From positions 82,179-146,178 of the forward strand of contig CAJNOJ010000256.1 of the NCBI GenBank assembly GCA_905250025.1: a stretch of DNA of 64,000 bases, given 5' to 3'. This stretch comes from Adineta ricciae. Its lineage: Eukaryota > Rotifera > Eurotatoria > Adinetida > Adinetidae. The position numbers and the translations under genes are program-made. Of the stretch, positions 1 to 64,000 are shown piece by piece; positions within the stretch are counted from its first letter, which is position 1; the number at the start of each line of letters is the position of its first letter. The notes beneath the pieces were generated by a model. The model was not told where the DNA came from, did no database searches, and saw only the letters and a list, made by a program, of their open reading frames with translations.

Positions 1-3000
1 TTCATTTTATAACAAGTCCCAATCTTATAATGAAATTGAGCAGTTTCTGTGGGAGATATTTGTTCTAGTATATTCAAACCTTTCACATAGGAATCGATAG
101 CTAAATCATATTGATAATCTTCACAATATGAATCGGCGACTATTTCATACATATATACACTGTCGTCGGATTCCTCAGCGCTTATCGAAGAATGTTTTTG
201 AATCTCCACACATTCCCTATAATAGGTGAGAGCGAAATCATCATTTTCTAATTCTGAGTAACATTTCGCGATCGAATAGGTCAAATTAAAGATGTCTTGT
301 TCGTGCTGATCACTATTCAGATTTCTAATGAAAGACAAGCCTTCCTTCTGCTTTTCAATAGCTAAAGTATACTCCTTTAACTCATAGTACAAATTCCCAA
401 TAGATTCGTAGGATTGAATAGCAAAATCGATTGAATACTTCTGATTAGATTCTGAAACACTGTCCAAAATTGCCTGATATTGATTAATAGCTAAATGATA
501 ATTTTTATCTTTTTCGTATAACCACGCAATACGGGTATAGATGACCAAAATGAACTTGTCTTTCTCAGAAATATCCGATTGTATCTCGATATCCTTTAAC
601 ATATATCTAAACTGTCGAACACCCAATTGAAATTGTTTCGTTTTCAAATATATTAATGAAATACTCATTATAAGTCGATGGAAATCATTGTAACTTAGAT
701 GCCCATCAATGAATACATATTTCCTGTAGAAATTCGATAAAACTTCCATATTTTGCTCAGCATGTTCTTCATTGATCAGATAAGTCATAGTCGAGACATA
801 TTTCGAACAGGCTGTTTTCATGACTTCGTAATTATTACATTCCATTGCTCTGCTCACTAATTTTGCATAATAGTCCATGCTTAGGTGGAATTTGCGTTGT
901 TCGTCGTAAATTTCACCCATTAGTACATAGGAAATCTCGATATCTTCAATATTTGATGAAGATTTATTGATATTCAATGATAAATTAGCATGTTTAAGCG
1001 CTAAATCATGAGAATTTAACTGAAGATAACAGCATGCTATCGAAGCATGCAATCTACCGAGTTCTCCATCGTTTTCATTGTATTTTTTATGTTCCAATAC
1101 GTCGAGATATTGATTCAGTGCTAATTGATGCATCCCAGCTAACTGATAAGCTTCGCCAAGACTGTGACATGTTTGTATTTGTAGCAGATGAGATCTCGAA
1201 TAAATATTTTGTTGACAGACTAAAGCTTTTTGATAAGAGTCAATAGCCATGTCAGTATTTGATTGTTTTCGGAAAATATGACCCATAAGATGATAGATTT
1301 CCGCATTGGCAATCGAATTTCTCGTTTCACCAAACTTTTCCAATGCTTGTTGGCAATGTTCTAATGCATCAGAGTATCTCTTTTGTTTAAAATAACATCG
1401 ACTCATACAGAAATGAAGTGCACCAAGTAGCTGAACGTTACAATGATCAGATAAAGTACGAAACGCTTCTTCAACGAAATCGTATGCTAGTTGAACTTGT
1501 TCAATAGCTAGATATATCAAACTTAACCTTAGTAAACTAGCAGCTATTGGCGTTGAATAATTATGACGAAAATTCTTCTGTGTTTCGTAAGACTCGAAAG
1601 CGTATTTCAAAGCGAAATCATATTGTTGAATACCTCCATATGCATCCGCAAGATTTCCGGTGATAATATAAATTTCATAATCTCTTAGTAAGGGGTCCTT
1701 ATTACATGCTAAACAGTTTTTATACAACTCCTCATAATAAGCAATTGCCTTTTTATGGGAGCCAATAATTGACAGAAATTTGCCGAAAAACGAATGGGCA
1801 TTAATGTTTGAAAGAACGTTATCATCCAAATTTTCTTGTAGATATTCTCGTTCAACTTGAAAGTAATCATTTTTTAAATAATCAATGTCATTACTAACAC
1901 CAATCATTGAGATAGTATATTTCTTATTTATGTATTGGACGTCGACGATTTGAAAAACAGCACCGAGATCGATTAGAACTTCATCTTCGGACGGATTAAT
2001 ACTCATTCGGGAGACATAAGCGTAGACGATATTGTTTAGGTCTGTATCGATTTTAATCTCGAAAATGACGTTCGCGCTGAACATTTCTGCAACATCTCGT
2101 TTAAACGTTGTCGACAGAAATCCATTCGTTGAGATGTATTTTCCAATCGATTGTCTTAATTGATCGATAACCGATAACGGTAATGTTAAACCACGATAAA
2201 CTGTGATTGATTCCATTGCAATTTGAAATGTTTCGAGATTGTCATCAAATATCGATTTTAAGTTTTTACAAAGGTCTTTAATGAAATACCTTAAACGATA
2301 CAACGTTTCGATATCTTCTGTTCTCAACGCTTTATTTACAAATCGATATAGAAAGCAATCTTTCGTATACCAATAAATCGCATCCGATGCTTTATATGTC
2401 TGATCGAATAACTTGATTTGTTCTAAGAATTTCTCATTTGATCGATAATATGATCGGCAAACATCGATTAATTCCTGCTTGCATCGGTCATTTTCTGTTT
2501 CCATTGTCATTAATGTATCACGCAATAATTGATACCATAAATAACTAGCTGACTCATGTTCTAGTTCACGTATTGGCTTATCAATACGACTAAACAAGTT
2601 GAATATAGACAAATGTTTCAATAAACAATGAATTTGTTTCTCTAAAGCAGTAAATAATGCTTGGTATTCTGTGTATATACCGAGTAATTTGGGGTATTGA
2701 TTTCCTTCGAGAAGATCTTCATAGTATGAACGATTAAAACAGAATATATAAATCGAGTCAATTACGTCGTGAATATGAACTGAAGATAATGCTTGACGAG
2801 AATACCGTCCGGCAACAATTAAAATGATTTTTTCATTGATAATATTATCCAAAACAGTAATTAATTCGTTCAATGAATAACAAATTTGAGTGTGATCACA
2901 GGAATGTTCGAGAAGAAGTCGGATACTGTCATCGAGTTGATCATCGTACCATATTACTGTTAGGTCTTCGTCGGTATTAAACGTAAAAACAGCTTTTGAT

Positions 3001-3053
3001 ATGGCAATTTCTTCGTGTGTTATGGTACGTTTTATGTCTAACGGCGTCTCCAT
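1..3053 (-). CDS. Arginine-type ADP-ribosyltransferase with TPR repeats (3' end beyond window)
   Basis: The frame is open from the ATG at 3053 to the window edge (over 1,010 codons), so the C-terminus is missing. An N-terminal segment of roughly 110 residues is shared in character with the genes at 42.6 and 54.4 kb. It is followed by an R-S-E ADP-ribosyltransferase fold: Arg287 in a YRG motif, a FLSTT serine-threonine motif near residue 312, and E356-D357-E358 as the catalytic ExE. From about residue 430 to the edge the protein is a run of 40-residue helical TPR units. Known family role: transfer of ADP-ribose from NAD+ to arginine of a target protein, with TPRs binding the partner. Such ART-TPR genes are expanded in bdelloids. 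The substrate cannot be told from sequence. A second copy of its first codons lies at 5,287-5,353. Confidence 0.85.
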   Translation of the reverse strand, partial: METPLDIKRTITHEEIAISKAVFTFNTDEDLTVIWYDDQLDDSIRLLLEHSCDHTQICYSLNELITVLDNIINEKIILIVAGRYSRQALSSVHIHDVIDSIYIFCFNRSYYEDLLEGNQYPKLLGIYTEYQALFTALEKQIHCLLKHLSIFNLFSRIDKPIRELEHESASYLWYQLLRDTLMTMETENDRCKQELIDVCRSYYRSNEKFLEQIKLFDQTYKASDAIYWYTKDCFLYRFVNKALRTEDIETLYRLRYFIKDLCKNLKSIFDDNLETFQIAMESITVYRGLTLPLSVIDQLRQSIGKYISTNGFLSTTFKRDVAEMFSANVIFEIKIDTDLNNIVYAYVSRMSINPSEDEVLIDLGAVFQIVDVQYINKKYTISMIGVSNDIDYLKNDYFQVEREYLQENLDDNVLSNINAHSFFGKFLSIIGSHKKAIAYYEELYKNCLACNKDPLLRDYEIYIITGNLADAYGGIQQYDFALKYAFESYETQKNFRHNYSTPIAASLLRLSLIYLAIEQVQLAYDFVEEAFRTLSDHCNVQLLGALHFCMSRCYFKQKRYSDALEHCQQALEKFGETRNSIANAEIYHLMGHIFRKQSNTDMAIDSYQKALVCQQNIYSRSHLLQIQTCHSLGEAYQLAGMHQLALNQYLDVLEHKKYNENDGELGRLHASIACCYLQLNSHDLALKHANLSLNINKSSSNIEDIEISYVLMGEIYDEQRKFHLSMDYYAKLVSRAMECNNYEVMKTACSKYVSTMTYLINEEHAEQNMEVLSNFYRKYVFIDGHLSYNDFHRLIMSISLIYLKTKQFQLGVRQFRYMLKDIEIQSDISEKDKFILVIYTRIAWLYEKDKNYHLAINQYQAILDSVSESNQKYSIDFAIQSYESIGNLYYELKEYTLAIEKQKEGLSFIRNLNSDQHEQDIFNLTYSIAKCYSELENDDFALTYYRECVEIQKHSSISAEESDDSVYMYEIVADSYCEDYQYDLAIDSYVKGLNILEQISPTETAQFHYKIGTCYKM

Positions 3054-3536
3054 GTGCAATGTATTGCTGTAACGAGAAAAAAAGTATGTTAGTAAACTTT
3101 TGATGTTGGTTTTTTTTCAACTTTTTTCTTTCCTTTTACAAGCAAATGTGTTAGTGCTTGACAATTTCAGCTAATGTCCACAGAAAAAGAATAATAGACT
3201 ACATAGTGCTCCGTCTTCGTGTAGAGACGAAAGTATACAGTACAAAGTATCTCAAACGAGTACATTTCAATATTAGAAAGATATGAGCGATAAAACGAAT
3301 CTATGTAAAGAGTCTTTTTAATTTAGAAAAATAGTCGTATATATTTCTTCGTATCCTTAATGCGCTCAAAGTTTCACCGGTGACCATTTATTTGCTATCA
3401 ATTCTATATATCTCGCGAAACATTGCAATAATTATCGCCATTGACATTGTCAGTCATCTGTAATAAGTATGGATTAATTTCTTGTCAGCTATCAAATTTA
3501 ACTAACGATCACGACATCGATGAGATGTATTCCATA
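3054..3536. other. Intergenic, upstream of ART-TPR gene
   Basis: No reading frame or RNA gene is seen. It is AT-rich and is repeated with small changes at 5,354-5,842, so it belongs to the duplicated block. It should contain the promoter of the leftward ART-TPR gene, but I see no clear TATA box. Confidence 0.5.
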
Positions 3537-3932
3537 TCATCGCGTTGTCGATGGTGCCGCTGATATTAGTATTATGGTGAAGACGAAATTTTCGATGCTT
3601 GTCAATTTAGTGATTCCACTCGATTCAGTGTTATTCGCCCGTCGTGATCGCGGATAGATCTTCACCGTGCGATGAGAAAGTAGATGAAGCGTTTTCATAT
3701 ACGAAAAATATTGTGGCATTAATAACATTTCCAGAGATATGTAGTCGGGATGCTCTACATCAAAGTTAGATCCAGAAAAATGAAACCGACGAAAGTAATT
3801 GCCATTCATGGCCATGTGATAATCCATACACACGTTGTGATGGTGAGTCAATGTTCGAATGGTCTTGATGAAGTCCATTGTCCGACTTCGGGCCGATTCC
3901 GCAAAATCTCTTTCTATAACGGAATGCGGAGC
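3537..3932 (-). CDS. Hypothetical protein, possible last exon
   Basis: An open frame of about 130 codons runs leftward to a stop at 3537. It begins just after a plausible splice acceptor (ttcacttag, 3,933 onward), so the visible ATG at 3878 need not be the true start. The predicted protein has an aromatic, His-rich stretch (HHHNVCMDYHMAMNGNYFRR) and a basic tail. I do not recognise the family. The homologous copy at 5,843-6,238 keeps the frame except for an in-frame TAG, so this is either a gene with one broken allele or a relic in both. I could not find an upstream exon with matching phase. Confidence 0.3.
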   Translation of the reverse strand, partial: APHSVIERDFAESARSRTMDFIKTIRTLTHHHNVCMDYHMAMNGNYFRRFHFSGSNFDVEHPDYISLEMLLMPQYFSYMKTLHLLSHRTVKIYPRSRRANNTESSGITKLTSIENFVFTIILISAAPSTTR

Positions 3933-4207
3933 CTAAGTGAATACTATTTCGCATGAAAGAATAAGAAATACATTCACTTCGATGACCTTTGCGCGTTAGC
4001 TCCCACCGGAATCTGCCGCCACCTCTGAACAACGAGCCGTGCCTCTACAGTTTGAAATCGTGTGCTTTATCGTCTGAAAAGTAGTGAGAGTGTCTGTGAT
4101 CTGCCACCCTCACCCCACCCTCAAGATGGCACTCGATTCTATCCTTAGTTACCAAATAAAACCCAACATTTCCATTCATCAGCAGTGATAGACCATCAAA
4201 ATAAGTA

Positions 4208-4870
4208 CGATGTTCAATGTAATCATCTTAGTTTTAGTACTGATCAATGGTTTACTGTCATTGTTAACGTTTACTAGTCGGGACAGGAAACTATTTATTT
4301 GTTCTGTCGATTACATCCACAGTAACAATTATTTTATTGACGTTAAAGTTAGGTTTATTGCTCTATAGTCAGTCGTCTGGTGTTATCAAACACGCGAGTT
4401 TTGACAAGAAGAAAAGTCAAAAGGTATCGAAATGGATGATTATGGCTATGTTTGTTGCCGTAACTGCAACGCATATCTCATGAACCTTTTTATCGTCATT
4501 TGAATGATGATATCGATATCGACGAGCATCGAGTTTGGCGTCTATTTCAAGATCCTTCATCGATGCGCATCTATAATTCATTTATGACTTTAATACATTA
4601 TATACGTCCGGTTTTAATCAATCTTATTTCCGCTCTTTGGATTATTTCTATCGATGTCTCAGTTGACCATATTATTCATTAGTAGTAGATACATGCGATC
4701 GCCGCAAGAGCCTTGGGTTTATCTTATCACTTATTTTCTTTTCATTTATTCCGTCAATATTAACATTCACTCTCAATGTCATCCTGTCAAAACATTACAA
4801 AAGTGAATTCAATACTGTTTACGAAAGAACAGTTGGTCGATTTCGTATCACTGGAATATGATGGAAAATG
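4208..4870 (+). pseudogene. Rhodopsin-like GPCR pseudogene, copy 1
   Basis: Pieces of a seven-helix receptor appear in order but in different frames: a first helix (FNVIILVLVLINGLLSLLTF), a second-helix region, the intracellular FDKKKS...KW stretch before helix 4, an extracellular loop and helix 5 (RPVLINLISALWIISI), and a helix 7 tail ending PSKHYKSEFN. The helix 3 region is missing. A small deletion after helix 1 and later frameshifts break the reading frame. Bdelloid genomes carry a large rapidly changing family of such receptors, and the spacing here matches it. The copy at 6,481-7,175 has the same missing middle, so decay began before the two copies separated. Confidence 0.7.
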
Positions 4871-4878
4871 CAAAAGCA

Positions 4879-5237
4879 TCAAGCAGGAATTTTGTAAAAT
4901 CTCAGGACACCTTGTTTTTGTCTGCCGCAACCCGTAACTGCTCCGACGAGAAGGCAGGTATTATTGCAGACAAATCGCATTCGAATAGAAACATTCTCAA
5001 TCGCTTGAACTTCATCTGTTCGTATTGGTACCATACTTTTATCATTTGGATCAGCCGATATTTTGTAACATTGATTCTTGTCGTTGATAACTATCCATGT
5101 TTCTCGTCCGAATGGAATTTGCATTCTGTGATGCAATGGGAATGAATTGTTTGGTTTTGGAATTCGTTTCATCAAAGTTAGTTGATCGTCATATTTTCTT
5201 AAATCGACAAATTCGACACGATCATTGCATCGAATAT
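4879..5237 (-). CDS. Coiled-coil/propeller protein, C-terminal fragment of second copy
   Basis: This is the last 119 codons of the gene fully present at 7,185-8,848, with a handful of substitutions and the same stop. It is cut at the N at 5238, so the truncation is an assembly boundary and not biology. The apparent start codon to the right of the N belongs to an unrelated inverted fragment and should be ignored. Confidence 0.8.
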
Positions 5238-5238
5238 N
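5238..5238. other. Single-N scaffold join
   Basis: One N separates a contig ending inside the propeller gene from a contig starting with a fold-back of the ART-TPR start. Sequence on both sides repeats over about 2.25 kb (2,985-5,237 against 5,287-7,543). Confidence 0.95.
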
Positions 5239-5251
5239 CTTCAGTTCATAT

Positions 5252-5351
5252 GGCGCCGTTAGACATAAAACGTACCATAACACACGTAAAAACAGCTTTT
5301 GATATGGCAATTTCTTCGTGTGTTATGGTACGTTTTATGTCTAACGGCGCC
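5252..5351. repeat. Inverted repeat, 35 bp arms, 30 bp loop
   Basis: Bases 5,252-5,286 are an exact reverse complement of 5,317-5,351. Each arm is the ART-TPR N-terminal coding sequence (residues PLDIKRTITH), once in each direction. It sits 14 bases from an N join at the end of a contig. Confidence 0.9.
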
Positions 5352-5353
5352 TC
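5287..5353 (-). CDS. ART-TPR gene, 5' fragment of second copy
   Basis: Reads from an ATG at 5353 with the same first residues as the gene starting at 3053 (Thr3 is Ala3 here), then stops at the inverted repeat after about 22 codons. The upstream region to the right also matches that of the first copy. This is the second haplotype's gene start, cut by the contig end. Confidence 0.75.
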
Positions 5354-5842
5354 CATGTGCAATGTATTGCTGTTACGAGAAAAAAAGTGTGTTAGTAAAC
5401 TTTTGATGTTGGTTTTTTTTTTCAACTTTTTTCTTTCCTTTTACAAGCAAACGTGTTAGTGCTTGACAATTTCAGCTAATGTCGACAGAAAAAGAATAAT
5501 AGACCACATAGTGCTCTGTCTTCGTGTAGAGACGAAAGTGTACAGTACAAAGTATCTCAAACGAGTACACTTCAATATTAGAAAAGATGTGAACGATAAA
5601 ACGAGTCTATGTAAAGAGTCTTTTTAATTTAGAAAAATAGTCGTATATATTTCTTCGTATCCTTGATGCGCTCAGAGTTTCACCGTTGACCATTTATTTG
5701 CCACCAATTCTATATATCTCGCGAAATATTGCAATAGTTATCGCCATTGACATTGTCAGTCATCTGTAATAAGTATGGATTAATTTGTTGTCAGCTATCA
5801 AATTTAACAAACGATCACGACATCGATGACATGTATTCCATA
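5354..5842. other. Intergenic, second copy of 3,054-3,536
   Basis: Same sequence as the region upstream of the ART-TPR start with scattered substitutions and one-base indels. No gene seen. Confidence 0.5.
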
Positions 5843-6238
5843 TCATGGCGTTGTCGATGGTGCCACTGATATTATTATTATGGTGAAGACGAAATTTTCG
5901 ATGCTTGTCAATTTAGTGATTCCACTCGATTCAGTGTTATTCGCCCGTCGTGATCGCGGATAGATCTTCACAGTGCGATGATAAAGTAGATGAAGCGTTT
6001 TCATATACGAAAAATATTGTGGCATTAAAAACATTTCCACAGATATGTAGTCGGGATGCTACACATCAAAGTTTGATCCAGAAAAATGAAACCGACGAAA
6101 GTAATTGCCATTCATGACCATGTGATAATCCATACACACGTTGTGATGGTGAGCCAATGTTCGAATGGCCTTGATGAAGTCCATTGTCCGACTTCGGGCC
6201 GATTCCGCAAAATCTCTTTCTATAATGGAACGCGGAAC
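5843..6238 (-). pseudogene. Second copy of hypothetical exon, with in-frame stop
   Basis: Homologous to 3,537-3,932, with a splice acceptor in the same place. A codon that reads GAG in the first copy is TAG here (near 6,056), which splits the frame. The rest of the frame and its final stop are kept. Confidence 0.4.
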
Positions 6239-6440
6239 CTAAGAGAATACTATTTCGCATGAAAGAATAAGAAATGCATTCACTTCGATGACCTTTGCGC
6301 GTTAGCTCCCACCGAAATCTGTCGCCACCTCTACAGTTTGAAATCGTTTGCTTTATCATCTGAAAAGTGGTGAGGGTGTCTGTGATCTGCCACCCTCATC
6401 CCACCCTCAAGATGGCACTCGATTCGATCCTTAGTTACCA

Positions 6441-6447
6441 TATAAAA
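6441..6447 (+). promoter_or_regulatory. TATA box of receptor pseudogene
   Basis: TATAAAA lies 34 bases before the first ATG of the receptor pseudogene at 6,481. In the first copy the same place reads AATAAAA, so the box is lost there. Confidence 0.45.
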
Positions 6448-6480
6448 CCCAACATTTCCATTCATCAGCAGTGATAGACC

Positions 6481-7175
6481 ATGGAAATAAGTACGATGTT
6501 CAATGTAATCATCTTAGTTTTAGGACTGATCAATGGTTTACTGTCATTGTTAACGTTTACTCAAAAAGTCGTAAGATCATAGTCGGAACAGGAAACTATT
6601 TATTTGTTCTGTCGATTACATCCATACTAACAATTATTTTATTGACATTAAAGTTAGGTTTATTGATCTATAGTCAATCGTCTGGTGTTATCAAACCCGC
6701 GAGTTTTGACAAGAAGAAAAGTCAAACGGTATCGAAGTGGATGATTATGGCTGTGTTTGTTGCCGTAACTGCAACGCATATCCCATGAACCTTTTTATCG
6801 CCATTTGACTGATGATATCGACATCAACGAGCATCGAGTTTGGCGTCTAGTTCAAGATCCTTCATCGATGCGTATCTATAATTCATTTATGACTTTAATA
6901 CATTATTATATACGTCCGGTTTTAATCAATCTTATTTACGCTCTTTGGATTATTTCTATTGATGCCTCATTTGACCATATTATTCATTAGTAGTAGATAC
7001 ATGCGATCGCCGCGTGAGTCTTGGATTTATCGTATCGCTTATTTTCTTTTCATTTATTCCGTCAATATTAACATTCACTCTCAATGTCATCCCGTCAAAA
7101 CATTACAAAAGTGAATTCAATACTGTTTACGAAAGAACAGTTCGTCGATTTCGTATTACTGGAATGTTGGAAAAT
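6481..7175 (+). pseudogene. Rhodopsin-like GPCR pseudogene, copy 2
   Basis: Better preserved than the copy at 4,208. Helix 1 (FNVIILVLGLINGLLSLL), then a frameshift into the helix 2 segment (GNYLFVLSITSILTIILLTL), a deletion that removes helix 3 and its flanks, the FDKKKS stretch, a stop after helix 4, a loop plus helix 5 (RPVLINLIYALWIISI), a stop, and a helix 6/7 piece ending PSKHYKSEFN. At least three breaks mean no working receptor. The intergenic space before the leftward propeller gene is only about 10 bases, so the 3' ends of the two converge. Confidence 0.75.
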
Positions 7176-7184
7176 GAAACAGCA

Positions 7185-8848
7185 TCAAGCAGGAATTTTG
7201 TAAAATTTCAGGACACCTTGTTTTTGTTTGCTGTTACCCGTAACTGCTCCGACGAGAAGGTAGGTATTATTGCAGACAAATCGCATTCGAATAGAAACAT
7301 TCTCAATTGCTTGAACTTCATCTGTTCGTATTGGTACCATACTTTTATCATTTGGATCAGCCGATATTTTGTAACATTGATTCTTGTCGTTGATAACTAA
7401 CCATGTTTCTCGTCCGAATGGAATTTGCATTCTGTGATCCAATGGGAATGAATTATTTGCTTTTGGAATTCGTTTCATCAAAGTTAGTTGATCGTCATAT
7501 TTTCTTAAATCGACAAATTCGACACGATCATTGCATCGAATATTCATTGCTAAATAGGTACCAGCAAGATTTAATGTTATTAATCGGATTTCATCGTTTT
7601 CTTCATAGTCCAAGTCTACTTTCGACCATCCTCTTTTCATCATCCATGAATTAGTGTTGATTAACTCAATGCGACGATAGCCACGATTGAGAAATAAATA
7701 ATCAGGCAAACCGGGCGATGTTGTAATAAAACGAAAGAATTCTGCAGCTTTGCTACACCGTTGTGTCACGTCGTATTTCAAAGAATAAACATGTATCGAT
7801 TTAATATAAATAAAATCACCAAATTTCACTTGCGGTGTTTGCTGATCGATTTCTAACGATAGGGTATACAATCTGTACCGATAAAGGACCAGAAAGCAGT
7901 CCATAAATGAACACCAATGAATACAAGTTGCAAAATTGTTGTGTTGAGGTTCACCCCAAGGACGTTCATCGATTTGTTTTTCATGATCAAATAGCCTTAA
8001 TTTCTTGTCGTCTTTTAGTAGAATAACATTATATTTGTCGCAAACATCAAAAACTCCATATTGAATTTCATCCGTTGGCAATTCAATCTGTTTTTCGCAA
8101 GGCGTACACAGAGCTTTCTCTATCCGAATAGCATCTTCATTGGATTCTTCATACTCGCCTAAAATAAATAAATAAATATATAGCTTCAGCTATAAATCAA
8201 GACTATGAGTATCTACCATTTGCTGCATATTGTTGAATGACGGTTGTCTCGTTTTCTTGCATCTCCTTATCTTGCACTTCGACATTGACTAGACGTTGTT
8301 GAATAGTGGCAAGTTGACTTTCGATAGTCTCGGTTTTGTGACTTATTTTCGCAAAGTTTTGCTGACAACTATCAATGCGTTCGATGCATTCCTTATTGTT
8401 TGACTCTACCAGATAGCAGCGTTCATCGAAATCTTTAGCCAGTTGATCAAGATCTGGAATTGTAATTGAGTGCGACGCATCTGAGTTTGTAGAAGGTGAT
8501 CGCTGTTCAACTTGACAGATACGTGACTCGAGTTCTCGATTTTGTGAGCGTAGGCGACCTTGCTCTTCCTGAAGGTTCCGAACTTTTGATTTCAGATCTT
8601 GATTTTCAGCTTTTATTGCCTGGAACTCTGCGCGCATACGATTGAAATTTTCTTCAAGTCTTTGACTGTCGAACTCCGATCGACCTAGGATAGACAATAC
8701 AAAAAATATCCGATAATTTAAAGTCCAGATCCATACTGTCAGCTCGAAAGCCACGTCGATCACTAGAAGAATTCGATTGACGAGACGATCTTCGTTTTCG
8801 AGAAGAACGACTCGATATTCCGCTGTAGTGTCCACCATTTGAATCCAT
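7185..8848 (-). CDS. Coiled-coil protein with C-terminal beta-propeller-like region
   Basis: Three exons: 8,848-8,737, about 8,684-8,217, and 8,158-7,185, joined over introns of 52 and 58 bases with GT-AG ends and matching phase (517 residues). Residues 1-40 are Ser/Arg-rich. About 45-190 are a long coiled coil with heptad leucines and many Gln/Glu, interrupted by a short Ser/Thr linker. The last 300 residues have repeated hydrophobic strands of the type seen in WD40/NHL propellers (VFDVCDKYNVILL, RVEFVDLRKYDD). The layout recalls TRIM-like scaffold proteins, but no RING or B-box is seen and I do not recognise a named family. A fragment of the other allele is at 4,879-5,237. Confidence 0.7.
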
Positions 8849-9059
8849 GTGTATGAGTCTGTTTCAAGTTAACGACTGGGTAAAAATGATTGTGATGAAG
8901 AAAACAAATGCAAACCTTTACGCACGCCACAATGCAGACTGTGAATAAAAGAGAAGAACAGAAAAATCTACTTGAGTTGTTTCCTGTGAAATTTATTTAA
9001 AAACAAAAACATCATGCATCACATTCACATATAGCACAAGAGAAAGAAAGAGTACTTCT

Positions 9060-11758
9060 TTAAGCTATTTGTTGAGAAACATGGTTTATTAGCAGTTCGA
9101 GTTTGGTCTGATCTCCCTCAAGTAGTTCTAGAACTCGTTTTCGACCTTTGTTTGCTAATGTTTGCCACAGTGTCTTGTTCGAAGCACAACGCTTCTCCAG
9201 TATAACTATTGCTAAGACCGTTGTGATAATCATCTGTTGAGTACTGTTGTCTATCGTAAAAAATTGCGATGGAATGAAATCACTGAGCGATTTGTTAGTT
9301 AATTTCTTAATATCGTCGTCTGTTAATTTCCATAATCCATCGTACTGCTGTTTCTCAATGAAGCGTTCAATCAGCTGTTGTTCATCTGTTGGCCAATTTA
9401 CAGCGAGATCTCGATGATTAGTTGATAATGTTTCTTTCGTATCAATAGAAACAGATTTTTTTGTAAAAAACGACGAAGCAAAATTAGCAATTGGCTTGAA
9501 GATAGAACCAACATTCGTACTAGATTTCTTGTAAAACATTGCAGACTCCAACATCAAACAGTCAGCTTGCGCCGCCAACGAATCAAGACGTTCGCTTCTA
9601 GTCAACGCACATTGCACATTTGCACTCATCAAACTACGAACGGCATCAACATCAGTTTGCAATATGCCAAGCGTAGGAAACCCAGCTGAAGATCCATAGC
9701 CTCCCGGTTGATTGAGTAAGTTTTGGTATGTAGGCCCAGGCATAATTGATATTTCACGTAATTCCATATTTGTATTACTTTCCTTGTTGGCATCGAGCCG
9801 TTTCTCAACACCAATGAAAGCCGTGTATGGACAAAGTATACCGTATTTGGTGGAAAGATCAATTAGCAATTCCTTAGGTGTATCGTTCGAAGTATGTTGA
9901 AGCTTGCGAAGGATTGCTTTGGCAGCTAAACGTGTGATCGTTTGTGAACTGTTATTTGACATCGGCTGTTGAATCGAAACTATACTGATTGGATCTGAGT
10001 ATTCTTTCGATGATAGTTCAACTGTTGTTTTCTCATCAAAGGGTATGGATTCATCAAGCAGCGCATAAAACAGCATTCGATCACCGATGAAGACAGGAAA
10101 TGGACGTTCCGACAGACTGTGAAGCACTGTTTGGTTGGTTTTCCATTTGACGCTCATATTCGACAGACCCGAACGAAGAGCACGGGTCAGTTGCTCTGCT
10201 ACATGGATATCAACATTGGTGTTCGGTGGAATAAAAGTAGAATGACCGTTCGTTGCATGTGCCAAACCCTTAACAAGCGCACGACTCGGCTAAGAGAAAC
10301 AAAAGATCATTTTCGTAATGCATAGTAGACAAATCGACTGATAATCTTACCGAGTGACCAAGACCGAATGAGAAAATTCGTGTGTATTCAGCCATTGCTT
10401 TGCAAACATTCGTTACTTGATCAACATTTGACACTTCTCCATCGGTGAGTAGAAATATTTGTCTCATACGCCCTTCAGCTGGTTTATTTTCCGTAAGCCA
10501 AGTCAATGGTCTAAGTAATTCCGTTCCACCCAAATCAGCAGACATGTTTTTAATCAATGTTTCTGCCTGATCCATCGTTTTCTCATTATACTGCACCGAC
10601 ACCTGTGTATCGAAGAGCGGTATAAATGACGATCCAAAGCGAATAATGTTGAAATAACAATGAACCGGTAGACTTTTCAAGAAAAGTAACATCGCTTTAC
10701 GTGCAAGACCTATTTTGTTTTCATCTTGCATCGAGCCACTACAGTCGATTACAAATAGAAATTCATCAGTTGTGTTGTCCTTGTTCTGTCGACAATCCTG
10801 TTCATTGGGCATGAATGAAATCATCAGAGCGCTCTTTTCAGCAGCAGCGATTATACTTGTTTTCGTTTGTGATAATTCAACATCAATAATAATATCACGA
10901 CTAAAATGCAACACGCACTTTTTTTTAGAAAAGGAGATGTTTTCCTCGTAGATGGTAACTTACTCTAGTTGAACTGATTGTTGACTGAATTGAATAAGAA
11001 AATTGTCGGGATTGCTCATGTCTATTTTGATCGGATGCGATGGTGATGAAACACCACTGACGTTTTGAGCTAATCGATCCACACGACATTGTAAATCGAT
11101 GGCATAAGGAACTGATTCAGCGTATTGAGCTTGAGTTCCGCCTGGTGATGAAATACCTTTGTGTTCAGGAGAATAACGTGGTGCAATTGTAGTAGGAATG
11201 ACAAAACGAATGATTGGCTTTTCATTTCCATGCAAAAGATCAAGTTCGCTGACGTAACTAATAGTAATACGACATTTACTCTTTGGTTTCAGTCTACAAT
11301 GGAATTGAAGAAGGTCAATATGTAACGCGATGTCTCGAAAGATACGTACGCTCCTACACTAACAATGAATATATCCTTGGAAGCTTCATCTTGCTCAAGC
11401 AAGTAAGCACCATGACCTGAAGCCAATGCTTCTGAATACTCTTGTTGTGCTACTTTCTTTTCTTTCAGTTCGGCAATGATTTCACGTTCGTCATCTATGT
11501 GAGCCATGAACGCATAGATAGCAGCATTTTCTTCAACTGGAAAACTGAAAAACAAGAAAATGTAGATGTTATAATCTACTTGTTTTTCTATTACCAGTAG
11601 ACCGCTTCAATTGGCACGGATTCGTCATTTTGAAACAATTGAGTGATAGTGACATCAGCAGCGAACGAATTTATGTGAACATTGACGGAGACTTCTCTTA
11701 GAGGAACTAGTTCTTTCGAAATAGATGAAGAAGCGTTCTCCTTTTTAATGTAAAGCAT
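9060..11758 (-). CDS. VIT and von Willebrand factor A domain protein
   Basis: Five exons fit in phase: 11,758-11,595, 11,544-11,350, 11,293-10,964, 10,900-10,351 and 10,289-9,060, giving 822 residues. The VIT domain fills about residues 15-140, with the typical FPVEENAAIYAF and GHGAYLLEQD motifs. The vWA domain follows at about 275-440. Its metal site DCSGSM is at 282-287, so metal-dependent ligand binding looks possible. The C-terminal 380 residues are not assigned. The family (inter-alpha-trypsin-inhibitor heavy chain, PARP4, VWA5A) works in matrix or large-complex assembly. No signal peptide is seen at the chosen start, which argues for a cytoplasmic VWA5A-like role. The second allele begins at 22,033 and is cut at 20,963. 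Confidence 0.85.
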
Positions 11759-12440
11759 TGCTATACTTTTGACGTTGTGTTGTGTAATATTTAGTATCTA
11801 TCAGTCTTTTATAGGGTAGGTGAGAAACAGAAAATCGTATGAGTCAGCAAGGTAGCTGCGTGTCAAAGAAAAAAAAGTCGATGAATCATCGCAAACGTGT
11901 ATATTACCATGCGATTGTGCAAGTATAGGAAAAAATTACTCACATGCGACTGGGGATAGTTTTTATTAAAATAAGTCGCAATACCTGGCTGACTCAATAC
12001 TGATTCATCATACATTTGAGTAGTATTATCTGTTACAATTTTTATGAGAGATAAGTCGACGTTATATTGTTTTAATATTTACATCGTCCATCGTATCATA
12101 AATTATTCTTCTTCATAGTTTTCAACTTGTATATTTGTAAATCAACCATTCCGTACGTTTTACTCTATCAGTAAAATTGAATAGTCAGTTTTTATTTATT
12201 TTAAAATAATTTATATGAAAGAGTGTGCACTCTTCATTTTTTTTCTGATTCAATGACAACCAAACACTTTCGTTTATTTCACAATGACACGATCAGAAGC
12301 AATTGTGTACACCCACTACTATGCGACTGTCGCGATGTGTTCGATTGTTGGCAGGGTAGAATAGATGCACAACAAAAGAGAATGTTGCTGACGTAACAAA
12401 TTACTGTTTACATATACACCTATACTCTATTGAAAAGTAG
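11759..12440. other. Intergenic between divergent genes
   Basis: No coding frame. It separates the leftward VIT gene from the rightward surface protein gene, so it should hold both promoters. It is repeated at 22,034-22,715 with small indels. No clear TATA box. Confidence 0.5.
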
Positions 12441-12546
12441 AAAGAGCGATGAAAGTAGCTTACTTGTTGATCAGAAGTACTCTAGCTCAATTGTTAGTAG
12501 TAGTCATTTACTCTTTCACTCGCAAAAGATTGTCACTATTCATCAG

Positions 12547-13700
12547 ATGTCCGTGTCGAATTCTGTACCGCATCGCTTTGCTGTGCATAGAAGGGTAGGG
12601 CAATGGTAGATTGAACAATTCTAGCATTTACTATCGCTCTAATTTAGATCCCAAACGCAACCTATATTCACACACGCCCAAGGATAGTGTCAGTTTCTCA
12701 GCCACTACAACCACCACTAACGAGTATAGCTTATATTAACATACTTCCAAGATCGGTACCAATTGTTCGCTCGCCACCAGTACTCGAAACTCCGACACAG
12801 TCAGCACCAGAACTTTCTGTTTCGCCTACACTCTCCACATCAAAAGAAGCATTCGTTGTCAAGGACGGCCTATCAGAAACCGATCCATTTTGGACACGAT
12901 GCTATGCGAAGTAAGCCATTTTTGTTTAGCAGCATCAAAGAAAATCTCTTGGCGTGTTTCAGATGCGGACTTTTTTGTTGCACGCCATGGTGTTGGGCTA
13001 TTTCAGCGGTAATCTTAGGTGGCGCCATTGGAGCGATCATATTTTTTGCACTACGAAACAGTAAGCTAAAGATAAAAATACCTTGTAATTGCTCTATATG
13101 TGTGATTATAATTAGCCGCTGCGATAACAACCGGAACAACAACAACAACCATCAGCACAACGACTATCTATGTGCCAAGTGGTAAGTTCTTTCGCAAGAA
13201 AAAGAAGGAAATTCACTTAAAATTTTTATCTAGCGATATTGAACAATACATGCACATCGATAGTCAGTAATTCACCTACTGTTCTAGTGTACCTAACAAA
13301 CTCAACGTCGTTCTCCTACACGTTCTATCAATATACATATGTCGCTGCATCGACGACGACAACTATGATGTTAGCTATGCGTCAAGATCCTAGTTACTGG
13401 TGTCTCGATGATATTTCTGTAACCTACAATGGTGTACAAATGTGGCAAAATGGCGGTTTTGAATTGAGTCCGTTAACAACATATTATACTTATTGTAATC
13501 CAAACGGGGCAGCTTCTAGCGGTAATATATCACCATCATGTCCCAATTCTGGAAGCTATAGTTTTAAAGATGGTTCAGTAACATATTCCGATTATATCAG
13601 TCAATCGTTTTCCACGGTAGTTGGTGGAACGTACAATATCAGTTTTTGGCTATCGAACTTAGGTGCTCCTACGAATAGTTTTATTATCATCATCGGTTAA
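12547..13700 (+). CDS. Single-pass surface protein with Thr-rich stalk
   Basis: Five exons join in phase over short GT-AG introns (12,547-12,594, 12,648-12,910, 12,963-13,060, 13,116-13,181, 13,234-13,700; 313 residues). The start is the first in-frame ATG present in both alleles; the frame is open further upstream, so an earlier exon is possible. Residues 1-105 are Ser/Pro-rich and cytoplasmic by position. A Cys-Trp-rich turn leads into one membrane helix (AISAVILGGAIGAIIFFAL), then a Thr-rich stalk and about 150 extracellular residues with WCLDDISV and NISFWLSN motifs, like jelly-roll carbohydrate-binding domains. After the stop, another frame continues plausibly (NGQFSNVTAI), so a shared frameshift may have shortened the end. 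Second allele at 22,825. Confidence 0.7.
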
Positions 13701-13801
13701 TGGACAGTTCTCGAATGTGACTGCTATAGAAGCAAATATACTCGATGATGAAACACAATATTTATGATTCTTGTTTTATTGTTTGAATATTTTGAAAAAT
13801 A

Positions 13802-15430
13802 CTACTGAAATATAACTCGAAATTTGATTGTGTGTCGCACGTCACGTAGTCTTTCCTGAATGGTTGCTATCGTAACCAACGGGTGCTCCATTTCTTCTTT
13901 TACTCGTAGCACGATCGTATTCAATTGTCGACAACAATGCATTAATCGTTGCCATTGTTGCCAATCTAGCAATTGTACTGTTTCGGCTTCATTAACCACT
14001 AATTCAACATGTCGAAGATTGCACATATTGCTAATCAGCTCAATTAGCGTTCTCCACAAGCACGACTGATAAGGTTGTCGGCAACTGTCTGAATTTGGAT
14101 TTGTATAATGATCAATTTCAAGTAAAAAACGTTTGATTGTAACGTTTCGTATGTCTCCTGTAAGGTTTGGAAGATTACAACCATGTTTACATTTTGACTG
14201 AGTGCAATGTATTTCAAATTTTTCTACCGTGTTTGAAACGTGTCCGAAAATGTAATGGAATGCATACAAATTGACTCCACAGGTGTACCGAAGTGACAGG
14301 CGACTTAGATCAGGAAAAAAGACATTCCATTGTTCGATTTCTTTTATTGACTCGAGGTTGTCCAGTGTTAGTGAAAGAACATTTGGGAGCATCACCAAAG
14401 TGTTCGATATTTGCGTTATTGGAAACTGACTCGTATCAAAATGTACGGATGCGATTTGTTTTGACTTGAGCTGCCGAAAAATCGTGTTAATAAAACTCGT
14501 CGAAGGATTCGATAACTGTACTTTCATGTTGATTTCCGACAGTGTCAAAAGAATACTATCGTGGGAAGTGTTAATCATATCGTTGAGTGTTAAATATTGA
14601 CAAATTTCCAAAACGACATCCCAACGGAGATCACGTTGCTCGCGAAGATCAAATGCCTACAAACGAAATAGAAAACGGAGTATGTATTAAAGTAGTGGAA
14701 AAGCTTTTTTTCTTTTGACCCACCAAGTCTTGCTCGTTCTTGTCAAATTCATCTTTGAAATCGAACAATTTGCGATATAAAATTCCACGAAGCACGGTAT
14801 AATCGGTTCTTATTACTATATCATGTTCAATCATTTCTTCGAATACATATTGTGACTCTCGATACCAATGTTGATTTGATGCTAGCCGTCGTTTAATACC
14901 AATAAACATGGGACATCGTTCCATAGAAAAATCAGGCAACAATTCCGTCGAAAAGATCTCTTTCCACACTTGTACCAACCTATTTCAAGTACTATAATCA
15001 CGATCAAACAATTCTTAATGAATATTTACTTTTTGCGATTGCCTTCGATAGTGATATCCCAAGGCCATACGAGATAATTTTCCAATAAGTAATCAATGAT
15101 AGTCTCTGCGCAGAAGACTTTTTTGCAAATCATATTGATCGAGTCGTTTTTGTCATGGTGAATGTAGACTAGTACTGGACGACGCTAAAAAGGAAGAAAA
15201 CTGTTTTCTTAAGTGTGATAACTAGACAAACAGACGTCTTTTATTTCAAGTGGACTGAACGCTGCGTCACAAGTATCTTGTAGAGAGCCTGCAAAGAACT
15301 CTGGTCTGCAATTGTAACGTCTATAAAAACATGAAGCAAATGACTCAATAGCATTAGCGTCGTTTTGGTATTGTGTTGGAACTGGAATAAACACAAGCAA
15401 ACTTTTATTTCTTAAATAAGGAGTAGACAT
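13802..15430 (-). CDS. UAS-domain protein with F-box/LRR-like C-terminus
   Basis: Four exons with matching phases. The first 160 or so residues match the UAS thioredoxin-like domain of FAF1/UBXD proteins: a GSLQDTCDAAF entry helix, then RRPVLVYIHHD and VFCAETIIDYL, then WPWDITIEGNR. The segment CPMFIGIKRRL follows. The family's C-terminal UBX domain is absent. Instead a region opening DVVLEICQYLTLNDM, like an F-box, is followed by about 240 residues of LRR-like strands (LPNVLSLTLDNL). UAS domains bind fatty acids or ubiquitin-pathway partners in FAF1 relatives; an F-box would link to SCF ligase. The fusion is unusual. ATG at 15,430 is chosen because sequence upstream is frameshifted and loses a splice donor in the second allele (24,053-25,851). 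Confidence 0.7.
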
Positions 15431-15903
15431 CAATATACTTGGACTAAGATTATCAAAAAGAATTTCATCGACATTAACATCATCACTCGTCGTTGTATCA
15501 TCATCCTATGGAATTACAGTAAGACAGATATGTACGTAGTTATCTTACATTCATAGGAACACTACCATTGCGCTTGTTTCTTAGAAGAAAATGTTGGAAA
15601 TTTCAACCGTCGCTGTAATATAGTGTATGTTCCTCATATAGTGGGTTTTTTCCTTAGAAAAGTTAACATTATTTTTTATGCCTTTTGCGTTTTCTTTTAC
15701 CGTCTGTCGCTATCCACACGCGTAAATGTGTTTTTTTTCTCCCGAGTACTCTACGGCTTTCTTCCTACGCGTGAAGTGCTATTATCATTCATCGTGGTTT
15801 GCTTCTCAATACCTTTTACTGAACACATCATGTTTAAATTCCAACCAACACCCTATATGATCTTCTTTGTTATGATTCTGAATAAATTAAGATTTAATTT
15901 TAT

Positions 15904-17194
15904 TCATTCTTGAGACAGAGAAGCTATGCGAATGAAACGCCGTACAAGCGGTTCATTTTTCAAACTACGTCGCTCAGTATTGTCTAAATTCTTTCGATAG
16001 ATTTTGTATCGAATGTGTTGCCGTTCTCTCCAAGTTACGTCCATGCGAAAAAGATACTTCAATACGTCGAGCACGACGATAAAACCAGCAGCGATTGAAA
16101 TGATGAGAATAGTAATGAATGTAAAACTTTTAGTAACATATTGACGGACGATCACATGTGTTTCAATTGTTTCGCAATGCCGCCCAGAAATACCCGAAAA
16201 ACATTCACATTTGTAATCAAGTAACAATGGCCGACAAACACCGTTATCCATACATGTAATATTTGTACAATAGTTAATCGCGTTTTGACAGTGATCACCT
16301 GTGTATCCTTGACTACAGTTACAGAAGAAACTTGTCAAATTCATTTCGATGCATTTACCTAAATTAGAGAATGAGATATTCGATAATTTGTCATCAAAAC
16401 AGACTGTTGTAAAGACAAGTATCTGGTCTACAGATTTGATAATCGTATTCACAATTGCTGCCATTAAAGTTTGATAAACAACGACAGGAATATCCACCTG
16501 TCAGACTGGAATTTTCGATACATGTTCCATTATTCTCGCAAGGTTGAGTATTGCATAAATTCACTGATATATTGCAAAAACTTCCGACATAACTTGAGTT
16601 ACACTGAGGAGGAGCGAACGGGATAGGTGGTAATATACCTGTTGAATATAGATTACATGGATCACCGTTAATTATTACTTTCACCTACTTAAATACGTGG
16701 TTGTCGACGCAGGTGAAGTACTTGAAGCTATAGAACAAAAGGATATTTGATTCACTTGCGATATAAAAATTACCTGAAACAGACGAAGATGAACATCCAG
16801 TTGACGAAGTTAAATATGCTACAATCGTAGAATCCATCTCAAGCAACCATACATTGCTGACCCATTTCCACCATCCAAAATATTGATTTTTTTGATAAAT
16901 GATTCTGTTCCAATACGCCAGTTGTATAACATTTGATGTCGATGTAAGTGCTTGTCCATTCATCTCGACTTTCCCATTGAGACGAATACCCCATTTGTCA
17001 TTATTTTTATCAATAATAACATTATTAGTTCCAACGAGAACAACCGCACCATTACAGGATTCTCCATTTACTGAACGGACAAAGGATTCACTAATACTAA
17101 TCTGTATTATAAATGCATATACAAGCTTACCAAGAAGATCTCCACGAAAATAGAGATAGACAATAACGAGTAACTTGGTGTAGGAAGTTGACAT
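15904..17194 (-). CDS. Type I membrane protein with three EGF domains
   Basis: Start ATG at 17,194, with a signal peptide (LLVIVYLYF core) and several short introns that keep phase. About 110 residues of unassigned ectodomain (motifs CNGAVVLVGTNN, WKWVSNVW) lead to a Ser/Thr linker. Three EGF units follow, each with six cysteines: starting CNTQPCENNGTC, CRPDTCLYNSKC and CTNITCMDNGVC. A membrane helix (ITILIISIAAGFIVVLDVL) is followed by a basic tail of about 55 residues. Likely a surface adhesion or signalling protein. The exon encoding EGF2 is interrupted by a 46-base intron inside the cysteine pattern. The second allele (26,312-27,617) has a two-base deletion that changes the last residues. 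Confidence 0.8.
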
Positions 17195-17590
17195 TGATCG
17201 GAATTGAGATTTTTTGAATGGAACGAGAGAATGAATATTATGAGCTTCTCTCCGTGAATGCACTCTAATCAAAGGTTGATTGAACATTGTCAGGACTCTG
17301 CACTCATAGCATGTAGAGGTACGATGTTTGTTGACATGATCTTTTCAAACGAGAAGTTATGGTTTTTCCTTATTCAATGAATAAATATTACGGCAACAGA
17401 AGTTTTCATTCTTTTTATTCTATACGCGTAGAAAACAATCTATAGTTAAATATTAGCGAGCACGTGAACAAACAAATCTCGTTGCTTGCACAAACTTATT
17501 CAATAGTTTATTTTTCGCAACAATAATCACAGAATTAACAAACCAATAGGTAATATACGGACATCGGAGATTTAGGTTGTAATTAATCGT
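17195..17590. other. Intergenic
   Basis: Upstream region of the EGF gene; no gene seen. Repeated near 27,618-27,950, where part of the stretch around 17,490-17,540 is missing. Confidence 0.4.
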
Positions 17591-17599
17591 TTCAATTAG

Positions 17600-18215
17600 C
17601 TCAGCAATTGATAGTCGTCAGAAATGTAGTTTCCCCTCTTTTGATAGAACTCGACAAGAGTGATTTCACAGAACGCTATCTTCAAGACGAGCTAAATCGC
17701 TATTGTTCAAGTCAAGAAAATCAGCCTATTGACTGTATTGACATTTAACATTACACGAGAAGATTTATAGTACGAAATACCAATATGTTACAGCTAAGAT
17801 CCCGGTTCAACAAGTACTAGACATTGCTGAAACCAATGCCCATTTACCAATGGTTGATGCCTGTCGGAAATGCATCTCGTTCATATGTGAAAGTTATGGA
17901 CGATACAAACATGACAAAACGAAACTCGAAGTCCTCAACATTATGTTCGTGCTGTGACCAACAAAAAGAAATAATGATAAGAGAAATAAGCGTATGTAGA
18001 AGAAATAACGATTGAATTATGTAATTATTCGGGTATTCAGACCACTAGCAATGCCAATTTCGTTGAGTTGACCTCGTATTCAATGTGTATGTATGCTTAT
18101 CGATTGTACATACGCTTTCTTGTTTTGTTAACATTGCATATGCACGAAATCCAACGATTACCAAAAAACACTTGAAAAAGGTATAAGATCTCATGTTTGT
18201 TCTTCAACAAACTAA
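17600..18215 (+). pseudogene. Decayed gene, family unknown
   Basis: Several conserved coding pieces (LLIELDKSDF, YLQDELNRYCSSQENQP, IYQWLMPV, KRNSKSSTLCSCC) follow each other but are split by stops and frame changes. The homologous stretch 27,960-28,575 keeps the same pieces with different breaks. That pattern is what a gene leaves after losing function. I do not recognise the parent family. Confidence 0.45.
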
Positions 18216-18768
18216 GCGATAGAAACATCACTTTTTTCCCATAACTACTTGAATAGGTTGCCATGCGCACAGATATATATCATACAGCATATTATTTCAG
18301 CCCCTTACATAGTGTCACTAGATCAGGTTGCCATTTCTAGAAGACGATGATGAATTAATGCAAAAGAATGAAAATGCAGCAACATTTGATTTCAAACTGA
18401 TTGGATGAGACAAAAGAATCGAGCAGTATTCTTACAAATATTCTGATAAAAGCATTGCATTGAGGAATAGATTTAATCCAAGAGAAAAACAATAATTGAG
18501 AGCTACTTTTATATCAACCGTGCTAAATTGCAATTAATTATAAAAATATTCTTGGGATTGACTATACATTACAAGGCATATGTTCGAGCGTTTTTGTCAC
18601 TCACGATTGGTTCCTTTATAACTCGATCATAGAATGGCCAGAACTTGATCTACGTATAGATTTTCAACAAACAGCTAAATTTCTCTTTAAAATATTACAC
18701 GCACTTTGGGACTTGGCTAATCAAACTATCCTGAGCAATTTAAATTAAATCAATATGTTAGCGCAACC
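18216..18768. other. Intergenic with 70 bp haplotype indel
   Basis: No gene. Compared with the second allele it carries 70 extra bases bounded by a 10-base direct repeat (aggttgccat at 18,255 and 18,325). Around 18,500 the alleles differ by a further insertion of over 150 bases in the second. Confidence 0.5.
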
Positions 18769-19215
18769 ATGATATCTCTGATGCTGTTTGAAACATCCGT
18801 TGATAAATTTGTTCGTCAGCTCCTCTCATTAATAACAAGCAATTTTCTTCTTCTACTCGACATTGTACGATCATCAACGCATAGTAATACGCTCTTTACA
18901 GCTCTACAAACAAACTACTATCTGGAATACGACTTTAATAAAACGTCTCATCGTAGAGAGTTCCTACAATATTCCAGATGTTCTTGCAAAACATCAGAAA
19001 AATGCATTACACAACATATAATCTCTAACAATGCGAATTTACCGTTCTTAATGACTATGCCGGGCCTTTACCATGGATGTTACAATGTGGAAGTGCTTCT
19101 TCGACCGTCCCTCGAATGTTTCTATAATCAAGGATGCAGGCAACACCTGCAATCATACTTGAACTCTTCTCTTCTCACTAGTGTTCCATCTCTCAATGCA
19201 TCAGCCTTATCGTAG
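18769..19215 (+). pseudogene. Relic of a multigene surface-protein family
   Basis: A 148-codon frame with a Cys-rich core: YYLEYDFNKTSHRR, CSCKTSEKC, GCYNVEVLLRP, LECFYNQGC. From memory the LECFYNQ-C motif is typical of a large bdelloid membrane-protein family of unknown role, usually over 400 residues with further segments on both sides. Only this middle part is seen, with no matching downstream helix, so it is probably a fragment. The second allele at 29,176-29,640 keeps a similar open frame. Confidence 0.4.
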
Positions 19216-20360
19216 AACAAGTGCTCAGTTAACTCAACTATCGAACAATTCTTTCACGCGCTTTCCATTGATTAATGGAACGTGATGAAGAAATAGAACA
19301 GTTATTGTAATTCCTGTCAGCCTATCGAATGCATCTATATTCATGAAGCAAAACGTGGTATAGACTATATTACAACAACATTGTTTAGTCTTGCAGGTAG
19401 GACGATAACTGTGCTGAAAACCACTGTAAGAGTACTTGTCAGGGTTGTTGTATGGATTTTTGAGAAATGTCGACGACGGGTGCATCCGTGAATATCAACT
19501 GATCGTCACAAGTGCCCTTACAGAGAGTGAATCGACTTGCTTCGCTTCGCTTCTTAACCAGTAATAAAAATCAGTTTCAAATGGATCACGCTTTTTAATT
19601 GGTTCATTAGTAGATTTGTCTGGAAGTGTACATTTCAAGTGACTCGTTGACCAAAACCTCAGTCAGTTGCTGATTGCCGTGCTGAAAAGGCACATGGATA
19701 CTGCCTATTTTTGGTATAGGTGCACCTAAATAATCAGTATCTATTAATTTATAAGTGTTTTCAACCTTACGCTCTAATCATTCCCAGTGAACTGTGTATT
19801 TTAGCGGACTTACCGAGATAATATTATTGGCAATTCTTTTACATTTGTGGTAAAAAAAGTCTATCTCTTAAAAATTTGATGAAAAAGCGAGACGTTGCTT
19901 TCTACTTCAGTTCGTCTCGTTTTAGGTTCTGATATCCAACGTATTTAGCCATAATGCGGACAATAAACATTTACAAATACTGGACTATTTCTATGAAGAG
20001 TTGCAAACACGTCATACATTGTTTATGCTTAACAGATCTAGATTTTGAAAATCAGAAGAAATAACCTTCACATTGACGAAGTACATGTCAGTATAAAACA
20101 AAAAACATGATTAGAAGCAAATGTTCCTGAGCGCAGGTCATCTTAGCACAGTGTGTTTATTGTGCATGAAAAAAATGGATAAAAGTGATTAAAGCAAACA
20201 GAAAAAAGCTCTTTGTTTTGAGAGCTTTCTTTCATTAGCTGCGAAAGAAATCAAAGTGAAAATTCTGTTGTTGATACTCGAAAATTAAATATTTTCATAA
20301 TACGCAAATCGAACGCACTTTTTTTCACTAGAATACTTACAGGTAAGATTGATTCACCAA
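19216..20360. other. Intergenic
   Basis: No supported gene. Roughly 750 bases at 19,300-19,980 are absent or shortened in the second allele (compare 29,640-29,720), so the haplotypes differ by a large indel here. Confidence 0.45.
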
Positions 20361-20364
20361 CGCG

Positions 20365-20371
20365 TATAAAC
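20365..20371 (+). promoter_or_regulatory. TATA-like box, mucin-stalk protein, allele 1
   Basis: TATAAAC, 75 bases before the ATG at 20,440, in the same place as the stronger TATAAAAA of the other allele at 30,095. Confidence 0.45.
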
Positions 20372-20439
20372 AGACGAGCATACAAGTCAGTTTTCATTTC
20401 ATATTGTTTCAATCGAAACAACAGTTATATACTAATACT

Positions 20440-20961
20440 ATGGTACAAACTGCGTGTCTCGCGTTGTTCCTATTGTGCATGTCATACGGCATAATCGATG
20501 GAACACATTTTCGTGGTGGTATTATTTCATGGTACGTCTCATTCACTATTGTCTTATTACCATCCGTTTGTTATTTCTTTTCCTTTTAGGCGTCCGTTGA
20601 ATAGTACACCATCGGGTAGTAATGCGGATATTCTCATACATCAACGATACTTTTTTGATCGACAAGCGGGCTATTTTGGTGGTCCACCTTATTGTACGGA
20701 GGCATATGTCACTGCTCAAACAACTATTCCAGTCGGTGGTACGATGAGCTGTATGGCAAATTGCTCAAGTTCTACTTATTCCGGACTTTCGATTGCTGTG
20801 CAAACTACAGATTGTAACACGCTTCCAATTATTTCATCATGGGGTGGTGAACGTTACGATTTAGTATCATTGCCATTGACAACATCGATTGCAATGGGCT
20901 TTGCCGGAAGTGCATGGTTGACTGCTCTGTATGGCGGTGGTTCTGGTTGGTCAGTTGTTAA
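20440..20961 (+). CDS. Mucin-stalk surface protein, N-terminal part, allele 1
   Basis: Signal peptide (ACLALFLLCMSYGII), then HFRGGIISW, a short intron from 20,532 to about 20,589, then RPLNSTPSG and a Cys-rich ectodomain, cut by the N at 20,962. Its last 279 bases (20,683-20,961) are identical to 31,250-31,528, where the gene continues to 33,524. So this piece and that one belong to the same haplotype, and the block between them is the other allele. Confidence 0.8.
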
Positions 20962-20962
20962 N
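20962..20962. other. Single-N scaffold join
   Basis: Joins the end of allele 1 of the mucin-stalk gene to a second copy of sequence that begins at 10,686. Confidence 0.95.
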
Positions 20963-22033
20963 GTAACATCGCTTTACGTGCAAGACCTATTTTGTTTTCA
21001 TCTTGCATCGAGCCACTACAGTCGATTACAAATAGAAATTCATCAGTTGTGTTGTCCTTGTTCTGTCGACAATCCTGTTCATTTGGCATGAATGAAATCA
21101 TCAGAGCGCTCTTTTCAACAGCAGCAATTATACTTGTTTTCGTTTGTGATAATTCAACATCGATAATAATATCACGACTAAAATGCAACACGCACTTATT
21201 TTTAGAAAAGGAGATGTTTTCTTTGCAACTGGTAACTTACTCTAGTTGAGCTGCTTGTTGGCTGAACTGAATAAGAAAATTGTCGGGATTGCTCATGTCG
21301 ATTTTGATCGGATGCGATGGTGATGAAACGCCACTGACATTTTGAGCTAATCGATCCACACGACATTGTAAATCGATGGTATAAGGAACTGATTCAGCGT
21401 ATTGAGCTTGAGTTCCGCCTGGTGATGAAATACCTTTGCGTTCAGGAGAATAACGTGGTGCAATTGTAGTAGGAATGACAAAACGAATGATTGGCTTTTC
21501 ATTTCCATGCAAAAGGTCAAGTTCGCTGACGTAACTAATAGTAATACGACATTTACTCTTTGGTTTCAGTCTACAATGGAATTGAAGAAGGTTAATATGT
21601 AATGCGATGTCTCGAAAGATACGTACGCTCCTACACTAACAATGAATATATCGTTAGAAGCTTCATCTTGCTCAAGCAGGTAAGCACCATGGCCTGAAGC
21701 CAATGCTTCTGAATACTCTTGTTGTGCTACTTTCTTTTCTTTCAATTCGGCAATGATTTCACGTTCGTCATCTATGTGAGCCATGAACGCATAGATGGCA
21801 GCATTTTCTTCAACTGGAAAACTGAAAAGCAAGAGAATATTGTTGCTATGATCAACTTGTTTTTCTGTTACCAGTAGACCGCTTCAATTGGCACGGATTC
21901 GTCATTTTGAAACAATTGAGTGATGGTGACATCGGCAGCGAACGAATTTATGTGAACATCGACAGAGACTTCTCGTAAAGGAACTAGTTCTTTCGAAATT
22001 GATGAAGAAGCGTTCTCCTTTTTAATGTAAAGC
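20963..22033 (-). CDS. VIT/vWA protein, N-terminal part, allele 2
   Basis: Homologous exon by exon to 10,686-11,758: start ATG at 22,033, VIT motifs, and the DCSGSM metal site. The frame ends at the N after KAML. Differences from allele 1 are few and mostly conservative (for example Ala to Val before EKSALM). Introns have the same places and lengths. Truncation is due to the contig end. Confidence 0.85.
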
Positions 22034-22715
22034 ATTGCTATACTTTTGACGTTGTGTTCTGTAATATTTAGGATCTATTAGTCTTTTATAGGGTAGGTGA
22101 GAAACAGAAAATTGTATGAGTCATCAAGGTAGCTGCGTGTCAAAGAAAAAAATGTCGATGAATCATCGCAAACGTGTATATTACCATGAGATTGTGCAAG
22201 TATGGGAAAAAATTACTCACATGCGGCTGGGGATAGTTTTATTAAAATAAATCGCAATACCTGACTGACTCAACACTGATTCATCATACACTGGGTAGTA
22301 TTATCTGTTACAATTTTTATGAGATAAAGCGACGTTATATTGTTTTAATATTTACATCGCCAAACGTGTCATAAATTATTATTCTCCATCGTTTATAACT
22401 TCTATATTTGTAGATCGATCAATCATTCCGTACGTTTTACGCTATCAGCGACATTGAACAGTCAGTTTTTATTTATTTTAAAATAATTTATATGAAAGAC
22501 TGTGCACTCTTCATTTTTTTCTGATTCAATGACAAGCAAACACTTTCGTTTATTTCACAATGACACGATCAGAAGCAATTGTATACACCCATTACTATGC
22601 GACTGTCGCGATGTGTTCGATTGTTGGCAGGGTAGAATAGATGCACGACAAAAGAGAATGTTGCTGATGTAACAAATTACTGTTTACATATATACACCTA
22701 TACTCTGTTGAAAAG
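22034..22715. other. Intergenic, allele 2 of 11,759-12,440
   Basis: Matches allele 1 with substitutions and small indels; no gene seen. Confidence 0.5.
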
Positions 22716-22824
22716 TAGAAAGAGCGATGAAAGTAGCTTACTTGTTGATCAGAAGTACTCTAACTCAATTGTTAGTAGTAGTCATTTACTCTTTCACTCG
22801 CAAAAGATTGACACTATTCATCAG

Positions 22825-23951
22825 ATGTCCGTGTCGAATTCTGTGCCGCATCGCTTTGCTGTGCCTAGAAGAGTAGGACAATGGTCGATTGAACAATTCT
22901 AGCACTCACTGTCGCTCTGATTTAGGTGCCAAACGCAACCTATACTTACGCACGCCCAACGATAGTGTCAGTTCCTCAGCCACTACAACCGCCACTAACG
23001 AGGATAGCTTATATTAACATACTTCCAAGAGCGGTGCCAAGTGTTCACTCACCACCGGAACTTTCTGTTTCGCCTACGCTCTCTATATCGAAAGAAGCAT
23101 TCATTGCCAAGGACGGCCTTTCAGAAACCGATTCATTTTGGACACGATGCTATGCGAAGTAAGCCATTTCTGTTTAGCAGCATCAAAGAAAATCTCTTGG
23201 GCGTGTTTCAGATGCGGTCTTTTTTGTTGCATGCCATGGTGTTGGACTATTTCAGCAGTAATCTTAGGTGGTGCCATTGGAACGATCATATTTTTTGCAC
23301 TACAAAACAGTAAGCTAAAAATAAAAATACCTTGTAATTGCTCCACATGTTTGATTATAATTAGCCGCTACGGTAACAACCGGAACACCAACGACAACCA
23401 TCAGCAAGACGACCATCTATGTGCCAAGTCGTAAGTTCTTTCGCAAGAAAAACAAAAGGAAATTCTCTTAAAATTTTTATCTAGCGATATTGAACAATAC
23501 CTGCACATCGGTAGTCAGTGATTCACCTACTGTTCTAGTGTACCTCACAAACTCAACGTCGTTCTCCTATACGTTCTATCAATATACATATGTCGCTGCA
23601 TCGACGATGACAACTATGATGTTAGCTATGCGTCAAAATCCTAGTTACTGGTGTCTCGATGATATTTCTGTAACCTACAATGGCGTACAAATGTGGCAAA
23701 ATGGCGGTTTTGAATTGAGCCCGTTAACTAAATATTATACTTATTGTAATCCAAACGGGGCAGCTTCCAGCGGTAGTATATCACCATCATGTCCCAGATC
23801 TGGAAGCTATAGTTTTAAAGACGGTTCAGTAACATATTCCGATTATATCAGTCAATCGTTTTCCACGGTAGTTGGTGGAATGTACAATATCAGTTTCTGG
23901 TTATCGAACTTAGGTGCTCCTACGAATAGTTTTATTATCATCATCGGTTAA
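22825..23951 (+). CDS. Single-pass surface protein, allele 2
   Basis: Second copy of 12,547-13,700 with the same exon layout, Cys-Trp turn, membrane helix (ISAVILGGAIGTIIFFAL) and ectodomain, and the same stop. The cytoplasmic part is eleven residues shorter (a deletion around the ETPTQS stretch of allele 1). The apparent frameshift after the stop is shared, so it predates the split of the alleles. Confidence 0.65.
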
Positions 23952-24052
23952 TGGACAGTTCTTGAACGTGACTGCTATAGAAGCAAATATACTCGATGAT
24001 CAAACACAATGTTTATGATTCTTGTTTTATTGTTTGAATATTTTGAAAAATA

Positions 24053-25851
24053 CTACTGAAATATAACTCGAAATTTGATTGTGTGCCGCACGTCTCGTAG
24101 TCTTTCCTGAATGGTTGCTATCGTAACCAACGGGTGCACCATTTCTCCTTTTACTCGTAGCACGATGGTATTCAGTTGTCGACAACAATGCATTACTTGT
24201 TGCCATTGATACCAATCTAGCAATTGTACTGCTTCAGCTTCGTTAACTACTAATTCAACATGTCGAAGATTGCACATGTTGCTAATCAGCTCAATTAGCG
24301 TTCTCCACAAGCACGACTGATAAGATCGTCGGCAACTGTCTGAATCTGGATTTGTATAATGATCAATTTCAAGTAAAAAGCGTTTGATTGTAATGTTTCG
24401 TGTGTCTTCTGTAGGGTTTGGAAGACTCCAACCATGTTTACATTTTGACTGGGTGCAATGTATTTCAAACTTTTTTACCGAGTTTGAAATGTGCCCGAAA
24501 ATGTAATGGAATGCATACAAATTGACCTCATCGGTGTACCGAAGTGACAGGCGACTTAGATCAGGAAAAAAGGCATTCCATTGTTCGATTTCTTTTATTG
24601 ACTTAAGGTTGTCCAACGTTAGTGAAAGGACATTAGGAAGCATCGCCAAAGTGTTCGATATTTTCGTTATTGGAAACGTACTCGCATCAAAATGTACGGA
24701 TGCGATTTGTTTTGGCCTGAGCTGCCGAAAAATCATATTAATAACACTCGTCGAAGGATTCGATAACTGCACTTTCATGTTGATTTCCGACAGTGTCGAA
24801 AGAATACTATCGTGGAAAGTGTTAATCATATCGTTGAGTGTCAAATATTGACAAATTTCCAAAATGACATCCCAGCAGAGATCATGTTGCTCGCGAAGGT
24901 CAAATGCCTACAAACGAAATAGATACCGGAGTATGCATCAAAGAAGTGGGAAAGCTTTTCTATTTTGACCCACCAAGTCTTGTTCGTTCTTGTCAAATTT
25001 GTCTTTAAATTCGAGCAATTTGCGATATAAAATTTCACGAATCGCGGTATAATCAATTCCTACTACTGTATTATTTTTAATCATTTCTTCGAATACGTAT
25101 TGTGACTGTCGGTACCAATGTTTGTTTGATGCTAGCCGTCGTGTAATACCAATAAACATAGGACATTTTTCCTTAGAAAAATCAAGCAACAATTCCGTCG
25201 GAAAGATCTCTTTCCACACTTGTACCAACCTATTTCAAGTATCATAGTCACGATCAAACTATTCTTAATGAATATTTACTTGTTGCGATTGCCTTCGATA
25301 GTGATATCCCAAGGCCATACGAGATAATTTTCCAATAAGTAATCAATGATTATTTCTGAACAGAAGACTTTTTTGCAAATCATATTGATCGTGTCGTTTT
25401 TGTCATGGTGAATGTAGACTAGTACTGGACGACGCTAAAAAGGAAGAAAACTGTTTTCTTAAGTGTGATAGCTAGACAAGCAGACGTCTTTTATTTCAAG
25501 TGGACTGAACGCTGCGTCACAAGTATCTTGNCAGAAGACTTTTTTGCAAATCATATTGATCGTGTCGTTTTTGTCATGGTGAATGTAGACTAGTACTGGA
25601 CGACGCTAAAAAGGAAGAAAACTGTTTTCTTAAGTGTGATAGCTAGACAAGCAGACGTCTTTTATTTCAAGTGGACTGAACGCTGCGTCACAAGTATCTT
25701 GTAGAGAGCCTGGAAAGAACTCTGGTCTGCAATTGTAACGTCTATAAAAACATGAAGCAAATGACTCAATAGCATTAGCGTCGTTTTGGTATTGTGTTGG
25801 TACTAGAATAAACATAAACAAACTTTTACTTCTTAAATAAGGAGTAGACAT
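24053..25851 (-). CDS. UAS/F-box-like protein, allele 2 (interrupted by scaffold join)
   Basis: Homologous to 13,802-15,430, with the UAS motifs, the F-box-like segment and the LRR-like tail all open. An N at 25,531 and an exact 170-base repeat (25,361-25,530 and 25,532-25,701) fall across the second intron and its exon edges; with one copy ignored the gene is intact. Upstream of the chosen ATG (25,851) this allele has a one-base deletion near 25,880 and a GT-to-AT change at the position of allele 1's possible first donor. That supports the shorter start in both. Confidence 0.65.
25361..25701. repeat. Exact 170 bp direct repeat around a single N
   Basis: 25,361-25,530 and 25,532-25,701 are identical by eye and separated only by the N at 25,531. 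This is the pattern left when two overlapping contigs are joined without merging. Confidence 0.9.
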
Positions 25852-26311
25852 CAACCTACTTGGACTAAGATTATCAAAAAAATTTCGTCGACATTAACAT
25901 CATCACTCGTCGTTGTATCATTATCCTACGGAATTACAGTAAGACAGATACGTACGTACGTCGTTATTTTATATTCATAGAAACATTACCATTGTGCTCG
26001 TTTCTTAGAAAAACATGTTGGAAATTTAAACCGCCGCTGATGTAATATAGTGTATGTTCCTCATATAGTGGGTTTTTTTCTTGGAAATGATGACATCATT
26101 TTTATGCCTTTTGCGTTCTCTTTTACCGTCTGTCGCTATCGACACGCGTAAATGTGTTTTTTCTCCCGAGTACTCTACGGCTTTCTTCCTATGCGTGAAG
26201 TGCTATCATCATTCATCGTAGTTTGCTTCTCAATACTTTTTACTGCACAGATCATGTTTTTATTCCAACCAACACTCTATATAATCTTTTTTTTTTATGA
26301 TTCTGAATAAA

Positions 26312-27617
26312 TTAAGATTTGATTTTATTCATTCTTGAGACAGAAGCTATACGAATGAACCGTCGTACAAGCGGTTCATTTTTCAAACTACGTCGCTCAA
26401 CATCGTCTAAAGTCTTTCGATAGGTTTTGTATCGAATCTGTTGCCGTTCTTTCCAAGTTACGTCCATGCGGAAAAGATACTTCAATACGTCGAGAACGAC
26501 GATAAAACCAGCAGCGATTGAAATGGCGAGAATAGAAATAAACATAAAACTTTTAGCAACATATTGACGGACGATCACATGTGTTTCAATTGTTTCGCAA
26601 TGCCGCCCAGAAATACCCGAAAAACATTCACATTTGTAATCAAGTAACAATGGCCGACAAACACCATTATTCATACATGTAACATTTGTACAATAGTTAA
26701 TCGCGCTTTGACAGTGATCACCTGTATATCCTTGACTACAGTTACAGAAGAAACTTGTCAAATTCATTTCGATGCATCTACCTAAAGTAGAGAATGGAGT
26801 ATTCGATAATTTGTCGTCAAAACAGACTGTTGTAAAGACAAGTATCTGGTCTACAGATTTGATGATCGTATTCACAATTGCTACCATTAAAATTTGATAA
26901 ACAACGACAGAAATATCCGCTTGTCAGACTAGAGTTTTTGATACATGTTCCATTATTCTCGCAAGGTTGAGTATTGCATAAGTTCACTGAAATATTGCAA
27001 AAGCTTCCGACATAACTTGAGTTACACTGGCTGGGAGTGAACGGGATACGCGGTGATGTACCTGTTGAGTATAGATTACATGGATCATCGTTAATTATTA
27101 CTTGCACCTACTTGAATACGTGGTTGTCGACGCAGGTGAAGTACTTGAAGCTATAGAAGAAAAGGATATTTGATTCAATTACGATATAAGAATTACCTGA
27201 AACAGACGAAGATGAACATCCACTTGACGAAGTTAAATATGCTATAATCGTAGAATTCAACTCAGGCCACCATGTATTACTGACCCATTTCCACCATACA
27301 AGATATTGATTTTCTTGATAAATGATCCTGTTCCAATACACCAATCGTATAACATTTGATGTCAACCCAAGTACTTTTCCATTTATCTCGATTTTCCCAT
27401 TAAGACGAATACCCCATTGGTCATTATTTTTATCAGTAATAACATCTTTAGTTCCAACGAGAACAACCGCACCATTACAGGATTCTCCATTTACTGAACG
27501 GACAAAGGATTCACTAATACTAATCTATATTATAAATGTATATACAAGCTTACCAAGAAGATCTCCATGAAAATAGAGACAGACAATTACGAGTAACTGA
27601 GTGCAAGAAGTTGACAT
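26312..27617 (-). CDS. Three-EGF membrane protein, allele 2
   Basis: Same exon plan as 15,904-17,194: signal peptide, ectodomain, Ser/Thr linker, three EGF units with all cysteines, and membrane helix. Several substitutions lie in the unassigned ectodomain. A two-base deletion near 26,343 replaces the end (SLSQE in allele 1) with SVSRMNKIKS. The change is confined to the cytoplasmic tip and may be neutral. Confidence 0.75.
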
Positions 27618-27950
27618 TGATCTGAGTTAATATTTTTTGAATGGAACGAGAGAATAGATACTACGAGCTTCTCTCCGCGAATACACTCTAATCAAATATT
27701 GATTGAAAATTGTCAGGAATCTGCACTCATAGCATGTAAAGATACGATGTTTTTTAGCATGGTCTTTTCAAACGAGAAATTAAGTTTTTTTTTCTTATTC
27801 AATGAATAAATATTACGGCAACAGAAGTTTTTATTCTTTTTATTCTATACGCGTAGAAAACCATCTATAGTTAAATATTAGCGAGCACGTGAACAAACAA
27901 ATAGGTAATATACGGACATCGGAGAATTAGGTTGTAATTAATCGTTTCAA
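27618..27950. other. Intergenic, allele 2
   Basis: Corresponds to 17,195-17,590; no gene seen. Confidence 0.4.
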
Positions 27951-27959
27951 TTAGCTCAA

Positions 27960-28575
27960 CAATTGATAGTCGTCGGAAATGCAGTTTCCCCTCTTTTGAT
28001 AGAAATCGACAAGAGTGATTTCGCAGAACGCTATCTTCAAGACGAGCTAAATCGCTATTGCTCAAGTCAAGAAAATCAGCCTATTGAGTGTATGGACATT
28101 TACCATTACACGAGAAGATTTATAGTACGAAATCCAATATGCTACAGCTAAGATCCTGGTTCAACAAGTACTAGACATTGCTGAAATCAATCCCCATTTA
28201 CCAATGGTTGATGCCTGTCAGAAATTCATCTCGTTCATATGTGAAAATATGAATGATACAAACATCACAAAACGAAACTCGAAGTCCTCAACATTGTGTT
28301 CGTGCTGTGACCAACAAAAAGAAATAATGATAAGAGAAATAAGCGTATGTGGAACGAGTAACGGTTGAATTATGTAATTATTTGGGTATTCAAACCACTA
28401 GCAATGCCAATTTCGCTGATTTGATCACGTATTCAATGTGTATGTATGCTTATCGATTGCACATGCTCTTTCTTGTTTTGTTAATACTGCATGTGCATGA
28501 AATCGAACATTACCGAAAAATATTTGAAAAAGGTATAAGATCTCAAATTCCTCAACAAACTAAGCGATAGAAACA
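27960..28575 (+). pseudogene. Decayed gene, allele 2
   Basis: Same relic as 17,600-18,215. Pieces are somewhat better kept here (KILVQQVLDIAEINPHLPMV, KFISFICENMNDT, CNYLGIQTTSNANFADL), but they lie in different frames with stops between them. Confidence 0.45.
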
Positions 28576-29175
28576 TCACTTTTTTCCCCATAACTACTTG
28601 AATAGGTTGCCATTTCTAGAAGATGAGGCTGGATTAATGCAAAAGAATGAAAATGCAGCAACATTTGGTTTCAAACTGATTGGATGAGACAAAAGAATCG
28701 AGCAGTATTCTGATGAAAACATTGCATTGAGGAATAGATTTAATCCACGAGAAAAACAATGATTGTGATCTTTTACGATCTGTATCGTCTTCAATTGGAG
28801 AACATGAATTTCAAAATTAACGTATACCAACAAGATTATTCATTTTCTTATTCATCTTATCATCGACGATGCTTCTCCTGTACAATTCCTTTATTATTTT
28901 TATGTAAATAGACACTTCGAAAAGCCCGACTTTCAATGAGTACTACCAACCATTCCGATTATATTCCGACGCATTCTCGTATCCATGCAAGAAAATTGCA
29001 ATTAATTATAAAAATATTCTTTGGGATTGACTATACATTGCAAGGCGTATGTTCCCTTGATCGATATATAGATTTTCGACAAACAGCTAAATTTCTCTTT
29101 TAAAGATTACACACACTTTGGGACTTGGCTAATCAAATCAATATGTTACCGCAACCATGGCATCCTTGATGCTGT
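28576..29175. other. Intergenic, allele 2
   Basis: No gene. Lacks the 70-base segment found at 18,255-18,334 of allele 1 and has an extra stretch at about 28,770-28,990. Confidence 0.45.
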
Positions 29176-29640
29176 TTGAAACGCCCATTGATAACAAGCA
29201 ATTTCCTTCTTTTATTCGACGTTGTACGATCATCAACGCACAGTAATACGCTCTTGACAGCTCTACAAACAAACTACTATCTGGAATACGACTTTAACAA
29301 AACGTCTCATCGTAGAGAGCCGCTACAATATTCCAAATGTTCTTGCAAAACATCTGGCAAATGCACCACGCAACATATAATCTCTAACAATACGAGTTTA
29401 CCGCTCAGAATGACTATACCGGGCATTTGCTGTGGGTGTTATAATTTGGAAGTGCTTCCTCGACCGTCTCTCGAATGTTTCTATAATCAAGGATGCATGC
29501 AACACCTGCCATCATACTTAAAATATTCTCTTCTCACTACGTTTCATCTCTCAACGCATCACCCTTATCATCAAACAAGTGCTCAGTTAACTCAACTATC
29601 GAACAATTCTTTCACGATCGAACTTTTCATTAATCAATAG
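29176..29640 (+). pseudogene. Surface-family relic, allele 2
   Basis: Homologous to 18,769-19,215. Open for 154 codons with CSCKTSGKC, GCYNLEVLPRP and LECFYNQGC. It runs on past allele 1's end to NNSFTIELF. Still only a fragment of the family's usual length. Confidence 0.4.
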
Positions 29641-30090
29641 ATCGTGATGAAGAAATAATACTGGTGTTATTGTAATCCGTGTCAGCCTATCGAAAACATT
29701 CATAAATACTAGAATATTTCTATGAATAGTTGCAAACACATCGCACACTGTTATGTTTAACAAAGCTAGATTTTGAAAATCAGAAGAAATAACCTTCACA
29801 TTGACGAAGTACATGTCAGTGTAAAACAAAAAAAGATGATTAGAAACAAGTGTTCCTGAACGCAGGTCATCTGTGGTACAGTGTGTTTATTGTGCATGAA
29901 AAAAAAATGGGTGGAAGTGATTAAAGCAAACAGAAAAAAGCTCTTTGTTTTGAGAGCTTTCTTTCATTAGTTGCGAAAGAAATCAAAGTGAAAATTCTGT
30001 TGTTGATACTCGAAAATTAAATATTTTCATAATACGCAAAACGAACGCACTTTTTCAGTTGAATGCTTACAGGTAAGATTGATTCACCTA
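29641..30090. other. Intergenic, allele 2
   Basis: No gene seen; leads to the promoter of the mucin-stalk gene. Confidence 0.4.
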
Positions 30091-30094
30091 CGCA

Positions 30095-30102
30095 TATAAA
30101 AA
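30095..30102 (+). promoter_or_regulatory. TATA box, mucin-stalk protein, allele 2
   Basis: TATAAAAA, 75 bases upstream of the ATG at 30,170. A start site about 30 bases downstream (near tcagttttcattt) would give a 5' leader of about 40 bases. Flanks are conserved between alleles. Confidence 0.6.
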
Positions 30103-30169
30103 GGCGAGCATACAACTCAGTTTTCATTTCGTATAGTTTCAATCGAAACAACAGTTATACACTAGTACT

Positions 30170-31248
30170 ATGGTACAAACTGCGTGTCTTGTGTTGTTCC
30201 TATTGTGCATGTCATATAGCATAATCGATGGCTCACATTTTCGTGGTGGTATTATTTCATGGTACGTCTCATTCACTATATTGTCTTATTACCATCCGTT
30301 TGTTATTTCTTTTCTTTTTAGGCGCCCGTTGAATAGTACACCATCGGGTAGCAGTGCGGATATTCTCATACATCAACGATACTTTTTTGATCGAAGAGCG
30401 GCCTATTTCGGTGGTGCACCTTATTGTACGGAGGCAGATGTTACTGCTCAAACAACCATTCCGGTCGGTGGTACGATGAGCTGTATGGCAAATTGCTCAA
30501 GCTCTACTTATTCTGGACTTTCGATTGCTGTACAAACTACAGATTGTAACACGCTTCCAATTATTTCATCGTGGGGTGGTGAACGATACGACTTAGTATC
30601 ATTGCCGTTGACAACATCGATTGCAATGGGCTTTGCCGGAAGTGCATGGTTGAGTGCTCTGTATGGCGGTGGTAATGGTTGGTCAGTTGTTAATCGATTG
30701 AACTTAGGTTTGAGACCCGATGGTTTTATCAATAGTAGTCCAGTGACAACGACGTTACCGGTGGTGTTTTATCCAATAAACACGCGAATTACTCATATTA
30801 TACAAATGGCAGATAATGATGGTACTGACATATTACAATGTCGCTGGTCTAATTCAAATAGTGGAAGCAATTACAATCGAGCAGATGAATGTTCAGGTGT
30901 TTGCAGTGCATTGCCACCTGGATATGTCTTAACTGGATCCAATTGTACTGTTTCTTTCACTCTGCCAACTGCTAATCTATATTATGCATGCTCCGTTCAA
31001 ATTGAAGATTATTATAACAGTGCTGCTACAAGTCCAATGAGCTCTGTTCCAATCGTCTTTTTATTCTATGGATATGTAGCTTCTAGTACTGCATGTTCAC
31101 AACGTCCTCAAATCATTGGTGTACGACCAAACCGAGGTATGAACTAAGCTGAAATACTCATTAACTCTATTATTTCTTTTCATTTATTTTATTCTATAGC
31201 CTGTATTGGTGTTCCAATTGGTAAGTTTAGCTAATGAAGATTTTTTTT
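30170..31248 (+). CDS. Mucin-stalk surface protein, N-terminal part, allele 2
   Basis: Signal peptide, HFRGGIISW, an intron (about 30,262-30,322), then RPLNSTPSG and about 290 ectodomain residues with many paired cysteines (CRWSNSNSGSNYNRADEC, CSALPPGYVL) to PQIIGVRPNRG. A second intron starts there, and a short exon is followed by the N at 31,249. It differs from allele 1 at scattered residues (Thr/Ser, Ala/Pro). The HFRGG-ISW opening is shared with other large secreted or surface proteins, but I cannot name the domain. Confidence 0.8.
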
Positions 31249-31249
31249 N
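31249..31249. other. Single-N scaffold join
   Basis: Allele 2 ends in a T-run. The next contig starts inside the same gene, earlier, with 279 bases identical to the end of the contig at 20,961. Confidence 0.95.
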
Positions 31250-33524
31250 TCCACCTTATTGTACGGAGGCATATGTCACTGCTCAAACAACTATTCCAGT
31301 CGGTGGTACGATGAGCTGTATGGCAAATTGCTCAAGTTCTACTTATTCCGGACTTTCGATTGCTGTGCAAACTACAGATTGTAACACGCTTCCAATTATT
31401 TCATCATGGGGTGGTGAACGTTACGATTTAGTATCATTGCCATTGACAACATCGATTGCAATGGGCTTTGCCGGAAGTGCATGGTTGACTGCTCTGTATG
31501 GCGGTGGTTCTGGTTGGTCAGTTGTTAATCGACTGAACTTAGGTTTGAGACCCGATGGTTTTATCAATAGTAGTCCAGTGACAACGACACTACCGGTAGT
31601 ATTTTATCCTATAGCCACACGAATTACTCATATTATACAAATGGCAGATAATGATGGCACTGACATATTACAATGTCGTTGGTCTACTTCAAATAGTGGA
31701 ACTAATTACAATCGAGCAGATGAATGCTCAGGTGTTTGCAGTGCATTGCCAACTGGATATGTCTTAACTGGATCCAATTGTACAGTGTCTTTCACTCTAC
31801 CAACTGCTAACCTGTACTATGCGTGCTCCATTCAAATTGAAGATTACTATAATAGTGCTGCTACAAGTCCAATGAGTTCTGTTCCAATCGTATTTTTATT
31901 CTACGGATATGTAGCTTCTGGTACTGCATGTTCACAACGGCCTCAAATCATTGGTGTACGACCAAATCGAGGTATGAACTAAAACTGAAATACTCATTAA
32001 TTCTATTATTTCTTTGCATTTATTTTATTCTATAGCCTGTATTGGTGTTCCAATTGGTCAGTATCGCTAATGAAGATATTTTGTCTTTGTTCTAATCGCT
32101 TGAATTTCTATTTCAGGTGTTCAACTGAATGAAACAATAATTGTTGAAACATTTTGTCCCAACCAAGCTATTGTTGATTTCGTTACTAGTTCACCACTTG
32201 GAATGCAGCATAGCACCATTCTTAACCCAAGTGCTAGTACGTAATCAACCTTAAACAATAAGAATGGAAAAGCTTTGGAATCTAAAATTTGAAAAAATAT
32301 TTTAGATACATGGACAATGGTGTTGACATGGACACCACAAGCGTCACAAGCTGGTCCGCAAGGTTTTTGTGCTGGTGCCGTCGACAATAGTAGTTTACAA
32401 TCAGATCCATGGTGTATAACATATCTAGTTGACTATACATCACCAAACATCATCCGTCCTACAGTTGTCCAAGGATCTGCAAGTCCAGTCGGCACTGTCT
32501 TTGCAAATCAATCAATGTTTTCCATTCAAGGTGAGTCGGTTTGGTTGAGTTTGTGCGTTAATCGTTCATAATGGTTCTATTTTAGCAACAAGTTTAGTTG
32601 GTCGTCCAACTCGTAATAACACAAACGTTTGCTTTCGTAATGCTACTTCGAACGCATCAGTTCTATGTTACGATGCTGGATATTCACCGAATGTGATCTA
32701 CACAGGATACACCATTGTTATTGTTACAAATATCACATGGACAGCCGGTGCATTCTACTATGTAACAATGGATAGTGGTTTTGCAAGTGGAAGTGTATTT
32801 TGTCGTAAGTTATTTGATTTTACGTGAAAACGAAATTAGTAGAATGACTTTGACTTGAAAAGATGCGGAGTCAGCACCGATCACAGATCCGACGTTTTGG
32901 GTATTCAATATTTGGAATCCGGCAGTTTCCAGCACGACCACAACGACGACGACACCCTTCACAACTGCAACAGTGACAACAAAACCAACATCAACAACCA
33001 GTATCAATACTCTTGTAAGTTCATGTGTATATCATTGATATCTCATATTCGTTTATCTATTGATATAACTAGTTGACAACAACTGGTATTGTTGTAACAA
33101 CAACAACACCTATCACAACTAATGCAACAACGACAACTACATCACCTCCAACTACAGCTGGTGAGCAGGAATTTTTTACTATTGATACAATTTCAATTTT
33201 TCTTCTTTCTTTTTAGCTCCAACAACAGCAGGTCCAACGACATCAGGCGCAACAACTGAATCTACAGTTGCTGTGATGTACCCCAAAGATTTCGTAAGTT
33301 ACTTATCCACTTTCAAGTATGACTAAACACATAAATCGATCGAATAGGAAGATGCTTGCAAACAAACTGTTGGCACTATGACAGCTGTCTTCTCAGTTGT
33401 ATTGATGCCTGTTTATGCTTTAGCCATGTATGCTACATTCACCAAAGTGGCAAATACATTCAATCCTGTCAAGATTCAGGCCAATACTCGACACAAACTA
33501 CGAATGAAACGCATTCTTCATTAA
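31250..33524 (+). CDS. Mucin-stalk surface protein, remainder of allele 1
   Basis: Continues the gene begun at 20,440. The Cys-rich ectodomain runs on through several short exons: GVQLNETIIVETFCPNQA, then WTMVLTWTPQASQAGPQGFC, then GRPTRNNTNVCFRNATSN, then ITDPTFWVFNIWNP. A stalk almost wholly of Thr with Ser/Pro/Ala (32,930-33,270) follows, likely heavily O-glycosylated. Then one membrane helix (TAVFSVVLMPVYALAMYATF) and a basic tail ending KLRMKRILH. Complete length is about 800 residues over both pieces. It is a type I surface glycoprotein of unknown role. The repeated ACIGVPIG-type mini-exon is kept in both alleles. Confidence 0.75.
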
Positions 33525-34129
33525 TGGAAGAAAGAAAAATTTACATTTATCTTGAAAAACAGTTCGACATTTTCTTCCCTACATTTCTTTTATTTAGCTC
33601 TCCTTCCATAATGCACGTCCGCATCGTTTTCTCCGTGTGTGATTTTGATTAAAAATAAAATTTACCGATGTTGGTGATGTCACCCTATTTTTTATTCTCT
33701 TCGACAAACTACACCTACAGTTCCTCTATAGATAAATGACGAAGCGTGAAAATAAAAGTTTCCTCACTTGTTTCCTCCTTCCACCAGCAAACATTTTGAT
33801 TTTTTCTGGTATATACGTATATTTATTCTTAGTTGATACTCTTATAGATCCGATTTCTGATAATCAAACGAGAATATAGCTGATGTCTTTTTATTCATTT
33901 TTCTCAACCTTTCAAGATTTGTTCAAATGCAATCGTTTGATTACTCTGGCTTGTATTTGTTTCATCAATTTTGTAAATTATTTACGGTAATGTCTTGATG
34001 AGAAAACAAATATGGTTAGAGTGAGCATGGGAGGAATAAGTGAGAGGAAATATCCCATCAAAGACAACCAGACATCATTGGCCAATTTCATACAAGTCGA
34101 AATAAATGAAAAGAACAAACGTGGTGCTA
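33525..34129. other. Intergenic
   Basis: 3' region of the mucin-stalk gene (AATAAAA near 33,654 may be its poly-A signal). No gene seen. Confidence 0.45.
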
Positions 34130-34429
34130 CTAACTGACGAGAATAATTGGTGCACCAAGCAGATGTTTACGCTCTCGAATCTGTGTAAACACTATTTGCT
34201 GATAAATCGGATCCGTGCGCATACAGTTTGACGTTGCCGTGCTGTCATCCTAATAATAATCAATACTAATATGACATTGATCGTAAACTAGGTTGATAAC
34301 TGAACCGAACATCCATACTTGTGATGAGTAATTAACAATGCAACAAATCCATTCTTCCATTTCATTGTCATCATGTAATTTGATCGTTGAAACAACGTCA
34401 AATTTGTCGGTTGATATATTGTTTTTCAT
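34130..34429 (-). CDS. Possible small two-exon gene or gene remnant
   Basis: From an ATG at 34,429 the frame reads KLHDDNEMEEWICCIVNYSS and GSVINL. A 39-base GT-AG intron could then join in phase to DDSTATSNCMRTDPIYQQ, ending KHLLGAPIILVS and a stop at 34,130. Parts resemble the extracellular loop 2 and helix 6 entry of the bdelloid receptor family, so a receptor remnant is an equal possibility. No homologue is present in the window to test conservation. Confidence 0.25.
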
Positions 34430-36270
34430 AAAACTTATGAACTATTTCAGTTAATGATGTATAATTATAGTCAGTTATATGTACGGAGTATTGGCATTGT
34501 GGATAGAATCTTGGCGATGTACAGTTGTAAAGCACACATCGTTGTTCATCGTTATGCGTCGCAGATTAGAATAGAATTCATGACGTTCAGTGGCATCAAG
34601 GGACGTCGACCAATGATACAACTGTTTGTAAGTCACATGCTGATCGTAGATCTAATCGCAAGTGATAACTCGACCGAATCTGTTGAGTGTAATATTCCAT
34701 CCCAATGATGATTTTCAGTGTCATATGTTCGATCAGTGGGATCGAGATTGTTGTTCAGCCAAGCAACAAATAAATGTAATTATGATGATGAAATAGACTA
34801 AACTTTTGATCACGGGTACGATTTTGTAGGTTTTGAAGTCAGTTTAAATGATATTCAATGTAATACGTCAGCAAAATGATAAACTTTTTTTTTGCACATC
34901 AGTCTCGGTTATTTCTCTTATCGTATTATGTACGTTATAAATTTATAAATAGAAAGTCTCTCCACGAGTTGTCTATGACTTAATACGTAGATGAGAAATC
35001 TTTGTAATAAAGAACCGATATGATCATTTCTAAGATTTTCTACAAACGAGCAGAATGACAATACCTGCTAAACTGACGAACTCAAGCTGTGTGGAAAGTA
35101 GTATTAATGTCAGATTTGGAAGAAACTTCTTCGATCACGTTTATTTTAACTCGAACAAACATATTTAATGTCTTCAGAAAGTATAACTGTTTTGACCCAT
35201 TGTAACATATTTCTTCTGGTATAAATCAGCTTTATAATGTCATTATTATTGCAAACGATCCGTATAACTACTGCAATGATTAAAATCAAATCTTCCTTTC
35301 AGAATATTGATTGGGGTCTATACCTTTGATTTAGTTACGAATTTTGCGAATAAAATTCAACTGGAAACAAAGGAAGAAACGTCATTCGTGTTTTATCAGC
35401 TAAAGCCACCTATATCGTATTTCTACAAATCGATGAAATTTATTTATTTAAAAGGCAAAAGTCGGGGTCAAGTACATTTGATTGTTAGGATGAAGCTATT
35501 GCCGCAAAAAATAATGTACTATGAAAATGTTCATTATCGTAACGAGAATTGAGTGTGCGAGTTGTTGTATAAAAAAGGCGACGTTATACATGGAATCTAA
35601 AAAGTAACCTTCAAACAGAAACACAAAAGAAGCAGACGAAACTCTCCGTACTGTAATTGAAAGTGGTGACAGAAAAATAGCTATTTTATGACCAGCATGC
35701 AGCCCGAATACGATTATGAAGATGAAAACGCATGTACTTATTATAAATATGATGAGACATTCAAGCGACACACTGACCATCTGCAGTGTAACCAGTGCAA
35801 TAGTTACTAAGAATACGTTTGGTCAACATCGTTGTGTCCAACACAATCACCACGCATCTGAAAATGTCTTTATAAACGCGATCCTAGATCATCGACACCC
35901 TTGTGAAAGTTGGGACACGGCTGACTAGCAAGCCATTGAAAACGAATACCTTTTCATCCCTCGTACAAATCACACTGCCAGTGTGCGAAAAAATATTGGA
36001 AAATAGTTGTAATTAGTGTATACGTATTATGAGATATACGGACAAAAACCGATGTGTGATCAACTAGGTGTCAGAAAATACTGAGAAAAAGTCTCAATGT
36101 GTGTACATGTTTTGAGCGTAAGAAGTACATGATTATTGCAGATGTCGTCTTGAATTAATATCTCTCTCAATTATACAAACGGCGGACATGTGTCTATTAG
36201 TCGAAAATATTGATTGGATCACGTATGTAAAATGGGCAAAGAAGCCAATGTTCATTGTTCACTGATTGCC
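34430..36270. other. Gene-poor stretch
   Basis: Scattered short frames only. One plus-strand piece near 35,700 (YEDENACTYYKYDETFKRH) looks coding in character but is cut by stops. Nothing can be assigned. Confidence 0.4.
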
Positions 36271-36278
36271 TATAAATA
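36271..36278 (+). promoter_or_regulatory. TATA box of small secreted protein gene
   Basis: TATAAATA lies 126 bases before the ATG at 36,397. A start site near 36,300 followed by a 5'-UTR intron (donor ggtatgt near 36,335, acceptor before 36,380) would fit. Confidence 0.55.
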
Positions 36279-36396
36279 TCGCATTCATCATATCAACGTT
36301 CGTTATCTGACAGACTACCAAGAAATCCTCCACGGTATGTCCTAAATCTGCAAATAAAATTGTTTTATATTCAGTTCTTTAGTATTACTTTGAATT

Positions 36397-36657
36397 ATGA
36401 AAATCTCAATTTTCATTTTGTTTCTGGTTATTCTGAGCACTGTGACTATTGTCGGAATACCGCTATTATGTGATCTAAGAGGTTACATCCACAGATATCG
36501 TACAACGGCTGAAATTAAGGAAATGAATGCGGAAGATATACGGAATACGATCATCACTGAAGTACACAAAGCAACAAATTATTCTATTCCGGAAATTCAA
36601 GCGAAAGATAACTGTCAACTTCATCGAATGCTCGATCGTATAATCGAGCCTGGTTAA
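36397..36657 (+). CDS. Small secreted or membrane-anchored protein
   Basis: 86 codons in a single exon with an upstream TATA box and an AATAAA at about 36,708, so a whole transcription unit is visible. The N-terminus is a strong signal sequence (ISIFILFLVILSTVTIVGI). The mature part of about 64 residues is mostly helical and charged, with two cysteines (LLCDLRG, DNCQLHRM) that could form one disulphide. No family is recognised. A secreted peptide or small anchored protein is the best guess. Confidence 0.5.
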   Translation: MKISIFILFLVILSTVTIVGIPLLCDLRGYIHRYRTTAEIKEMNAEDIRNTIITEVHKATNYSIPEIQAKDNCQLHRMLDRIIEPG

Positions 36658-36874
36658 ATTTTTCTTACGTGAAAAACGACACTTATGACGAACTCTTAAT
36701 CATTGTTAAATAAAAATACAGATTAGGATAATAGAATGTCTATTCTTCTAGTACGATTTGCGCGTACACATTCGCCCGAAAACAGTTTTTCTTATTTAGT
36801 AGACAATCATAAAACGAATCCTTTTTGTGTTTTTTGCTATTGGTCGAAGTTTGTCGTTGCCAATTGTTGACAGA

Positions 36875-37138
36875 TCAGTGCCGTAAGTCAAGCCTCTTCA
36901 GCGAACGATTACGCTCTATCAGAATGGCTACTGAATCGACGCTTTCATCATTGATATCAGTGCTTGCGCTTAAATTAAAAATTTCGAGATGTGTATCGTC
37001 GTATGCAAGCGCTTCTACTAATTTGTTCATGCCATGACTACTTATTTGACTCAGCTTTAAGAATAAGTCAAGTAACGTAGTGTTTATTTCGAGCGATTTT
37101 TCTAAATGTTCTACACCAGTATTACCTATATCGTCCAC
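36875..37138 (-). pseudogene. LRR (ribonuclease-inhibitor type) fragment
   Basis: Three repeats of about 28 residues follow the NLRC3/RNI pattern (IGNTGVEHLEKSLEINTTLL, then ISSHGMNKLVEAL, then VDSVAILIERNRSLKRLDL). A real gene of this class has many more repeats and an N-terminal domain. The frame ends soon after and nothing upstream continues it, so I read it as a fragment. Confidence 0.5.
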
Positions 37139-37267
37139 TCTCTACTATAAAGAGCAAATCTAGTTGATCGATCCATTTCGAAAGATTAGAAGCATGAATA
37201 TGTTTAAAACAAGGATTAAATGGATTAACAATGTCTTCTACGCGGTGTCCATCCAGAAGTTTCCATC

Positions 37268-38215
37268 TTGAGGGTGTTGATTACTATGTTTGCTGAGTAT
37301 GTAATCGCGCGAATCATTGACGCTCTCAAAGCAGGTAGAAGTGAGCTCGTCACAGCAGACCAGTTACCGCCACAACTTTGGTTGTATGTTGCAAAGAAAA
37401 ATGTCATGAACCAGGGAACATCTGTCGAAGTGATCGATGCTGTTGGCCTTTCAGTCGGACAACAAAAAATCCTTTTGAAGGTTCAAAGTTCGTTTGGCAA
37501 AGACGAACAAAAGCAAGCACAGCCACGTCATCTCATTGGTTATGTGTCTGTTCTTAGTAGTAATGGTCACATCCTAACGAGATTCGACAAAATAGCTCTG
37601 CATGCCCAGACTTATGTCGATCAAATTAAGTATTGATGTTCCACATGAAGATATTCAACCGAAAATTCAATTTTATCAAGTATCGATCGAAGCAGAGGTC
37701 AATCAAAAGGCAGTTGCTAAAGAAATTCATCGATACTACGAGAAAACACGGCAAGAATTAAACGAGCAATTTCAAAATGTGCAACAGCACCTGGAAAAAT
37801 TTGTGGATGATCGTTTGGGTGAAATTGAAAAGTGTAGAGAGGAAAAAAGCATGATCTGACTCATATATCGCCGTAGCACAATCAGGTCGAACTAGTGAAA
37901 TAGCTCAGCAAACTGCACTTATTTGTGAGCGTCATTTAAAGCTAGTCGAACAGAAATCTCAAGACTCTCAGGAGACAATCCAAATTTGCGACACTACAAT
38001 CAAGTAGAAAGTGATAGGGCGGTTGCTGAGGCGAAGCGAGCTGGAAATGCAGCAGCAGAAACATTGGACAAAGTCGAAAAAGTACTTAAACAAATGCAGA
38101 AAGAAACGAGAATGTGAAAATCAAGTAGCTATATTATACAAGAACGTTTACGAACACTGCCGTTTTTTATCAGTTATTTTCAAGATTTCATACAACTGCA
38201 TCGTTAATTTGTCTT
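37268..38215 (+). pseudogene. Frameshifted coiled-coil protein gene
   Basis: Three consecutive open pieces change frame: 37,268-37,636 (globular, ILLKVQSSFGKDEQKQ, HLIGYVSVLSSNGHI), 37,602-37,859 (helical, KEIHRYYEKTRQELNEQFQ, EKFVDDRLGEIEKC), and a further helical part with a stop near 38,005. The parts read as one protein with an N-terminal domain and a long coiled coil, broken by at least two frame changes. Family not recognised. An intron at the first break is possible but no good splice pair is seen. Confidence 0.4.
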
Positions 38216-38219
38216 AGAA

Positions 38220-38739
38220 TATTAAGTTTATATTCAAGAAAAAGTCGAGGTTGGTTGTTTTATGTTGCTTGTTTTTCGTTCTGTAATTTTTGTCTGTTCT
38301 CTAACCATGAATAATTTATAGACTTACATTCTTTCTTTTAAACTATAAACACATTGCGAAAGTTTTTTTGTCAGGAGAAGAAAAATACATCTCTGTTGCA
38401 AATGAAGGAAAAATAATCGAATGTTCTTCGTCACAATCTTACGTGCGTAGTTATGTAGTCGCGTAAAGAATGTATTTATATATGAAGTTTATTTGAAAGT
38501 TCTCTTTTCATTTCCGTATCTTAGCTAGTATTTAACTAGAAGATTGATAATGTCAAAATCAAAAGATTTCTTTTTCTTGAGCAGTATTTTGACTTTTTTT
38601 TCAGATTATTTCTGAGATTTTCTAGGTTTACTATCATTGACTCGTTGGCATTCACTGTAAACGAAGAAAATCCAAATATTTACGGTGAAGAATACGCGAG
38701 GAGCGACGAAAATACTTCGACTTTTGTATTTCTGAACAT
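38220..38739. other. Intergenic
   Basis: AT-rich; no gene seen. Precedes the SEC11-like gene. Confidence 0.4.
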
Positions 38740-39472
38740 ATGGATAAGAGAAAGGTAATTAATATATACTTAGCTAGGCTTTGCTTGATTAATAACTATA
38801 TGTGAAGATTTTAAGAGAATTATTTCAATTCATGATACCGACTTTAACAGTGTTGATGCTCTGGAAGAGCTTTATGTTGTGTACGAATTGTCAATCTCCA
38901 ATTGCTTTCATGACCGAGTTTGTTATTGTCATCCTTTTTTGCTTTTACATTAATGATCTGCTTCATCATAGAGATGCGAATGCAACTTCTCTTAGGCGTG
39001 GTGATCTTCTTTTAGTAACGAATTATGTTCAAGACTCCTTTCGTGCTGATGATCTCATATTATTGAACATAGAAAATGAAAAATATTTTGTGGCAGGTCG
39101 AATAGTCACAGTTTCAAAACAGTGAGTCACTTCCGTGAATCTCAAGAAGGAAAGTAATATTTTTTCTTGATTCTTCAATTCAGAAATGATGCTGGCATAA
39201 CAATTACGTATCAAAGTGTATGTTCACAAACGGGTGAATGTCCATCGAAAGAATCCTTTATCGAGAAAAAGGATATTATTGGCAAAATAAGAGGGTAAGC
39301 AAATTCCTCGCTATTGCTTTCTGTCTATTATTTGTATAGACGTCTTCCATACATTGGACTGTTGATCATCTGGTTCAAAGGCTATTTTCTATACGGATGT
39401 ATCATTTACATAATATTCACAGGAATCCAGCGTGAGGACAATACCGATCGTCGTAACACAAATCGATTATAA
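38740..39472 (+). CDS. SEC11-like signal peptidase paralogue without catalytic residues
   Basis: Exon 1 is only 15 bases (38,740-38,754). After a 53-base intron the protein reads like SEC11: KILRELFQF, a helix with LWKSFML, SPIAFM, then (after a second intron) LRRGDLLLVTNYV, ENEKYFVAGRIV, FIEKKDIIGKIRG, RLPYIGLLIIW and a final hydrophobic segment. SEC11 cleaves signal peptides in the ER with a Ser-His-Asp site. Here the SGSMEP box is replaced by EDANAT, so the catalytic serine is Asp. The catalytic His of VHRV is Gly in VAGRIV, and the GDN..DDR box is lost. The fold's other hallmarks and all four splice phases are intact, so an inactive paralogue is more likely than a fresh pseudogene. Confidence 0.75.
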
Positions 39473-40251
39473 GAGCAAGCAACGATCAAAACAGAATTGA
39501 AAGACTATACGAGTGTCGATGTGAATTTTAGTTTTGCATCATGATCAAAGACTAAAGCTATAAGCTGAATTTTCATATTGAAGAATAACGAAGATGTTCG
39601 ATGTAACTACTTACGAGTGTAATCGGAAAAATGATATTACGAATTATCGCACTCAAAACAAGTATTGAATTCCTTTTCGTTGAATGTTTTCAATTATAAA
39701 AAGCGTTGAAGAATTAAGTGATAGGACTACAATAAATCTGTTGAAAAGTTACGAAACAGGAAATGTCACGAAGGAAAGATTCGTGATAAAGCGTTCTCAG
39801 ATGTTATAATGAAGTGTGCATATGTCAGATATCTTCGTAAGAAAAAAATTGGTAACATTGACTCATTTCTTCCATCGTTCTCATGCAACGCAGTGTCATG
39901 TTAATCATGAAAAGTTTAGAAGTGGAAGTTGAGAGAATTGCAGCAACGACAATGACGACATTTTCGCAAGAATGTCATATAGCCGTCAATCTGGTGCTTG
40001 TTTATAGAGCTCTTTCAATAAATGAAAATGGTTTGTTCCGAGTGTCGCATTCTAAATCTTAAATAAACATAAATACATTTCTCATTTTTACCAAGGAAGA
40101 AAGATTTATAAAACACGTGAAATTCTGTGTCAGGGAGTGAATGAATCATCACAAGGAAGTTGTCAAATCATTTCCAACAACAACAGAATTCTCAGAAGTA
40201 TAAAAGCACCAAGTGAAATCGTAAAAGAAAAGGAAAAGTTTGAAATTAGTG
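39473..40251. other. Intergenic
   Basis: No gene seen. From about 40,103 onward the sequence matches 51,937 onward, which marks the start of the third haplotype-duplicated block. Confidence 0.5.
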
Positions 40252-40692
40252 ATGGCACTTTTTCAACGAAATCAAATCGGTTTTAAAGAAGAGCAACATG
40301 GTACTGTAACACCAGCCAATGATCTTGCTCGACTTATGTATTATTTTAATTGTGTATGCTATGTCATTCAATACAATGATTCTGATGTTAGTCGACTTCG
40401 AAATTGCCATAATTGGGCATCTTTATCAGCTGCAGAGATTCGTCTTCTTCTTGCTCTCTGCTCGACGCTTTCGCCTGATGTTTTTAATAACAAGGTGTTC
40501 TTTCAGTCGGATGCTTTATGTGGCAGCAGCCAAAACAAATTCTTTGAAATAAGTCAAGTTAGTAATCAGTTATTAGCTGTCGATTCCATTATCATCGCTG
40601 GTCGACGATATCGAGTGAACAAGATTATGACATATAAAATGTCTTGGATGTATAATAATTATATAAATCCAATGCAACGAATTGCACAATAA
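40252..40692 (+). CDS. Hypothetical protein, allele 1 (shortened)
   Basis: 146 codons from ATG 40,252. The protein has no signal peptide or membrane helix. It contains two cysteines in a YYFNCVCYVIQYND segment and a C-terminal stretch LLAVDSIIIAGRRYRVNKIM. I do not recognise the family. The final codon that reads CAA in the other allele is TAA here, which removes 15 residues; the missing codons are still present downstream. Strong conservation between the alleles supports a real gene. Confidence 0.55.
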   Translation: MALFQRNQIGFKEEQHGTVTPANDLARLMYYFNCVCYVIQYNDSDVSRLRNCHNWASLSAAEIRLLLALCSTLSPDVFNNKVFFQSDALCGSSQNKFFEISQVSNQLLAVDSIIIAGRRYRVNKIMTYKMSWMYNNYINPMQRIAQ

Positions 40693-40893
40693 CTGAATAC
40701 AAGAACTTCGAATTCCTCTGCATGTGTCATCTCGTAAGAATAAACAAATAAACTATTTAGCATGTTTTACATTCAATTGTAATGAGCAAACAAAATAGGA
40801 ATCACAATTTTTGAAATAATATTCGTTTCAATGAACGTATATTCATTTTTCTCATAATTAAGCTACGAAGGAAAAAAACAATAAAACGAAGAT

Positions 40894-41961
40894 TCATAGT
40901 TCCGTTCGATCTTGATCATCTTTCGTGTATGGGATGTAGAGCTCAGCACTACTTTGAAGTTTATTTCCATAACCACCAGTGACTAATACTCTACCATTGT
41001 TTAATACAGATATTGTGTGTCCATCACGTGCGTAATTTAAATTGTTAGTCAATGTCCATGTCTCTGTTAATGGATCGTATAACTCGGCAGTGTTCATCGG
41101 TGTAGCGTTGTTTGCTTGCCCACCAATGACTAAAACTTGTCCGTTAGCTAAAAGGCATGCTCCTGGGAACATGCGCGCTTCATTTAAATCACCAGCCGTA
41201 GTCCAATGACCCGTCGATGGATCGTACAATTCAGAGGTGTACAGCAATTCATGCTCATCATCCGATCCGCCGATAATCAAAACTTTTCCGTCGGTTAATA
41301 CAGCTGCTGTATGGTAAGTTCGTGGATAATTTAAATTACCAGAAGGAGTCCACATGTTCGTTGATGGATCATATAATTCAGTAACGATAACATATTCACC
41401 AGCAGCATTACTTCCTCCAACGATCAACACTTTTCCATTATTCAATACAGAAGCTGTATGCCAGTTCCGTGCATGATTCATTGGAGTAGTAACAGTCCAA
41501 CTACCCGTGGATGGATCGTACAATTCAGCAGTGTTTAGAAGTGTACCTCCTCCAACTATTCCACCAGTCACCAAAACTCTACCATCGTTTAACACGACTG
41601 CTGTATGCATTCGTCGCGGATACTTCACATCGGCACCTGCCGTCCATTTCCCTGTCGACGGATCATATAATTCAGTGCTATTCGAATCACCGCTACCAGC
41701 GACTACTAAAACTTTTCCATTGTTTAATACAGATGCTGTATGCAAGTTTCGTGCGTAAATCATGTTTCCAGTGGCTGACCATTTGCTTGTTGATGGATTG
41801 TATAATTCAGCAGTTGCAGGTCCATCGCCTTCGCCACCAACTACTAAGACCTTTCCACTGGGTAACTTCAGTGCTGTATGAAACGCTCGTACGTGTTTCA
41901 TACTACCGATCTTTATCCATCCTGAAGAGAAGTTATACCGAGTTAATATAGGCTGTTCCAT
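40894..41961 (-). CDS. Seven-repeat kelch protein, allele 1
   Basis: 355 codons without an intron. Seven repeats of about 48 residues, each with ARxxHTA, a VLNNGKVLVVGG strand and an ELYDPSTGKW turn, which would close one beta-propeller filling the whole protein. No BTB or F-box partner domain is present. Lack of introns and the repeat wording are more like bacterial kelch/galactose-oxidase-like proteins than animal kelch proteins, so transfer from bacteria is possible. Compared with allele 2 an extra base near the start shifts the frame upstream of the ATG at 41,961, so the first 27 residues or so differ. Confidence 0.75.
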   Translation of the reverse strand: MEQPILTRYNFSSGWIKIGSMKHVRAFHTALKLPSGKVLVVGGEGDGPATAELYNPSTSKWSATGNMIYARNLHTASVLNNGKVLVVAGSGDSNSTELYDPSTGKWTAGADVKYPRRMHTAVVLNDGRVLVTGGIVGGGTLLNTAELYDPSTGSWTVTTPMNHARNWHTASVLNNGKVLIVGGSNAAGEYVIVTELYDPSTNMWTPSGNLNYPRTYHTAAVLTDGKVLIIGGSDDEHELLYTSELYDPSTGHWTTAGDLNEARMFPGACLLANGQVLVIGGQANNATPMNTAELYDPLTETWTLTNNLNYARDGHTISVLNNGRVLVTGGYGNKLQSSAELYIPYTKDDQDRTEL

Positions 41962-42596
41962 TATTATTTAATCTATTACTTACTATTGGTCTGTGAAGTA
42001 TTACATAGTATCTGGTCAATGACAAAATAAAAAATGCTTATATAAATATTGATTTGCATACTCTGATTTGACTGCTGTATTCACTTTGCAAAGAAGAATC
42101 ACTTTTGAAAGGCTCGATCGATAATGTTCTTTTACCAAATGAAAATCACCTGTGATTGTTCTCATCGTTCTTTCTTTTATTATATCTTCATTCTATTCAT
42201 ACAGATATACAGTAAAACTTATGAATATCCAGAATAAAAATATAATCCTTTTTTTCTCTTTGGAAAAATTGTTACTGAGTGTACTTTATAATCGATGGTT
42301 CGATGATACTCTCGTATTAGATCCGAATATGTTCTTCTACTTGAATTAGCTAATATTAGTTTAACTGTCGGCTAAATATCATCTGATTAGTATTGACTAG
42401 AAAACCACCTTGCACTTTATCTTCATTTGTAGTTACTTCGCATTGTTGCAACCGATTCATGGAATAGAAAGGAACTGTTGTGAGGTTTTTATGAGATTTA
42501 TTTGAGAAATAATAACTGGTATGTCGCATAGAAATTGTGTTACATCTTTTAAATAAAGTCGCTTTAATTTCTTGGAAATTCTCTGCGCCGTAATAC
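41962..42596. other. Intergenic
   Basis: Between two leftward genes; closely matches 53,856-54,426. No gene seen. Confidence 0.45.
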
Positions 42597-45500
42597 TCAT
42601 AGATACGGGCTGTCGAAATGAAGCTGTTGTTGCTTATGTAGTTTCAACGTAATCATGTTTTTTCTGTATAGCTCGGCAGTTGATCTTGAGAAAATTGAAT
42701 CTCGTACCCTTTTCTCAGGCTTTTTTATGTCAAAGAGTGAATCATCATCATCATTGGTTTCAACCTCTCTGGTGAATCTGGTAAATTCATAGTAATCGGA
42801 ATCATAATAAGTTTTAAGACGTTCGTAATCATTTTCCGGAAACACTTCAAGTTGCACTCGGACACTAACTATTACACTAGTTGGATCTGTACCAGAGTCT
42901 GTTCGAATCAATTTGACACAGCCGTTGCTTACATTTTGTTGTCGCAGGGTTGTCCAAAGGATTGGGATTTCTTCATTCAAATAATGGCACGTGCGGTATC
43001 TTTCATCTACTTCCTGTTCAGTGCTAAAGTGACTTTCAATGGCCTTCATGCTAATTGGTTTAACGTCCCAAAGAAGATGCTGTAGTTCATTTTTCAGATA
43101 TGATAACACACACTTTTTATAATACAGATTGGCTTCCTCCGATCTTTCACATAGCTTGGCTATATCGTAGTAAGACAGAGCAATCATGTTATTATATGTG
43201 CTTGCATTGTGTTCATTGTGTGATCGCACCTCGACTTCATTCCAGCAGAGTTTTGTCTGAGATATGCGTAGCTGGAGAAAATTTATTTGCCACAACTCAC
43301 TGTCGATGTTGCACACCTCAATTTTGGGTATTGCAAGTTCCATATCACGTGATTGTAGATTATGTTCGTCCTTCAATAACATCTCGACAAATCTTTTGTG
43401 CCATTCTATAGCTAAAGGAACTTTTTCGCCTCCTTGCTTTGCGTATAATAAAGCAATATGTCGCGGTGTGATGAGGTAATTGTGTGACATAAGTTGCGAG
43501 AACATCATACCAGTCTCAAACGCTTTCTCAAACCATTCTATTGTCGAATTCAGATCGCCTTTTTCTTCATATAAACAACCGATCTTTTTATACAAGAAAG
43601 GTACATTACTGTAATGATATTGCTTCTTCTGAGTAATACATTTGCCGGATTTCGATTCAATTTCTATAAGCTTCTTCAAACAATCAATGGCAAAATCGTA
43701 GTTTTTGCGCGAAACAGCCAGCTCGACGATATGCACGTATGAATAGACAATAAACCCATATAGTGATGGTAGATATTGTATGGCATAGTCAAGAAAGCGT
43801 TTACGATTTTCTATAGTATCATTATAAGCTTTCACAATATATTCAAACACCATTTTATGCAATTTAGTGTTTGGAATTTTCTCAATCGTTCTCTGATACA
43901 TGTCCCATGTTAAGTCAAACTTTTGTTGCAGTTTATAAATTGCAGCCATATGAATTGAGCTAATATTTCGAAATTCATCAAGATTAATCCATTGACGATC
44001 AATACATCTTATGTTATTATACTGCTCTGCTTTCATATAAAAATCTATTGCTTGATTGTAATTATTTCGCTTTCGGTTAACTGCTCCAAGACAATTGTAT
44101 ATATTCAGTAGAAGATCAGTCAATGATAGTCGTGCTCGGTCGTATAGTTGCAATGCTGTTGTCTGGTATCTCAATGCTAGGTCATACTGATCATTTTCAC
44201 ACGCAATCCAACCTAAGCCAACGTAACAAGCACAGATGTTTTGATCATCTCCATGAAAATCATTTAGTAAGCTGTTATAATATTTCGCGGCATGAGATTC
44301 GTGTAAATATGACCTTTGTATTAAGTAGCCAATGTTTATGAATTTTGACTCGATTGAGATTGCTGACGGAAGTTGAGGATTAGGGTATGTTAAATCTTTA
44401 TAACTAATCAAGGAGAACTTGAATATATGTAAATTTTGTTGTTCGTCGTATTGGGTTGCAGTTAGGAGTAACATAGACCCGATCATAAACAAAACTTCGT
44501 CTTCGTTGGAACCAAAATAACTCAAGTGGCCAATATATGCAAATGGTTTTTGTGATAAACGGGCATCTGCTTCTATTTCAAACAAGACTGAAATATAGCC
44601 ATCGCTACGTGGTGTTGCCGAACCGGTGATACCAGAAAAGATTAGCGCAGTTGACCGATTTGTAGTCGTCGACAGAAGACTATTTATAGAATATGTAAAA
44701 CCAGCGAATTTTTCAAGATAAATCACTTCTTCACGTGTCATCAATTGACCGCGATAAGCTTTCAATATAGGTCTATCATCGAAATATTCTAAATATTCTT
44801 CCTGCACTGATCTCAATTGTTTGCAAATATCCAATAGATAGAAGCGAAAGTAAAGCGCTGCTTCCATATTTTTCTGTCTTAAGACTCCGTTCAGAATACG
44901 GTATAAAAAGCAATTTCGCGTGTACCACCAAATAGCTTTAGCAGGATCATAAGTCTTCTCAAATTCATCGATAATTTCTTCAGTCATGGTATTACCTTTA
45001 TAATACATCTTGCACTTATCGATTAATGTTTGTCTATCGTTATTACTAATCGGTAACGAAAGTGCAATATCAATCGATCGCTGGTACCACATTTCATTGA
45101 CACCAATATACGATGTTGTAGTGCCACCTGTCGAACATTCAAAGAGCATATTTGCATACTTGGTCAACGTTGCTACTTTTTCACCCAATTCGCTTAACAA
45201 TTTTTGCAGCTGCACGTATACGCCACATACCTGCATACGAGGAAACATTCGGTGTCATTCAAACTGACAGAAACGTCTTATCACTTGAGAAAAATCTCCT
45301 ACCTTAGGATAATCCATGTCCATTGCACATTCGTTATTCTCATCGGTCAGATACACATACACTGCATGTACGGGTTTGAGTTGTTGAACAGATATAAGAA
45401 AATGTTGTATCTGATCTCTTTTATTATAATTTGATGAAATAATAACGAATACTTTGGCTTGATGTGTACTTCTGAGATAGTCGTTGCATTCGTCTGCGTG

Positions 45501-45632
45501 ATTAAAAAATTTAAAATAATCAATTATCGCACGCATTCTTATTTCAAGTTCATTATCGACAATGTTTTCTGTATCAAACCATATCAGTGCCAGTTGTTCC
45601 AAGTTTTTACTTCGATCGAACGCATCATCCAT
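42597..45632 (-). CDS. Arginine-type ADP-ribosyltransferase with TPR repeats, allele 1
   Basis: Two exons (45,632-45,303 and 45,230-42,597) joined in phase over a 72-base intron give 987 residues. Residues 1-110 are an N-terminal domain (LALIWFDTENIVDNELEIR, HAVYVYLTDENN), also seen in the gene at 1-3,053. The transferase domain has Arg270 in AYRG, Ser297 in SLLSTT and E353-D354-E355 in SNEDEVLF, the full R-S-E set, so activity is expected. About ten TPR units follow (for example YDLALRYQTTALQLYDRARL, DFAIDCLKKLIEIESKSGK). Both alleles are fully open, which argues for selection. Confidence 0.88.
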
Positions 45633-46221
45633 ATTTTTCTGAAATAACGAATTGATACATATGTGTTTACACCGAATGCTGCGAAGCGACCTTCACCAAA
45701 AAATGAAGTTGTTTTTTTTTGTGTTACGTGTAACAGTGGCAAGTTATAAATTTTCATCGTTCTGAATCATTTAAACGAAACGAGAAAGAACGTTCTCATA
45801 TATTAGTCATCTGTCAGCATGTGTAAGTTTCTTTAGTGCAGAATGACGATTCAAATGAATATTGAAAATTTCATTATCTTTCGTACGACTTGCATCATGA
45901 TATGAATCAGTATAGTAAATCAAATCCTATTCATTCTGCGACAGTTAATCTTGCTTGTGCACCAAGTAATCGTTTCACATGTATTCATGGCTATTATTTT
46001 GAACTTTGATTTCAATTGCAATGGGTGAATTCAACGAAATCATGTCTCACTTTTATATGAAATATTTACAGAATTCATTCTCTAATTTTACTGTACGAAT
46101 GAGGTATTATGAATAGTATCAATCGTATCTAGCTAAATGACCTTTTTCAATTAGATATATCTTAAAAAACATTTTAGAAATGTGAATGTGGATGTCTCTT
46201 CTCCTCCATGCTTTCAAAAAT
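45633..46221. other. Intergenic
   Basis: Upstream of the ART-TPR gene; no gene seen. Conserved at 57,463-57,951. Confidence 0.45.
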
Positions 46222-47250
46222 TCAAACAGTCGAACCATTCTCTTTCGAAGAACCGATTGAATAAATAATTGAAGAACGCATTTTTCTAACGTTTTCAAAT
46301 CTAGTTTCAACATAAATCGTCCAATGTCTTTCAGACCAAAACGTTGAAGTAAATGAGTCAACCAACGCGACATGTTCTTCAGTGTCCAATTGACCAGCAG
46401 CTAATGTTTCGTATTTAACATTTAAAATACGCAAGCCAGATACAAAATTGACTATTAATTGTTCCCATCGATTAGCATCTATGAAATCGAAATGAGAAAC
46501 GTTTTTCAGGCGTAGAACTTGAAGTTGAGAGCCCATTGATTCAATAAACGTTTGGAAGCGATCGAAATTCATATCACATATATTAATCGACAGGTGTGTC
46601 AGATGGCAAGGACCCATAGACGGATCCCAGTGTGATGGTATCAGCTCGTTGCATACCAATTGCTTGAGTTGCGGTGCCAATGATATCAGCATTCGAAAAT
46701 TACATAGTAAATATTGAGGTAGTATCAAATGCTGGATTGTACTGATAGATGTATCCAAAAACAGAGTTAACAAATGACGGCGTCCCTGAACAGAGATCTT
46801 AAGCGATTTCAATGTTGGCAAATAATATATATAATGAAACAGTTCTTTGCAGTTCTTGTATATGTCATTATGAATAGTTAAAGAAAAGAGTCGAGGTAGA
46901 CTTGCTAGTATACGCAAAATATGCGTTTGTGTATCTGTAGGAATATTGCAAATCATCAGTGATTCGAGACGGTTAAAGAAGATGCCAGAATAAATTGCTC
47001 GAAGAAGTAAATCACTCGGCTCGACATCGGGAATTTTAAGAGAAAGAAGTCGATCATGATTTGGATACAGGAGATAATTGAAGTAAGAATTCATAAAAAC
47101 ATGCGATCCTGTACGAAGTTGAATTTTTAATAACAGATTTCTATCATAGAAAAGATTATGAAAACGCGTATTGAGTTTGGCGAATATATAATACAGATCA
47201 TATCCATCGAGATACTCAAATATTTCCAAGAAAGTTTCAATATTCATCAT
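46222..47250 (-). CDS. F-box/LRR-like protein
   Basis: 342 codons from ATG 47,250 (the frame is open a little further upstream). It begins with an F-box (NIETFLEIFEYLDGYDLYYI, then FHNLFYD). About 270 residues of irregular leucine-rich strands follow (RLESLMICNIP, LPRLFSLTIHND, QLQVLRLKNV), ending in a short basic tail. F-box proteins recruit targets to SCF ubiquitin ligases; this bdelloid-type family is large and its targets are unknown. All but the last 185 bases are deleted in the other haplotype (57,952-58,137), so the gene is hemizygous here. Confidence 0.75.
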   Translation of the reverse strand: MMNIETFLEIFEYLDGYDLYYIFAKLNTRFHNLFYDRNLLLKIQLRTGSHVFMNSYFNYLLYPNHDRLLSLKIPDVEPSDLLLRAIYSGIFFNRLESLMICNIPTDTQTHILRILASLPRLFSLTIHNDIYKNCKELFHYIYYLPTLKSLKISVQGRRHLLTLFLDTSISTIQHLILPQYLLCNFRMLISLAPQLKQLVCNELIPSHWDPSMGPCHLTHLSINICDMNFDRFQTFIESMGSQLQVLRLKNVSHFDFIDANRWEQLIVNFVSGLRILNVKYETLAAGQLDTEEHVALVDSFTSTFWSERHWTIYVETRFENVRKMRSSIIYSIGSSKENGSTV

Positions 47251-47390
47251 TACCTTTCTTTGTTGTAGCAAAACAAAATTATGACTACTTCGATGAAGTG
47301 TTGCGCGAAAAGAAACAGTGGTTTTTCTTCCTCTCTCATGACGTATTTTATTTTTATTCAATTCTGAGCATACATGCAAATTCGGATGAG

Positions 47391-48874
47391 TCAGTGTTTT
47401 TGAGAGCTTTTACCAATGTCCTTCGCATTTGTGGCTGTTTTTCTTGTTTGTATTTCATCAGCTCGGCCTCGTAAGTTGAAATTTTCAGCAGTTGATGACA
47501 GATTTCTAGTGGTTTCTAGAAACTTTTTCAACTTGTTTAGCCAGTTGTTTGATGAGATTTTCGGTTTCATGAACTCGCTGCCATCTCCAACTGCATCTTC
47601 TATCCTCTCTTTCAATTTTTCGCGATCTTCTTTTGATATCATATACTCAGCAAGTTTCCCAGCTTTCCTCAAAGGATCTTTCATGTTTTGCACTGCATTA
47701 GCTACACTTTTCCATCCACCTGGAATGACTCATCCAATCTGATCTTCTGCAGATAAAATCCATAACAAACAGAGACAATAAATTAGTACAACTGCAGCAA
47801 GTATTGCTACTGGCAAAACAATATAGAGAATGAAAACTAATATAACAAGTCATGGACGTTCGTATAACTGTAGATTAAGAACTCCAAAATGGAAACAAAG
47901 TCGATGACCACAACAGCGACATGGTCGAGTGACTCGATAGACTCCAACTGTTTTTTCCATTACACGATGGATGCCTGTTGCCACACCGAGACGTTGTTGA
48001 AATACAAAGAGGAGAAAACGTATGAAAACTTGGGCGACGGCTCCTAAGGCATCTGGTAGACCTGTACAAGCACCGATCTATGTCATGATGTCCGATATTG
48101 TTACGTCACGTCCAATCCAACGAAAACATGTAGCTGATTTAAAATACGATAAACTGATCGACTTGTCAGGAGTACATTGAAAATAAGTGTGATTCGAGCC
48201 ATAAAAACAGTCCATAATACCATAAGTTCGACAGGGTCCATCATCATAAACTGTTACATTAGCTAAGAAACATGCTTGAAACCCAACAAGAGCAACTGAA
48301 GCTATAACTGTTGTAGTCAGAATCGTGATTAAGACGACATTTGACTTTGTATCTGAAGTTAGATACTTCCCGTAAACATATAAGATCACGCGTTCGTTTT
48401 CGAGATGTCCGATATGTGTTTTTGGAACAACTGGAGTATCCGTCTCTTCGTTTTTGTCATCCGAAGGTGACTCACTTGGTGTTTTCTCCGTTGAATTTTC
48501 TTCATTGGACTCGTCTTGCTTTATATCACTAGTAGAAAGAGGTTTTTCAGTTATATTAGTATAGATTGACGATGGTAAATCAACGATTGGTGTAGTAGTA
48601 ACATTTTTCAATGTACTCGGATTTTTTACCACGACGCTTCCACAGAAATTACCTAATTTCTTGACGAGAGAGCAACATTTTCTCTGGCGAACATTTAAAC
48701 CGTACATATCCTTATTTCTCGTAATAATTTCATGATGCACATCGATAACATAACGTTTTGTATTAAAAAGTTTCTCGACGACAAGAGAAAAACCATGAGA
48801 AAGGTAACTAGCACAAAAATCAAGACACCAACAGAAGTATTACATATAATCCAGTCCCAAAACTCCCATGCCAT
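47391..48874 (-). pseudogene. Multi-pass membrane protein pseudogene with three in-frame stops
   Basis: One frame runs from about 48,760 to 47,391, broken only by TAG at 48,078-48,080, TGA at 47,850-47,852 and TGA at 47,730-47,732. A frameshift near 48,780 separates it from an N-terminal helix (VGVLIFVLVTFLMVFLL). Readable parts: a Ser/Thr/Glu-rich loop, a helix (NVVLITILTTTVIASVALV), CRTYGIMDCFYG, IGACTGLPDALGAVAQVFIR, a helix (LYIVLPVAILAAVVLIYCLC) and a charged tail. Few other changes are seen, so the inactivation looks recent. Absent from the other haplotype. Confidence 0.65.
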
Positions 48875-50271
48875 TTTTCTACAGCTTAATAACAATCATT
48901 GAAGGACAGTGAATGCTTGAAACGAAGAGAGATTACAATAGAACTATATTAATTTTTTCACAGAATGAAACAAATCAAACAATGTTGACCGGGAATAAAT
49001 CCATAAAACAACAAGATCACTATTCACTATGTAAACGTATGTGTGACGGTTACTATCGTACACAATCGAAATAGCTGTTGTGATCAGAAACTAAACTTGC
49101 TGACTTTTTCTGTCGTGGCAACAGAACATTAAAAATTCTGTTTTTACTCACAGTACAGAGCTTTTTCCCCTATAGTGGACGGTTTGATTTTCGTCTTGCG
49201 CCAGTCGTGCTGTACATATACGTTGAAACAATCACAATCTTACATTATTCAGATGAAATTAAAGTATAAGCATGGGAAACAAGAAATCTCTGCAAAAAAT
49301 TTGAATTGTTTTCATATTTGTTCTCTTGGTAACTGTTCAGCAATGTTTCTTGTTTCTAGAACTTCAACGATTGCAACGTCGCACTAAGTTCTCAGAAAAC
49401 AGTATGTATTCGACATTGTTCGTAGGTTGATTAATACTTTCTTTCTTATTCCATTAGAAATTCGACAATGGCATACCGTAAATGACATAATATCCTTCAA
49501 GAAGTAGTTTTTAGAATTTTCTTCAGGGTTTTTTCCACGACTGAGAAGGCGAAGAACTTACAAGAGAAAAATTCATTTCAATATTCAAGAAATTCTACAT
49601 ACCAAATATAATAAAAGTGCAAGCTTTTTGCGAGTAAAATCATCTATACGACAACGGAAGATGTATCTTTGCTTGTTAAAGTTATGTATTCGGAGCTTTC
49701 GATAAGGATTCCTAGTAGTAATCGACTTTTCCAATCAACGCGACACAGAAAGTCGATTGAATTTGATTTTTGACATGTAAGTCCAATTTGAATTTATTTG
49801 ATTTTCTTTTCTTCAAATTGTGCACTTTCCCAAGATGAAATGCCTCATAGATGCTGGCGAAATCGATGCGAATGAATTGGAGAAAGTAACACCGCACATA
49901 TGTCAAGAAAAAGGGAAGTGATCAAATGAGTATGAAGTGCGGACATGATAAAAAGGAGAAAAACACATCAATGTATTCATTAATGAGTAATAACTGAAAA
50001 AAAAACTGAAATACGTAAACATAAGCAGAAAAGGCGATGGGCGTACGTGTTTAACATGGTCTGTACATCGTGTTGTAATTTGGTAATTTCCTTTTTTTCT
50101 CCGTTTCGAGCTCAATAGAAGCGCATAAGTATATTAAAATGTGATCAATATTCACAATAAAATATCATATTTTTTCGTCTAATCGAAAGGTGAGGCTACC
50201 TATTTATTTACGGTATATACACTGTGCTTTTTTCATCTTATTCTCATCGAATGTGTACTGCAGACAGATCG
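48875..50271. other. Intergenic
   Basis: No secure gene. A conserved short plus-strand frame (49,247-49,390; KQEISAKNLNC) recurs at 58,170-58,310 and might be an exon, but no partner exon was found. Confidence 0.4.
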
Positions 50272-50515
50272 ATGAGGCTCCTGTCAAGGTATCCATGGTT
50301 ATGTTTTTACTTTCTCTTGCTTCGACAGAATGTCCATGGACTTTGGCCCTCTTCAAACTCTTCGGCAGTTCAACTGTTAGGTATTGCACAAAGGGAACTC
50401 AATATAAAAAATACTAGTTCATCATCGTTTTATCAAACTCAAGCACTGTTTTACTCAGCGATGTTACTCGCTCAGCAATACAATATCACTGTCGGAGGAG
50501 AATATCTCGGTTGGA
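50272..50515 (+). pseudogene. Ionotropic glutamate receptor, truncated allele
   Basis: Matches the first 80 or so codons of the receptor at 59,184 (signal peptide YPWLCFYFLLLRQNVHG, then QQYNITVGGEYLGW). Identity stops abruptly at 50,515, where an unrelated C-rich sequence begins, and the contig ends at 50,811. The frame runs to a stop at 50,584 in foreign sequence. Either an insertion broke this allele or the contig end is chimeric. Confidence 0.7.
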
Positions 50516-50811
50516 AATTACAGCAATGTCCAAGGTACCATACTTTAGGAATTCCTACAGTTCCTAAAAAATACAGCAAAAACTAATCAATTCCTTACAG
50601 AACTGGGAACTCACCCTCATTTCCTACACAGTTCCCTATCAATTCCATCCTCCATTCCTAACACATTACTTTATTTCTCACACACCACCTCAATACCTAT
50701 CCACAGTCACTACTACGATTCCCAAGTTCCTAACCAAGGAACTGATGCCACGACAATACCTACAAAAGGAATTGAGGAAATCAGTAGAACTGACCGACAT
50801 TTCCCTAACAG
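50516..50811. other. C-rich, G-poor sequence of unknown origin
   Basis: About 296 bases in which TTCCTA/TCCTAC-like words recur and G is rare on this strand, unlike everything nearby. No coding frame beyond 40 codons, and no match elsewhere in the window. It could be the edge of a mobile element, a satellite or a misassembled end. Confidence 0.5.
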
Positions 50812-50812
50812 N
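50812..50812. other. Single-N scaffold join
   Basis: Joins the C-rich contig end to Bacteroidetes-like DNA. Confidence 0.95.
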
Positions 50813-51241
50813 GCCGGATATGGATTTAACGGTGGTATCATTATCCAGGATTATCAGGATCCGGAAAGTGTAGATGCTCTGGTACTGGGTAATAGCATCG
50901 TTAACATGTCGAATGTTGCAATTGAGAATGCTGATGAGTCTTCTACTACAGCGGCCCGCAATGCAGCAGCATTAAACGGCAGGTTGTATCCGAATCCGTT
51001 CAATGATTTTGTAAACATCGATTTTAATAATACGTCTGCCAATAATAATATCAGCGTGGAGGTTTATGATCTGTCTGGAAGACTTGGTTACCGCAAAACA
51101 TTCGGTAAGTTATCAGCGGGTAGCAATACCCTCAGGATCGGCAGCGCCGATGCGGGTATGAGAACAGGAGTTTATATTATAACGCTAAGCGTAAACGGTA
51201 AGCCAATACAGGCTAATAAAGTTATCAGAACCGGAAAATAG
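50813..51241 (+). CDS. Bacterial secreted protein, C-terminal part with T9SS sorting domain
   Basis: The frame is open from the N to a stop at 51,241 (142 codons), so the start is missing. The last 80 residues are a type IX secretion C-terminal sorting domain: LYPNPFNDFVNIDF, then VEVYDLSGRL, then GVYIITLSVNGK and KVIR. This domain directs export and surface attachment in Bacteroidetes and is not a rotifer feature. GC content is visibly higher than in neighbours. It is either contaminating sequence at a contig end or a transferred fragment. Confidence 0.8.
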   Translation, partial: AGYGFNGGIIIQDYQDPESVDALVLGNSIVNMSNVAIENADESSTTAARNAAALNGRLYPNPFNDFVNIDFNNTSANNNISVEVYDLSGRLGYRKTFGKLSAGSNTLRIGSADAGMRTGVYIITLSVNGKPIQANKVIRTGK

Positions 51242-51268
51242 GTTAGGGCCGGGTAAGTAGCATTGATA

Positions 51269-51300
51269 AGCGGGGTCCCCATCGGTGACCCCGCTTTAAC
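51269..51300 (+). terminator. Bacterial-type intrinsic terminator
   Basis: A perfect 9-bp stem (51,269-51,277 with 51,287-51,295, agcggggtc/gaccccgct) has a 9-base loop and is followed by a short T-run. It lies 28 bases after the stop of the sorting-domain protein. Confidence 0.65.
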
Positions 51301-51418
51301 AGAAGCGAGTGTCACTTCGGGTTCTCTCGAAGGCGATTCCACGATTTAAACCCAAAATGTATATCTTCCCAAAAAATTGTAGCAAGTGAAACTGAAGGAT
51401 CTATTTTACAATCCGAGC

Positions 51419-51935
51419 ATGAGTTTAGGCAAGAGCCGGTATGCATGGATCGATTACGCAAAAGGTTTATGTATTATACTGGTAACCTTCAGGCATGTGC
51501 AGGAGGGCCTTCATCCTGCAGGAACCGATTACCCCTATCCTGCACTTAAATTTGCTGATGTTTTTTTCTTCAGCTTTCGTATGCCTTTGTTCTTTATAGT
51601 ATCGGGTATATTTCTTGGTGGTACTCTCCGTAAAAAAAGTGTAAATGATTATATCACCGGCAGGTTCAGGACACTGGTATGGCCCCTTTTATTATGGGGA
51701 TGCATACAGGTAACCCTCCAACTGGTATTTAAAAACTATGTAAACGTTGACAGGCAGCCAATAGATTATCTCAAACTGATTATCGAACCAAGAGCAATCG
51801 AACAATTCTGGTACCTGCATACCCTCTTCCTCACAGGAAGTTTTTATGCACTGATGAAGGTTAAGGCAAAGTTCACCATGCTTCACCAGATATTGCTTGG
51901 CATACTACTATATACAATAACAGGTATTTTCAGAT
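51419..51935 (+). CDS. Bacterial acyltransferase 3 family protein, truncated
   Basis: From ATG 51,419 the protein reads YAWIDYAKGLCIILVTFRH, then PLFFIVSGIFLGG, RTLVWPLLLWGC and FWYLHTLFL: the N-terminal half of an acyltransferase 3 membrane enzyme (O-acetylation of sugars or similar), with the family's conserved Arg-His in FRH. The usual length is 330-400 residues. Here bacterial sequence stops after about 170 and runs without a gap into rotifer sequence near 51,935, so the apparent frame to 52,117 is chimeric. It sits after the sorting-domain gene in the same direction, as in a bacterial genome. Confidence 0.75.
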
Positions 51936-52082
51936 ATTATAAAACACATGATATTCTGCGTCATGGAATGAATGAATCATCACAAGGAAGTTGTCAAATA
52001 ATTTCCAACAACAACAGGATTCTCAGAAGTATAAAAGCACCGAGCGAAATCGTAAAAGAAAAGAAAAAGTTTGAAATTAGTG

Positions 52083-52568
52083 ATGGCATTGTTTCAACGA
52101 AATCAAATCGGTTTTAAAGAAGAGCAACATGGTACTGTAACACCAGCCAATGATCTTGCTCGACTGATGTATTATTTTAATTGTGTATGCTATGTCATTC
52201 AATACAATGATTCTGATGTTAGTCGACTTCGAAATTGCCATAATTGGGCATCTTTATCGGCTGCAGAGATTCGTCTTCTTCTTGCTCTCTGCTCGACGCT
52301 TTCGCCTGATGTGTTTAACAACAAGGTGTTCTTTCAGTCGGATGCTTTATGTGGCAGCAACCAAAACAAATTCTTTGAAATAAGTCAAGTTAGTAATCAG
52401 TTATTAGCTGTCGATTCCATTATCATCGCTGGTCGACGATATCGAGTAAATAAGATTATGACATATAGAATGTCTTGGATGTATAATAATTATATAAATC
52501 CAATGCAACGAATTGCACAACAACTAAATACAAGAACTTCGAATTCCTCTGCATGTGTGATCTCGTGA
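52083..52568 (+). CDS. Hypothetical protein, allele 2 (full length)
   Basis: Same protein as 40,252-40,692 but with CAA in place of the TAA, so it continues through QLNTRTSNSSACVIS (161 residues). Other differences are few (Ser/Asn, Lys/Arg). This is probably the intact form. Family unknown. Confidence 0.6.
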   Translation: MALFQRNQIGFKEEQHGTVTPANDLARLMYYFNCVCYVIQYNDSDVSRLRNCHNWASLSAAEIRLLLALCSTLSPDVFNNKVFFQSDALCGSNQNKFFEISQVSNQLLAVDSIIIAGRRYRVNKIMTYRMSWMYNNYINPMQRIAQQLNTRTSNSSACVIS

Positions 52569-52724
52569 GAATGAACAGATAAACTGTTTTGTATATTTTG
52601 CATCCTCTTGTAATGATCGAACAAAATAAGAATCATAATAATTGAAATACCATTCATTTCAATAAACATATATTGATCTTTCTCATAATTAAGCTACGAA
52701 GGAAAAAAACAATAAAACGAAGAT

Positions 52725-53855
52725 TCATAGTTCCGTTCGATCTTGATCATCTTTCGTGTGTGGGATGTAGAGCTCAGCACTACTTTGCAGTTTATTTCCA
52801 TAACCACCAGTGACTAATACTCTACCGTTATTTAATACAGATATTGTGTGTCCATCACGTGCGTGATTTAACTTGCTAGTCAATGTCCATGTACCTGTCG
52901 ATGGATCGTATAATTCGGCAGTGTTCATCGGTGTAGCGTTGTTTGCCTGCCCACCAATGACCAGAACTTGTCCGTTAGCTAAAAGACATGCTCCTGGGAA
53001 CATGCGTGCTTCATTTAAATCACCAGTCGTAGTCCAATGACCCGTCGATGGATCATACAATTCAGAGGTATGCAGCAATCCATGCTCATCGTCTGATCCG
53101 CCGATAATCAAAACTTTTCCATCGGTTAATACAACTGCTGTGTGGTAAGTTCGTGGATAATTTAAGTTGTCAGCAGGAGTCCACGTGTTTGATGATGGAT
53201 CATATAATTCAGTAATGACAACATATTCACCAGCAGCATTACTTCCTCCAACGATCAACACCTTTCCGTCATTCAATACGGAAGCTGTATGCCAGTTCCG
53301 TGCTTGATTCATTGGACTAGTAACAGTCCATCTACCCGTGGATGGATCGTACAATTCAGCAGTGTTTAGAAGTGTACCTCCTCCAACTATTCCACCAGTC
53401 ACCAAAACTCTACCATCGTTTAACACGACTGCTGTATGCATTCGTCGAGGATATTTCACACCGGCACCTGCGGTCCATTTCCCCGTCGACGGATCGTATA
53501 ATTCAGTGCTATTCGAATCACCACTACCAGCGACTACTAAAACTTTTCCATTGTTTAACACAGATGCTGTATGCAAATTTCGTGCGTAAATCATGTTTCC
53601 AGTGGCTGACCATTTGCCTGTTGATGGATTGTATAATTCAGCAGCTGCAGGTCCATCGCCTTCGCCACCAACTACTAAGATCTTTCCATTGGGCAACTTC
53701 AGTGCTGTATGAAACGCTCGTACATGTTTCATACTACCGATATTTATCCATCCTAAAAAGAAGTTATACCCAATTAGTAGAAACTGTTCATTATCATTTG
53801 ATTTATTAGTTACTATTGGTCTGTGAAGTATTACATAGTATTTGTTCGATGACAA
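52725..53855 (-). CDS. Seven-repeat kelch protein, allele 2
   Basis: 376 codons, no intron. Same seven repeats as allele 1, with an N-terminal extension (YYVILHRPIVTNKSNDNEQF) kept open here and frameshifted in allele 1. Repeat consensus ARxxHTA / GKVLVVGG / ELYDPSTGxW. No signal peptide or added domain, so a cytoplasmic protein-binding propeller is likely. Confidence 0.75.
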   Translation of the reverse strand: MSSNKYYVILHRPIVTNKSNDNEQFLLIGYNFFLGWINIGSMKHVRAFHTALKLPNGKILVVGGEGDGPAAAELYNPSTGKWSATGNMIYARNLHTASVLNNGKVLVVAGSGDSNSTELYDPSTGKWTAGAGVKYPRRMHTAVVLNDGRVLVTGGIVGGGTLLNTAELYDPSTGRWTVTSPMNQARNWHTASVLNDGKVLIVGGSNAAGEYVVITELYDPSSNTWTPADNLNYPRTYHTAVVLTDGKVLIIGGSDDEHGLLHTSELYDPSTGHWTTTGDLNEARMFPGACLLANGQVLVIGGQANNATPMNTAELYDPSTGTWTLTSKLNHARDGHTISVLNNGRVLVTGGYGNKLQSSAELYIPHTKDDQDRTEL

Positions 53856-54426
53856 TATAAAAAATACTTATATAAATATTGATTTGCATACTCTGATTTG
53901 ACTGCTGTATTCACTTTGCAAAGAAGAATCACTTTTGAAAGGGTCGATCGATAATGTTCTTTTACCAAATGAAAATCACCTGTGATTGTTCTCATCGTTC
54001 TTTCTTTTATTATATCTTCATTCTATTCATACAGATATACGGTAAAACTTATGAATATCCAGAATAAAAATGTAATCCTTTTTTTCTCTTTGGAAAAATT
54101 GTTACTGAGTGTACTTTATAACCGATGATTCGATGATACTCTCGTATTAGATCCGAATATGTTCTTCTACTTGAATTAGCTGATATTAGTTTAACTCTCG
54201 GCTAAATATCATCTGATTAATATTGACTAGAAAACCACCTTGCACTTTATCTTCATTTGTAGTTACTTCGCATCGTTGCAGCCGATTCGTGGAATAGAAA
54301 GGAACAGTGGTGGGGTTTTTAGGAGATTTATTTGAGAACTAATAACTGGTATGCCGCATAGAAATTGTGTTAAATATTTTAAATAAAGTCGTTTTAATTT
54401 CTTAGAAATTCTCTGCGGCGTAATAC
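53856..54426. other. Intergenic, allele 2 of 41,962-42,596
   Basis: Nearly the same sequence as allele 1; no gene seen. Confidence 0.45.
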
Positions 54427-57400
54427 TCATAGATACGGGTTGTCGAAACGAAGCTGTTGTTGCTTATGTAGTTTCAACGTAATCATGTTTTTTCTGTATA
54501 GCTCAGCAGTTGATCTTGAGAAAATTGAATCTCGTACCCTTTGCTCAGGCTTTTTTATGTCGAAGAGTGAATCATCATCATCATTGGTTTCAACCTCTCG
54601 GAAGAATCCATTCATACTATGGTAGTCAGAGTCATAATAATTTTTCAGACGTTCGTAATCATTTTCTGGAAACACTTCAAGTTGCACTCGGACACTAACT
54701 ATTACACTAGTCGGATCCGTGCCAGAATCTGTTCGAATCAATTTGATACAACCGTTGCTTACATTTTGTTGTCGTAAGGTTGTCCAAAGGATTGGTATTT
54801 CTTCATTCAAATAATGGCACGTGCGGTATCTTTCATCTACTTCCTGTTCAGTACTAAAATGACTTTCAATAGCCTTTATGCTAATTGGTTTAACGTCCCG
54901 AAGAAGATGCTGTAGTTCATTCTTCAGATATGATAAGACACACTTTTTATAATACAGATTGGCTTCCTCCGATCTTTCACATAGCTTGGCTATATCATAG
55001 TAAGACAAAGCAATCATGTTATTATATGTGCTTGCATCGTCTTCATGGTGTGATCGCACTTCGACTTCATTCCAGCAGAGTTTCGTCTCAGATATGCGTA
55101 GCTGGAGAAAATTTATTTGCCACAATTCACTGTCGATATCACACACTTCGATTTGGGGTAGTGCAAGTTCCATAGCACATGATTGAAGATTATGTTTGTC
55201 CTTCAATAACATCTCGATGAATCTTTTCTGCCATTCTATAGCTAAAGTAACTTTTTCGCCTCCTTGCTTTGCGTATAATAAAGCGATATGTCGCGGTGTG
55301 ATGAGGTAATTGTGTGAAATAAGTTGCGAGAACATCATACCAGTCTCAAACGCTTTCTCAAACCATTCTATTGTCGAATTCAGATCGCCTTTTTCTTCAT
55401 ATAAACAACCGATCTTTTTATACAAGAAAGGTACGTTAGTGTAATGATATTGCTTCTTATGTGTAGCACTTTTGCCGGATTTCGATTCAATTTCTAGAAG
55501 CTTCTTCAAACAATCAATGGCAAAATCGTAGTCTTTACGCGAAACAGCCAGCTCGACGATATGCACGTATGAATAGACAATAAATTCATATAATGATGGT
55601 AGATATTGTATGGTATAGTCAAGAAAGCGTTTTCGATTTTCTATAGAATCATTATAAGCTTTCACAATATATTCAAACACCATTTTATGCAATTTAGCGT
55701 TCGGAATTTTCTCAATCGTTTTCAGATACATGTTCCATGTTAAGTCAAATCTTTGTTGTAGCTTATAAATCGCCGCCATATGAATTGAACTAACATTTCG
55801 AAATTCATCAAGATTGATCCATTGACGATCAATACATTGTACGTTATTGTATTGCTCTGCTTTAATGTAAAAATCCATTGCCTGTTCGTAATTATTCTCT
55901 TTCCGATTAATTGCTCCAAGACAATTGTATATATTCAGTAGAAGATCAGTCGACGACAGTCGCGCTTGGTCGTATAGTTGCAATGCTGTTGTTTGATATT
56001 TCAAAGCTAGGTCATACTTATCATTTTCACATGCAATCCAACCCAAGCCAATGTAACAAGCACAGGTGTTTTGACTATCTCCAAGGAAATCATTTAGTAA
56101 GCTGTTATAGTATTTCGCAGCATGAGATTCGTGTAAATATGATCTTTGTATTAAATAGCCAATGTTTATGAATTTTGACTCGATTGAGATTGCTGATGGA
56201 AGTTGAGGATTAGGGTATGTTAAATCTTTATAACTAATCAAGGAGAATTTGAATATATGTAAATTTTGTTGTTCGTCGTATTGGGTTGCCGTTAAGAGTA
56301 ACATGGCGCCTATCATAAACAAAACTTCGTCTTCGTTGGAACCAAAATAGCTCAAGTGACCAATATATGCAAATGGTTTTTGTAATAAACGGGTATCGGC
56401 TTCTATTTCAAACAAGACTGAAATATAGCCATCGCTACGTGGTGTTGCCGAGCCGGTGATACCAGAAAATATTAGCGCAGTTGACCGATTAGTAGTCGTC
56501 GACAGAAGACTATTTATAGAATATGTAAAACCGGCGAATTTTTCAAGATAAATCACTTCTTCACGTGTCATCAATTGACCGCGATAAGTTTTCAATAGAG
56601 GCCTATCATCGAAATATTCTAAGTATTCCTCCTGCACTGATTTTAATTGTTTGCAAATATCCAATAGATAGAAGCGAAAGTAAAGTGCTGCTTCCATATT
56701 TTTCTGTCTTAAGACTCCGTTCAGAATACGGTATAAAAAGCAATTTCGCGTGTACCACCAAATAGCTTTGTCTGGATCATAAGTCTTCTCAAATTCGTCG
56801 ATAATTTCTTCAGTCATGGTATTACCTTTATAATACATTCTGCACTTATCGATTAATGTTTGTCGATCGTTATTACTAATTGGTAGTGAAAGTGCAATAT
56901 CAATTGACCGTTGGTACCACATTTCATTGATACCAATATAAGATGTTGTAGTGCCGCCTGTCGAGCATTCAAAGAGCATATTTGCATACTTGGTCAACGT
57001 TGCTACTTTTTCACCCAATTCGCTTACCAATTTTTGCAGCTCCATGTATACGCCACATACCTGCACACAAGGAAACATTCGACGTCATCGAGATTGACAG
57101 AACAGTCGCATCACTTGAGAAAAATGTCTTACCTTAGGGTAATCCATGTCCATTTCACGTTCGTTATTCTCATCGGTTAGATACACATACACTGCATGTA
57201 CGTGTTTGAATTGATGAACAGTTGTAAGAAAATGTCGTATCTGATCTATTTTGTTATAATTTGATGAAATAATAATGAATAATTTGGCTTGATGGGTACT
57301 TCTGAGATAGTCGTAGCATTCGTCTGCGTGATTAAAAAATTTAAAATAATCAATTATTGCACGCATTCTTATTTCAAGTTCATTATCGACAATGTTTTCT

Positions 57401-57462
57401 GTGTCGAACCATACCAGTGCCAGTTGTTCCAAGTTTTTACTTCGATCGAACGCATCATCCAT
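54427..57462 (-). CDS. Arginine-type ADP-ribosyltransferase with TPR repeats, allele 2
   Basis: Exons 57,462-57,133 and 57,060-54,427 give 987 residues, exactly the length of allele 1, with the intron in the same place and of the same length. The R-S-E residues (TYRG, SLLSTT, SNEDEVLF) and all TPR units are kept. Substitutions are spread through the protein, many conservative, some in the last 60 residues (YEFTRF against HSMNGF). No indel separates the two over nearly 3 kb of coding sequence. Confidence 0.88.
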
Positions 57463-57951
57463 ATTTTTCTGAAATAACGAATTGATACATATGTGTTTAC
57501 ACGGAATGCTGTGAAGCGAGCGACCTTCACCTAAAAATGAAGTTGTTTTTTTTGTGTTACGTGTAACAGTGGCAAGTTATAAAATTTCATCTTTCTGAAT
57601 CATTTCAACGAATCGAGAAAGAACGTTCTCATATATTAGTCATCTGTCAGCGTGTGTAAGTTTCTTTAGTGCAGAATGACAATTCAAGTGAATATTGAAA
57701 ATTGTATTCTCTTTCGTAAGACTTGCATCATGATATGAGTCAGTATACTAAATCAAATCTTATTCATTCCGCGACAGTTAATCTTGCTTGTGCACCAAGT
57801 AATCGTTTCACATGTATTCATGGGTGTTATTTTGAACTTTGATTTCGATCGCCATCGGTGAATTCAATAAAAGCATGTCTCACTTTTATATGAAATATTT
57901 ACAGAATTCATTCTCCAACTTTACTGTACAAATGAGGTGTTATGAATAGTA
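57463..57951. other. Intergenic, allele 2
   Basis: Corresponds to 45,633-46,221; no gene seen. Confidence 0.45.
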
Positions 57952-58137
57952 TCAATGAATAGTAGAAATGTGAACGTGGATGTCTCCTCTCTTCCACGCC
58001 TTCGAAAATTCAAACAGTCGAACCATTCTCTTTCGTAGGACCGATCGAATAAATAATGGAAGAACGCATTTTTCTAACATTTTCACATCTAGTTTCAACA
58101 TAAATCGTCCAATGTCTTTCAGACCAAAACGTTGAAG
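57952..58137 (-). pseudogene. 3' remnant of the F-box gene
   Basis: Only the last 185 bases of the F-box gene at 46,222-47,250 remain, including its stop codon. They join directly to sequence matching 49,218 onward. A deletion of about 2.87 kb removed the rest and the neighbouring membrane pseudogene. Confidence 0.8.
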
Positions 58138-59183
58138 TATACGTTGAAACAATCACAATCTTACATTATTCAGATGAAATTAAAGCATAAGCATGGAAAA
58201 CAAGAAATCTCTGCAAAAGATTTGAATTGTTTCATGTTTGTTCTCTTGGTAACTGTTCAGCGATGTTTCTTGTTTCTAGAACTTCAACAATTGCAATGTC
58301 GCACTAAGTTCTCAGAAAACAGTATGTATTCGACATTGTTCGTAGGTTGATTAACACTTTCTTTCTTATTCCGTTAGAAATTCGACAATGGCATATCGTA
58401 AATGACATAATATTCTTCAGTAAGTAGTTTTTAGAATTCTCTTCAGGGCTTTTTCCATGACTGCGAAGGCGAGGAACTTACAAGAGAAAAATTCATTTCA
58501 ATATCCAAGAAATCCTACACACCAAATATAATAAAAGTGCAAGCTTTTTGCGAGTAAAATCATCTATACGACAACGGAAGATGTATCTTTGCTTGCTAAA
58601 GTTGTGTATTCGGAACTTTCGATAAGGATTCCTACTAGTAATCGACTTTTCCAATCAACACGACGCAGAAAGTCGATTGAATTTGATTTTTGACATGTAA
58701 GTTCAATTTGAATTTATTTGATTTTCTTTTCTTCAAATTGTGCAGTTTCCCAAGATGAATTGCCTCATAGATACAGACGAAGCCGATGAAAATAAATTGG
58801 AGAAAGTAACACCACACATATGTCAAGAAAAAGGGAAGTGATCGAATCAGTTTAAAGTACGAACATGATAAAAAAGAATGAAAGTCATCAGTGCGTGTAT
58901 TACTGAGTAATAGGTGGAAAAATCTGAAATAAACATAAGCAGAAAAGTCGATGAGGAGTACATATTAGATATGGCTTGCACACCGTGTTATACGTTGGAA
59001 ATTTCCTTTTTTTCTCCGTTTCGAGCTCAATAGAAGCGCATATGTATAAAATGTGATCAATATTCACAGCAAAATTTCATATTTTTTCGTCCAACTAAAA
59101 GGTGAGGCTACCTGTTTATTTACAGTATATACACTGTACTTTTTTCATCTCACTCTCGTCGAGTGTGTACTACAGACAGATCG
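58138..59183. other. Intergenic, upstream of the glutamate receptor
   Basis: Matches 49,218-50,271. No secure gene. A promoter for the receptor must lie here, but no clear TATA box is seen. Confidence 0.4.
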
Positions 59184-61844
59184 ATGAGGCGCCTATCAAG
59201 GTATCCATGGTTATGTTTTTACTTCCTCTTGTTCGGACAGAATGTCCGTGGACTTTGGCCCTCTTCAAACTCTTCGGCAGTTCAACTGCTAGGTATTGCA
59301 GAAAGGGAACTCAATATAGAAAATTCTAGTTCATCATCGTTTTATCAAACTCGTGCACTGTTTTACTCGGCGATGTTACTCGCTCAGCAATACAATATCA
59401 CTGTTGGAGGAGAATATCTCGGTTGGAACTTAATAGAAACAACTGGCGATCCCATCATTGCTCTTCGGGCTACATGTGAAACAATATCGACTTCCAACAC
59501 TGTTGGCATTGTTGGACCAGCTGTCTCAAGAGAAGCTCATGTTATTGCACCTTTTGGTGCAAGTATCAATATTCCAACAATATCCTATAGTGCAACTAAT
59601 CCTGAACTATCTGACCGAATAGCTAATCCAACTTTTTACCGCACAGTTCCATCGGACAATGATGCAGCAGTGACTATCGCTAATCTTTTTCTTGAATTCA
59701 ATTGGACAATGTGTCTAATTATTTATCAAAATGATGAATTTGGAACCGGAGGTGCTAAAGCAATTTCCGACGCATTTGTCGATAGTAACGTAACCGTCAC
59801 AGAAACGATGATCTTTGATTTAAATACGTTGTCTATTCGCGGTGACTTAAAAAGTACATTAACCGGCAGTTTAGCCAGAATTGTAATTGTATGGGCTGAT
59901 ACAAGTTACGCAACGCTAATCCTGCAAAGTGCTCTCAAAGCAGATGTAGTGGGTCCACTTTTTACATGGATATTAGGCTCTGATGTTCCGCTGACAGCTT
60001 TTGACGAAATTTGGTACGATCGTCTAATCGGAGTGCTTACAATTGGCCCCGTCGTCGGAAATTTAGCTAATGCACCTGTCAACCAAACATTGTTGAATGA
60101 TGCACTTGGCATTTGGCAGAAGTATGAACCTGAATCATTTCCTGGTACAGCGAATGTCGATTATTATGCGTTGTTTGCATTCGATGCAACATGGACGTTG
60201 ATTCAATCATTTGCACAATTGTGTCCCAATAGCACTGTATCGTCATGCATTACATTTACGAATACGTCGTTTTGTTTCGATCGACGTGTTCTGAATATCC
60301 ATTCGATATTTGATATCATCAACACAAATACTTTTCTGGGTGTTACAGGCCCTGTTCAATTTTCGACAAACAAGACGGACCGGGTCAATGGCACCTATTA
60401 TATTGTGAAAAATGTGCAACGTGTTTCAAGTACTCTAAAGTATGTTCCAGTTCTAATATCCACAAACTCAGCTGCATGGACGCCGCAAGCACAAGCGAAT
60501 GTAATCATTTGGCCTGGTCACTCACTAGCTGTACCGACAGGCTATGCATCGCTTCAAGGTGTCACGTTACATATTGCCATTATACTCACAGCGCCATTTA
60601 CTATGATGAAAGAATACGTAGATCAAAATGGAATAATACAGAGGAGACTCACTGGATATATTCCAGATTTGATTGACCACTTGCAACAAAAAATGGGATT
60701 CGTTCCAAATATTACAGTGCTGCCAGAAAACATCACATATAATAGTTTACCCGATCTAGTCGCAAGTAATGTTTATGATCTAGTGGTGGGCGATGTCACA
60801 ATTATGGCGTCGCGAAGAACAAAAGCGGCCTTTTCTGATTCAATCTTCGATAATTCATTACGTATTATGACTCGACAAAAGACCGAAGAAGAAGTTCATC
60901 GATTTGGTTTCCTTCGTACATTTGAACTACGCTTATGGATGGTTATTCTCGGTTGTCTTGCAGGGTCTGCTTGTCTATTTTTCTTATACGAAGGACGTGT
61001 GCATACAGATTTAAGAAATAGATCAATTCTCTCTCGTATAGGAATGAGTATTTGGCTTGCTTTTGGAACACTTATTGGATATGGCGCTGATTTTCATACA
61101 AGTTCAGCTCCTGGACGAGTTTTAACCATTGGGATATACATTACAAGTCTGGTCCTGATCAGTGCATACCAAGCATATCTCACCGCGAGTATAACTGTTT
61201 CCATAGCGCAAAGTTCTTTCTCTGGCATTGATGATATTAAAAATGGAAAAGTCGCATACAATAGAATAGGTATTATCAGTGGCTCATCCATTGAAGATTA
61301 CTTCCTTCGAGAAATATCTGATGGCAGTCGTACTTATTACGTACTAAGAGACAAACAGGATATGCTCGATAAATTATTAAGTGGAATAATAGATGTCTCA
61401 ATCATGGATACGGGTTTTGCCGAATTCGTTACAAATTCTATGTATTGTAATTTGACCATTATTGGTGCGGGTTTTGATCAAAGTGAATTCGGGATCATTT
61501 ATCCCACGAAATGGCTGTATGAACAAGCTTTAGACGTGACGATATTATCACTGCGTGAATCAGGAGTGTTCGACGATCTGAAAAGTAAATGGTTTCAAAC
61601 AAATAATTGTACAAGTTCGTCAACGGACACACCTATGAAGTTAACACTTGGAGCGCTAGCTGGCTTATTCATTGTCTTTGCAGTAGTTAGCGCACTTTCA
61701 ATGCTGATGTTTCTATGGGTGAAACGCCGAGCACTACTTAGATATGTACGGCGACGTCGATCAAGAAATGCCATTGCTCTCAATCCTGCATATCGTCCAT
61801 ATGCTCAGCATCTACCCTATATTGCTGGATATCACCAGGTTTGA
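59184..61844 (+). CDS. Ionotropic glutamate receptor with potassium-channel-type filter
   Basis: 886 residues from ATG 59,184, no intron. Signal peptide (WLCFYFLLFGQNVRG). Amino-terminal LIVBP-like domain to about residue 430 (GIVGPAVSREAHVIAPFGAS, FNWTMCLIIYQNDEFG). Ligand-binding S1 from about 460 with GYIPDLIDHL and an Arg in ASRRTKAAFSDS. M1 is LWMVILGCLAGSACLFF. The pore loop reads WLAFGTLIGYGADF, with TLIGYG at about 629-634, like the TVGYG of K+ channels and unlike the usual Q/R/N site. M3 ends SAYQAYLTASI in place of SYTANLAAF. S2 has SGSSIEDYF and MDTGFAEF. M4 is GLFIVFAVVSALSMLMFLW, then an Arg-rich tail. Known relative: AvGluR1 of Adineta vaga. Expected to pass K+ when agonist binds. 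Confidence 0.9.
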   Translation: MRRLSRYPWLCFYFLLFGQNVRGLWPSSNSSAVQLLGIAERELNIENSSSSSFYQTRALFYSAMLLAQQYNITVGGEYLGWNLIETTGDPIIALRATCETISTSNTVGIVGPAVSREAHVIAPFGASINIPTISYSATNPELSDRIANPTFYRTVPSDNDAAVTIANLFLEFNWTMCLIIYQNDEFGTGGAKAISDAFVDSNVTVTETMIFDLNTLSIRGDLKSTLTGSLARIVIVWADTSYATLILQSALKADVVGPLFTWILGSDVPLTAFDEIWYDRLIGVLTIGPVVGNLANAPVNQTLLNDALGIWQKYEPESFPGTANVDYYALFAFDATWTLIQSFAQLCPNSTVSSCITFTNTSFCFDRRVLNIHSIFDIINTNTFLGVTGPVQFSTNKTDRVNGTYYIVKNVQRVSSTLKYVPVLISTNSAAWTPQAQANVIIWPGHSLAVPTGYASLQGVTLHIAIILTAPFTMMKEYVDQNGIIQRRLTGYIPDLIDHLQQKMGFVPNITVLPENITYNSLPDLVASNVYDLVVGDVTIMASRRTKAAFSDSIFDNSLRIMTRQKTEEEVHRFGFLRTFELRLWMVILGCLAGSACLFFLYEGRVHTDLRNRSILSRIGMSIWLAFGTLIGYGADFHTSSAPGRVLTIGIYITSLVLISAYQAYLTASITVSIAQSSFSGIDDIKNGKVAYNRIGIISGSSIEDYFLREISDGSRTYYVLRDKQDMLDKLLSGIIDVSIMDTGFAEFVTNSMYCNLTIIGAGFDQSEFGIIYPTKWLYEQALDVTILSLRESGVFDDLKSKWFQTNNCTSSSTDTPMKLTLGALAGLFIVFAVVSALSMLMFLWVKRRALLRYVRRRRSRNAIALNPAYRPYAQHLPYIAGYHQV

Positions 61845-62063
61845 AAACAGAAGTAACTGACTTTCTGAAGATAGTGTTAAACTGTTCATTGTATGAATTT
61901 ATTAATAAATGATCATTCTGCAATTCTATTATTTCCTACTTTAAATATTTGTAATTGCAACGATGAGGTAATACGTATATTGAGAAAAGCACGATATGTT
62001 TTAAGTATTTCCTGTATGTTATGAAATTTCGCTCGTTAGCGTGCGAGGGAAAAAGAATATTGG

Positions 62064-62135
62064 TGGAGGCAGTGGGAATCGAACTCACGACCTATCGCAC
62101 GCACTTCGATCGCTCTACCACTGAGCTACACCCCC
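62064..62135 (-). tRNA. tRNA-Ala(TGC)-like gene with unusual features
   Basis: The minus strand folds as a 72-base cloverleaf. The acceptor pairs 7 of 7 with G-T allowed, including G3-T70, the alanine identity pair. The D arm is GCTC/GAGC and the T loop is TTCGATT. The A box (TAGCTCAGTGG) and B box (AGTTCGATTCC) are good, and a T5 terminator lies 9 bases past the end. The anticodon by position is TGC (Ala). Oddities: base 33 is G instead of T, one mismatch at the base of the anticodon loop, one in the T stem, and CCA is encoded after A73 (62,063-62,061), which nuclear genes normally lack. Functional status uncertain. Confidence 0.65.
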
Positions 62136-62616
62136 GATTCGAATACTCGTACAGTACTAAAACAGCATACGGTATGAACTAAAAGAATAGAAAAGGTTAA
62201 CAGATTGAGATATTAAATTACGGGTGTGAATGCTGTGTGTGATACAGGCATTCAAATCTGCACTGACAAGAATAAATTTGAGTCAATACTGTTTTTTCTA
62301 GTTTTACTTCGTGCGTAATTTCATAATGTAAGTAAGTATATATAAAGTATTTGTCTTAAAAATGGATATGATTTAATCGGATAGGTGACTATCTCGATAA
62401 GAATTTATTGAAAAATAAAGAATACTCGATGCTGTTGAGGTCTTTTAGTAAATGAATAGATTTGTGTGAGTATACATACATTTGATAAACGAGATATGTA
62501 TGAATACAACATACTTAACGTACGGTTTGATTCACATAATATCTACTCTTCGATAAGTGTTCCCAGCCCTGTAGAAATGAAGGTAACAGTCAGTGTTCTC
62601 AATTATTCAACAAGCA
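62136..62616. other. Intergenic
   Basis: No gene seen between the tRNA-like gene and the cysteine-rich peptide gene. Confidence 0.4.
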
Positions 62617-63055
62617 ATGACTATTCGTACGACACTTGCTACAATGTTATTCGCTGTTCTTCTCGCCATGATCAAGTGATTCAATGTAAACATCATACTT
62701 GTTGTCTTTCATCTCAGAAAACGCCCATGGACAAAAATATCCTGAAGCAGAAGGGGCATGTGCAGGTCTGGGTGGTGGAGATCTTTGCAATGATCGCTGC
62801 AAAGCATGTGGCTATAAGAAAGGAGAATGCGGAGGCATGGTGTGGCAAACTTGCCAATGTTTTCGTACTCGCGCTGAATTACTTGCAGCACGTGCCCGTG
62901 AGGAACTTCTTCGTAGGATGGCAGAAGAAAACGATTCTATCTGTCCAAATGGACACCTCACTGGTCGATGTCTTGCCGATCGTTCCAAATGCTTGAAACT
63001 GATCGAATTCTTTTTTCGTGAACTGAATGTTTATTATTCTAATTTGATAAAATAA
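62617..63055 (+). CDS. Defensin-like cysteine-rich secreted peptide precursor
   Basis: A likely first exon (62,617-62,675) encodes a signal peptide (TTLATMLFAVLLAMI). The second part (62,718-63,055) has a CS-alpha-beta pattern: CNDRC (CxxxC helix), then CGY, GEC and TCQC (CxC strand), as in invertebrate defensins. A helical Ala/Arg/Glu linker and a second cysteine cluster (CPNGHLTGRC) follow. Such peptides act as secreted antimicrobials. The simple 42-base GT-AG intron leaves the two parts one base out of phase, so either the splice differs or this copy is frameshifted. No second allele is in the window to compare. Confidence 0.55.
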
Positions 63056-64000
63056 CAGGTGAAAAATGAAGAGATTTTCAGCTACAATTTATATGACCTA
63101 ATAAAGAAGATAATCTAATTAACTGCCACATGGGTAAGCTTTGCCACTTTGAGCATTCATTACTCGTAGTTATCCTATATGATCACGCGCTTTGCTGATT
63201 TACATATGCGCAGAGAAAAAGCAATTGTTGTTTTAGCAGATCCATGTTATTCTGAACAGTTCTCGTAGTGAGATGATTTTCATGCAGTGATACCTTGAAG
63301 ATATTCAGAGCAGGCTATAAATATATCAGTGTCTTCGAACAATCATTGGTATTGTAACAAGTATCCCATGATGGATGACTAAGAGAAATAGGTTTTTCCT
63401 TGATAAGTATAACGGAAAAATAAGTGTTGTACAGAGCGGAGAAGAAAAATGTGACTGACTACATTATTTTTCTCACAAGCTGCTTTGTGACTCTACGTTA
63501 TATTTGTCTGCTATCGACACTCAAAACATTGAAAGATTCACTTGCATGAAAATTAATGTTTGGAAACTATTTTTTCCGTCTATGGGCATTTTTTACGTGG
63601 AAAAAGTGTATAGCATGAGCCAATAAAGATAAGAGACGCTTTTTATTATCGACAGACTTTCTGCATATGTACACATACTCTATACTGGTCATAATCAGAA
63701 CGAATAGCGATGCTAGCCAAGCTTTTAGAAGTATGACTCGTAAAAATGATCACGATAATCTCTTCGCTTAATTCATCACAGAATACACAAAAGAAAATAT
63801 TGCAGATTCGAAGATCAACTCATTCTGCATAGATGTTTCGTGTATATACTCTGTCCTTTTATTGAAATAAGAAGAAAAAAAACATGTATTTTTCTTCTGT
63901 CTTCAGAAAGATATCTGTTATCAACGGTAGTTACATTTTCTTCGACTGATAATCACTCATACTGCGAAAAGATCTCCAAAGAAACGTATGACATGGGATG
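63056..64000. other. Intergenic
   Basis: No gene seen. TATAAATA at 63,316-63,323 resembles the functional-looking box at 36,271, but no coding frame follows within the window. Confidence 0.4.

Follow-up and report, generated by a model that had tools for sequence, protein, structure and literature searches.

The receptor gene in the window

The DNA analysed here (the window) is a 64-kb stretch of the Adineta ricciae genome, positions 82179-146178 of contig C256, and reaches the contig's final base. A single-exon receptor gene of 886 amino acids lies at 59184..61844 on the + strand, as indicated by an uninterrupted frame from ATG to TGA, Pfam matches and dN/dS. Pfam matches were found to ANF_receptor (E 1.8e-35), Lig_chan (E 1.2e-20), SBP_bac_3, Peripla_BP_6 and Lig_chan-Glu_bd. 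The ANF_receptor match defines an amino-terminal domain (ATD) at residues 77-408 (59412..60407, +). The two lobes of the ligand-binding domain (LBD), located by their match to AvGluR1 structure 4io2, are S1 (residues 453-567; 60540..60884, +) and S2 (residues 679-809; 61218..61610, +); S1 contains GDVTIMASRR (60789..60818, +), which includes the conserved arginine. Hydropathy analysis revealed three strongly hydrophobic stretches, corresponding to M1 (residues 584-602; 60933..60989, +), M3 (residues 646-664) and M4 (residues 828-846; 61665..61721, +). M3, delimited by hydropathy and alignment (61119..61196, +), ends in the motif AYQAYLTASIT (61164..61196, +). Between M1 and M3 lies the pore loop SIWLAFGTLIGYGAD (61047..61091, +), set by ungapped alignment with the pore loop of animal ionotropic glutamate receptors (iGluRs). 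Its GYG (residues 632-634, codons GGA TAT GGC; 61077..61085, +) falls in the Q/R/N-site column. ATD, LBD and M1-P-M3-M4 are held by a single chain, which is the AvGluR1-type architecture. The initial annotation had placed an intronless receptor with full amino-terminal and ligand domains and a GYG pore loop at these coordinates; the domains were found by Pfam and hydropathy, the coding frame is uninterrupted over 886 codons, and this description was correct.

The start of the gene sits within one arm of a segmental duplication, with an arm-to-arm spacing of about 11.83 kb across the kelch/TPR portion and 8.91 kb close to the receptor. A truncated copy of the gene (codons 1-85, 87% identical; 50272..50526, +) is located in the second arm. 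The closest relatives among the matches listed were a tandem pair on contig C496 (85% identity), followed by the pair L032/L033 on contig C256 (about 62-64%). Relative to the two C496 paralogues, dN/dS of the window gene was 0.275 and 0.257; by region, the ratios ran from a minimum of 0.13-0.14 in S2 to a maximum in the tail (1.26 and 0.81). Frame errors, which had been raised as a concern, are unlikely in view of these ratios and of the alignment of the entire frame to receptors in the PDB. The window gene is real, intact and under purifying selection.

The best relative of solved structure was the LBD of AvGluR1 from Adineta vaga (PDB 4io2; E 1.7e-79 for the LBD-transmembrane domain [TMD] part of the window protein). 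LBD identity to AvGluR1 was 53.3% over 246 positions for the window gene, vs. 82.9% for L012 and 81.7% for L011. The gene had been proposed to be either an orthologue or a further paralogue of AvGluR1. Orthology is ruled out because L012 and L011 are far closer in the LBD; the gene is a further paralogue of the known AvGluR1-type receptors, and as such it is new. In the literature passages surveyed, AvGluR1 was the only eukaryotic channel of the glutamate-receptor type described as bearing a K+ signature.

A family of related receptors in the genome

Searches of the assembly (130 Mb, 1033 contigs) gave at least 73 matches with the Lig_chan profile and at least 54 with the window protein (51 of 81 candidates scored). 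After inspection of frames, the family set comprised 30 core rows and 5 divergent rows; the core rows include near-identical homologous copies, and distinct genes are fewer. Excluded from the count were L006 and L008 (the loci of L009 and L010), the window fragment, other Lig_chan loci (among them those on C84, C375 and C2), and the fragments C525, C338, C124:258250, C124:201052, C496:32772 and C496:36207. Twenty-four core rows consist of a single stop-to-stop frame of at least 817 codons, and the remaining 6 are truncated or split. Core filters were GYG (19 rows), GHG (3), GFG (2), GNG (2) and GYN (2), and 2 rows had no pore loop; the divergent rows had GRD, GRD, RTN, SVN and SVN. The Tyr codons observed are each one base apart from those for Phe, Asn and His. 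In the literature covered (titles and abstract openings, mostly without subscription papers), no multigene AvGluR family, altered filters or poreless members were described. The filter series around the window gene, together with its poreless relatives, is a new form of a known receptor type.

The two poreless rows, L048 (contig C79) and L049 (contig C96), are stop-to-stop frames of 952 codons. They retain the ATD, the clamshell and the binding residues, and a segment of some 20 residues comprising pore helix and filter is missing. Comparison of the two copies gave dN/dS of 0.20 in the ATD, 0.32 in S1, 0.22 in S2, 2.5 in the TMD and 0.93 in the tail. The TMD value comes from 15 non-synonymous and 2 synonymous changes, which are small numbers; the ATD and TMD differed in their synonymous and non-synonymous counts (Fisher p 0.0019). 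Because the deletion is common to both copies, the constraint acted after the pore was deleted.

If the non-GYG and poreless relatives were decaying pseudogenes, the filter series would be noise. Decay of this kind is consistent with the many family fragments, the truncated or split core rows, the lack of constraint in the poreless TMD and tail, and the dN/dS of 0.83 in the GRD pair. However, every core variant filter was identical between homologous copies (in three rows for GHG), the GNG, GFG, GHG and GYN pairs had dN/dS of 0.21-0.40, and the poreless pair is still constrained in ATD, S1 and S2. Family-wide, 15 of the 16 pairs compared fell within 0.13-0.45, the GRD pair being the exception. 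Decay is thus an improbable explanation of the series.

The reported departure of M3 from the animal sequence was confirmed: the window gene has AYQAYLTASIT where animal receptors have SYTANLAAFLT. Judged by alignment, the departure is a trait of a small group around the window gene. YTANLA was retained in 19 of 30 core rows, and the Thr of YTA in 21; L011/L012 have SYTANLASDLT, in contrast to the window gene. At the position of this Thr, the window gene, the C496 pair and L032/L033 all have Gln, and all five have GYG. Gln is also found in the GYN pair L016.

Positions of the ligand pocket were assigned in GluA2 numbering, set by motifs. The window protein keeps T480 and R485, and has G653 replaced by S, T655 by I and E705 by D. 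T480 and R485 were conserved in all 30 core rows, and D705 in all 27 rows having that column. In the available part of PMC6307864, Gly653/Thr655 is given for glutamate binders and Ser653 plus a non-polar residue 655 for glycine binders, with ctenophore exceptions. The word "glutamate" in the original name of the receptor is therefore not borne out by the pocket, in which Ser653 and the non-polar residue 655 are of the glycine-binder type and D occupies position 705. AvGluR1 responds to Ala, Met, Cys and glutamate and not to glycine, according to passages of PMC12226733; its pocket and that of L011/L012 read T/A/G, whereas that of the window gene reads S/S/I. The residues suggest that ligands of the window receptor would be small or hydrophobic amino acids, and that glutamate is less likely.

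The GYG filter and ion selectivity

Alignments with GluK1, GluA2 and GluD1 placed GYG over the animal QQG (RQG in edited GluA2) with no gap in the loop, the first G occupying the Q/R/N-site position. L005, the AMPA-type receptor of A. ricciae itself, has HQG at this column, and its HQGVD is collinear with GYGAD of the window gene. A K+-channel GYG had been claimed for the pore loop, and by alignment it does lie there. GYG is not a chance triplet, because 19 of 30 core relatives (window gene included) share it in the same column.

K+ channels have a TVGYGD filter (Thr75 and Asp80 in KcsA). Judged by these two columns, the window gene does not have a filter of the TVGYGD type: L is found in the Thr75 column and A in the Asp80 column, and Asp follows one position further on. 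Of the 28 core rows that have a pore loop, none had Thr in the Thr75 column, which contained L (15 rows), I (9), C (3) and F (1); the Asp80 column contained V (18), A (8) and W (2). We inspected ten K+-channel-type pores elsewhere in the genome, from at least 89 matches. Thr preceded GYG in six and Leu in four (LIGYG or LVGYG), these four being two near-identical pairs. Because such pores exist in the same genome, the missing Thr is a caution and no disproof of selectivity, and its value as proof of poor selectivity is weakened.

The K+-channel Pfam profile Ion_trans_2 scored 13.4 bits (E 0.075) on the window TMD; the curated cut-off is 22.5, and GluA2 scored 15.4 bits. The cut-off was attained by relatives L012, L031, L018 and L014. 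All 13 family TMDs tested matched at E ≤0.18 (best 1.1e-5; 1.5e-4 for L010, which has GNG). Of the five eukaryotic controls, GluA2 had E 0.018 and L005 3.9, and GluK1, GluD1 and GLR3.4 gave no match; of two non-GYG bacterial controls, L043 had E 6.7e-5 and the other gave no match. The scores of GluA2 and bacterial L043 weaken any argument from K+-channel profile similarity to K+ ancestry. In a whole-genome search with the profile (E up to 0.001; 150 of 182 candidates scored), an AvGluR1-like pair on contig C202 comprised the only family loci among the matches listed. Taken strictly, the K+ filter of the initial annotation is not supported: the window gene has neither of the TVGYGD flanks, and its TMD falls short of both the cut-off and GluA2.

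Published statements on AvGluR1 differ. It is called K+ selective in passages of PMC11479355 and PMC12226733, and its pore loop is said to bear the K+-channel signature in an excerpt of PMC12332018; according to the accessible text of PMC3483616, AvGluR1 has the motif but nevertheless lets Na+ through. TIGYG introduced into HCN4 gave no K+ selectivity, as stated in part of PMC2766643. The window loop could be that of a common, non-selective iGluR, altered from QQ to GY and passing both Na+ and K+ as in HCN and AMPA channels. Its collinearity with GluA2, GluK1, GluD1 and L005, the lack of Thr before and Asp immediately after GYG, a profile score lower than that of GluA2, and the HCN4 and Na+ findings all agree with such a loop. 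However, the two later papers give AvGluR1 as K+ selective, the C202 pair is above the Pfam cut-off in the whole-genome search, and 4 of 10 genomic K+-channel-type pores are also without Thr, so that its absence is not decisive. We regard a non-selective loop as rather unlikely. The sequence suggests that the window receptor likely prefers K+; by analogy with HCN channels, the preference may be weak, because the Thr and Asp that flank GYG in K+ channels are missing.

We infer that the subunits assemble as tetramers, and that a small or hydrophobic amino acid would close the clamshell and pull M3 open. In place of the Q/R/N side chains, the GYG carbonyls would form the narrow site and make K+ the favoured ion, with a selectivity probably below that of true K+ channels. 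The effect of a K+-favouring receptor would tend to be hyperpolarising, not excitatory. Should K+ flow be confirmed, cells bearing these receptors would be inhibited, not excited, by amino acids.

Filter history and origin of the family

A tree was constructed from 43 rows and 384 columns with the filter columns removed; it was built without NMDA, epsilon and lambda receptors and other rotifers, L036 was not in the tree, and L045 was in neither alignment nor tree. The 34 family rows (30 core and 4 divergent) formed one clade and the AMPA/kainate/delta receptors a separate clade (100/99 each), with the window gene outside the latter. Forcing the GYG rows into one clade was rejected (AU p 1.96e-6); therefore, filters changed repeatedly. 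At least five changes are required on the tree, by an unrooted count with long branches and a weakly resolved family base. GYG is read as ancestral in the core family because GHG, GYN and the poreless pair are nested within groups that bear GYG (support between 83/81 and 95/92).

On this sequence evidence, the window gene probably encodes an AvGluR1-type amino-acid-gated cation channel subunit in a family whose filters changed repeatedly. The GFG, GNG, GHG, GYN and poreless relatives would be descendants of GYG receptors, their filters having drifted or been re-tuned. The poreless end-point may still bind ligand, and would not conduct via such a pore. A bolder scenario, which we put forward tentatively, is that within a single rotifer lineage a K+-filtered amino-acid receptor gave rise to a large family in which the filter was rebuilt several times (GFG, GNG, GHG, GYN) and once deleted, leaving non-conducting sensors, decoys or subunits whose ligand-binding extracellular part is still constrained. 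GYG, GFG, GNG, GHG, GYN and filterless forms on one scaffold are natural proteins for testing what the filter alone decides. The series points to K+-type filters in these receptors as evolvable features and not a frozen relic, and the poreless pair would exemplify, in nature, the conversion of a ligand-gated channel into a non-channel.

The initial annotation took the GYG to bear on a link between prokaryotic and animal receptors. The tree did not support such a link: the family leaned to the animal side (83/29), and AU tests rejected neither family+GLR3.4 (p 0.451) nor family+bacteria (p 0.329). Two one-motif scans of a prokaryote genome collection (139 and 12 raw pattern matches) confirmed no relative, and one one-motif scan of viral contigs (7 raw pattern matches) no viral one; relatives without the motif could escape such scans. 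Plasmid records contained 15 distant bacterial receptors; fourteen of these were 21.0-27.2% identical and covered 58-78% of the query, and the last had 32.5% identity and covered 17%. The five inspected were non-GYG and 21-26% identical. A bacterial origin by recent transfer was rejected on these scans and on the distance of the plasmid matches. Retention of GYG from a common ancestor of all glutamate receptors that resembled a K+ channel would accord with the AU result for family+bacteria and with the Ion_trans_2 matches at E ≤0.18 (13 of 13 family TMDs, 1 of 5 eukaryotic controls). However, the match does not follow the filter, since one of two non-GYG bacterial controls matches too; the pore loop runs collinear with that of animal receptors and is without the K+-channel flanking residues; the bacterial relatives inspected are non-GYG; and the most divergent rows (GRD, RTN, SVN) are without GYG, their placements being weak (67/77 and 56/32). 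We consider retention of an ancestral GYG doubtful at best.

None of the 24 long core frames was interrupted by an intron. The pore-M3 region of L005 contains a 57-nt GT-AG candidate intron, removal of which restores animal sequence. Contigs ranked 124 or beyond by size made up 11 of 16 core-gene contigs vs. 3 of 21 other Lig_chan contigs (Fisher p 0.0016); 24 of 30 core genes were on such contigs, which represent 47% of the assembly by interpolated lengths. This location fits poorly assembling regions. Telomere-type TGTGGG arrays were found on ten other contigs and on no family contig, and a telomere-proximal location of the family was rejected; the reversed-pattern control of the scan was a rotation of the same repeat and uninformative. 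Horizontal transfer from a non-animal eukaryote, followed by expansion, would fit the contrast in introns and the placement on smaller contigs. The whole window protein also had plant GLR3.4 as its best full-length PDB match, and the S1 motif GD[VI]T occurs in the family and GLR3.4 and not in AMPA/kainate receptors. However, the tree does not group the family with plant GLR (a grouping not rejected by AU), no donor was found in a sampling of one plant and few animal classes (without NMDA, epsilon and lambda), intron loss is also produced by retroposition, and no telomere-type repeat was seen on family contigs. Transfer therefore seems somewhat unlikely; the family may have originated by transfer from another eukaryote, by retroposition or by ancient vertical descent.

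Among known systems, the window gene resembles AvGluR1 in receptor architecture (that of AvGluR1 taken from reviews), in the GYG signature and in D at the E705 column. Synechocystis GluR0 and prokaryotic Group 1 receptors likewise combine a ligand clamshell with a K+-channel-type filter, and Group 2 receptors are without one (passages of PMC2950845); unlike the window gene, GluR0 has neither ATD nor M4 (excerpt of PMC11479355). Animal AMPA/kainate/delta receptors share the ungapped pore loop, four membrane segments and conserved binding arginine; the window gene differs in having GYG for QQG, an altered M3, D for E705 and no intron in its frame, and its M1-pore linker is shorter than in AMPA/kainate receptors. 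Plant GLR3.4, the best full-length PDB match outside AvGluR1, has the S1 GD[VI]T motif in common with the window gene; however, it is without GYG (FSH in the column region) and has a classic SYTASL M3. HCN channels have GYG without a preceding threonine (LCIGYG; part of PMC2766643), but they are voltage-gated and of other architecture, and the analogy is limited to weak selectivity.

Segmental duplication at the receptor gene

A segmental duplication was found in the window, with its two arms at 40106-50526 and 51937-59346 and blocks that are 91-96% identical. Spacing between the arms is ~11.83 kb on the left and ~8.91 kb on the right, and kelch and TPR genes lie inside the duplication. The left arm carries a copy of the receptor that breaks off past codon 85. 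The receptor gene is followed, ~0.2 kb downstream, by a tRNA-Ala (TGC) gene at 62061-62135 (-).

Other frames in the window

Pfam analysis revealed an open-ended frame at 3-3059 (-) with TPR repeats and matches to ADP-ribosyltransferase (PF01129, PF03496) and a synaptobrevin-matching frame at 9060-10265 (-) (E 1.2e-6; 28.7 bits vs. a cut-off of 26.4). Two pairs of frames showed close mutual similarity: 13802-14611 and 24053-24862 (both (-), 269 codons each, ~10.25 kb apart), and the adjoining 30170-31147 and 31206-31982 (both (+)). One copy of each pair (13802-14611 and 30170-31147) was scanned against Pfam, and neither gave a match.

Related receptors and K+-channel-type pores in the genome

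The pore loop is absent from both receptor genes L048 (contig C79, 907-3765 (-)) and L049 (contig C96, 911-3769 (-)), each a 952-codon stop-to-stop frame. In this poreless pair, constraint was observed on the extracellular part and none on the membrane part.

K+-channel-type pores also occur outside the receptor family; the filters of L058, L059, L062, and L063 read LIGYG or LVGYG followed by His, in place of TVGYGD, the K+-channel filter of KcsA type.

Follow-up and report, generated by a model that had tools for sequence, protein, structure and literature searches.

The DNA analysed here, referred to as the window, is the 3'-terminal 64 kb of contig C256 (positions 82179-146178) from an Adineta ricciae genome assembly of 130.5 Mb in 1033 contigs. 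It contains a gene for an ionotropic glutamate receptor of bdelloid rotifers (Table 1), whose open reading frame of 886 codons runs unbroken from an ATG at 59184 to a stop codon at 61842-61844; a GTG at 59163 offers an alternative in-frame start, seven codons upstream. The preliminary description of an uninterrupted, intronless gene thus agrees with the translation. Directly downstream lies a tRNA-Ala gene (TGC; 62061-62135, minus strand). The 5' end of the receptor gene is covered by a 1.3 kb repeat of 91% identity (49217-50520 and 58138-59432), the upstream copy of which is an orphan fragment encoding receptor residues 1-85. The window harbors two further direct duplications. One of these spans 6 kb with 93.5% identity (40102-46123 and 51932-57956) and holds two genes for TPR proteins of 883 residues (42597-45248 and 54427-57078, both on the minus strand), and the other is a segmental duplication of about 7.6 kb (10683-18264 and 20960-28613), made of four pieces with 92-94% identity.

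Table 1. Features of the receptor locus, in window coordinates
Feature	Position	Strand	Basis
Bdelloid ionotropic glutamate receptor gene	59184..61844	+	ORF, Pfam domains, relatives, conserved frame
Isolated piece of a sister copy (residues 1-85, 87% identity)	50272..50526	+	genome/window comparison
Amino-terminal domain (ANF_receptor), residues 77-408	59412..60407	+	Pfam PF01094, E 1.8e-35
Ligand-binding domain S1, residues 461-566, contains R544	60564..60881	+	Pfam PF10613 (Lig_chan-Glu_bd)
M1 helix, residues 582-603	60927..60992	+	AlphaFold2 secondary structure
Pore helix, residues 615-631, contains W624	61026..61076	+	AlphaFold2; W in 183/190 relatives listed
GYG, residues 632-634, at the Q/R/N, +1 and +2 positions	61077..61085	+	GluK1/GluA4 alignment; W-to-G count
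D636, acidic '+4' position of glutamate receptors	61089..61091	+	D in 154/190, E in 21/190 relatives listed
M3 helix, residues 642-675	61107..61208	+	AlphaFold2
SAYQAYLTA, replacing the SYTANLAA gate motif	61161..61187	+	alignment
Ligand-binding domain S2, residues 679-809, contains D737 and C755/C809	61218..61610	+	HMMER alignment to 4io2
M4 helix, residues 826-864	61659..61775	+	AlphaFold2

Pfam detects a Lig_chan domain (residues 582-834) in addition to ANF_receptor and Lig_chan-Glu_bd, which bears out the eukaryotic-type amino-terminal and ligand domains claimed in the preliminary description. Together with the AlphaFold2 model, a monomer with a mean pLDDT of 85.3 (about 75 over residues 631-640), these matches confirm the predicted protein as a full-length ionotropic glutamate receptor of the eukaryotic type, with an amino-terminal domain, a split ligand-binding domain (LBD) and an M1-P-M3-M4 channel. 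Protein searches (the best 120 of 269 and the best 120 of 364 matches) gave 190 different relatives, and wherever an organism is named among the matches listed, it is a bdelloid (Adineta, Rotaria or Didymodactylos). R544 and the S2 cysteine pair C755/C809 are present in all 190 relatives listed, and D737 in 186. We take R544 and D737 to be the anchors of the alpha-amino acid, with a binding role as in GluA2. The departure of M3 from the SYTANLAAF consensus, also pointed out earlier, is evident in the alignment, where the window protein reads SAYQAYLTA and both GluK1 and GluA4 read SSYTANLAA. As the three commonest forms of the family, which account for 132 of the 190 relatives listed, read A-x-YTANLAS, the replacement of T by Q and of N by Y in this motif is a further departure of the window protein's subclade.

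The closest characterized protein is found within the same family. AvGluR1 of Adineta vaga corresponds to one of the relatives, P0129: the two halves of its LBD match PDB 4io2, the AvGluR1 ligand-binding domain, with 99% and 100% identity. 4io2 itself matches the window protein in HMMER with E 2.9e-78. In the tree described below, the window protein and P0129 share one clade (92/88), and by its sequence the window gene belongs to the AvGluR1 family of bdelloids, a known family. While the preliminary description left open whether it is the AvGluR1 orthologue or a further paralogue, only the latter stands: AvGluR1's nearest Adineta ricciae relative among the matches listed is P0133, with which it also pairs in the tree (100/100), whereas the window protein groups with P0002/P0004 and ranks 147th of the 190 relatives listed by LBD similarity to AvGluR1.

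The genome itself contains at least 54 matches to the window protein, of which 24 are single stop-free frames spanning at least 800 query residues. P0004, also from Adineta ricciae, is 62% identical to it, and copies of about 62% identity lie on the same contig at C256:4171-6747 and C256:12788-15430. Comparisons of the window gene with four copies from the same genome, two at about 85% and the other two at about 62% identity, yield dN/dS values of 0.235-0.259, and of 0.27-0.36 in the M1-M3 part; the gene is under purifying selection. More divergent sister copies, with 28-39% identity, are found at five loci (L070-L072, L074 and L075, on contigs C12, C291, C178 and C63). Their loops lack GYG and read, for example, TMLGRDR, NLFRTN or SVFSVNTD, and four such copies group beside the GYG family in the tree, with weak support (86/46).

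The main point of this analysis is the position of the GYG motif. In the AlphaFold2 model, GYG (residues 632-634) sits between M1 and M3, right after the pore helix, and HMMER aligns GTLIGYGAD of the window protein without gaps over GALMQQGSE of GluK1. TLIGYGAD therefore lies where the preliminary description had put it, in the pore loop at the Q/R/N place. Counting from the pore-helix tryptophan as position 1, the first glycine of GYG is found at position 9, the last at 11 and the acidic residue at 13; the first filter glycine is at position 9 in all 190 bdelloid relatives listed. GluK1 and GluA4 have the Q/R/N site at position 9, a glycine at 11 and a glutamate or aspartate at 13, and since these three positions correspond, the window and animal loops align without relative gaps. 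The canonical receptors of the rotifer have Q, H or R at position 9, with phenylalanine replacing the tryptophan in some.

For the bacterial side, we compiled 122 GluR0-type rows, namely 119 of the best 120 of 565 matches (the LBD-only chain P0222 was dropped) and three loci. GYG starts at position 11 in all 122 of them, which are alike by choice, having been picked as the closest relatives of a single GluR0 orthologue, except for L178 and L181; these two stem from a Pfam search that was given 16 cyanobacterial loci and covered 14 genomes, eight of which had a match. Four MAFFT settings each returned the same register, while a plain pairwise alignment of the window protein with GluR0 places GYG on GYG at the cost of a two-residue and a one-residue gap. 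The AlphaFold2 models point in the same direction as the counts. In the window protein, the pore helix ends at W+7 (residue 631) and GYG begins at W+8; in the GluR0 orthologue, modelled as a monomer, the pore helix (190-206, with W199) likewise ends at W+7, but GYG begins at W+10. If this reading of alignments and models is right, the GYG of the window protein takes the Q/R/N register of animal receptors and lies two residues closer to the pore helix than that of GluR0.

The register also bears on the claim that TLIGYGAD is the K+ selectivity signature. The filter signature of K+ channels and GluR0-type receptors is given as TXXTVGYG in a passage of PMC6385376, and the window protein shares just the final GYG with it. 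At the filter, 121 of the 122 GluR0-type rows carry TxxTxGYG, all 121 with TxxTVGYG and GYGD, versus none of the 190 bdelloid relatives listed. TLIGYG as a K+ signature is ruled out, given that T629 corresponds to the first threonine of TxxTxGYG when counted from the tryptophan and the second threonine is absent. Residue 630, two before the first glycine, is threonine in just one of the 190 relatives listed, and the sole TxxTxGYG string among these proteins is found in the LBD of P0053, not at its filter. By KcsA positions, and given this register, G632, Y633 and G634 would presumably stand at the Thr, Val and first Gly of TVGYG. The Pfam domain Ion_trans_2 (PF07885; cut-off 22.5 bits) scores above the cut-off in both GluR0-type proteins scanned. 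Among the eight bdelloid proteins scanned, it remains below threshold in P0033 (20.4), P0050 (18.9), AvGluR1 (18.4), P0004 (13.2) and P0074 (11.1) and matches neither P0002 nor P0104 nor, up to E 1, the window protein. The legend of Figure 4 in PMC3483616 boxes TXVGYG jointly in KcsA, GluR0 and AvGluR1, which we regard as a motif-led alignment. Our literature search, at the level of abstracts and passages, did not find the register shift described, although it may be in print all the same. The new point is the register; the gene itself adds a member to a known family.

Within the family, the filter varies. The 190 relatives listed comprise 149 with GYG, 19 with GFG and 22 with other triplets, including GPG, GKS, ACA, GAG, GHG and KRG. 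A frame error or a chance GYG in the window gene is ruled out by the 149 GYG and 19 GFG cases and by the dN/dS values given above. In the rotifer's own genome, pores were read at 30 loci (L001 and 29 of 40), which gave 31 readings, with the divergent copies read separately: GYG 19 times, GHG three times, GFG, GNG and GYN twice each, and GFD once, in a copy with stops; the pore stretch is missing from the remaining two. Two paralogues, L060 (C79:182266-184713, minus strand) and L061 (C96:340734-343232, minus strand), lack both the pore helix and the filter. They are 96.3% identical to each other in DNA and 46% and 45% identical to the window protein, and they keep the amino-terminal and ligand-binding domains and the ligand arginine, but have lost the S2 cysteine pair. 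Between them, dN/dS is 0.20 in the amino-terminal domain and S1, 0.74 from S2 to M4, and 1.42 in M1-M3, with four silent and 17 replacement differences. Possibly, they are pore-less receptors that have been kept as amino-acid binders.

The tree was computed from the S1-pore-S2-M4 region (42 rows, 397 columns) with the filter columns removed. Bdelloids are represented by 24 of the 190 relatives listed, 15 with GYG or GFG and nine without, and by four divergent copies from the rotifer's own genome; the other rows are five GluR0-type, four of five group 2 bacterial, one plant, one NMDA and three AMPA/kainate sequences. We omitted L177, which nearly duplicates L175, and L180, which is a different kind of K+ channel. 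The tree is drawn with the GluR0-type bacteria as a chosen outgroup; this choice is the reason why the non-GYG bacteria fall between the GYG bacteria and the eukaryotes, a position that we have set aside in favor of root-free counts. The eukaryotic receptors, including those of bdelloids, are split from both bacterial groups (100/97), and the bdelloid family forms a single clade together with its divergent copies (100/99). Animals and bdelloids group together with only 90/69, and neither a grouping of plants and animals without bdelloids (p-AU 0.387) nor one of bdelloids with the plant (0.405) is rejected; judged by these sequences, the tree does not fix the bdelloids inside the animal receptors. 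A single clade of bdelloids and GYG bacteria has a p-AU of 0.037, a weak rejection. In a passage of PMC12226733, A. vaga GluR1 is described as phylogenetically nearer to bacterial receptors, a placement that is not supported by our tree of the S1-pore-S2-M4 region.

Several scenarios could account for a GYG filter in these receptors. It may go back to a GluR0-like bacterial receptor, having been kept here but lost from the other eukaryotic receptors, in line with a review that gives AvGluR1 as presumably intermediate (PMC12332018, in the passage seen). The three letters are identical to those of GluR0, the gapped pairwise alignment pairs them, and Ion_trans_2 is found below threshold in five of the eight bdelloid proteins scanned. 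We nevertheless consider retention unlikely. The bacterial receptors of group 2, which a passage of PMC2950845 names as the group closer to eukaryotic receptors, have loops without GYG (ATLATQAEEMPK), and a single origin would require losses in these bacteria, in the plant and in the other animal receptors, whereas two origins require two changes (29 rows, without the non-GYG bdelloids and divergent copies); with all 42 rows, the fewest GYG-state changes are eight, the non-GYG bdelloids counting as losses or gains. Retention thus needs more losses and, in addition, two compensating indels to explain the register. That the offset arose in this manner, by a later two-residue deletion in the pore helix and a one-residue insertion after GYG, appears correspondingly doubtful in view of the gap-free fit to the animal loops and of pore helices that end alike in both models; the low p-AU of a clade with GYG bacteria also speaks against retention. 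Alternatively, bdelloids could have acquired the entire family horizontally, in an already intronless state, from a eukaryote other than an animal. This seems improbable, as no donor is seen among the named organisms of the matches listed, the plant row sits on a long branch (1.67) and the bdelloid loop is more like the animal QQG loops than the plant STMFFSHRE. Because of the register, independent re-evolution is likelier than inheritance, and the sequences and models suggest that the GYG filter likely re-evolved in rotifers and was not inherited from bacteria. An ancestral bdelloid copy would have had an animal-type loop, like the rotifer's own QQG loops, which substitutions without indels would have converted to G-T-x-x-GYG-x-D. 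A direct link to prokaryotic K+-type receptors, a question on which the preliminary description had brought the K+ filter and the intronless gene to bear, is unsupported by the tree (100/97; p-AU 0.037) and the change counts.

The alternatives concerning function can be weighed in the same way. Fragments and broken copies in the genome would fit the idea that the window gene is itself a decaying copy without channel function, yet this is very improbable given its intact frame, the retained ligand anchors and cysteine pair, and the low dN/dS both overall and in M1-M3. A stronger alternative is an ordinary non-selective cation channel in which GYG has no role in selectivity. The GYG triplet is not indispensable, since paralogues vary at the filter: GHG, GNG, GYN or GFG occur among the 31 own-genome readings, and 22 of the 190 relatives listed have neither GYG nor GFG. 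Moreover, AvGluR1 is reported to be Na+-permeable despite the motif in a passage of PMC3483616. Against this stands the presence of GYG or GFG in 168 of the 190 relatives listed, which are related rows and not 168 independent cases, and we think this alternative rather unlikely. As A. vaga GluR1 is said to select K+ over Na+ in a passage of PMC12226733, the literature on AvGluR1, in the parts cited here, is split. By sequence and model, we somewhat favor the view that the window protein is an AvGluR1-family paralogue with GYG at the Q/R/N site that acts as an amino-acid-gated, K+-permeable channel with a partial preference for K+ over Na+.

In such a channel, four subunits would assemble, and, by analogy with AvGluR1, an amino acid would close the LBD clamshell via R544 and D737 and thereby pull open the M3 gate. 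Ions would traverse a ring of G632-Y633-G634 backbone carbonyls. As this ring would stand at the Thr-Val-Gly of TVGYG, the K+ filter probably lacks its full set of four sites, and with the threonine ring and part of the K+ filter missing, the carbonyls may favor K+ only in part. On opening, the channel would then move the cell toward a potential that is more negative and more weighted toward K+ than the one an ordinary glutamate receptor would produce. As to the ligand, glutamate, alanine, methionine, cysteine and phenylalanine activate AvGluR1, and chloride co-activates it for hydrophobic amino acids, according to a passage of PMC12226733.

AvGluR1 has been cited as standing between the K+-selective glutamate receptors of bacteria and the cation-selective ones of animals, an argument that loses its main support if the GYG of its family sits in the Q/R/N register. 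We tentatively propose, as a reading that falls just short of an even chance, that bdelloids invented GYG in an animal pore, two residues off its place in K+ channels, as a new, K+-weighted filter, which then spread into dozens of copies that were retuned (GFG, GHG, GNG, GYN) or, in one pair, became pore-less; AvGluR1 would then be a case of convergence and not a missing link. If this is true, the family is a natural experiment on GYG outside of the K+ channel geometry, with the natural variants GFG, GHG, GNG and GYN available in one genome.

Among known systems, GluR0 of Synechocystis, for which its relatives L179/P0191 stand in here, has the letters GYG in its pore loop like the window protein, and its relatives share the amino-acid-binding S1-pore-S2 plan. 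In contrast to the window protein, GYG lies two residues farther from the pore-helix tryptophan in these relatives and is part of a TTVGYGD signature, and the GluR0 relative, with 396 residues, has neither an amino-terminal domain nor M4. Animal AMPA/kainate receptors resemble the window protein in their gap-free loop, acidic +4 position, M4 and amino-terminal domain, but have QQG, HQG or RQS at the Q/R/N site. This includes the rotifer's own: its genome also encodes canonical receptors of the AMPA/kainate-like and NMDA-like types, whose loops include LWFSIGTLMQQG, LFFALAAFMQQGVD, LFFSFAAFMHQGVD and LFFSFASFMRQSIN. Unlike the window gene, these canonical receptors have introns, as most of the genes read are broken by stops or foreign stretches that we take as such, and they keep an M3 of the SYTANLAA type. 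Plant GLR3.4 (PDB 7lzh) is the best full-length sequence match among solved structures and heads the VIA list, which tells little about the pore because its rows are dominated by the amino-terminal domain; the GLR3.4 pore loop, STMFFSHRE, has no GYG. Finally, AvGluR1 has the same domain layout as the window protein, with the equivalents of R544, D737 and the cysteine pair, and a pore loop that reads GTIVGYGAD versus GTLIGYGAD, but its LBD halves are only 43% and 63% identical and its M3 reads VASYTANLAS where the window protein has ISAYQAYLTA.
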